DNA from: an uncultured Lachnospiraceae bacterium
GTDB taxonomy: Bacteria; Bacillota; Clostridia; Lachnospirales; Lachnospiraceae
DNA: 35,343 bases
Assembly (NCBI GenBank): GCA_902783775.1
Contig: CACZSI010000132.1
Span: 1-35,343, forward strand
Direction: 5' to 3'
How positions within the stretch are numbered: position 1 is the first letter of the stretch; each line of letters opens with the position of its first letter. Shown piece by piece: positions 1 to 35,343 of the stretch. A program made the translations under genes and the position numbers. The notes beneath the pieces are model-generated. The model saw only the letters and a list, made by a program, of their open reading frames with translations. It searched no databases and had not been told where the DNA came from.

Positions 1-71
1 AAAAAATATATTAAGATAAAGTTGTATAGTTGCGTTTAAATTCGGTGAAAAGTATTAAAAAGGGTTTAGAA

Positions 72-3056
72 TTGAGTAAGGAATATTATTATCGATATCG
101 GAGAAAACTTAATATTTCGCATTCCATGGGTTCTAATAGCAGGCACAATCACACATTGGATATTGAGATTCTTATAAGGGATAATCAGGAAGAATTTGCT
201 ATGTTCAATGATAACGAAAAGATGATTGATAATTACTTTGATCAATATGAGGGAAAGTATATTAATGAGCTAGAAGAATTTATTGGAACTAATTCCACTA
301 TTGAAGATATGGGATATGTATTCTTTAAAGGCTTAAAGGCATTATTTGAGGGAACGGAGTTTGAAATGGACAATATCGCTGTCAGCGAAACTCCGTCTAG
401 AAAATATGTGGTTTCAGATTTTTTAATTAATGGAGTTTTAAATGATAGATGTTCTAAACATGATAGAAAACTTTCTAAATTCATTGATGAGAAAAAGAAT
501 GATGTTTTAAAGAGGTATGAAGAATACAGGACAATCCGTGAAAGCAGAAGGCTGGCAGAAATCAGAAAGAAAAAAGATCGTATAGCCAGAGAAAAAATGC
601 TTTTAATGACTAAGAAAAAGTCTGGTGTAGGGGATGAAGAATTATTTGTGGATGAGGAGTATAGTTCTGCTAAAAATAGAGAAAGATACTCGCTAGATTC
701 TTATGGTCTGATTAAGAAACAGGGAATTAATAAGCTTGAGGTTGTTCTTTATATTTTAATAACTATTGCTTTATCTATTGGATTATTTTTCGTACTTAAG
801 TCATCAGACATTTTAAAGAATACAGAAGAAGTATATATCCATTTAGGAAAAGCCAGATATCTACTGACACAGTTAAAGAATGGCGTGCTAAGTCCAATCT
901 ATATGAAGTCCTGGTATGATGGCTACATGATGTTTATGCACAGTGAGCCTCTTACCTACTATACATTGGCACTTATGGGCTATATTTTTAACTCAGATAT
1001 GATGTTAGGATATGCAGCTACTTTATCTATTATTTTTGCTTTTACAGTCAGTGGATTTACATTTCTAGGCAGAGTTTATGATAAGGCGTTTATAGGTTTT
1101 ATTTCAGGAATTCTTTGGTTTACAATGCCGGAGATAAGCAGACATTATATTATTACAGGTGATATAAAGGTGTTAGTTGCGCTGGCATTTTTACCATTCT
1201 GTTTTGCGTATATTGCTAAGTATTTTCAGAATCGTGGAAGATTTATGCCACTTAAGATTATCACTTCTATGTGGTTAATTGTGCTAGCAGATTTATCCAT
1301 TGCCATTATTGTATTTATAGGTTTCTTAACTATTTTTACCATAAAAGTATTTTATACTAAGCAGGATAGGAAGCTAATCATGACAGTGGGATGCGTGATA
1401 ATGTCTGTGGGATTATCAGCAGGCTGGCTATATAGTGCTTACCGCAATGGAAGTATTCCGGAATTTTATACTAATAACAACGGATACTATATTGGAGCTA
1501 CGTTGTTTGTGATTCTAGTAGGATGTATTTTCTTTGCATATCAGCAGCTTAGAACATATGCTATTGCAGCTATTATCGTGGGACTTTTAGCATTATATAA
1601 ATTGCCGGTTGTGGTAATAATAATGTATATTGCAATAATTTTTATTTTCCTTGAGTGGAAAAAGTGTGACAGAAAAGTTATTTTAGCACTGCTACTTATT
1701 ATCGGTATGAGTAATGTATATAGATTACAGGCCAATGTCAGCACTAAGGATAATTCACTTTATGTGGAAAATGAGAAGATTAAAACTGCCGTGGAAAAGG
1801 CAGGAGTAGTTACAAATGATAATTTACTATATCTAGATATTGATAAGGAAGCTACTTATCCTGGATATTACATGGTGGACAAGAATAAGGATATAGTATT
1901 TTCTAATAAGTCTTCTATGAAATACAATGTTATCACTGATAATATTCAGATGCTTAAGTATGCAGTTTATGCTAAGCGATTTGATTATATATTTGATAGA
2001 AGTTTAGAAATGGGATGCGATACAATTCTCTTTAATTTAAAGGGATTGATTATAACACAGCAGGACAATGAAAAACTAAATATTTCATGTAAGAAATTCG
2101 GCTATGACTTAGTGGCAGGAAGTATTAATGAGAAGTATTTGATTTTCCATAAAGATATAAATAGAAAGATGGGAAATATCACAAAATATCAGGGTATTGC
2201 CATTGGAAAATCATCTAGAAATGTATCACTAATTTATCCGTATTTCGAGAATGGAATGAGTGACAGTTTAGATGATTATTCAGTAAAGAGATTATCTAAA
2301 TATAAGAAAATTTATTTATCCGGCTTTAAGTATAAGAAACTTAAGGATGCAGAAAAGAAGGTTAGAACCTTAGCTAAAAAGGGCATTGATATATATGTGG
2401 ATATGGATGGAATTCCGGCAGATCCACTAACTAACCGACAGAAATTCTTAGATGTTACAGCTCAGACAGTTTCATTTAAAGAAAACTTCCCAGAGTTTAC
2501 ATATAAAACCAGAAAGATTGTTCCTAAGAAATTCTATAAGGAGTACAGCGAGTGGAACACGGTTTATATTGAAAATGTAGACAAGGTGGAGGGGTATTGT
2601 ATGGCGGCAGGAAGAACACTTCCTTATGCCGGAACTAAGATGGAACGCGTACATTTTATGGGACTAAATATTCTCTATCATGTTATTGAAGCTAACGATG
2701 TGAGCATTCAGTTTATTGTGGATGATTTCTTTAATTTAGAGGAAGGGACATCCCCAGTTAGAAGGCAAAAGAACCTTAACATTAAGTATAAATATGATAG
2801 AATAGAAATAGATAGTAGGTACGGAAATATGATTGCACCAATCTCTTATCAGAGGGTATTTAGGGGCAATAAAAAAATTAGAAATGTAAATAATATGCTT
2901 ATGGTAAAAAAGGGAAAGACAGTTTTAACCTTTGACTATAAAAACTTTTATATAGGTGTAGGAATAAGTATATTTATGATCATATTTATGATATTAACAT
3001 TTGCAGTTTATAAGTTTAGATTAAAGAAGCGAGACCAAGAAACTGTGAGAGAGTAA
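72..3056 (+). CDS. Polytopic membrane protein with N-terminal 6-pyruvoyl-tetrahydropterin synthase-like domain (exosortase G locus)
   Basis: Seen: residues 1 to about 120 resemble a PTPS/QueD fold (H17 and H25-x-H27 as the zinc-type histidines, ETPSR at 106-110). A Lys/Arg/Glu-rich cytoplasmic linker follows to about residue 215. Many membrane segments start near 221, then comes a large extracytoplasmic region and a last membrane helix near 961-979. The catalytic Cys of true PTPS is replaced by Ser21. Known: PTPS-like domains and PTPS-related membrane proteins (PF10131 type) occur next to Gram-positive exosortases. Inference: a GT-C-like sugar transferase or flippase-like component of the XrtG system. 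Start: TTG at 72 is preferred over TTG at 30 or GTG at 45. AAAAAGGG at 57-64 is well spaced for it, and it places the first His at residue 17, like residue 16 in the stand-alone homologue at 8923. An in-frame stop at 27-29 closes the ORF upstream. Confidence 0.75.
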   Translation: MSKEYYYRYRRKLNISHSMGSNSRHNHTLDIEILIRDNQEEFAMFNDNEKMIDNYFDQYEGKYINELEEFIGTNSTIEDMGYVFFKGLKALFEGTEFEMDNIAVSETPSRKYVVSDFLINGVLNDRCSKHDRKLSKFIDEKKNDVLKRYEEYRTIRESRRLAEIRKKKDRIAREKMLLMTKKKSGVGDEELFVDEEYSSAKNRERYSLDSYGLIKKQGINKLEVVLYILITIALSIGLFFVLKSSDILKNTEEVYIHLGKARYLLTQLKNGVLSPIYMKSWYDGYMMFMHSEPLTYYTLALMGYIFNSDMMLGYAATLSIIFAFTVSGFTFLGRVYDKAFIGFISGILWFTMPEISRHYIITGDIKVLVALAFLPFCFAYIAKYFQNRGRFMPLKIITSMWLIVLADLSIAIIVFIGFLTIFTIKVFYTKQDRKLIMTVGCVIMSVGLSAGWLYSAYRNGSIPEFYTNNNGYYIGATLFVILVGCIFFAYQQLRTYAIAAIIVGLLALYKLPVVVIIMYIAIIFIFLEWKKCDRKVILALLLIIGMSNVYRLQANVSTKDNSLYVENEKIKTAVEKAGVVTNDNLLYLDIDKEATYPGYYMVDKNKDIVFSNKSSMKYNVITDNIQMLKYAVYAKRFDYIFDRSLEMGCDTILFNLKGLIITQQDNEKLNISCKKFGYDLVAGSINEKYLIFHKDINRKMGNITKYQGIAIGKSSRNVSLIYPYFENGMSDSLDDYSVKRLSKYKKIYLSGFKYKKLKDAEKKVRTLAKKGIDIYVDMDGIPADPLTNRQKFLDVTAQTVSFKENFPEFTYKTRKIVPKKFYKEYSEWNTVYIENVDKVEGYCMAAGRTLPYAGTKMERVHFMGLNILYHVIEANDVSIQFIVDDFFNLEEGTSPVRRQKNLNIKYKYDRIEIDSRYGNMIAPISYQRVFRGNKKIRNVNNMLMVKKGKTVLTFDYKNFYIGVGISIFMIIFMILTFAVYKFRLKKRDQETVRE

Positions 3057-3087
3057 AATGAAGGTAATTAAATAAGGAGATGATGCT

Positions 3088-4368
3088 ATGGAAAAGAAAG
3101 TTATGAAAAAAGGATTCTCAATCATTTCATTGATTACAATATTTACATGTTTATTCGCAGTTAGTGTTATGGCAGATAATATTTCAATAGACGGTAATTT
3201 TGATGATTGGGATAGTGTAAAAAAGACTAAAATTTCTAGCCTATTTTATAAGGAAGTAGCCTTTATCCAGGAAGGTGATACATTGTATATGTACGCTAAG
3301 GAAAATGCTACTAATGCATGGGAAAAATATTTCTCTAATACTTTTCCTGTTTTAATTTCAGAAAATGGAGAAGAGCATACTTTAGTTATTACAGAGGAGA
3401 GTAGTTCCGGTAATAAATCTGATTTAGTAGTGAGAAATCAGAATGGATATAGCATTATTAGTGGTTCATCAGGTAAGCGTAAAAAAGATGGAACATATGT
3501 GTATGAGCTTAAAATTCCTGTTAAGAAATGGGGAAATATAGATTCAGTAAAAATTCATACTGACTACAGCCAGACACAGACTATAAGTGTAAAATCATCT
3601 AGCAGTCAGGAGACTACTAAGGCAGTGACTACACAGGCTGCTACAACTAAACCTGCGGCTACTACAGTGGTACCAACTACTAAGCAGCAGACCACACCTA
3701 AGCCTACACAGGGTGAGAGTGCCACACCAAAGGATATTGTAGTGCCGGCATCAGAAGGTGTAGTTGTTATTGATGGACATTTTGATGAGTGGAAAAATTA
3801 TCCTTTCGTATATGTGACTAACTGGAATATGCCAGAGAATCAGAGAAACGATGATAACTGCAGAAGGCTAAGTATCGTAGTGGATGATGATTATATTTAT
3901 TTCTACGTTAGAATGATTGGCGGATGGAATGATCCTCTTAATGGAAATGAGTATATGTTATCAGTGGGGCAGTATGGAGTTTCCCTAAATCTTCGTATGC
4001 AGGACGACTCACAGTTACCACAGTATAATTTAGCTAATGGCAGATATGACTTAAATGTATATTATAAAAATAAGAGTGCACATCTTTCAGATGAGACATT
4101 GATAGATGATGCAGAAGCTAAAATGTTAGTTTCAGAAGATGAACCGGATCAGGTAGAGGTTAAAGTTCCTAAGGAAATCTTTAAGGTTATCCATGGAATA
4201 GATGTCAATGACGTTAAAGAAATCACATTGTCTAACCCTAACTTATTTGATCATGGAATTAGTAGCTCAGCTACATCTACAGCACCTGCAGTGGGAATTA
4301 TTATTTGTATAATAAGTGCAGGGGCAGCATTCTTGATTTTCAGAAAGAAAAAATCAGCAGCTAAGTAA
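3088..4368 (+). CDS. Secreted two-domain protein with Thr-rich linker and C-terminal sorting-type tail (probable exosortase G substrate, Firmicu-CTERM type)
   Basis: Seen: a signal peptide (cleavage likely after VMA at 29) and two domains that each open with IDGxFDxW (34-41 and 228-235). Between them (about 170-215) lies a linker rich in Thr, Ser, Pro and Gln. The tail from about 383 carries NPNLF, then ATSTAP (395-400), a hydrophobic helix (about 401-418) and RKKKSAAK. The layout of short motif, helix and basic end is that of a sorting signal, but no LPXTG is present. Known: IDGxFDxW starts are typical of CBM9/DOMON-like beta-sandwich domains, and a Firmicu-CTERM signal has been proposed as the XrtG target. 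Inference: this is the cargo of the exosortase 23 nt downstream, and the Thr-rich linker is a likely O-glycosylation site. AAGGAG at 3074-3079 sits 8 nt before the ATG. Confidence 0.72.
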   Translation: MEKKVMKKGFSIISLITIFTCLFAVSVMADNISIDGNFDDWDSVKKTKISSLFYKEVAFIQEGDTLYMYAKENATNAWEKYFSNTFPVLISENGEEHTLVITEESSSGNKSDLVVRNQNGYSIISGSSGKRKKDGTYVYELKIPVKKWGNIDSVKIHTDYSQTQTISVKSSSSQETTKAVTTQAATTKPAATTVVPTTKQQTTPKPTQGESATPKDIVVPASEGVVVIDGHFDEWKNYPFVYVTNWNMPENQRNDDNCRRLSIVVDDDYIYFYVRMIGGWNDPLNGNEYMLSVGQYGVSLNLRMQDDSQLPQYNLANGRYDLNVYYKNKSAHLSDETLIDDAEAKMLVSEDEPDQVEVKVPKEIFKVIHGIDVNDVKEITLSNPNLFDHGISSSATSTAPAVGIIICIISAGAAFLIFRKKKSAAK

Positions 4369-4391
4369 AAAACTGAAAGCGAAAAATTGTT

Positions 4392-4994
4392 ATGTTATTA
4401 ATTGAGGTATTAGGTTTCATAGTATGGCTTTATATAGTGTGGACATTAAAGCGAGCAAACCTTAAATTTTTTAGATATATAATCGGAACCGTGGGAGCGT
4501 TTATATTTATGCTTCTATGGGTGGAAAAATTAATAGTATTACCAATGATGAAGGGAGTGGCATTTGTCACCGGATTCATAGGGGAGTTCACAGGAATGTT
4601 TGACTCATACTATAAGTACAGTATGTTATTTATTCCTAAGGACACAGCATCAATTTCTCTGTATGTGGACTTTGAATGTTCCGGCGTAATTGAGATAATG
4701 GCCTTCCTTTCATTATTGTGGTTTTTTGAAATATATAATCTAAAAGAGAAAATAAAATATTCAATATTAGGAGTACTATTTGTTTTTGTGGCCAATGTAG
4801 TCAGACTATTAGTCATCTGCACCATAATCTATTTTGGTGGCAATGACTGGTTCTATTTTGCACATTCCATTTTTGGAAGAATAGTATTCTACGCATTGAC
4901 AGTATATTTATATTTCTCGGTGTTTACAAAACCTCATATTCAACGCCAAAAAGTAGGACAGTTCTCCTACGAGAAGGAGGATGAAGATGAATGA
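4392..4994 (+). CDS. xrtG: Exosortase family protein XrtG (membrane cysteine transpeptidase-like)
   Basis: Seen: 200 residues with several transmembrane helices. The exosortase/archaeosortase triad is in the expected order: Cys96 in ECSG, Arg138 in NVVRLL and His158 in AHSIFG. The C terminus is acidic and cytoplasmic (EKEDEDE). Known: exosortases are multi-pass enzymes proposed to recognise a C-terminal motif-helix-basic tail and cleave or transfer the protein at the membrane. The Gram-positive type (XrtG, TIGR03110) is small and travels with a GT2 enzyme and PTPS-like proteins, exactly as here. Inference: it processes the secreted protein encoded just upstream. The ribosome site is weak (GAAAGCGAAAA), so translation may depend on the upstream gene. 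The 3' end overlaps the glycosyltransferase by 8 nt. Confidence 0.88.
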   Translation: MLLIEVLGFIVWLYIVWTLKRANLKFFRYIIGTVGAFIFMLLWVEKLIVLPMMKGVAFVTGFIGEFTGMFDSYYKYSMLFIPKDTASISLYVDFECSGVIEIMAFLSLLWFFEIYNLKEKIKYSILGVLFVFVANVVRLLVICTIIYFGGNDWFYFAHSIFGRIVFYALTVYLYFSVFTKPHIQRQKVGQFSYEKEDEDE

Positions 4995-6363
4995 TTTTAT
5001 CCTAACAATTTCTAAATCCTTCGTTTTTTGGCTGACGTGGATTATTATTCCCATAATTATGGAGATTATCCCAGCATTCTTTGGTTTCTTTATCTTGTTA
5101 TTTAAGGGACGAAAGAAAAGGGAAAAAGATATAAAGGGAAGATTGCCGGAGATAACTATTATCGTACCTATCTATAATAGTGAGGCGACATTATTTGGAT
5201 GTATTGAATCTATAGCGCAGTCAAGTTATCCATCAGAGTTGATAGATGTATATCTGGTAAACAACAAATCGAAGGATAGAAGTTTTGAAATATTTATGAA
5301 GGCTCAGGAAAAATATCCTAAGCTGACAATGCAGTGGATGAATGCTAAGCAGGGAAAATCTAAGGCATTGAACATGGCACTTTTCAGTGCCAAGGGAAAA
5401 TATATTATCCATATTGACAGTGATGGTACATTGGAAAAAAACGCCATAATGAACATGGTTAGAAAGTTTGAAAATAATAGTAATGTTCATTGTATGACAG
5501 GTGCCATATTAATTAACCCGGATGATATCGAGAGAACAGATTCTATTTATATGAAATTGTTTAGAAGAATAGAATTTTTCGAATATGCTCAGGCGTTTTT
5601 AGCCGGCAGAAATTATCAGGCAGAGTTAGATAGCATCTTTACATTATCTGGTGCGTTTTCAGCATTTAGAAAATCCACCATCCTAAAGACTAGACTGTAC
5701 AATACAGATACGGTAGGAGAGGATACCCAGATAACATTCCAGATTAAAAAGGACTTAAACCAAAAGGTATATATGTGTGAGGATGCATTGTTTATGGTAG
5801 ATCCTATTGAGGATTTAAATAAAATGTACACTCAAAGACAGAGATGGCAAAGAGGTGAATTAGAAGTTTTTCATATGTTTTTTAAGAACAATATGAATAT
5901 AACTAAAGGCTTCTTTTCAAACTTTATGATTAGATTAATTGTATTTGATCATACATTTGCATTCCCTAGAATGATTTGGTACTTTGCATTGATTTGCTTA
6001 TTGTTTATGAATTATCCAATGAAGTTAGTAGTAGGATCTGTGGGAGTAATTTATGTACTCTATGTTATATCCTCGGCGCTTTATTACATAAACATTTTAA
6101 CCTTTCTTCGATATTTTCCGAAGATTCGAAAGTATTATGCCACTAAGTGGTACATATGTATCATCCTACCGCTTTATAACTTTATAATGTTCTGGATTAG
6201 ATTCGCAGGCATCATCAATAGTATAAACAGCGACGGAATGTGGAGAACTAAGAATTTGACAGAAGAGAGTGATACCTTTAAGGACATAGTTAAGAATGAT
6301 TTTATGTTTGTAACCCGCGTAGTTCAAAGATTAAAAGAAAAGATAAACGGTATCACAAGATAG
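4987..6363 (+). CDS. Exosortase G-associated GT2 family glycosyltransferase
   Basis: Seen: 458 residues. An N-terminal membrane segment (about 10-40) is followed by a GT-A catalytic domain with IIVPIYNSE (58-66), the metal-binding DSD (144-146), the ED base region in VGEDTQ (243-248) and QRQRW (283-287). C-terminal membrane helices cover about 310-420. The DxD, ED and Q-x-x-R-W set is that of processive GT2 synthases (cellulose, hyaluronan and PNAG types). Known: the family is recorded as an XrtG neighbour (TIGR03111). Inference: it builds a polysaccharide or a lipid-linked sugar used with the exosortase substrate. Start: AAGGAGG (4974-4980) directly abuts an ATG at 4981 but lies 6 nt from the ATG at 4987, so 4987 is chosen. 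The gene overlaps xrtG by 8 nt, which suggests translational coupling. Confidence 0.86.
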   Translation: MNDFILTISKSFVFWLTWIIIPIIMEIIPAFFGFFILLFKGRKKREKDIKGRLPEITIIVPIYNSEATLFGCIESIAQSSYPSELIDVYLVNNKSKDRSFEIFMKAQEKYPKLTMQWMNAKQGKSKALNMALFSAKGKYIIHIDSDGTLEKNAIMNMVRKFENNSNVHCMTGAILINPDDIERTDSIYMKLFRRIEFFEYAQAFLAGRNYQAELDSIFTLSGAFSAFRKSTILKTRLYNTDTVGEDTQITFQIKKDLNQKVYMCEDALFMVDPIEDLNKMYTQRQRWQRGELEVFHMFFKNNMNITKGFFSNFMIRLIVFDHTFAFPRMIWYFALICLLFMNYPMKLVVGSVGVIYVLYVISSALYYINILTFLRYFPKIRKYYATKWYICIILPLYNFIMFWIRFAGIINSINSDGMWRTKNLTEESDTFKDIVKNDFMFVTRVVQRLKEKINGITR

Positions 6364-6382
6364 AAAAGTGATGGTATAGATT

Positions 6383-8905
6383 ATGGAAAAACAAAGTGAA
6401 CTAGAGGTAGTATTAAGTAAAAAAAGCATAAAAGCACTGGTGGCATTTGCTATACCAGTGCTATTTATGCTACTTTTATATTATGGTGTGGGTATTTATC
6501 CTTATAAATCTAAAACGGTTTTAACATCAGATTTATCGGGACAGTACGTAAACTACTTTGCTTCACTAAAAGATATAGTTTTATCTCACAGAGGTTTTTT
6601 CTATTCATTTTCTAAAACCTTAGGTGGCGATATGCCGGGTATGGTGGCATATTATTTGCTAAGCCCATTAAATGTATTGTTCATTCTTGTTGAAAAAAAT
6701 GATCTTCCATTTGTGTTAATGTTAGTAACTCTAACTAAAATAGGTTTATCAGGTAGCTTTTTCTCCATACTTTTAGGAGAAAAGAGCGAATATTATTATA
6801 GAAATATTATTTTTTCTACAGCCTATGCACTAAGCGGTTATTCAATTGCCTTCGCATTTAACTTAATGTGGATGGATACGGTGGTTTTAATTCCGTTAGT
6901 AATTTGGGCAGTAGAGAGAATTTTCAATGAAAAAAATACCATTCCATATGTTATCACACTATTTTTATTAGTGGTAAGTTGTTATTATACCGGATATATG
7001 GGATGTATATTTGTGGCAATGTATGTTGTCTACAGAATAATTTCCGGGGAAGAAAGAGCTAAGATTAAAGTTAAGTCACTCATAAAAATCGGCTTTACTA
7101 CATTGGTTTCATTGGGGATGACAGCTCTAGTTTTAATACCGGCTGTGACATCACAGAACACTAGCCGTTCCATCGGTGGTAAATTTGAGATAAGCACTAA
7201 ATGTCAAATTAGTGCAATGGAATTTTTTAACGGACTATTTAGTTTTAACGGTAGTCATTACACTATAGAAGATAATTTGCCATATGTATTTTATACAGTG
7301 CCATTATTATTTTTCGCAGTGGCATTTTATTTTAATAGCAAAATTAAGATAAGAGAAAAGATAATAGTATTTATAATTAGCACAAGCTTCGTTTTAAGTA
7401 CTATGTTTGTGACTGCAGATGCAGTGTGGCATGGCTTTGCCAGCCCTAATCAGTTTTACTATAGATATACATTTTTATTTATATTTATTGCCATTATAAG
7501 CGCTTGGCGATGCTACGAAAATTTAGATGGGCTAAAGAAAACTGTAGTGATTATATTGCCAATGTTAACAGTGCTAGGAATGATGGCAGCATGTATTATA
7601 ACTGTAAAAGGCGGAATCACATTAACAGCCATAATTATAAACACAGTTTTAATTATAATCACCGCATATTTGGCATTTAAAACCACTCATATGGATGAGG
7701 TTTTAGTTCCTATAGTAAGAATACTTTTATTTATCGCAGTAACTGCCAGCATCTTATTTCAGGGCAATGAAAAAATGTTTAGCACTAAGTTTGCCGATAA
7801 CAGTTTAAGCGGTTACTTAGATGAGATGGAACCTTGCATTAATTATATAAAAGACTATGACAAGGGATTTTATAGAACAGAGAAAACTTTTGTAAACTCA
7901 TTAAATGATCCTATGCTGCTTAACTATTATGGACTTTCACATTTTAGTTCATCTGATAGTGAGGATATTATGAATCTGATGGAGTACTCAGGATATACCA
8001 GAAATCAGTATTTCTGGAGCTATTATAACCAGGGATCCACGTTGGGAATGGATTCATATTACGGTGTTAAGTATATTTTATCCAGAAAACAATTAGATAA
8101 AAAGTTGAAGCAAATAGCTAAATATGAGAATATAAATATATATGAAAATGATAATGCATTAGGCATTATATTTGCAGGGTACGGAACACAAAATTCAGTA
8201 GAAAAAAATAATGTATTTGAGTACGTAAATAGAATATATAAAAGCATTACAGATTTAGATGAAGATATCTATACTAAGATGGAAAATATAGAGGTGATTA
8301 AGGAAAGCGAGACTAAAGTTCACTATTGCTTTAGACCGTTAAATGATCAGTATTTCTATATGGCAATGCCGCTAAACCGCAATCCATCTCTAATGGAAGT
8401 AAAGGTAAATGATAAGGATATTGGAGAGTACTATGATACTTATAATAGAGGAGTGCTTTCCCTTGGATCATATAAATTAGGAAATGTGGTGGATGTCACA
8501 ATTGATTATAAAGGTGGAGAGGTAATTGAACCACTTATTTATTCAGAAAACGCTGAACTTTTAAAGACTTATACTGCACAAATTAATAAGTCCACAAAGT
8601 CAGTAAAGCTTTTAACAGACTCACATATAAAAGCGGAAATTGAGCTAGATAAGCACGGTAGAATTTTAACTACTATTCCCTATAGCGAAAACTGGAAAGC
8701 TAAGTTAGATGGAAAAGAAGTGACAATTGATACACATCAAAATTGTCTGATTGCATTAAATGATGTAAAAGAAGGAAAGCATAAATTAGAATTAAAATAT
8801 GTTCCTGCTAACCTAAAAATAAGTTTAGTTATATCAGGAATATCATTGGCAATATTTATTTTAATGATAGTGGTAATTGTATCTAAAAAGATTAAAGATA
8901 GATAA
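6383..8905 (+). CDS. YfhO family multi-pass membrane protein (GT-C type glycosyltransferase family)
   Basis: Seen: 840 residues. An N-terminal helix is followed by the conserved luminal loop SDLSGQYVNYF and then a TLGGDMPGM segment. About a dozen hydrophobic helices follow to around residue 460, then an extracytoplasmic domain ending in YSENWKAKLDGK and GKHKLELKYVPAN, and a final helix with a basic end (KKIKDR). These are hallmarks of the YfhO family (PF09586). Known: YfhO members have a GT-C fold, and some add sugars from undecaprenyl-phosphate carriers to teichoic acids on the outer face of the membrane. Inference: here it probably moves a lipid-linked sugar onto the surface product of the exosortase locus. 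The Shine-Dalgarno sequence is poor, and the gene begins 19 nt after the glycosyltransferase. Confidence 0.82.
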   Translation: MEKQSELEVVLSKKSIKALVAFAIPVLFMLLLYYGVGIYPYKSKTVLTSDLSGQYVNYFASLKDIVLSHRGFFYSFSKTLGGDMPGMVAYYLLSPLNVLFILVEKNDLPFVLMLVTLTKIGLSGSFFSILLGEKSEYYYRNIIFSTAYALSGYSIAFAFNLMWMDTVVLIPLVIWAVERIFNEKNTIPYVITLFLLVVSCYYTGYMGCIFVAMYVVYRIISGEERAKIKVKSLIKIGFTTLVSLGMTALVLIPAVTSQNTSRSIGGKFEISTKCQISAMEFFNGLFSFNGSHYTIEDNLPYVFYTVPLLFFAVAFYFNSKIKIREKIIVFIISTSFVLSTMFVTADAVWHGFASPNQFYYRYTFLFIFIAIISAWRCYENLDGLKKTVVIILPMLTVLGMMAACIITVKGGITLTAIIINTVLIIITAYLAFKTTHMDEVLVPIVRILLFIAVTASILFQGNEKMFSTKFADNSLSGYLDEMEPCINYIKDYDKGFYRTEKTFVNSLNDPMLLNYYGLSHFSSSDSEDIMNLMEYSGYTRNQYFWSYYNQGSTLGMDSYYGVKYILSRKQLDKKLKQIAKYENINIYENDNALGIIFAGYGTQNSVEKNNVFEYVNRIYKSITDLDEDIYTKMENIEVIKESETKVHYCFRPLNDQYFYMAMPLNRNPSLMEVKVNDKDIGEYYDTYNRGVLSLGSYKLGNVVDVTIDYKGGEVIEPLIYSENAELLKTYTAQINKSTKSVKLLTDSHIKAEIELDKHGRILTTIPYSENWKAKLDGKEVTIDTHQNCLIALNDVKEGKHKLELKYVPANLKISLVISGISLAIFILMIVVIVSKKIKDR

Positions 8906-8922
8906 AGGGTATAGGTAAAAAA

Positions 8923-9294
8923 ATGAAATACAATCAGTATAAATATAAATTTTATTTGAATGCAAATCATTCAATTATTATAAATGAAAAAATGGGTGAG
9001 ATACATCCTCATACTTGGGAAATGAGCCTTGATGTAATTAAGGTAGTGGATGAGTTTATCCAGTTTTCAGCAGTTGAAAAAGCGGTGGAGGAAGTGTTGG
9101 CACCTTACCAGGATAAGTACATAAACGAGGTGAAGCCTTTTGATGAACTTAATCCTACATTGGAAAACTTAACTAAATTTTTTGATGATACTATAGGGGA
9201 AAGATTAAAGCAGGAAGGATGGTTATTAACAAGAATGGAGGTGGCTGAGACACCATCTAGAATTTATATAATTGATAATTTGCAAGATGAATAA
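8923..9294 (+). CDS. 6-pyruvoyl-tetrahydropterin synthase-related protein (exosortase G locus)
   Basis: Seen: 123 residues covering one PTPS/QueD domain. The zinc-type histidines are H16 and H28-x-H30. NPTLENL (77-83) matches the family's substrate-side helix, and E109 lies in AETPSR. The catalytic Cys, four residues before H-x-H in QueD/PTPS, is Met24, and the usual LDH active-site segment reads KYIN. Known: a PTPS-related family (TIGR03112) is recorded beside XrtG, as a small protein or as a domain of larger ones; both forms are present in this locus. Inference: a pterin- or zinc-binding protein that probably lacks the classical synthase reaction, perhaps regulatory or making a different product. 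It is unlikely to serve queuosine or biopterin synthesis, since no such genes are nearby. Confidence 0.8.
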   Translation: MKYNQYKYKFYLNANHSIIINEKMGEIHPHTWEMSLDVIKVVDEFIQFSAVEKAVEEVLAPYQDKYINEVKPFDELNPTLENLTKFFDDTIGERLKQEGWLLTRMEVAETPSRIYIIDNLQDE

Positions 9295-9317
9295 TCTCTT
9301 ATAAAAGGAGGGTATTT

Positions 9318-10946
9318 ATGGGTGAAAACGAATTAAAAAACTTTGCAATTATTCTAGAGAACGAAAACTTAGATGATTCTAGAAGCGTTAATGCAATTAA
9401 GGAAATGCTTAAGCAGGAAAATATTCTAGGATTAGAGTATAAGATTTACGATATAAACTCTGGAAAATTAGAGGAGACTAGGGAAGTATTTACAGGTCCT
9501 AAAAGTAACGAAAAGCCTTTAGTTTTAGATATGAAATCTCACCGGGGAAGAATCAGAACGGAATTTAAGATTTATCCTGCAGGGGAGATAACTGAGGAAA
9601 ATAAAGTGCTAATGGAGGATTTGTGTGCATCTATTTTTGTAATTTTAGAAAATGATGCACTTTTAAAAATTATTAATTCCAATAATAATTTTCTAGTGGA
9701 CGGAATGCTTAGCAGGGATGTTTTCGTGGATAAGGCATTGGAGAAAATTAGGGAAAATAAGGGCGTAGAATACTATTCTTTAGTGGTGGCTATTACTGAT
9801 TTCGATGCTATGAGAAGACTTTACGGTGAAGAAAAAGGTGAAGAAATCGTAAAGGGATATGCTAAAAAATTAGTAAGCTTATGTGATGAACAGGAGTTAG
9901 TAGGTCACAGAGGAAATGATAAGTTTGCCATGCTTATAAAAAAAGAAAATAAGAATAAGCTTGATGAACTTATGGAGAAGTATGAGATGAAATTAGAAAT
10001 TGATGGTAAGGAAGTTTCTATTATTATTAATGCTTACGCAGGTGTTTCTACCATTGATTCTGATTCTGCTACTTATGAGAAGCTTATTGTGGAACCTAGA
10101 TTGGCACTTTCTTATGGTGTAAATAACGGAATTAAAATGGTTAAAATTACCAATGAAATAAGAGATAGAATGCTTAACCGCAGAAGGATAGAAGATTCTT
10201 TTGCCGACGCGCTAGAGAAGGAATATATTAAACTTTGGTTCCAGCCTAAAATTGATATAAGAACTGATAAGATTGTGGGAGTGGAGGCGCTAGCTAGATG
10301 GATAGAGCCTGATAGAAAATATTTCCCTAATGAGTTTGTGCCGATACTAGAAGAGTCAGGCCTCATAAAGGAATTAGATTTTTATGTGCTAGAGAGAGCT
10401 TGTAAATATATGGCTGAGTGGAGAAAAGCAGGACATAATATTGTTCCATTGTCAGTAAATTTCTCCAGGGTAAATTTAGAAGATTTAAATCTGGCATATA
10501 AGATAAATGAGATTATTGAAAAATATCACATCAAAAAAAATCAGATTACTGTGGAAATTACAGAGACAGCATCTGAAAAGATGAAGGATAAGATGAGATA
10601 TTTTCTTGATACTATGCATGAATATGGTATCCAAACTTCTGTGGATGATTTTGGAACAGGTTATGCTTCCCTTTCCATCCTTAGAGATTTTACTATGGAC
10701 GAAATTAAAATTGATAAATCGTTTATTGACGCGCCGGTTTTTCAGAATAAATATCGAATCATAGTAGAGGGCATTGTCGAGATGGCTAAGTCTTTAGGAA
10801 TGAAAGTTATAGTGGAAGGTGTGGAGACTGAGTTACAAAAAGAGTTTCTAAAAGAAGTGGGATGTTATTATGTCCAGGGATATCTGTATGATAAGCCATT
10901 GCCACGTGACGAATTTGAAGAACGTTTAGTAGTTGGTTACAACTAG
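9318..10946 (+). CDS. Cyclic-di-GMP phosphodiesterase: degenerate GGDEF plus intact EAL domain
   Basis: Seen: 542 residues with no membrane helix. Residues 1-125 form an N-terminal region of unclear type. A GGDEF-like domain spans about 130-285, but its signature is degraded to RGNDKF (198-203). An EAL domain spans about 290-540 with EAL at 323-325 (EALARW), EITET, DDFGTGY, KIDKSFI, EGVET and QGY, all present. Known: these residues bind metal and substrate in c-di-GMP phosphodiesterases, and degenerate GGDEF domains often act as GTP-sensing regulatory modules. Inference: it lowers c-di-GMP in opposition to the cyclase encoded next. A clear AAAGGAGGG ribosome site precedes the ATG. The gene starts 23 nt after the PTPS-like gene, so the exosortase locus and c-di-GMP turnover look co-transcribed. 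Confidence 0.88.
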   Translation: MGENELKNFAIILENENLDDSRSVNAIKEMLKQENILGLEYKIYDINSGKLEETREVFTGPKSNEKPLVLDMKSHRGRIRTEFKIYPAGEITEENKVLMEDLCASIFVILENDALLKIINSNNNFLVDGMLSRDVFVDKALEKIRENKGVEYYSLVVAITDFDAMRRLYGEEKGEEIVKGYAKKLVSLCDEQELVGHRGNDKFAMLIKKENKNKLDELMEKYEMKLEIDGKEVSIIINAYAGVSTIDSDSATYEKLIVEPRLALSYGVNNGIKMVKITNEIRDRMLNRRRIEDSFADALEKEYIKLWFQPKIDIRTDKIVGVEALARWIEPDRKYFPNEFVPILEESGLIKELDFYVLERACKYMAEWRKAGHNIVPLSVNFSRVNLEDLNLAYKINEIIEKYHIKKNQITVEITETASEKMKDKMRYFLDTMHEYGIQTSVDDFGTGYASLSILRDFTMDEIKIDKSFIDAPVFQNKYRIIVEGIVEMAKSLGMKVIVEGVETELQKEFLKEVGCYYVQGYLYDKPLPRDEFEERLVVGYN

Positions 10947-10971
10947 GCAATGGATGGAAAAGGAAAGGGCT

Positions 10972-12045
10972 ATGAGATTATTAATTGATTTTATAAAACA
11001 AACATATATTTATATAATTGTTTTAGGTGGATTATTAATAGCATTAAACTCAATGTTTTTAGCTGATAAAAAGTCGAAAAGGAAAATCAATACCACATTA
11101 TTTATTTTATCAGCTGTAGTTTTTGTGGACTTTTTAACCGGAGTTTTAGAGGACAATAAAGATCTTATGTGGATTTACAAAGTTTTTGATTTGATATCCC
11201 AGGGATTAAAACCAGTTATTGTAATTGTACTGATTAAGCTGTTTACAGATAGGTTTAACAGAATATTTATCGCCATAGTTTCCGTTAATACCATCACATG
11301 TATGATAGCGATTTTCTTCAATGGATTTGTAAGTGAGAGAGTGGTTAAAGCCTACAGCATTCTGCCGATTGTCTGTAGAATCGTGCTATTAATTGTGCTT
11401 ATGGTTGAGGGAATAAAGTACATAAGTAAAACAAATCTTAGAGAAGCGAAGCTATTGATTTATATTCTAGTTAACATAGTGGTGACTATCAGTATCGATA
11501 TTATCACCACAAACGCTAGATTATTAAATCCAATCTATGCAATTAACATTATGTTCTATCTTCTTTATGTACATAATGAAAATTCTAAAAAGGATCCTCT
11601 TACTAAGGCTTTTAACCGTCAATCCTTTTATTCTGATGTTGAGTCTATTGGCTATGCCATCAACGGCGTAATTTTATTTGATGTCAATGACTTTAAAAAG
11701 ATTAACGATGTCTATGGCCACACCAAGGGCGATGAAGTTTTAGTATCTATTGTTGAGTCAGTGAATAAATACTTAACTCACGGGTCTAGATTATATCGTA
11801 CCGGAGGAGACGAATTTTTAATAATTAGTAGAAAAAATAAGGACACAATTATTAGTATTAGTGATAAAATAAGAAGTGAGTGTCAGAAGATGGGTTATCC
11901 TTGTGCAGTGGGAGTGTGTCTGCGCAATAAAAATATTTTATCTATCGATGATATGGTTAAGGAAGCGGATGAAAATATGTATAGGGATAAGAGTATCCAA
12001 AAGCAGAAGGCTAAAGATCAGAAAAACTCAAATTCACTCAAATAA
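10972..12045 (+). CDS. Membrane-bound diguanylate cyclase (GGDEF)
   Basis: Seen: 357 residues. Residues 1-200 contain about six hydrophobic helices with no recognised sensor motif. A C-terminal GGDEF domain follows with KKDPLTKAFNR (206-216), the metal-binding DVNDFKKIND and an intact GGDEF (278-282). No RxxD inhibitory site precedes it: the matching position has His-x-x-Arg. Known: such proteins make c-di-GMP from two GTP. Inference: a cyclase without product feedback, paired with the upstream EAL enzyme and likely sensing the membrane or envelope. Start: a longer reading frame opens at TTG 10933 inside the upstream gene, but AAAAGGAAAGGG (10958-10969) and the ATG at 10972, which leads straight into the first helix, are preferred. 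Confidence 0.85.
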   Translation: MRLLIDFIKQTYIYIIVLGGLLIALNSMFLADKKSKRKINTTLFILSAVVFVDFLTGVLEDNKDLMWIYKVFDLISQGLKPVIVIVLIKLFTDRFNRIFIAIVSVNTITCMIAIFFNGFVSERVVKAYSILPIVCRIVLLIVLMVEGIKYISKTNLREAKLLIYILVNIVVTISIDIITTNARLLNPIYAINIMFYLLYVHNENSKKDPLTKAFNRQSFYSDVESIGYAINGVILFDVNDFKKINDVYGHTKGDEVLVSIVESVNKYLTHGSRLYRTGGDEFLIISRKNKDTIISISDKIRSECQKMGYPCAVGVCLRNKNILSIDDMVKEADENMYRDKSIQKQKAKDQKNSNSLK

Positions 12046-12063
12046 AGAAAAAGAGGATTAGAA

Positions 12064-13890
12064 ATGCATAAAGTGTTTATGATGGGTAATGAGGCGATTG
12101 CCATGGGAGCAGTTGCAGCAGGAGTTAACGTGGTGGCAGGATATCCTGGAACACCTTCCACAGAGGTTTTAGAAACAGTGGCTAAAAACCGAGGAGATGA
12201 CTGTTACATAGAGTGGTCTGTCAATGAGAAGGCAGCTATGGAGTTAGTTACAGGTGCGGCGTATAGCGGCGCGAGAACATTGGTTACAATGAAGCAGATG
12301 GGACTAAACGTGGCAGCAGATCCATTGATGTGTGCTAGATATATTGGAGTAAAGGGCGGAATGGTTGTTCTAGTGGCAGATGATCCGGGACCAATATCTT
12401 CTCAGACTGAGCAGGATACCAGACATTTCGCAGCTTTTTCAAAGGTGCCATGCTTTGATCCGACAAGTGCTAAGGAAGCTTATGAAATGATTCAGGAAGC
12501 TTTCGAGTATTCAGAAAAGTATAATACTCCGGTATTCTTTAGACCAACTACTAGAGTATGCCATGGATATGCATCTATTGAAATAAAGGATAAAGTAGAA
12601 TATTACGTAAATAAACCGGAAGGTTTTATTAAAGATAAAAAGTGGGTTATTTTTCCTAAATTATCTTATGCTAATCATTTGAAAATCGGAGAGCAAGAGG
12701 TAGCTTTAGCTAAAGAATTTTCAGAGTATAAGAGAAATGAAATTTTAAATAAGAATGCTGAAAATAAAAAGGCCATTGCCACATCAGGTATTAGTTTTAC
12801 CTATGTGGCAGAGGCTTTAGAAAAAGGCGAAAAACTAAAGACATTTAAGGTAGCTACACCATATCCATTTCCGGAGCAGTTAGCTTTAGAATTTTTAGAA
12901 GGTGTGGATGAAGTTTTATGTGTAGAAGAGCTAGATCCTGTAGTGGAGGATGCTCTAGTTTATGTAGCTGGAAAATATAATTTAAAAGTTAAGATTCTAG
13001 GAAAGCGAACAGGCGATGTTAAAGCTGCCGGGGAGAATACTAGAGACAGCGTTAAGAACAGTATCGATAAGTTTTTAGGAATAGAAAACGAGATAAAAGG
13101 TCTTCAGGGATTTGAGGCTAAAGAAGCGCCTGAACTACCTGTACGACCACCGGTACTCTGCGCAGGTTGCCCTCACAGAGCATCTTTTTATGCCGTAAAA
13201 GAGGCAATGAAGGGTGAGAAGACATTGTATGCAGGAGATATCGGATGTTATACATTGGGCAATGCTATGCCTCTTGATATGGTGGATACATGCCTATGTA
13301 TGGGGGCTGGCGTAAATATGGCTCAGGGAATTGGAAGAATCGAGCCTGATACTAAGTGCTTTGCCTTTGTGGGCGATTCCACATTTTTCGCATCAGCTAT
13401 AACCGGTGTAGTCAATGCTATATATAATCAGGCGGATATGACTTTAGTGGTACTGGATAATTCTACTACAGCTATGACAGGTCACCAGCCTCACCCAGGA
13501 ACAGGTCATACTATGATGGGTGATGTGGTGGATAAGGTAAGCATAGAGGCGGTCTTAAAAGGCTGCGGCGTTAAGACAGTAAAAACCGTAGATCCCCTTG
13601 ATCAGAAATTGGCTATCGAGACAGTGAAGGAAGTAGCTAATGAAAAGGGGGTTAAGGCGATTATTTTTAAGTCCCCTTGCGTAGCTATTGTAAAGCCAAA
13701 TGATTCAGCTTCAATAAATGATAAATGTATTAACTGTAAGAAATGTATTAGAGAATTAGGTTGCCCAGCCCTTATTACAGTGGATGGAAAAGTGGCAATT
13801 GACAAGTCATTGTGCACAGGCTGCGGTCTTTGTAAGTCAGTTTGTCCTACTAGTGCAATCCAGTGTCAGGGAGGTAAGTTAAATGAATAA
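12064..13890 (+). CDS. iorA: Indolepyruvate ferredoxin oxidoreductase, alpha subunit
   Basis: Seen: 608 residues in the usual fused order. The N-terminal pyrimidine-binding domain has GNEAIAMGA and AGYPGTPSTE. A middle domain follows, then a TPP-binding domain with LCAGCPHR, GDIGCYTLG and VGDSTFFAS, and two C-terminal [4Fe-4S] motifs: CINCKKC with a further GCP, and CTGCGLCKSVCP. Known: IorAB oxidatively decarboxylates arylpyruvates (indolepyruvate, phenylpyruvate, hydroxyphenylpyruvate) to aryl-acetyl-CoA and reduces ferredoxin. The enzyme is cytoplasmic and oxygen-sensitive. It overlaps iorB by 8 nt and starts 18 nt after the cyclase gene with a GAGG ribosome site, so it may be read from the upstream transcript. 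No internal promoter was recognised. Confidence 0.95.
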   Translation: MHKVFMMGNEAIAMGAVAAGVNVVAGYPGTPSTEVLETVAKNRGDDCYIEWSVNEKAAMELVTGAAYSGARTLVTMKQMGLNVAADPLMCARYIGVKGGMVVLVADDPGPISSQTEQDTRHFAAFSKVPCFDPTSAKEAYEMIQEAFEYSEKYNTPVFFRPTTRVCHGYASIEIKDKVEYYVNKPEGFIKDKKWVIFPKLSYANHLKIGEQEVALAKEFSEYKRNEILNKNAENKKAIATSGISFTYVAEALEKGEKLKTFKVATPYPFPEQLALEFLEGVDEVLCVEELDPVVEDALVYVAGKYNLKVKILGKRTGDVKAAGENTRDSVKNSIDKFLGIENEIKGLQGFEAKEAPELPVRPPVLCAGCPHRASFYAVKEAMKGEKTLYAGDIGCYTLGNAMPLDMVDTCLCMGAGVNMAQGIGRIEPDTKCFAFVGDSTFFASAITGVVNAIYNQADMTLVVLDNSTTAMTGHQPHPGTGHTMMGDVVDKVSIEAVLKGCGVKTVKTVDPLDQKLAIETVKEVANEKGVKAIIFKSPCVAIVKPNDSASINDKCINCKKCIRELGCPALITVDGKVAIDKSLCTGCGLCKSVCPTSAIQCQGGKLNE

Positions 13891-14458
13891 GAATATAGTT
13901 TTATGCGGTGTAGGTGGCCAGGGAACGGTATTGGCATCTAAACTTATTGCAGCAGCTGCAATGGAGAAGGGCTTAGATGTAATGAGTGCTGAGACTATTG
14001 GTATGGCGCAACGCGGTGGAAGTGTTTTCTCTCACGTAAGAATGGGAGATAATATTTTTACGCCTATGATTGCTTATAAAGAGGCGGATATTATTATTGC
14101 CTTTGAGCCGGCGGAGGCTGTTAGAATGCTTCCGTATCTAAAGGATGGCGGAAAGATGATAGTAAGTAGCAGACCGGTTATGCCAACTACAGCCAGCCTT
14201 TCAGATTCTAACTACAATGGAAGCGAGATGATAGAGTACTTAAAAAAAGTGCTAGATGAGGTTGTGGTAATTGACACTAATAAGGCTTGCGAGGAGATTG
14301 GTTCTACAAAGGTTATGAACGTTCTTCTTTTAGGAGCCGCAGTTAAGACTGGTGTGCTAGGTATCACATTAGATGAGATTAAAGATATTGTAAAGAAAAA
14401 GGTGCCAGAGAAATTCCATGAGATTAATTTCAAAGCACTGGATTATGAAATAAACTAG
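13883..14458 (+). CDS. iorB: Indolepyruvate ferredoxin oxidoreductase, beta subunit
   Basis: Seen: 191 residues, a normal length for IorB. The N terminus carries the gamma-domain signature of 2-oxoacid:ferredoxin oxidoreductases (VGGQGTVLASKLIA), followed by AETIGMAQRGGSVFSHVR, which is typical of this subunit. Known: it pairs with IorA to complete the arylpyruvate oxidoreductase. The start ATG lies within the last codons of iorA in another frame (8-nt overlap), preceded by GGGAGGTAAG, so the subunits are probably made in equal amounts by coupled translation. The CoA ligase-like gene follows after 20 nt. Confidence 0.94.
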   Translation: MNKNIVLCGVGGQGTVLASKLIAAAAMEKGLDVMSAETIGMAQRGGSVFSHVRMGDNIFTPMIAYKEADIIIAFEPAEAVRMLPYLKDGGKMIVSSRPVMPTTASLSDSNYNGSEMIEYLKKVLDEVVVIDTNKACEEIGSTKVMNVLLLGAAVKTGVLGITLDEIKDIVKKKVPEKFHEINFKALDYEIN

Positions 14459-14478
14459 TTTAGGAGGAAACGGTAAAA

Positions 14479-15717
14479 ATGAAAATTTCTACGAAACAGA
14501 TTGAGCAGGTAAACAATCAGATCAAAGCCTTAGTAAAGGCGAAAAACTTCTACGGAAAGAAGTTGGAAAATTTAGGAATCACAGGTATTTCTAGTGCCGA
14601 AGATTTTGAGAATCTTCCATTTTCCGAGAAGAAGGATTTAAGAGATGCATATCCGCTAGGATTAATGACAGCCGATGAAAAGGATATTGTAAGAATCCAT
14701 TCTTCATCAGGTACAACAGGTCTTCCGGTTATCATCCCTTACACACAAAAAGACGTAGATGATTGGGGAGAGATGTTTAAGAGATGTTATGAATTCGCCG
14801 GCGTTACAAACAAGGATAGAATTCACATCACACCAGGTTATGGATTGTGGACTGCAGGAATCGGATTTCAGAATGGTGCAGAGAAATTAGGGGCAATGGT
14901 AGTTCCTATGGGACCAGGAAACACAGAAAAACAGCTACAGATGATGCAGGATATGGAAACTACAGTATTATGTGCCACATCATCATATGCGCTTTTATTA
15001 GCTGAGGAAATTGAAAAAAGAGGAATCAAGGACAATATCAAACTAAAAAAAGGTGTCATCGGTTCAGAGCGTTGGGGAGAAAAAATGAGAAAACGTATCT
15101 CTAATGAACTAGGAATTGAACTATATGATATTTATGGATTAACAGAGATTTACGGACCGGGAATTGGAATCAGCTGTAAGTATGACACAGGAATGCATTA
15201 TTGGGATGACTTTGTTTACATTGAGATTATTGATCCTGTAACATTAAAGCCTGTTCCTGATGGAGAGATGGGAGAAATCGTAATCACAACATTAGTTAAA
15301 GAGGGTGCTCCACTAATTAGATATCGTACTCACGATTTATCCAGAATTATTCCAGGTGAGTGTGAGTGTGGAAGCCACTTCCCTAGATTAGATGTCATCA
15401 AAGGAAGAACAGATGATATGCTAAAGATTAAGGGTGTAAACTTCTTCCCTAGCCAAATCGAAGAAATAATAGCAATGTTCCCAGAAGCATCAAGTGAGTA
15501 TCAGATTAGAATTTCTCACTTAGACGGTAAGGATACAATGAGATTATACATCGAGGCTAGCAGCGGAAGAGTAGACTTCCAGGAATTAGCACAGAAGATT
15601 ACAGAAACAGTAAAGAGCAAAATAGGATTCAAGCCAATTGTAAAGATTGTAGAATTAGGATTATTGCCACGAAGCGAGAAGAAGTCAAAACGTGTAATCG
15701 ACGAAAGATACGAATAA
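14479..15717 (+). CDS. paaK: Phenylacetate-CoA ligase family protein (AMP-forming aryl-CoA ligase)
   Basis: Seen: 412 residues, close to the usual 430 of PaaK. The nucleotide-binding loop is SSSGTTG (75-81). YGLTE, EMGEIVITTL, LIRYRTHDL and a C-terminal DDMLKIKGVNFFPSQ segment mark the adenylate-forming family and its mobile C domain. Known: the family joins arylacetates to CoA using ATP. Directly after iorAB it would interconvert the free acid and aryl-acetyl-CoA. Inference: in an amino-acid fermenter it may run towards acid release, or activate exogenous arylacetates for reductive carboxylation by IorAB; the sequence cannot tell which. The gene has a strong TAGGAGGAAA ribosome site and ends just before a terminator. 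The symbol is by family and the substrate is not certain. Confidence 0.85.
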   Translation: MKISTKQIEQVNNQIKALVKAKNFYGKKLENLGITGISSAEDFENLPFSEKKDLRDAYPLGLMTADEKDIVRIHSSSGTTGLPVIIPYTQKDVDDWGEMFKRCYEFAGVTNKDRIHITPGYGLWTAGIGFQNGAEKLGAMVVPMGPGNTEKQLQMMQDMETTVLCATSSYALLLAEEIEKRGIKDNIKLKKGVIGSERWGEKMRKRISNELGIELYDIYGLTEIYGPGIGISCKYDTGMHYWDDFVYIEIIDPVTLKPVPDGEMGEIVITTLVKEGAPLIRYRTHDLSRIIPGECECGSHFPRLDVIKGRTDDMLKIKGVNFFPSQIEEIIAMFPEASSEYQIRISHLDGKDTMRLYIEASSGRVDFQELAQKITETVKSKIGFKPIVKIVELGLLPRSEKKSKRVIDERYE

Positions 15718-15725
15718 AAATAAAG

Positions 15726-15758
15726 CCTTCGAAAGAGAAAATCTTTCGAAGGTTTTTT
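15726..15758. terminator. Bidirectional intrinsic terminator between convergent operons
   Basis: A perfect 11-bp stem (15726-15736 with 15742-15752) closes a GAAAA loop and is followed by six T on the + strand. The region on the other side reads as a T-rich tract on the - strand. It lies between the ends of the paaK-type gene and the zinc-operon lipoprotein gene, so it probably serves both. Confidence 0.9.
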
Positions 15759-15768
15759 AATACTTAAA

Positions 15769-16188
15769 TTATTCAATTACTGCATCTTTCAATACGCAGA
15801 AGAAATATCCTTTTCCTTTTACTTTAGTAAACTTACCGCATACTGTAACTTTTTCTTCGTCCTTAGGATACTTTCCATTTTTTAGTTCGAACTCAAATCC
15901 CTGAGAACAACAAGCTGTGGCATCATAGATAGTACATTCATGATATGTCTTTTTAGTGGTTTGATCAAAGTACTTATAGCATACACCAGTCATTCTAACC
16001 ATCTTACCCACATATTTATCAGGCTCAAGGGACATATTATAAATCTCAGTGTAGGCTACCGTGTCACCTAGTTTAGATAAATCTACGTCTACTTTTTTAG
16101 AAGAACTAGCTGATTTAGAACCACATCCTGTGACTAAAGCCATAATTAAAACCAGACTTATTGCCAATCTTAATAATCTTTTTTTCAT
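15769..16188 (-). CDS. Small Cys-rich lipoprotein, fourth gene of the zinc uptake operon
   Basis: Seen: 139 residues. A lipoprotein signal ends in LVTGC (Cys22), then a Ser-rich spacer and a compact beta-rich domain with EPDKYVGKMVRMTGV, ATACCSQGFEFEL and a VTVCGKF segment. Cysteines are at 70, 85, 93, 94, 117 and 131. Small proteins with an ACCSQG motif next to znuABC-type genes are familiar to me from Clostridia, but I know of no assigned function; an OB-like fold is a guess. Inference: a membrane-tethered zinc-binding or zinc-passing partner of the transporter. Start: the ATG overlaps the znuB stop by one nucleotide (TAATG), with AAGAGG upstream, so translation is coupled. A longer frame from 16224 inside znuB lacks the lipoprotein start and is not used. 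Confidence 0.75.
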   Translation of the reverse strand: MKKRLLRLAISLVLIMALVTGCGSKSASSSKKVDVDLSKLGDTVAYTEIYNMSLEPDKYVGKMVRMTGVCYKYFDQTTKKTYHECTIYDATACCSQGFEFELKNGKYPKDEEKVTVCGKFTKVKGKGYFFCVLKDAVIE

Positions 16189-17039
16189 TATTCTATACCT
16201 CTTAGTTTTCCGATAACAAAACAAATAATAAATGTAATGACATCAACTAAAACAATTGTAGAACCAACAGGTGTACCTGCAATAATTGAAACTAGGATAC
16301 CAACTGCGGCACATATAACAGATAAAAGAGCTGAACAGATAGTAACGCTTTTAAAAGTATAGAAAATTCTCATTGCCGATAGGGCAGGGAAAATAATTAA
16401 AGCAGATACTAGAAGCGAGCCCACTAAATTCATTGCTAAAACAATAATAACTGCGATGATTATAGCAATCATTAGATTATATAAATTAGTGTTAGTTCCC
16501 ACAGCATTGGCAAAGTTTTCATCAAAAGTCACGTCGAAAATCTTGTGATAGAAAATAATGAAGAAAACTAAAACTAAGATGGAGAGGATTGTACAAATCA
16601 AAACATCACTCATCTGCAATGTAAGAATGGATGTTGAACCAAAAAGTGTGGTACAAACATCTCCGGAAATATTAGCGCTTTTAGGGGCGAATAGGTTCAT
16701 AATAAGGTAACCCATGGCCAATGCACCAACTGAAATCATTGCCACTGCGGCATCACCTTTAATCTTAGTATTCTGGCCGGTTCTCAAAAGAAGGATGGCA
16801 CAGATTACTGTGAAAGGTAAAACCAACATCATATTATTAGTAAGCTTTAATACGCTAGCAATAGTCAATGCGCCAAAAGCCACATGTGAAAGTCCATCGC
16901 CGATAAAAGAGAAGCGCTTTAGCACCAATGTCACTCCTAGAAGTGATGAACATAATGCAATTAAAACACCTACGATTAATGCATATCTAACAAATGGATA
17001 TTGAAGAGAGGTATAAAGTGTATCAAAAATATCTGACAT
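16188..17039 (-). CDS. znuB: Zinc/manganese ABC transporter permease
   Basis: Seen: 283 residues with about eight hydrophobic helices and the family segments ALCSSLLGVTLVLKRFSF, DGLSHVAFGA (coupling-helix region) and AMNLVGSLLVSALIIFPA. Known: the ABC-3 permease family (PF00950) moves Zn2+ or Mn2+ handed over by a ZnuA-type lipoprotein. The AAGGAGG ribosome site lies in the end of znuC, one nucleotide separates the two genes, and the stop overlaps the lipoprotein start. The metal is taken as zinc because the partner ZnuA has a His/acid-rich loop and the operator looks Fur/Zur-like; manganese cannot be ruled out. Confidence 0.9.
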   Translation of the reverse strand: MSDIFDTLYTSLQYPFVRYALIVGVLIALCSSLLGVTLVLKRFSFIGDGLSHVAFGALTIASVLKLTNNMMLVLPFTVICAILLLRTGQNTKIKGDAAVAMISVGALAMGYLIMNLFAPKSANISGDVCTTLFGSTSILTLQMSDVLICTILSILVLVFFIIFYHKIFDVTFDENFANAVGTNTNLYNLMIAIIIAVIIVLAMNLVGSLLVSALIIFPALSAMRIFYTFKSVTICSALLSVICAAVGILVSIIAGTPVGSTIVLVDVITFIICFVIGKLRGIE

Positions 17040-17040
17040 T

Positions 17041-17739
17041 CTATTTACCTCCTTTCAATGATAAAAACAGTTTACCCTCAGGGGTATTTATAAATTCATC
17101 TTTAGTTCCATAGAAAGTTTTTTCGCTTATATAGAATATATGAGAAGCATCATTAAGTGCTACATTGATATCATGAGAAATCATAACAATAGTGATTCCC
17201 TCTTCATTTAATGACTTAATTAAAGCGTACATATCCGCTGTAACCTTAGGATCTAAGCCGGCTACAGGCTCATCTAAAAACAATATCTTTTCTGTGGCAC
17301 AAAGTGCTCTAGCTAAAAGAACTCGCTGTTGCTGACCGCCAGATAAGTGTTTATAAGATTTATTGGCTAAGTCATCCACAGTCATACGCTTCATATTTTT
17401 AAAAGCCTCTTCCTTTTCCTTGGCACTGTAGAAAGGGCGAAGTCCGCGTCTGTTCTGGAAACCGGACATAACAACCTCTAAAACAGAGGCCGGAAAATCC
17501 TTCTGAACCACTGTCTGCTGTGGTAAATATCCAATAGCATTTTTATTAATATTCCAAACTATTTTTCCGTCAATAGCTGATGTAAGCCCTAAAACAGTTT
17601 TAAGAAAAGTACTTTTTCCTGCACCGTTTTCTCCGATTACGCATACATAATCGCCACTGTTAATTGTAAGATTAACATCTTTAACTAATGGATTAGAATC
17701 GTAACCTAGGGAAACATTATCTAAAACTAATTGTTCCAT
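17041..17739 (-). CDS. znuC: Zinc ABC transporter ATP-binding protein
   Basis: Seen: 232 residues with Walker A GENGAGKST (36-44), a Q-loop in YLPQQ, the signature LSGGQQQR (132-139), Walker B ILFLDEP (152-158), a D-loop GLDP and the switch His in ISHD. Known: this is the ATPase that drives metal import through ZnuB. The start has a good GGAGG site 24 nt after znuA. All nucleotide-binding motifs are intact, so the protein should be active. Confidence 0.93.
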   Translation of the reverse strand: MEQLVLDNVSLGYDSNPLVKDVNLTINSGDYVCVIGENGAGKSTFLKTVLGLTSAIDGKIVWNINKNAIGYLPQQTVVQKDFPASVLEVVMSGFQNRRGLRPFYSAKEKEEAFKNMKRMTVDDLANKSYKHLSGGQQQRVLLARALCATEKILFLDEPVAGLDPKVTADMYALIKSLNEEGITIVMISHDINVALNDASHIFYISEKTFYGTKDEFINTPEGKLFLSLKGGK

Positions 17740-17763
17740 ATATTCCTCCGTAGAATAAGGAAA

Positions 17764-18750
17764 CTATTTTAATGCAGATTTTAGAACTTTTAAATTTTCT
17801 TCCATTATAGAAATATAATCAGTGGAAGAATCTAAAATATTAGGTGACTGCATTGAATTAAGAGTAAGTATTCCTTGATTCTTTTTCTTAGTATTACTGA
17901 TAATTGTTTTAGCGATTTTCTTATCGCTGTTGTCAATTACCATTATATTAGATAAATTTGATTCATCAACCTTTTTAGCTAAAAAAGTTATAGTTTCAAA
18001 GCTGGCCTCACTCTCGGCAGAACAGCCTGCAAAAGCAGCATAACATTTAATATTATAATCATCTGCTAAATACTTAAATGGAAATCTGTCTCCGAAAAGT
18101 AAAGTTTTGTTTTTAGCCTTTGATACAGTTTCTTCGTATTCCTTATCTAATTTATTAAGCTTAGCTAAATAAGCATCTAAATTTTTCTTATATAAATTCT
18201 TATTTTTAGGATCCATTTTTTCTAATTTTTTCTCAAGTTTTTCACAAAGAGTAGCACTGCATTTTAGTGACAACCAAACATGTTCATCATATTCTATTTC
18301 ATCATCACTATGCTCTTCATGCTCTTTTTCTTCCTGCATTCCCTCTAATTCTTCCTCTTCCTTAGCCTGTGATCCTAATTCCTCTAAAAGATTAAAACTA
18401 TTTAAACCTTTATTAGCCTTAACTAAATCCTTAGCCCAGCCATCAGACTCACCGCCAACATACACAAATAAATCAGATTTCTTAATCTTTATAATATCCA
18501 TAGCCGAAGGCTGAAAACTGTGTAGGTCAGCACCTTTCGTAATCAATGTAGTGATATCAGCATTTTTAGCCTGATCTCCCATAATAGCTTTAATCCACTG
18601 ATATTCAGGATATATAGTGGCAATAATTTTAAATTTCTTAGAATCCTCTTTATTGTTTATAGGATTACTGCAACCACTTAAACTAGAAATTAACAATGCC
18701 AATGAGGCTACAACTACTATCATCTTTTTAAAATTTTTTCTTATATTCAT
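17764..18750 (-). CDS. znuA: Zinc-binding lipoprotein of ABC transporter (ZnuA/AdcA-like)
   Basis: Seen: 328 residues with a lipoprotein signal ending in LSGC (Cys27). Metal-site segments include GADLHSFQPS and YDEHVWLS, with a Glu/His/Asp-rich loop just before the second (about 133-155). Where Gram-negative ZnuA has a third His, this protein reads LFGDRFPFKYL, followed by GCSAESEASFETI; I recognise this as a common variant in Clostridia. Known: these proteins capture zinc outside the membrane and deliver it to ZnuB; the acidic His loop is a zinc-type feature. First gene of the operon, with the promoter and operator upstream on the same strand. The ribosome site is TTAGGAGC. Confidence 0.9.
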   Translation of the reverse strand: MNIRKNFKKMIVVVASLALLISSLSGCSNPINNKEDSKKFKIIATIYPEYQWIKAIMGDQAKNADITTLITKGADLHSFQPSAMDIIKIKKSDLFVYVGGESDGWAKDLVKANKGLNSFNLLEELGSQAKEEEELEGMQEEKEHEEHSDDEIEYDEHVWLSLKCSATLCEKLEKKLEKMDPKNKNLYKKNLDAYLAKLNKLDKEYEETVSKAKNKTLLFGDRFPFKYLADDYNIKCYAAFAGCSAESEASFETITFLAKKVDESNLSNIMVIDNSDKKIAKTIISNTKKKNQGILTLNSMQSPNILDSSTDYISIMEENLKVLKSALK

Positions 18751-18784
18751 AAAATGCTCCTAACTAAAATAAAACAAGTGAAAC

Positions 18785-18805
18785 TGAAAATGGTTTTCAT
18801 TTTCA
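18785..18805. promoter_or_regulatory. Fur/Zur-like operator of the zinc operon
   Basis: A perfect inverted repeat: TGAAAATG, five bases, CATTTTCA. Within it, TGAAAAT-G-GTTTTCA (18785-18799) is a 7-1-7 Fur-type box with one mismatch. A second perfect palindrome, CATTTT-C-AAAATG (18798-18810), overlaps its right end. On the - strand the site lies just downstream of the -10 element and covers the expected transcription start, which fits repression by Zur with zinc. The identity of the regulator is inferred. Confidence 0.72.
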
Positions 18806-18811
18806 AAATGA

Positions 18812-18840
18812 ATTCTATCACTTTATAATTACTATGTCAA
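18812..18840 (-). promoter_or_regulatory. Sigma-A promoter of the znu operon
   Basis: On the - strand, a perfect TTGACA -35 (18835-18840) is separated by 17 bp from TAGAAT -10 (18812-18817). Transcription would start near 18805, inside the operator, giving a leader of about 55 nt before znuA. Confidence 0.75.
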
Positions 18841-18875
18841 TTCCTAAATGGAGTTATTAAACAAACATAATATAA

Positions 18876-18904
18876 TTGAACGAATCATTATATAATGGTA
18901 TACT
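18876..18904 (+). promoter_or_regulatory. Sigma-A promoter of the dihydrouridine synthase gene
   Basis: TTGAAC (18876-18881), a 17-bp spacer and TATACT (18899-18904). Transcription would start about 50 nt before the GTG start. Two other TATAAT boxes nearby (18871 and 18891) lack a good -35. Confidence 0.6.
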
Positions 18905-18961
18905 TTAATAGTGTGGAAATGGACGAAAAAGGCTTATAGTAATACAAAGGAGACATAAGAA

Positions 18962-19918
18962 GTGGAATTATATTTTGCACCGCTAGAAGGTATTACAGGT
19001 TATATTTATAGAAATGTACATAGAGATTTATTTGGAGGCATAGATAAGTACTATGCACCTTTTGTATCTCCTTGTCATAATCCTAAGATGAAGGGAAAGG
19101 AAATAAGAGATTTATTGCCGGAGAATAATGAAAATATTAATCTTATTCCTCAGATTTTATCTAATAGAGCAGAGTACTTTATAAAGGGTACAAAGCAATT
19201 ATATGAGATGGGTTACACTAAGGAGATTAACATAAACATAGGGTGTCCTTCAGGAACTGTAGTTTCTAAAAATAAGGGAGCAGGTTTCTTAAGAGAACTG
19301 GATTTAATGAGAGAGTTTTTTGAGGAAATATTTAATTGGAGAGACAGCGATTATCCCGATTTATTAATTAGTGTAAAGACTAGAATCGGCGTTTATGAGC
19401 CGGATGAGTTTCCTGGAATAATGGATGTTTACAATGACTATCCTATTAGTGAATTGACCATTCATCCTAGAACCAGAGCTCAGTTCTATAAGGATAAACC
19501 TAACTTAGAGGCATTTAAGTATGCCATCAGTAATTCTAAAATCCCACTAGTCTATAATGGCGACATTAATACGGTGGAGGATTTTAATAGAATAAAGAAT
19601 TATTGTGATGGTGTGGATAAGTTTATGATTGGCAGAGGATTAATTGGAAATCCTAATTTAGCTGCTCAGATAAAGAGTGCAGCGCCGGTTACTAAGGAGG
19701 AACTTAAAACATATCACGATAGATTGTACTTAGCTTATGAGGAAGTGATGCAGGCAGACAGACATCTTCTATTTAAGATGAAGGAGTTGTGGACTTATTT
19801 ATCGACATCCTTTGCGGAAGAAAAGAAAGCTGCTAAGCTAGTTAGAAAATCACAAAATTTAAGTCAGTATCACAGTGCCATAGGCGTTATTTTTTCGGAT
19901 TTTACAGTCAGAGACTAA
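18962..19918 (+). CDS. tRNA-dihydrouridine synthase family protein
   Basis: Seen: 318 residues forming a flavin TIM barrel. The FMN-binding start is FAPLEGITGYIYR, the catalytic Cys95 lies in NIGCPSGTV followed by KGAGFL, and SVKTRIG, ELTIHPRTRAQ (His-Pro-Arg), PLVYNGDI and MIGRGLIGNP follow, all in Dus order. Known: Dus enzymes reduce uridines in the D-loop of tRNA using FMN and NADPH. The protein is smaller than DusB-type proteins of Firmicutes and belongs to a DusA/C-like short class, so the exact uridine cannot be named. It starts with GTG behind AAAGGAG, has its own promoter and is divergent from the znu operon. A weak hairpin (19931-19947) without a T tract follows it. Confidence 0.88.
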   Translation: MELYFAPLEGITGYIYRNVHRDLFGGIDKYYAPFVSPCHNPKMKGKEIRDLLPENNENINLIPQILSNRAEYFIKGTKQLYEMGYTKEININIGCPSGTVVSKNKGAGFLRELDLMREFFEEIFNWRDSDYPDLLISVKTRIGVYEPDEFPGIMDVYNDYPISELTIHPRTRAQFYKDKPNLEAFKYAISNSKIPLVYNGDINTVEDFNRIKNYCDGVDKFMIGRGLIGNPNLAAQIKSAAPVTKEELKTYHDRLYLAYEEVMQADRHLLFKMKELWTYLSTSFAEEKKAAKLVRKSQNLSQYHSAIGVIFSDFTVRD

Positions 19919-20000
19919 AAAAGATTTCGACCTATTTTATTAATAGGAAGAAAGGGAGATTGTAAGTAAATTTTATTAAGTGAATAGTTAAAAAAGTAAA

Positions 20001-20029
20001 TTGAAACTGAAAATGAAAAAGAGTATAAT
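20001..20029 (+). promoter_or_regulatory. Sigma-A promoter of the V-type ATPase operon
   Basis: TTGAAA (20001-20006), a 17-bp spacer and perfect TATAAT (20024-20029). The start would be near 20036, leaving a leader of about 65 nt. The -35 and spacer contain a 14-base string, TGAAACTGAAAATG, that also occurs at the znu operator (18779-18792). Confidence 0.8.
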
Positions 20030-20037
20030 CTTTTCAA

Positions 20038-20055
20038 AAGTGTCAGAAGACACTT
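20038..20055 (+). promoter_or_regulatory. Hairpin in the V-ATPase operon 5' leader
   Basis: A perfect 7-bp stem (AAGTGTC / GACACTT) closes an AGAA loop, only a few bases after the expected transcription start. It is followed by A-rich sequence, not a T tract, so it is not a terminator on the + strand. A role in protecting the 5' end of a long mRNA is inference. Confidence 0.45.
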
Positions 20056-20100
20056 AAAAATTAAAGCTGGTTAGCCCGCTTGGAAAGGAAGGTATTTGCG

Positions 20101-20409
20101 ATGTTGGATGCTATGGAGACAGTTAAAAATGCAGAGTCGAAAGCCGAGGAGATTATAGCTGACGCTAAAAAGAAGGCTGAACAAAAAAAGTCAGACATTG
20201 TAAATAAGGCAGAGAAGGTAAGAGTCGAGTCGATAGAAAAAGCTAATGATCAGGCTAAAAAAGAGATGGATGCGCTGGTTTCTAAGTGTAAGACTATTGA
20301 CGAGAGCACAGACAGAGAAATAGCTAACGAAGCACAGGAATTAAAAGACGAAGCGTCTAAGAAAATGAATGTGGCAGTAGATAGTATTATTGCTGTTATT
20401 AAAGGATAA
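20101..20409 (+). CDS. ntpF: V-type ATPase peripheral stalk subunit (NtpF / subunit G-H type)
   Basis: Seen: 102 residues, almost all charged heptad-like helix (AESKAEEIIADAKKKAEQ and onward), with no membrane segment. Known: in Enterococcus hirae the first gene of the Na+-ATPase operon encodes this coiled-coil stalk protein, which pairs with subunit E to hold the A3B3 head. Start: the frame stays open from TTG 20080, but GGAAAGGAAGG (20082-20092) points to the ATG at 20101. First gene behind the ntp promoter. Confidence 0.82.
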   Translation: MLDAMETVKNAESKAEEIIADAKKKAEQKKSDIVNKAEKVRVESIEKANDQAKKEMDALVSKCKTIDESTDREIANEAQELKDEASKKMNVAVDSIIAVIKG

Positions 20410-20433
20410 TAAAGTGAAAGGCTTGGTACAGAT

Positions 20434-22443
20434 ATGTCAGTAACAAGAATGAAGAAAATCAATATCTGTGCCCTGAGAGATAATCGAAAACAGATTTTAG
20501 AGTTGTTACAAAACCTAGGTGTAATTGAGATTAATTTCAATGATAAGATGCCGGAAGGTTTTGAGAGAATGAATACAGCCACTCAAATTTCTGTGTTTGA
20601 TCGAAACATCACTTTAGCTGAAAATGCCATTGGCGTGTTTGAAGAGCATGTTCCAGAGAAGACTTCGATGTTTGCTTCTCTAGAGGGAAAGAAGGATGTT
20701 TCAAAAGATGACTTAAATGACATAATTGAAAGACAGACAGATATTATGTTGCAGGTCGGCTCGGTTATAAAACAGGGTAAGGACATTGAGGAGATGAAAT
20801 TAGAAATCTCCAGGTGTGAAGATGAGATTGTAGCCATTGAACCGTGGACTAGCCTTAATGTGGCAATGAACACTAGAGGAACTAAGACAACGGACTTTGT
20901 GGTAGGTATATTATCTAGTCCATACACCCAGGAGCAGTTAAATAGTTTAGTGGAGGAAAAGGAATTTCCTAAGGAGTGCTATTTTAAAGTAGTATCTTTC
21001 GATGACTATCAGACCTATATCACGGTGCTGATGGATAAGAAAAATTCAGAAGAGGTAATGAAAAAACTTCACGATTTGGATTTTACGAGACCTACGATAA
21101 TAACACATCATCTTCCTAAGGAATCTATTAAACGAAGACTTAAGAGAATCGAAGATTATAATAAGCAGATTGAAGAGATAACTGCTGATTTAGAAAAACA
21201 AAAAGATTTAGCTATAACCTTTAAGAGAATATCGGATTACTACCGAATAAGAGCTGATAAGTACAGAACACTAGGAAGATTAGACCAGACTAAACACACA
21301 TTTTTTATTAGCGGAAGTATACCGGAAAACCGATTCGATAAGGTTAAAGAAATATTAGAAAGCCAGTTTGTGGTAAGTGTTATTGGAGAAGAATTTAAGG
21401 ATGAAGAGGCACCGGTTCTCTTAGAGAACGGAAAGTTCACAGGAGCAGTGGAAGGGGTTGTAACTTCCTTTGGATTCCCTAACAGATTAGAGATTGATCC
21501 GACGGCAATTACAGCATTCTTCTATTATTTCTTATTTGGAATTATGTTAAGTGATGCAGGATACGGATTTATAATGTTTGTAGCTTGTTTCTTAGCTCTT
21601 AAGAAATTCCCGAACATGGAAAAATCTATGGCTAAGAGCCTTAGAATGTTTATGTATTGCGGAATATCCACATTGATATGGGGAATATTATTTGGTGGAT
21701 ATTTCGGAGATGCGATAAGTGTTATATCAAAAACATTCTTTGGAAAGACAGTAACTATCCCACCACTTTGGTTTGAACCAATTAAAAAGCCAATGCAGAT
21801 GCTTATTTACTGCTTGATATTCGGTATAATTCATCTGTTTACAGGATTGGCCATAAAGGGATATATGATGCTAAAACAAAAGGATGTGGCAGGTTTTATA
21901 TGCGATATCATTCTATGGTATGTGATGCTAATAGGACTTATGCTAATGCTAATTCCTACAGATATGTTTGCATCATTGCTGGGAGCTAAACTAGTATTTC
22001 CACCGGCAGTTAATATGGCTGCTAAGATTATGGCAGGCGCAGGAGCTGTGGGAATTCTTCTAACCGGCGGACGTGGAAGAAAGAATCCGTTAAAGAGATT
22101 ATTGTTAGGAGCGTACAGCTTATACGATGTTACTAGCTGGTTAAGTGATTTATTATCATATTCTAGATTGTTAGCGCTAGGCTTAGCCACCGGAGTTATC
22201 GCACAGGTTATTAATACAATGGCTTCTATGGGAGGTAAGTCCATTGGAGGCGTGATTATGTTTGTATTGATATTTGTGATTGGTCATATATTTAATATGG
22301 CGGTTAATCTACTGGGAGCTTATGTACACACTAACAGACTTCAGTTCGTAGAGTTTTTCGGAAAATTCTACGAGGGCGGAGGAAGAGAATTTTCACCGTT
22401 TATGGAAAAAACTAAATATATAAAAATTAAAAATGAAGAATAA
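20434..22443 (+). CDS. ntpI: V-type ATPase membrane subunit I (a subunit)
   Basis: Seen: 669 residues. The cytoplasmic half (1 to about 350) has two long coiled-coil stretches. The membrane half starts with AFFYYFLFGIMLSDAGYG and includes YDVTSWLSDLLSYSRLLALGLATG, with the Arg essential for ion passage, and GGGREFSPF near the C terminus. Known: subunit I is the stator that provides two half-channels against the K ring. Normal length and intact motifs. It follows ntpF by 24 nt. Confidence 0.94.
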   Translation: MSVTRMKKINICALRDNRKQILELLQNLGVIEINFNDKMPEGFERMNTATQISVFDRNITLAENAIGVFEEHVPEKTSMFASLEGKKDVSKDDLNDIIERQTDIMLQVGSVIKQGKDIEEMKLEISRCEDEIVAIEPWTSLNVAMNTRGTKTTDFVVGILSSPYTQEQLNSLVEEKEFPKECYFKVVSFDDYQTYITVLMDKKNSEEVMKKLHDLDFTRPTIITHHLPKESIKRRLKRIEDYNKQIEEITADLEKQKDLAITFKRISDYYRIRADKYRTLGRLDQTKHTFFISGSIPENRFDKVKEILESQFVVSVIGEEFKDEEAPVLLENGKFTGAVEGVVTSFGFPNRLEIDPTAITAFFYYFLFGIMLSDAGYGFIMFVACFLALKKFPNMEKSMAKSLRMFMYCGISTLIWGILFGGYFGDAISVISKTFFGKTVTIPPLWFEPIKKPMQMLIYCLIFGIIHLFTGLAIKGYMMLKQKDVAGFICDIILWYVMLIGLMLMLIPTDMFASLLGAKLVFPPAVNMAAKIMAGAGAVGILLTGGRGRKNPLKRLLLGAYSLYDVTSWLSDLLSYSRLLALGLATGVIAQVINTMASMGGKSIGGVIMFVLIFVIGHIFNMAVNLLGAYVHTNRLQFVEFFGKFYEGGGREFSPFMEKTKYIKIKNEE

Positions 22444-22470
22444 AAATCAAAAATTAAAGAAAAGAGGTAA

Positions 22471-22971
<501 letters not shown>

Positions 22972-22995
22972 TAAGAAAGATAGAAGGAAAATACT

Positions 22996-23598
22996 ATGGG
23001 CGGTTTAGATAAAATTGTAGAAAATATTTTATCTGATGCGAATAATCAGGCCGATGAAATAATTAAAGAGGCAGATAATTACTGCGATGAGTTTATGGCC
23101 GATGTAAAAGAAAAGACAGCGCATGAGATAAAAGATATAACAAATAATGCAGCTAGAGAAAGAAGTCTCTACGAAGAAAAAATCGCATCAAGTGCAGATT
23201 TTAGAAGAAGAAATGCGATATTAAAAGCTAAGGGCGAAGTGATTGACGAGGCTATGGAATTAGCAAAGAAAAAATTAATCACGTTGCCGGATGAAGAATA
23301 TTTTGAGATATTGTTAACAGTTTTAGCGGACAATATCCAAAAAGGCGATGGAAAGATGTTACTTTCATCTGATGATTTTAAAAAGGTTAATGCAGATTTT
23401 AGCCAGAAGGTAAATGAATTGGCTAGCAAAAATCAGGGACAGATAGAAGTAGTAGATGGTTTAGACAGAGTAGATAACGGCTTTATTCTAGTCTACGGTG
23501 ACATCGAGGAAAACTGCACATTTGATGCTATGTTTGAAGCGAAAAAAGAAGAGATGAGAGATGTGGCTAACAAAGAGTTGTTTCTCTCAGATAAATAG
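22996..23598 (+). CDS. ntpE: V-type ATPase subunit E
   Basis: Seen: 200 residues. The N-terminal half is a charged helix (ILSDANNQADEIIKEADNY), and the C-terminal globular part has GGFxLxxG-like RVDNGFILVYGDIEENCTFD. Known: subunit E pairs with the small stalk subunit and binds the top of the head; the C-terminal pattern is typical. It lies 24 nt after ntpK and ends 14 nt before the ntpC start. Confidence 0.88.
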   Translation: MGGLDKIVENILSDANNQADEIIKEADNYCDEFMADVKEKTAHEIKDITNNAARERSLYEEKIASSADFRRRNAILKAKGEVIDEAMELAKKKLITLPDEEYFEILLTVLADNIQKGDGKMLLSSDDFKKVNADFSQKVNELASKNQGQIEVVDGLDRVDNGFILVYGDIEENCTFDAMFEAKKEEMRDVANKELFLSDK

Positions 23599-23612
23599 TG
23601 GAGGTAATGCGA

Positions 23613-24575
23613 GTGGATGAATATATTTACGGTGTTGCCAGAATAAGAGCATTAGAGAGTTTTCTCTTAACAGACGATGATATTTCTCAGATTATAGAGG
23701 CTAAGGATTACGACACAGCCCTCCAATTTATTATTGATAAGGGCTGGGGCAATGGCAGCTATAACCTAGATGAAATAGTTCGCGAGGAAACTGCTAAGCA
23801 CAAACGAGTCGTAGATGAAATCATCAAGGATGCCAGTGATAAGGATATTTTAATGGTGGATTATGATTATCATAATTTAAAGGCTGCCATTAAAAAGGTC
23901 TGCACAGATTCTAAGATTCCTGATGAAAGTATTTATGTGGAAGGAAGAGTTGATACAGGATTTATAGAAGACTGTATCAGAGAATCTGAATACGATAAAC
24001 TTCCGGATGAAGTGTCAGATGCGGCAAAAAGAGCCACTGATGCACTACTAAAAAGTGGCGATGGACAGTTGTGCGACGTGATTGTAGATAAGGCGCTTTT
24101 AGAGCGAATTATGGAAATAAAGAAAAATCATGAAAACACTCTTATTAGGGATTATGCTGATATGAAGGTGGCTATTGCAGATATTAAGATAGCTATCAGA
24201 GCAGCCCTCTCAGGAAAGGATGATACATTTCTTAAAAACGCATTGGTGGAATGCGAAGGCATAAGCGTTACGGATTTAATTGCATCTATAAAAGATGGAA
24301 TAGATGGTGTTTGTGATTATCTATCCACAACAGCTTTTTCAGATTTAGCCACTGCCATTAAGAAATCTAAATCATATTTTGAGTGCAAGTGCGATAACAA
24401 GATTATCGACAGAATTAAAAATCAGAAATATGAGTCATTTTCAGTGGGACCAATTTTAGCATATTCCTTGGCTAGAGAGAATGAAATAAAGACAGTGAAA
24501 ATTATTCTTTCAGGTAAGATGAATGGATTTGATAATGATTTTATCAGAGAAAGGGTAAGGATAATGTATGCGTAG
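23613..24575 (+). CDS. ntpC: V-type ATPase subunit C (d-type central socket)
   Basis: Seen: 320 mainly alpha-helical residues, beginning DEYIYGVARIRALE and containing MVDYDYHNLKAAIK and GPILAYSLARENEIKTVKIILSGK in segments, all typical of the subunit. Known: it links the central shaft to the K ring. Start: an ATG at 23607 is only 2 nt from GGAGG (23600-23604), while GTG at 23613 is 8 nt away and matches the usual N terminus, so GTG is chosen. It overlaps the next gene by 8 nt. Confidence 0.87.
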   Translation: MDEYIYGVARIRALESFLLTDDDISQIIEAKDYDTALQFIIDKGWGNGSYNLDEIVREETAKHKRVVDEIIKDASDKDILMVDYDYHNLKAAIKKVCTDSKIPDESIYVEGRVDTGFIEDCIRESEYDKLPDEVSDAAKRATDALLKSGDGQLCDVIVDKALLERIMEIKKNHENTLIRDYADMKVAIADIKIAIRAALSGKDDTFLKNALVECEGISVTDLIASIKDGIDGVCDYLSTTAFSDLATAIKKSKSYFECKCDNKIIDRIKNQKYESFSVGPILAYSLARENEIKTVKIILSGKMNGFDNDFIRERVRIMYA

Positions 24576-24885
24576 AGTAGCAGTTATGGGAGATTATGAT
24601 AGTATTTATGGTTTTTCAGCCCTAGGACTTGATGTGTATCCAATATACGATGATGAAGGTGAGGAGACACTTAAAAAGCTGGCCCAGGGAGAATATGCCA
24701 TTATTTATATTACAGAATCTCTACAGAAGAAATTAAGTCGTGAGATTGAAAAATACAGAGAGCGTCTAAGCCCTGCGATTATTGCAATCCCTGGAATTAA
24801 GGGAAACACAGGTGCAGGAATTCAGGGTGTAAAGGATTGTCTAGAGCAGGCAATCGGATCAGACATTCTTTTTGGTGATGAATAA
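24568..24885 (+). CDS. ntpG: V-type ATPase subunit F (NtpG)
   Basis: Seen: 105 residues, starting [22 protein letters not shown] and holding [10 protein letters not shown] and PAIIAIPG, the normal pattern of this small Rossmann-like subunit. Known: it sits on the central shaft with subunit D and modulates activity. The 8-nt overlap with ntpC suggests coupled translation. ntpA follows after 20 nt. Confidence 0.9.
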
Positions 24886-24905
24886 TAATCGAAAGGACAA
24901 ATAAT

Positions 24906-26678
24906 ATGGGAAACAGCAAAGGCACAATTAAGAAAGTAGCAGGACCATTGGTCATTGCAGATGGAATGCGCGATGCAAATATGTTTGACGTTGTGCGAGT
25001 TAGTGAAGAAAATCTTATTGGTGAGATTATAGAGATGCACGGTGATGAGGCGTCTATTCAGGTATATGAGGAGACTGCAGGTTTAGGACCTGGAGCACCG
25101 GTTGTTTCAACAGGCGCGCCTATGTCAGTTGAATTAGGACCTGGTCTTATCGGTAGCATCTATGATGGTATTCAAAGACCATTAGATGATATTATGAAGG
25201 TAGCTGGAAATCTTTTACAGAGAGGTGTTCAGGTACCATCATTAAAGAGAGAATTAAAGTGGGATTTCGTACCTACAGCTTCAGTGGGAGATGAGGTAGA
25301 ACCGGGAGATATCATTGGAACAGTTAAGGAAACTTCAGTGGTAACACAAAAGATTATGGTTCCATACGGTGTATCCGGAAAAATTACATATATTGAAGCA
25401 GGCAATTACGATGTTACACAGACTGTAGCTAAGATTCAGACTGATAAGGGTGAGAAGGAAATTACTCTTAAGCAGGATTGGCCAGTTAGAAAGGGAAGAC
25501 CATATAAGGAGAAAAAAGCACCTAGTAAGCCATTGGTTACAGGACAGCGTGTAGTTGATACATTGTTCCCAATTGCCAGAGGTGGTGTAGCTTCTGTTCC
25601 GGGACCATTTGGTAGTGGAAAGACAGTTATCCAGCATCAGTTAGCTAAGTGGGCTGAGGCTGATATCGTAGTTTACATCGGATGTGGAGAGCGTGGAAAC
25701 GAGATGACAGACGTTCTTAACGAATTCCCTGAACTTAAAGATCCTAAGACTGGAAAGTCATTGATGGAGAGAACAGTACTTATTGCCAATACATCAGATA
25801 TGCCGGTGGCAGCTAGAGAGGCTTCAATTTATACAGGTATAACTATTGCAGAGTACTTTAGAGATATGGGATATTCAGTAGCCCTAATGGCGGATTCAAC
25901 ATCACGTTGGGCGGAGGCATTAAGAGAAATGTCAGGTCGTTTAGAGGAGATGCCTGGTGAAGAGGGATATCCAGCATACTTAGGAAGTAGATTGGCACAG
26001 TTTTATGAGCGTGCCGGAGATGTAATTACATTGGGAAGCGATAACAGAGAGGGAGCTCTTTCAGTTATCGGAGCGGTATCACCACCGGGTGGAGATATTT
26101 CTGAACCGGTTTCTCAGGCTACACTTAGAATCGTAAAGGTGTTCTGGGGATTGGATTCTGCATTGGCTTATCAGAGACACTTCCCGGCTATTAACTGGTT
26201 GACAAGTTATTCACTATATATTGACAGTATTGGACCATGGTTCAATGAAAATGTTAATAACGAGTGGTTAACAATAAGACAGAAGATGATGAGTCTGCTT
26301 CAGGATGAAGCTGAACTTAATGAAATCGTTCAGATGGTAGGTATGGATGCACTATCACCTGGTGACAGACTTAAGATGGAAGCAAGTAGATCTATTCGTG
26401 AGGATTACCTTCACCAGAACTCATTCCATGATGTAGATACTTATACATCACTTGAAAAGCAGTTCTTAATGATGAAATTAGTATTAGGTTATTATGATAA
26501 ATCACTAGAGGCTCTAAATAAGGGCGCTGGAATTAACAGTTTAATCAGTCTTCCTGTAAGAGAGGCCATCGGTCGTTTCAAATATACAGTGGAAGAAAAT
26601 GTTAAATCTGAGTTTGACAGAATCAATGAGGAGCTAGAGCATGAAATCGCAGTAGCTTTAAGTAAGGAGGAAATCTAA
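24906..26678 (+). CDS. ntpA: V-type ATPase catalytic subunit A
   Basis: Seen: 590 residues with an N-terminal barrel, the non-homologous insert (about 110-200), the P-loop GPFGSGKT (233-240), [12 protein letters not shown] with the catalytic Glu, and [18 protein letters not shown]. Known: the catalytic subunit, three copies per head. All active-site motifs are intact. Its stop codon abuts the ntpB start with no gap; the AAGGAGG site for ntpB lies in its last codons. Confidence 0.97.
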
Positions 26679-28052
26679 ATGCCAAAGGAGTATAGAACAA
26701 TACAGGAAGTGGCAGGACCACTGATGATGGTCAGAGATGTAGAGAATGTCACTTACGACGAGCTAGGTGAAATCGAACTGGCTAACGGAGAAATTAGAAG
26801 ATGTAAAGTTTTAGAGGTTAATGGTGGAAATGCATTAGTACAGCTATTCGAAAGTTCTACAGGTATTAACCTTTCAGATAGTAAAGTTAGATTCTTAGGA
26901 CACGGAATGGAGTTAGGTGTGTCAATGGATATGCTAGGTCGAGTATTCGACGGACTGGGAAATCCTATTGACGGTGGCCCGGAAATTATTCCTGAGGAGA
27001 GAAGAGATATCAACGGTGTGGCAATGAACCCTGCAGCTAGAAATTACCCATCTGAGTTTATTCAGACAGGTGTATCTGCTATTGACGGTCTAAACACATT
27101 GGTTAGAGGTCAGAAACTTCCTATCTTCTCAGCATCAGGTTTGCCACATGCTAACCTTGCTGCTCAGATTGCTAAACAGGCTAAGGTTATTGGAACGGAT
27201 GATCCTTTCGCGGTAGTTTTCGCTGCGGTAGGTATCACTTTCGAGGAGGCAGATTATTTCGTAAAGAGCTTTAAGGAGACTGGAGCTATTGATAGAACAG
27301 TTCTCTTTACTAACTTAGCTAATGACCCTGCGGTTGAGCGTATTGCCACACCGCGTATGGCATTGACAGCAGCAGAGTATTTAGCTTTTGAAAAAGGAAT
27401 GCACGTATTAGTACTTATCACAGATATTACTAACTATGCAGATTCATTGCGTGAGGTATCAGCGGCCAGAAAAGAGGTACCGGGAAGAAGAGGTTATCCT
27501 GGATATATGTACACTGACTTAGCTACTTTATACGAGCGCGCGGGAAGACAGCGTGGAAAGGACGGAAGTATCACACTTATTCCTATCCTAACTATGCCGG
27601 AGGATGATAAGACTCATCCTATCCCTGACCTTACAGGATATATTACTGAGGGACAGATTATCCTAAGTAGAGATTTATATAGAAAGGGTGTTACACCTCC
27701 AATAGATGTATTGCCATCTCTATCACGTTTAAAGGATAAGGGTATTGGAGAAGGAAAAACCAGAGCGGATCATGCGGATGTTATGAACCAGTTATTCTCA
27801 GCTTATGCTAGAGGAAAAGATGCTAAGGAACTTATGACTATCTTAGGTGAGGCAGCATTGTCAGAGATGGATCTTAAATATGCTAAGTTCGCGGATGCTT
27901 TCGAAGAAAAATATGTATCTCAGGGATATGAGACTAACAGAAGTATCGAGGATACAATGAAGGTAGGTTGGGAGTTATTATCAATGTTACCTAAGTCAGA
28001 GTTGAAGCGTATTTCTGATGAATATCTAGATAAATACTATATAAGCAAATAA
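26679..28052 (+). CDS. ntpB: V-type ATPase non-catalytic subunit B
   Basis: Seen: 457 residues, homologous to the A subunit but without a P-loop: the matching site reads [15 protein letters not shown]. Other family segments present are [38 protein letters not shown] and [22 protein letters not shown]. Known: B subunits alternate with A and complete its nucleotide site, supplying the Arg finger. Intact and of normal length. ntpD follows after 11 nt with a CGGAGG site. Confidence 0.97.
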
Positions 28053-28063
28053 CGGAGGCGCGT

Positions 28064-28711
28064 ATGGTTAATCCTACAAGAATGGAACTGACTAAGCAAA
28101 AAAAGAAACTTGTTTCAGCCAGCAGAGGTCACAAACTTCTAAAGGATAAGCGAGATGAGTTGGTTCGTCAGTTCATGGAATTAATAAAATATAATATGGA
28201 GCTTCGAGTGCGCGTGGAAGAGGGACTAAAAAATGCCAATATGGAATTTAGTATCGCCAGAGCCGGAATGAGTCAGGAGATATTAAATACGGCATTGTTA
28301 GCCTCAAAGAAATCTCTAGAGATTAAAGAGGATGTGGAGAATGTAATGAGTGTAGATATACCTAAATATTCTACTAATCAAAACATCTCAGGTGGAGACA
28401 TCTATTCATACGGTTATGCCTTTACTGCAGGTGACTTAGATGATGCAATGTTTTCACTGTCACAGGTTTTCGAGGATATGCTAAAACTAGCAGAGGTGGA
28501 AAAATCATGTCAGCTAATGGCATCGGAAATTGAGAAAACCAGACGACGTGTTAATGCTCTAGAGCATGTTATTATTCCTAACGCTAAAGAAAACATTAAG
28601 TATATAACCATGAAATTAGATGAGAATGAGCGAAGCACACAGATTCGTCTGATGAAGGTTAAGGACATGATGTTAGAAGAGGCTATTGAAGAGCGTAGAA
28701 AGAACGCATAA
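28064..28711 (+). CDS. ntpD: V-type ATPase central shaft subunit D
   Basis: Seen: 215 residues beginning NPTRMELTKQKKKL with GHKLLKDKRDELVRQF, and ending in a second long helix (TRRRVNALEHVIIPNAKENIKYI). This two-helix antiparallel coil is the D shaft. Known: it rotates inside the A3B3 head. Last ATPase gene of the operon; no ntpH or ntpJ homologue follows, unlike in E. hirae. No terminator was recognised between it and the dehydrogenase gene 39 nt on. Confidence 0.94.
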   Translation: MVNPTRMELTKQKKKLVSASRGHKLLKDKRDELVRQFMELIKYNMELRVRVEEGLKNANMEFSIARAGMSQEILNTALLASKKSLEIKEDVENVMSVDIPKYSTNQNISGGDIYSYGYAFTAGDLDDAMFSLSQVFEDMLKLAEVEKSCQLMASEIEKTRRRVNALEHVIIPNAKENIKYITMKLDENERSTQIRLMKVKDMMLEEAIEERRKNA

Positions 28712-28750
28712 AACCACTAAACTTAGCTTGTTATAATTTAGGAGGTGCTT

Positions 28751-29749
28751 ATGAAAATATTATTTTATGATGCAAAAGAGTACGATAAAGAAGCTTTTAA
28801 CAAACAGATTAAAAATTATAGCGACCTGGAAATCGAGTATATGGAAAGTGATTTAAGAATAAACACTGTGCGATATGCTAAAGGTTTTCAGGCAGTGTGT
28901 GGATTTGTAAATTCAGATTTTTCACGCATTGTTTTAGAGGCATTAAGAGGCAACGGTGTGGAACTTATATTATTAAGATGCGCAGGCTTTAACAATGTTG
29001 ATTTAAAGGCAGCAGATGAGTTAGGCATGACTGTATTGCGAGTGCCAGGCTACTCACCGGAAACTGTAGCTGAACATGCTATGACATTGGCAATGGCATC
29101 TAACAGACATATTCATAAAGCTTATATCAAGGTTAGAGAAAATAACTTTTCTGTTGTGGGACTTACAGGAATTAGTTTCTATAATAAAACTGCAGGTATT
29201 GTGGGCACAGGAAAAATCGGTGCTGCAATGTGTAGAATCTGTAAGGGCTTTGGAATGAGGGTTATTGCATATGATATCTATCAAAATCCGGATTTAGATT
29301 TTGTAGAGTATGTGGATATGGATACCCTGTTAAGGGAGAGTGATTTGATTTCATTGCACTGTCCTTTAAATGATGAGTCATATCATATGATTAATAAAGA
29401 GAGTATTTCTAAAATGAAGGACGGAGTGGTTTTAGTTAATACATCTAGAGGTGCATTAATTGATACGGAAGATTTAATAAAGGGAATAAGAGAATATAAA
29501 TTCCACAGCGTGGGATTAGATGTTTATGAGGAAGAAAGTGAGAATGTTTATGAAAACAGATCAACTGAAATTCTTCAGCATTCAGTTGTTTCAAGATTAT
29601 TATCTTTTCCAAATGTAATTGTGACATCTCATCAGGCATTCTTAACTTATGAGGCGCTAGAGTCTATAAGTACCACTACATTGGAGAATGCTAAGTCATT
29701 TATTGATGGAAATGTTATGGAAAATAACCAGGTGACATACAATAAGTAA
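28751..29749 (+). CDS. ldhA: D-lactate dehydrogenase (D-2-hydroxyacid dehydrogenase family)
   Basis: Seen: 332 residues with the NAD-binding GTGKIG (152-157), the catalytic Arg233 in NTSRG, Glu262 in VYEEE and His294 in SHQAFLT, plus LLRCAGFNNVDL near residue 75, typical of D-lactate dehydrogenases. Known: it reduces pyruvate to D-lactate with NADH, regenerating NAD+ in fermentation. The catalytic residues sit at the usual spacing. Start: GGAGG (28741-28745) serves the ATG at 28751; a GTG at 28745 lies inside that site. A related 2-oxoacid reductase such as hydroxyisocaproate dehydrogenase is possible. Probably read at least partly from the ntp transcript. Confidence 0.85.
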   Translation: MKILFYDAKEYDKEAFNKQIKNYSDLEIEYMESDLRINTVRYAKGFQAVCGFVNSDFSRIVLEALRGNGVELILLRCAGFNNVDLKAADELGMTVLRVPGYSPETVAEHAMTLAMASNRHIHKAYIKVRENNFSVVGLTGISFYNKTAGIVGTGKIGAAMCRICKGFGMRVIAYDIYQNPDLDFVEYVDMDTLLRESDLISLHCPLNDESYHMINKESISKMKDGVVLVNTSRGALIDTEDLIKGIREYKFHSVGLDVYEEESENVYENRSTEILQHSVVSRLLSFPNVIVTSHQAFLTYEALESISTTTLENAKSFIDGNVMENNQVTYNK

Positions 29750-29786
29750 TATTATTTTGTTATTGGTGTAATGATTTTATAAAAAG

Positions 29787-29840
29787 TTGTTGGCTTTTAT
29801 TTGAAATGATACAATTTACTTATCACATAGATAGTGTGAT
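29787..29840 (+). promoter_or_regulatory. Weak promoter and inverted repeat upstream of the first GH16 gene
   Basis: TTGTTG (29787-29792), 17 bp, then TACAAT (29810-29815) is the best promoter-like pair in the gap, though the -35 is poor. Just after it, ATCACA (29822-29827) and TGTGAT (29835-29840) form a perfect 6-7-6 inverted repeat over the expected start of transcription, which would suit a sugar-responsive repressor. The regulator is unknown. Confidence 0.35.
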
Positions 29841-29876
29841 GAAGGGTGAAAAATAAAATTTATTGGAGGTATCAAA

Positions 29877-31097
29877 ATGAAAAAGCTAACAACTTTTTTA
29901 GTGGCAACATTAAGTGCTACTCTATTATCAACAGTAGGTGTAAGTGCAAAAGTAATTCCATTAGAGGATGCAGTAAAACTTGAGAACAATGTATTTAAAT
30001 TACAGAAAGATTTGTTTGAAGTTAAGTGGAGTGATGAATTTGATGGCACTAAACTAGATAGAAACAAATGGAATGTACAGGTTGGAAATGGACCTGTTGG
30101 ATTACCAGGATGGGGCAATAACGAATTAGAATATTATAAAGACAGTACAGAAAATTTAAATGTTAGTGATGGAACATTAAAGATTATTGCTAAATATGCT
30201 AATAATCAGTATACATCAGGTAGAATTAACACATCAGGAAAAGGTGAAGGATCTAAAATCGGTAAAGGTTATATCGAGGGAAGAATTAAGTTACCTTCAT
30301 TAAGAGGAATTTGGCCAGCTTTTTGGATGTTAGGAACAAATGGAAAGACATGGCCAGCTTGTGGCGAAATTGATATTATGGAAACATGGAATACAGATAC
30401 AATGGCTGCATTTACATTGCATTATGCTGATTTAAATGGAAATGATAACTATGGTTCAGGTGCTAGAGTTAGTAAAGAGGCAGATGATGTTACTCCATTT
30501 GATAAAACTCAGTGGCATACATATGGTGTTTATAGAGATGATCAGTCATTATCATATATCGTAGATGGCAGATTGATTGGTAAATGTAAGATGACTAAGC
30601 CTGAGATGGATGAGCTATATGATGATTATTATATTTTATTAAATATGGCTTGTGGCGGTAACCTAACAGGAAATGTGGCTCCAGCTATTAATGCACTACC
30701 AGTTACAATGGAAGTAGATTATGTAAGATATTACGTTGCAAAAGAAGGATCAAGTCAGAATGAGACAAAGGTTACACCTACTCAGCAGACAACTGTAGCT
30801 GATAAAAAAATAACTGTTTCAAAAACTGCAGTTAAGAAACTTAAAAATGTTAAGAAGAGAAAATTAAAAGTTTCTCTTAAGAAAGTAAAAGGCGCTAAGG
30901 GCTATGTTGTTAGATTCTGTGATAATAAGAAATTTGACGGATATGAGGACATTAAAACAAAGAAAACTACAGTGACAATTAAGGGCTTAGATAAGAAAAC
31001 TAAATATTATGTTAAGGCTAAGGCTTATGTAGTAGTGGACTCAAAGAAGTATTACAGTAAATGGTCAAGCGTTAAGAGTAAAAAAATTAAAAAATAA
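29877..31097 (+). CDS. Secreted GH16 beta-glucanase (laminarinase/lichenase type) with Lys-rich Fn3-like C domain
   Basis: Seen: 406 residues. A signal peptide ends near VSA (24). The GH16 domain (about 48-275) has WSDEFDG, WGNNELEYY, GYIEGRIKLP, WPAFWMLG and the catalytic GEIDIMETW with Glu164, Asp166 and Glu169. A Thr/Gln-rich linker follows, then a C-terminal domain (about 315-406) very rich in Lys that resembles a fibronectin type III fold (KGAKGYVVRF, KYYVKAKAY). Known: GH16 enzymes with ExDxxE hydrolyse beta-1,3 or beta-1,3-1,4 glucans. No LPXTG, SLH or membrane tail is present. Inference: the basic tail binds the anionic cell wall or the glucan. Good GGAGG site. A paralogue follows. 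Confidence 0.9.
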   Translation: MKKLTTFLVATLSATLLSTVGVSAKVIPLEDAVKLENNVFKLQKDLFEVKWSDEFDGTKLDRNKWNVQVGNGPVGLPGWGNNELEYYKDSTENLNVSDGTLKIIAKYANNQYTSGRINTSGKGEGSKIGKGYIEGRIKLPSLRGIWPAFWMLGTNGKTWPACGEIDIMETWNTDTMAAFTLHYADLNGNDNYGSGARVSKEADDVTPFDKTQWHTYGVYRDDQSLSYIVDGRLIGKCKMTKPEMDELYDDYYILLNMACGGNLTGNVAPAINALPVTMEVDYVRYYVAKEGSSQNETKVTPTQQTTVADKKITVSKTAVKKLKNVKKRKLKVSLKKVKGAKGYVVRFCDNKKFDGYEDIKTKKTTVTIKGLDKKTKYYVKAKAYVVVDSKKYYSKWSSVKSKKIKK

Positions 31098-31101
31098 TAA
31101 T

Positions 31102-31125
31102 AAGGCCCACTTTATGTGGGCTTTA
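31102..31125 (+). terminator. Hairpin between the two GH16 genes (weak terminator)
   Basis: A GC-rich stem (GCCCAC with GTGGGC, extended by A-T and G-T pairs) around a TTTAT loop is followed by CTTTAT, not a long T run. It may end only part of the transcripts, leaving the second GH16 gene dependent on read-through, since no promoter is obvious in the remaining 38 nt. Confidence 0.6.
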
Positions 31126-31163
31126 TCTAACTAATTAATTTAACTATATGAAAGAGGTTTAAT

Positions 31164-32309
31164 ATGAGAAAAATTAAAGGGCTAGTGGCGGCAACATTAT
31201 CTTTAACACTAATGTTTCAGAGTGCAGTAATGGGTGCGACAATCAAAGATATGACAGTAGGAAATAAGATGATGAATATGAATAAACTTAAATTAGCGTG
31301 GGCTGATGAGTTTAATGGAACTGAACTAAACAATAAATATTGGACACCAGAGTATGGAAACGGATACGACGGATGGGGTAATAAAGAATTACAGATATAT
31401 ACAGATACTAAAGATAATTTAGAGGTTAAAGATGGAATTTTATCTATCAAAGCCAGATATGAAGAGAATAAAGAGGGCAATAAGATTTTAACATCAGCTA
31501 GAATTAAAACTCAGGATAAGGTTTTAGTGGGCGATGGATATGTGGAAGCTAGAATAAAATTACCTAGCAAGGAAGCTATCTGGCCGGCGTTTTGGATGCT
31601 AGGAAATAAGATTAGTAAAGTGGGATGGCCTAAATGTGGAGAAATCGACATTATGGAATCATGGAATGTAAATAATTTCACCCAGTATACATTGCACTAT
31701 GCAGATTATAAAGGCTATGATAATTATATGAGAAACGGCCAGGTTACATTGGGATTAGACGGAAAGCAGACTGATAAGACACAGTGGCATACATATGGTG
31801 TTTACAGAAATGGAACAAACGTTGCGTTCTATTATGATGGTCAGTTACAGAAAAATTTTGACACAGACTATGATGTAATGGCTGAGTTAAATACTAAGGA
31901 TTACTTTATATTATTAAACGTAGCATGTGGCGGAAACTTAACTGAAAATAAGATTCCTAAAGAGGAAGATTTACCATGCCAGATGGATGTGGACTATGTA
32001 AGATACTACACAGATATCGTTACAGTTCCTGGAAAAACTAAAGTTAAGAAAGTTAAAAACCTTAAGGGTAAAAAAGCTAAGGTTACATTAAAGAAAGTTA
32101 AAAACGCTAAAGGCTATAAAGTAGTTTATTCAACAAAGAAAAATTTCAAGAAAGCTAAGACAGTTTACTCAAAGAAAAATGTATGTACTTTAAAGAAGCT
32201 TAAAAAGGGAAAGAAATACTACGTAAAGGCTGCTTCATATACTGTAAATAATAAAGTAAAATACTTTAGTAAGTTCTCAGGAAAGAAGAGCGTTAAAATT
32301 AAAAAATAA
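31164..32309 (+). CDS. Second secreted GH16 beta-glucanase, paralogue of the upstream gene
   Basis: Seen: 381 residues with a signal peptide (cleavage near VMGA, 25) and a GH16 domain (about 43-290) with WADEFNG, WGNKELQIY, GYVEARIKLP, WPAFWMLG and GEIDIMESW carrying Glu160, Asp162 and Glu165. A Lys-rich Fn3-like domain (about 300-381; NAKGYKVVY, KYYVKAASY) ends KSVKIKK, close to the SKKIKK end of the first enzyme. The linker is shorter than in the first enzyme. Known: same family activity on mixed-linkage or beta-1,3 glucans. Inference: tandem duplication followed by divergence, possibly with different glucan preference. The ribosome site is GAAAGAGG. Confidence 0.9.
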   Translation: MRKIKGLVAATLSLTLMFQSAVMGATIKDMTVGNKMMNMNKLKLAWADEFNGTELNNKYWTPEYGNGYDGWGNKELQIYTDTKDNLEVKDGILSIKARYEENKEGNKILTSARIKTQDKVLVGDGYVEARIKLPSKEAIWPAFWMLGNKISKVGWPKCGEIDIMESWNVNNFTQYTLHYADYKGYDNYMRNGQVTLGLDGKQTDKTQWHTYGVYRNGTNVAFYYDGQLQKNFDTDYDVMAELNTKDYFILLNVACGGNLTENKIPKEEDLPCQMDVDYVRYYTDIVTVPGKTKVKKVKNLKGKKAKVTLKKVKNAKGYKVVYSTKKNFKKAKTVYSKKNVCTLKKLKKGKKYYVKAASYTVNNKVKYFSKFSGKKSVKIKK

Positions 32310-32319
32310 TTGTAAATAC

Positions 32320-32355
32320 AGATCTCCTAGGGAATTATCTCTAGGAGATCTTTTT
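32320..32355 (+). terminator. Intrinsic terminator after the GH16 pair
   Basis: A perfect 11-bp stem (32320-32330 with 32341-32351), a 10-base loop, then TTTTT and G. Clear end of the glucanase unit. Confidence 0.9.
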
Positions 32356-32470
32356 GTGATGAAAATATATAGAATAAAATGTCCAATATAGAACTTTAAC
32401 GCCAGATATGGTAAAATATTAGTAGTTTGTTTGGAAGAAAATAAATATTGAATATATGGGGAGTAAATAA

Positions 32471-34321
32471 ATGGCAAAATATAAAGCAGAAAAAAAGAAG
32501 GCTATATCAGCTAGAAGTTTATTAGATCCATTTGAGGAAACTGATAAGTATCAGGTTCAGAAAAGATTTGATGGGGCATTTTTTACCTATGGAAGTCCTA
32601 TCTTCTTTCAGGAGTGTACATTTATAAAGAGAGGCGAAAATGGAGACAGGGGAAATCGTGTCTGCCTACAGTTTGTAAATGTAGATTATAAGAATAGAAC
32701 TATTAGAAATATCAGAACTAGCGTTAGAGTATATGAGACAGCTAAGGATAAGGATGAAGGAAACTTTGTCGAGGTAAGTCATAAGTATGTTTCTATGAAT
32801 CTTAAATACTTAAAGGGTCAGGGGGATGAATCTAAAATTCATGTAAAGAATGACCAGGTATACAGTATTGAGATAAAGGTGGATGAGGTAGAGTTTACAG
32901 ATGGAACTACATGGAGTAGTCAGGAGTATTATGATAATATCCCAGCCATTGAAGATGTAGAAAGCTTTGCAGATGATTATAGAAATAATTATCAGGAAAC
33001 ATATGCTAAGGGCGTAGAGTTAATTGAAAATGATGTGCCGGAAGATATCGAAAAAGGTAAGAAGATATTAGAGGGCATTCTGTGGTATGAAGATACAGAG
33101 GAAATAATTGAGACAGCTGATAAGAAGCATGAGGCAGCTGTTTTTGCCAGAAATAGAAGAGCAGCTAGAGAGCAGAGAAGAATTAAGAGAGAGCAGGCTC
33201 TTTTAAAGAGAAAGAAAATTGTTAAGACTGTTATAGTTGTGGCAATAGTTGTAGCCCTTGTGGCAGTTTTTGGATTTGTTATCCCTAATGCCAGATATTC
33301 TAAAGGTTATGTTTACTTGAGAAGTAAAAACTATGCTAAGGCTGTAGATATCTTCAGCGGAATGAATGGCTTTAGAAAGAGTGAAGACTATTTAGCAGAG
33401 GCTTATTATAATTTAGGATTAAAAGCTTTTGATGCTAAGAATACTAAGAAGGCTAAGGAAAACTTTACTAACGGTGTCAATTCATCAAGCAGTAGTGAGT
33501 TTGGAAAAATGTGTCAGGCTTACCTAGACTACTATAAGGGTGAGGACATGTTTGAGCAGAAGAAGTATGATGAGGCACAGAAGTTATTTGAAAAGAGTGC
33601 GGATGCTGCCACTGATTATACATTGATTAATAAAGCAGGTGATGGAACAGCTAAGGTAGCTTTCATAAAGAAAGAGTACGAGAAAGCTTGGAAAATTATA
33701 AAAAATGTTTATGCTAAGGATAAAAAGACATATGCCGATTCATACGGAACATATGGATATGCTTACGCAAAATCTTTATTGGACAGTGGAAAAGTTAAAG
33801 AGGGCATGGCTATTTATGATAAGGTAGCTAAACTTACAAAAGCCACAAACCTAAACGATGGAGTTTATAAGCAGGCTGTGCGTCAGGCTGAAATCGGAAA
33901 GATGGATGAGGCGATTAATCTTTTAGATACAGTGAGAAAGAACTATCAGCAGGCTGAAGATTTATATGGAAAGATTGTTAACTTTAGAGACACTACACAG
34001 TTTTGGTTAGGAACCTGGAAACATACAGGAAAGGTTAATGGTGAGAAGAAGACATATACTATCACTATAGGAGCTGTATTGTATAAGGGTGATATGTGCT
34101 TAAAGATTAGAGATATGAACAATAAAACTTTAGGATTTGACACTGTAATCAGCTCAAAGAACAGAGTAACTCAGATTGAGGTGGCTACTTATAGAATTCA
34201 CTTTAAGCTTAAGAAATTCCATGATCAGAAGTTTACTTACACTCTAAAGGGTGGAAAGAAGATGATTAGAGAATTGAGATATGGAGGAGATACATTTAAA
34301 ACGAAATATAAGAAAAAATAA
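32471..34321 (+). CDS. Single-pass membrane protein with cytoplasmic N domain and TPR-like extracytoplasmic repeats
   Basis: Function not recognised. Seen: 616 residues. Residues 25-150 form a beta-rich domain; 160-250 is helical and ends in a strongly basic run (AREQRRIKREQALLKRKK). One membrane helix spans about 250-272. Residues 280-500 hold helix pairs of TPR/Sel1-like type (YAKAVDIFSGM, YYNLGLKAF, KKYDEAQKLFEKSA, KMDEAINLLDTV). The last 110 residues begin WLGTWKHTGKVNG and look like a small beta-sandwich. The positive-inside rule puts the N domain in the cytoplasm and the TPR part outside. Inference: an envelope scaffold or sensor. A GGGGAG site precedes the ATG. It stands alone between a terminator and the next promoter. 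Confidence 0.7.
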   Translation: MAKYKAEKKKAISARSLLDPFEETDKYQVQKRFDGAFFTYGSPIFFQECTFIKRGENGDRGNRVCLQFVNVDYKNRTIRNIRTSVRVYETAKDKDEGNFVEVSHKYVSMNLKYLKGQGDESKIHVKNDQVYSIEIKVDEVEFTDGTTWSSQEYYDNIPAIEDVESFADDYRNNYQETYAKGVELIENDVPEDIEKGKKILEGILWYEDTEEIIETADKKHEAAVFARNRRAAREQRRIKREQALLKRKKIVKTVIVVAIVVALVAVFGFVIPNARYSKGYVYLRSKNYAKAVDIFSGMNGFRKSEDYLAEAYYNLGLKAFDAKNTKKAKENFTNGVNSSSSSEFGKMCQAYLDYYKGEDMFEQKKYDEAQKLFEKSADAATDYTLINKAGDGTAKVAFIKKEYEKAWKIIKNVYAKDKKTYADSYGTYGYAYAKSLLDSGKVKEGMAIYDKVAKLTKATNLNDGVYKQAVRQAEIGKMDEAINLLDTVRKNYQQAEDLYGKIVNFRDTTQFWLGTWKHTGKVNGEKKTYTITIGAVLYKGDMCLKIRDMNNKTLGFDTVISSKNRVTQIEVATYRIHFKLKKFHDQKFTYTLKGGKKMIRELRYGGDTFKTKYKKK

Positions 34322-34347
34322 AACATAATTTCATTTTAATAATGTAT

Positions 34348-34387
34348 TATAATGAGCAGACGAATTGTTGCAATGGCCAATTTGGCC
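34348..34387 (+). promoter_or_regulatory. -10 box and palindrome upstream of the transglutaminase-like gene
   Basis: A perfect TATAAT (34348-34353) lacks a recognisable -35. A 13-bp palindrome, GGCCAA-T-TTGGCC (34375-34387), lies between the expected start of transcription and the AGGAGG site. It stands out as GC-rich in AT-rich DNA and could be an operator or an RNA hairpin that limits translation. Confidence 0.35.
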
Positions 34388-34401
34388 GGTTAGGAGGACA
34401 G

Positions 34402-35343
34402 ATGAAGTTAAGAAATAAATGGATAATCTGTATTCTTTGCGTGATGATGTCTGCTCTTTTTGTGTCTTTGCCAGTTAAAGCTGATAATTATAAAACACTA
34501 AAAAGAGCCGCTATTGATACACGCGTGAAAGTAGAAAATCATCAGGAGAGACTATCAGTAAAATTCAAATCTAAAAGTGCTGATTATATGAAGCTGATAG
34601 ATAAATTCTTCGAGTACTTATATGAGGACAATAATAATCATAATCAGGGTGATTATATGAAATGGGGCGTAAGCTCTAGAAAAATCACTTATATTTCTAG
34701 AACTAAGGATGCCAATGATAAGAATTATAAATATATTATGGATTTTGAAATGTCTTATCTAATGACGAAAAAACAAAGTGATAAAGTTAATTCAAAAGCA
34801 GCTGATGTATTATCAAAATTTAATTTTACTAGCGCTACTACAGACTATCAAAAAATAAAAAAGATATATGACTATGTATGTTCTAATGTGGAGTATTCCT
34901 CCAGTTCTAAGAATGATATAGTATACACTTCCTACAGTGCGTTAGTAGAAAAAAATGCAGTATGCCAGGGATATGCATTGCTAATTTATAAGATGTGCAG
35001 AATGTCTGGGTTAAAGTGTCGCTTAATAAGTGGAACTGCCAATAACGGAAAAATGACAGACACTCACGGCTGGAATATAGTAAAGATAGGAAAGTACTAT
35101 TATAACTTAGATGCCACATGGGATTCTCAAAGATTACAGCATAATGTAGGTTATGCATATTTCCTAAAGTCTGACGGATTTAATAATCATTACAGAGATG
35201 ATGCCCTAAAAACATATAAGTTTTATAAGAAGCATCCTATGGCAGCAGCAGATTATGGAACAAATGCAGGCTATTCCATAAAAAGCCAGAAGGCGATTTT
35301 TAAGTATAAGAAGCCTAAGCTAGCTAAGAGTGGTAAAAAGTAT
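34402..35343 (+). CDS. Secreted transglutaminase-like protein (3' end cut by the window)
   Basis: Partial: 314 residues are visible and the frame is open at the window edge. Seen: a signal peptide (cleavage near VKA, 27), a helical region, then a transglutaminase-like core with Cys188 in AVCQGYA, His222 in DTHGWNIV and Asp237 in NLDATWD, the full papain-like triad. YFLKSDGFNNHYRDD follows, as is usual in clostridial members. The visible end turns Lys-rich (KYKKPKLAKSGKKY), which may begin a domain like the Lys-rich tails of the GH16 enzymes. Known: such secreted proteins act as peptidases or crosslinking enzymes in the envelope; the substrate is unknown. Start: AGGAGG at 34392-34397, 4 nt before the ATG. 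Confidence 0.82.
   Translation, partial: MKLRNKWIICILCVMMSALFVSLPVKADNYKTLKRAAIDTRVKVENHQERLSVKFKSKSADYMKLIDKFFEYLYEDNNNHNQGDYMKWGVSSRKITYISRTKDANDKNYKYIMDFEMSYLMTKKQSDKVNSKAADVLSKFNFTSATTDYQKIKKIYDYVCSNVEYSSSSKNDIVYTSYSALVEKNAVCQGYALLIYKMCRMSGLKCRLISGTANNGKMTDTHGWNIVKIGKYYYNLDATWDSQRLQHNVGYAYFLKSDGFNNHYRDDALKTYKFYKKHPMAAADYGTNAGYSIKSQKAIFKYKKPKLAKSGKKY

Follow-up and report, generated by a model that had tools for sequence, protein, structure and literature searches.

XrtG exosortase systems have been annotated in Firmicutes, but what they are for is not established, and the locus at the start of the window (the whole 35,343-nt stretch of Lachnospiraceae DNA that was analysed) raises the question of what such a system builds and what controls it. 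The reading favoured here, with a probability of about 0.58, is that the gene set would constitute a surface-glycopolymer system that is linked to or controlled by c-di-GMP and has one dedicated, exosortase-anchored protein. A tie between XrtG and c-di-GMP would provide a predicted signal and, as predicted product, a polymer at the cell surface, and would open the system to simple tests. The role of XrtG becomes testable in this organism, as the only two GGDEF-type genes found in its genome adjoin the locus.

Gene content of the locus

The initial annotation described six consecutive genes with gaps of at most 31 nt, and the gaps are indeed 31, 23, -14, 19 and 17 nt. The family names given to the six genes were upheld by NCBIfam and Pfam, and the expected XrtG-system profiles TIGR03110, TIGR03111, TIGR03112 and TIGR04145 (the Firmicu-CTERM model) all score above their cut-offs (for XrtG, 194 bits against 102.75). 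The end of the run, previously placed at position 9294, had to be moved, because two further genes, encoding GGDEF-EAL and GGDEF proteins, follow at gaps of 23 and -14 nt (Table 1). An iorA-like gene continues the run beyond them at an equally short gap of 18 nt, so that close spacing by itself is weak proof. The first ORF has two possible starts, TTG at 30 or TTG at 72; the latter has AAAAGGG immediately upstream, and the PTPS-like match starts at about nt 90. Scans of the window for promoters (72 against 69.1 in shuffled sequence) and terminators (8 against 6.2) did no better than chance, and the scan for plus-strand terminator-like sites upstream of 11653 found none. A c-di-GMP riboswitch was also considered and rejected, as neither this nor any other Rfam element reaches its gathering score in the window.

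Table 1. Genes of the XrtG locus and of the c-di-GMP pair that follows it
Feature	Position (nt)	Strand	Model scores and residues
PTPS-like + PF10131 membrane fusion protein	72-3056	+	TIGR03112 83 bits, PF10131 231 bits
Firmicu-CTERM protein	3088-4368	+	TIGR04145 140 bits
XrtG exosortase	4392-4994	+	TIGR03110 194 bits; Cys96/Arg138/His158
GT2 glycosyltransferase with DxD, ED, QxxRW	4981-6363	+	TIGR03111 677 bits; PgaC/IcaA 135 bits
YfhO membrane protein, accessory	6383-8905	+	PF09586 526 bits
Free PTPS-like protein	8923-9294	+	TIGR03112 154 bits
Degenerate GGDEF (NDKF) + EAL protein	9318-10946	+	PF00990 41 bits, PF00563 220 bits
Predicted membrane diguanylate cyclase, intact GGDEF motif	10933-12045	+	PF00990 78 bits

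Conservation among relatives

The search for relatives by GT2 similarity gave the best 80 of 411. Entries sharing an identical XrtG were collapsed, which left 112 loci, and loci without a called XrtG were dropped, namely L052 (whose XrtG-like ORF falls below the 100-bit threshold), L058 (a 5.5-kb contig that begins inside GT2) and L118. Counts refer to the 76 full loci with at least 6.5 kb on both sides, the other 36 of the 112 having less than 6.5 kb on one side. GT2 is present in 76/76, a figure that is partly circular given how the relatives were picked. The CTERM domain, in some form, also occurs in all 76 full loci and the PTPS-like fold in 74 (L036 and L101 were added by a six-frame recheck). 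The suggested check of whether the six genes always travel together came out in favour for the exosortase, GT2, PTPS-like and Firmicu-CTERM families, which share one set of 16 genomes among 250 of the family. It came out against YfhO, which is present in 5 of the 76 full loci and was rejected as a core component of the system.

The c-di-GMP genes and protein X

The window contains genes for both synthesis and breakdown of c-di-GMP, with an intact GGDEF and an EAL domain. In the GGDEF-EAL protein the GGDEF motif is degenerate, and the EAL residues that we take to be catalytic are present. This run contains both of the GGDEF domains detected in the genome, which is 89% complete and whose missing 11% could hold more; no PilZ domain was found in the same 89%. 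Genes for c-di-GMP synthesis or breakdown other than protein X, described below, occur in 8 of the 76 full loci. In the close relatives L053 and L056, both the GGDEF-EAL and the GGDEF gene stand after the locus, and the next gene lies on the opposite strand. A GGDEF-EAL gene also follows the locus in L054 and in L058, where the sequence stops; the 332-aa ORF after it in L054 does not match our own GGDEF profile. Further afield, on a Lactococcus lactis plasmid typed as conjugative, diguanylate cyclase, EAL, CTERM, XrtG, GT2 and PTPS-like genes stand in a row, whereas no GGDEF domain was matched in a control L. lactis genome; in Lactobacillales, c-di-GMP genes are generally regarded as rare. Laboratory strains with the locus include Clostridium ljungdahlii (L061) and L. 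lactis carrying pBV60. In 21 of the 76 full loci, both X and any other GGDEF/EAL gene are missing within 8 kb. Two of these, L055 and L032, are related to the window and have YfhO at the corresponding position, and local c-di-GMP genes are thus not universal even near the window.

Inside the operon of 51 of the 76 full loci there is a membrane protein, here called protein X, the C-terminal part of which is, on profile comparison, a degenerate GGDEF domain. A 23-member Lachnospiraceae X set matches true GGDEF domains at an E-value of 8e-7, against a probability of 0.7% for the GT2 control. PF00990 matches seven of nine X proteins, these nine having been pre-picked with our own GGDEF profile, and the first scan gave no Pfam GGDEF match in the X-type proteins L028, L033 and L034. 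In five of the 51 X loci, a PTPS-like domain stands instead of the GGDEF part. An RxxD site before the GGDEF position, which we take to be the c-di-GMP I-site motif, is absent from all nine X proteins of set A3, so that no motif speaks for binding of c-di-GMP by X in these nine.

The exosortase and its dedicated substrate

Alignment confirmed that the Cys/Arg/His triad of XrtG is intact, and the catalytic Cys is kept in 102/102 unfused homologues. Its loss is confined to one clade, of the L044 type, in which XrtG and the substrate domain form a single protein and the tail has gone. There, the Cys is replaced by Asn or Ser in 10/10 sequences, while Arg (10/10) and His (9/9 readable) are retained. 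In a tree of 43 hand-picked sequences of the 112, with a long-branch warning for L149, L158 and L159, the fused sequences form a single clade (support 97/96). Ten independent events are thereby ruled out, and the Cys loss counts as one event, not ten. This clade is a natural experiment on the service that an exosortase renders its substrate, and the joint loss of Cys and tail lends indirect though clear-cut evolutionary backing to tail processing by XrtG.

The locus has one dedicated tailed substrate, as had been proposed, in the Firmicu-CTERM protein. In this protein, a signal-like segment at the N terminus is followed by two CTERM-model domains (TIGR04145 matches in two stretches), with a Thr-rich linker between them, and by a tail of the form ATSTAP-TM-RKKK. 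Among 101 distinct CTERM tails, 94 satisfy our hydrophobicity limit, all 101 have at least two basic residues after the hydrophobic part, and 90 match a loose tail motif. The second CTERM domain was modelled with a pLDDT of 85.5. Its best Foldseek match in the PDB is a weak one to the CBM9 structure 7nwo (E 0.023, TM 0.29), with no match at E ≤0.001, and Pfam gave no CBM match in the protein; the model suggests that it is perhaps CBM9-like.

Sugar enzymes and the probable product

The DxD, ED and QxxRW residues of GT2, which are presumably of the processive synthase type, are present in 111 or 112 of 113 distinct homologues, the remainder being gaps, and the next-best model after TIGR03111 is PgaC/IcaA. 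In L035, GT2 and a PF00884 phosphoglycerol-transferase-like domain form one fusion protein. Since GT2 bears these hallmarks of a processive polymer synthase, a polysaccharide appears the likelier main product than a sugar-modified protein. The PF10131 fusion protein was modelled by AlphaFold with a pLDDT of 80.9. STT3, AftD, PglB and ArnT are the top Foldseek PDB matches of its PF10131 part, for which a GT-C fold, oligosaccharyltransferase/ArnT-like, is predicted; the cytosolic domain matches QueD/PTPS structures.

The PTPS-like proteins

Two pterin-synthase-like partners had been proposed. The likeness stood, in that both proteins match TIGR03112; the catalytic residues of pterin synthase are absent. 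We take the relevant His residues to be zinc ligands, the Glu to bind the base, and the Cys, Asp and His of the active site to be catalytic. Aligned with solved PTPS, the free PTPS-like protein retains the three zinc-ligand His and the base-binding Glu, and H16, H28 and H30 are each kept in 71 of 72 distinct homologues. At the position of the catalytic Cys, the six commonest residues (L/M/K/Q/R/E) account for 62 of the 72; that of the catalytic Asp is Gln in 71, and that of the catalytic His is D or N in 66. The domain, without pterin chemistry, may be a nucleotide sensor of a new kind.

Proposed mechanism and alternatives

Taken together, the genes probably assemble a sugar polymer at the cell surface, with the exosortase anchoring a single dedicated protein. 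From its motifs, the PgaC/IcaA-like GT2 would polymerise and extrude the polysaccharide, and the fold of the PF10131 GT-C enzyme suggests that it, together with YfhO in the window, would add or transfer lipid-linked sugars. The evolutionary pattern is consistent with XrtG cutting the C-terminal tail off the dedicated secreted protein and fixing a possibly carbohydrate-binding domain at the membrane's outer face, where this domain might hold or guide the polymer. Judging by their domains, the two downstream genes would make and break c-di-GMP for the locus. Candidates for receiving the signal are the degenerate GGDEF or EAL protein and the PTPS-like domain; in many relatives the in-operon protein X would be the control element, in a layout that recalls PelD or Listeria PssE. 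A further joint reading, which we regard as unlikely, makes the PTPS-like domain a new receptor of c-di-GMP or guanine nucleotides and a covalent XrtG-substrate adduct the working state. In such a T-fold, pterin chemistry would have been lost, the zinc site and base-binding Glu kept and a near-invariant Gln gained, and in several loci the domain would take the place of the degenerate GGDEF on the same sensor module. In the fused clade, the adduct would be permanent in the gene, making the Cys dispensable.

The initial annotation saw a sugar-modified surface protein as the output, which is possible given that the predicted GT-C fold of PF10131 resembles oligosaccharyltransferases (STT3/PglB/AglB) and that the CTERM protein has a Thr-rich linker. 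GT2 would then make a lipid-linked sugar, which PF10131 and YfhO would move onto the linker, with XrtG sorting the product and c-di-GMP setting only expression or activity. YfhO resembles PgfM1 and PgfM2, with 272 and 253 bits that are far under the cut-offs of 1400 and 1500, and the linker, with bounds set by us at residues 166-218, is 57% Thr/Ser/Pro/Gln. We nevertheless hold glycosylation to be somewhat unlikely. The QxxRW signature and the PgaC/IcaA match point to a polymer, many CTERM homologues of about 200-270 aa leave scant space for such a linker, and type iii loci carry the CTERM domain within XrtG itself.

It is also conceivable, and in our view rather improbable, that the c-di-GMP genes are chance neighbours belonging to another unit and that the XrtG system is constitutive. 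The 21 loci that have no such gene nearby and the continuation of the run to the iorA-like gene would fit this. Against it, the pair supplies every GGDEF domain that was detected in the genome, and it accompanies the locus in L053 and L056, in which the gene after it is on the opposite strand. On the L. lactis plasmid, too, a c-di-GMP pair stands upstream of the XrtG genes, and most full loci contain protein X. That XrtG is a membrane scaffold rather than a tail-cleaving enzyme, with the Cys column incidental, is in our view improbable. The Arg and His kept in the fused clade imply that XrtG does something without Cys, but the invariance of Cys in unfused XrtG, the CTERM domain in every full locus and the coincidence of Cys loss with fusion and tail loss all argue against a mere scaffold.

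Comparison with known systems

The one XrtG paper found among open-licence papers reports the system as over-expressed in interferon-inducing strains of Lactobacillus plantarum, which self-aggregate more, and does not mention c-di-GMP (PMC12854382). Also in L. plantarum, c-di-GMP, biofilm and auto-aggregation are reported to rise with GMP, in a text that does not contain the word "exosortase" (PMC13297897). Among open-licence papers, searches for exosortase with c-di-GMP and for 6-pyruvoyl with GGDEF returned no title on XrtG; the link may be published.

The Pss system of Listeria monocytogenes (pssA-E, with the receptor PssE; PMC4125290) and the Pel system of Pseudomonas (PelD; PMC8461298) likewise have a membrane polysaccharide synthase with its own operon-encoded GGDEF-type receptor. 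Unlike the present locus, neither is described there as having an exosortase or a PTPS-like protein; the degenerate GGDEF of protein X, in turn, is without RxxD in the nine examined, and its receptor role is putative. The gts operon of Lactobacillus acidophilus (GtsA, GtsB, PdeB), which has been linked to EPS and co-aggregation, similarly places a PgaC/BcsA-like GT2 beside an EAL-type c-di-GMP receptor, but is described there with three genes and no exosortase (PMC6123363). Like the enzymes of PEP-CTERM/EpsH, which is recurrent in exopolysaccharide loci, and archaeosortase ArtA, XrtG is a membrane enzyme that has conserved Cys, Arg and His residues and partner proteins with tails (PMC1569441); ArtA-dependent anchoring is lipid-mediated (PMC7157517). 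PEP-CTERM differs in having a median of eight PEP-CTERM proteins per genome (PMC1569441), whereas the present locus encodes a single dedicated partner. The locus is an instance of the XrtG/Firmicu-CTERM system of NCBIfam, as all four models score above cut-off and the four families share the same 16 genomes. What this analysis adds to that system is protein X, together with the fusion of XrtG to its substrate and the attendant loss of Cys.

The gene run in the window

The six plus-strand open reading frames lie where the initial annotation placed them, and its family assignments were borne out: TIGR03112 (twice), TIGR04145, TIGR03110 and TIGR03111 all matched above NCBIfam cut-offs, and PF10131 and YfhO matched as well. 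The name XrtG system stands, but the c-di-GMP half of the run had been overlooked. Gaps among the six ORFs are 31, 23, -14, 19 and 17 nt, and since the next two are 23 and -14 nt, the run continues into a GGDEF-EAL gene and a GGDEF gene. The EAL domain retains the residues required for hydrolysis. An iorA-like gene follows after again just 18 nt, so that the end of the run is not marked by spacing alone. Two tandem GH16-like genes (PF00722) lie further along the window.

Locations of the features discussed
Feature	Position	Comment
PTPS-like/PF10131 protein	window 72-3056	plus strand
CTERM protein	window 3088-4368	plus strand
XrtG	window 4392-4994	plus strand
GT2	window 4981-6363	plus strand
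YfhO	window 6383-8905	plus strand
Free PTPS-like protein	window 8923-9294	plus strand
Degenerate GGDEF (NDKF)-EAL protein	window 9318-10946	domain/motif reading
Membrane protein, GGDEF motif intact	window 10933-12045	motif reading
ABC-transporter-like genes	window 16188-18750	minus strand
GH16-like genes	window 29877-31097, 31164-32309	tandem
XrtG-GT2 in one ORF	L051:10085-11533	482 aa
GT2-PF00884 fusion	L035:10435-13311	
CTERM-type domain outside locus	G314:C83:9311-9802	in 1750-aa open frame
Lactococcus lactis plasmid mini-locus	L158:4413-10691	c-di-GMP and XrtG genes
Exosortase fused to own substrate domain		L044, L045, L048, L049, L147, L151, L153-L156

Among related loci, L053 and L056 retain both c-di-GMP genes, followed by a gene on the opposite strand. 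The GGDEF-EAL gene is also present in L054 and L058; the L058 sequence stops there, and the next ORF of L054 gave no match to our own GGDEF profile. In the locus annotation of two further YfhO-bearing relatives, L055 and L032, neither c-di-GMP gene was seen. The window belongs to a genome assembly of 1.92 Mb in 143 contigs, 89% complete, with a single XrtG copy. A PF00990 search of this genome found exactly two GGDEF domains, both within the run; c-di-GMP synthesis is therefore possible only there, as far as the assembly goes. No PilZ domain was found in the same 89% complete genome.

Co-occurrence and locus anatomy

In a family sample of 250 genomes, one per genus, XrtG occurred in 16, as did TIGR03112 above its cut-off (with four weak extras below it) and TIGR03111 above its cut-off; some GT2 match at E <= 0.001 was present in all 250. 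TIGR04145 was found in 17 genomes, 15 of them above cut-off. Of the other two, G326 reached 36 bits, whereas G381, with a weak match of 21.7 bits, does not belong to the 16-genome set. The XrtG, GT2, PTPS-like and CTERM families share the same 16 genomes. Co-occurrence did not extend to all six genes, YfhO being present in just 5 of 76 full loci. With one exception, every TIGR04145 match listed for the 16 genomes sits inside the locus, which suggests that the tailed protein is a dedicated partner; the exception (in G314) scores 38 bits and covers model positions 3-147 only. In a phylum-wide draw, XrtG was found in 12 of 249 genomes at E <= 0.001, eight above cut-off.

Of 112 distinct loci annotated, the 76 with at least 6.5 kb on either side were considered full. 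All 76 contain GT2, a partly circular figure as 80 loci were drawn by GT2, and all contain the CTERM domain in some form; PTPS-like proteins occur in 74 (after a six-frame recheck) and PF10131 in 70. Protein X, a protein of 340-410 aa encoded between GT2 and the free PTPS-like gene in many relatives, is present in 51. Eight have a GGDEF or EAL gene other than X no more than 8 kb away; 55 have one or both, and 21 have neither. In L051, XrtG and GT2 share a single ORF, perhaps through gene fusion, perhaps through misassembly. A 43.7-kb L. lactis plasmid typed as conjugative (L158, NZ_CP110851.1) also carries the system, with diguanylate cyclase, EAL, CTERM, XrtG, GT2, PTPS-like and TIGR03766 glycosyltransferase genes; its EAL differs from that of the window at several conserved positions. 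With PF00990, no GGDEF domain was found in the L. lactis genome used as a control. In Eubacterium eligens and Aneurinibacillus the system is likewise found on megaplasmids.

Protein X and the PTPS-like proteins

Protein X is predicted to be a membrane sensor bearing a degenerate GGDEF domain, because of alignment comparisons of a 23-member Lachnospiraceae set: with ten true GGDEF domains, probability was 91.6 (E 8e-7) over the C-terminal 120 columns, and with nine further X proteins E was 8e-37 over almost full length, against a probability of 0.7% for a GT2 control. The nine were chosen by their matches to our own GGDEF profile and afterwards Pfam-scanned, PF00990 matching seven (best E 1.4e-22); in the X-type proteins of L028, L033 and L034, Pfam detected no GGDEF domain. 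An RxxD motif before the GGDEF position is absent from all nine. In six loci (L028, L031, L076, L077, L080, L087; five of them full, with L085 a repeat of L028) a PTPS-like domain stands where the same sensor module otherwise has its degenerate GGDEF, and in L104 and L127 it is added to an almost full-length X.

Among 72 distinct free PTPS-like copies after GT2, Phe48, Asn68 and Glu81 are invariant, and His16, His28, His30, Gln63 and Glu109 are each kept in 71. Compared with solved PTPS, the Cys position is mostly L/M/K/Q/R/E, Gln takes the place of the Asp, and the His has mostly given way to Asp or Asn. Among the kept residues the three His would bind zinc and a Glu the base, and those replaced presumably served pterin-synthase catalysis; by these residues, the PTPS-like protein is a putative zinc-and-base-binding fold without pterin-synthase chemistry. 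A single-sequence PDB search found nothing at E 0.01; a profile search, unlike the single sequence, did reach PTPS, and the predicted model of the fused copy matched QueD/PTPS (best TM about 0.8 of target). Beside this retained zinc site, it was noted that the window's ABC-transporter-like genes include a ZnuA-type zinc-binding protein (PF01297).

CTERM layouts and loss of the exosortase cysteine

The CTERM domain occurs as a free secreted tailed protein (the window and most other loci), together with its tail as the C-terminal part of the PF10131 protein (L043, L046, L047, L050), or without a tail on the N terminus of XrtG (ten sequences). It is common to the layouts (alignment A10 against A9, E 9e-26; A9 against the free set, E 1e-7), and the match of free L152 to fused L044 (38% over 185 aa) stops just before the tail. 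Among 112 distinct XrtG sequences above 100 bits, Cys, Arg and His are present in 102/102 unfused proteins, including the unfused members of f20, the family to which the fused proteins also belong; the partners of these unfused members are tailed. In the fused proteins Cys is missing in 10/10 (Asn in nine, Ser in one), Arg is retained in all ten and His in all nine readable. These form a single clade (support 97/96; 98% of bootstrap trees), so that fusion and Cys loss represent a single event that all ten sequences have inherited. Read most simply, the sequences suggest that the Cys would act in tail processing and that the cell's need would be a CTERM domain held at the membrane by its C-terminal side. 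There may be more to it than anchoring, because the loci with PF10131 fusions, whose domain is already tethered on the N side, still have Cys and tail; Ser or Asn may also still serve as nucleophile.

Proposed product and comparison with known systems

The initial annotation expected a processed, sugar-modified surface protein, and a protein glycosylation system is the main rival to the reading that fits best, a predicted polymer synthase with a sugar-binding anchor. The GT2 retains its D, DxD, ED and QxxRW positions in 110 to 112 of 113 sequences, and its next-best model is PgaC/IcaA. The PF10131 part has a predicted GT-C fold, and the modelled CTERM domain is rich in strands, with a terminal helix; its top PDB match is CBM9, a weak one, with none at E 0.001. 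In L035 the GT2 is fused to a phosphoglycerol-transferase-like domain (PF00884), and the GT2 ORFs of L110 and L112 are about as long. Overall, the anatomy of this XrtG system, the co-occurrence of its families, the GGDEF count across the genome, the joint loss of Cys and tail and the loss of pterin-synthase residues are observed, whereas polymer, cleavage, anchoring and c-di-GMP control are inferred, with a probability of roughly 0.58, set slightly lower because L055 and L032 are without local c-di-GMP genes and the nine X proteins examined are all without RxxD. Known systems for comparison are the XrtG system of L. plantarum (PMC12854382), gts of L. acidophilus (PMC6123363), PelD (PMC8461298), PEP-CTERM/EpsH (PMC1569441), Listeria Pss/PssE (PMC4125290) and archaeosortase lipid anchoring (PMC7157517).
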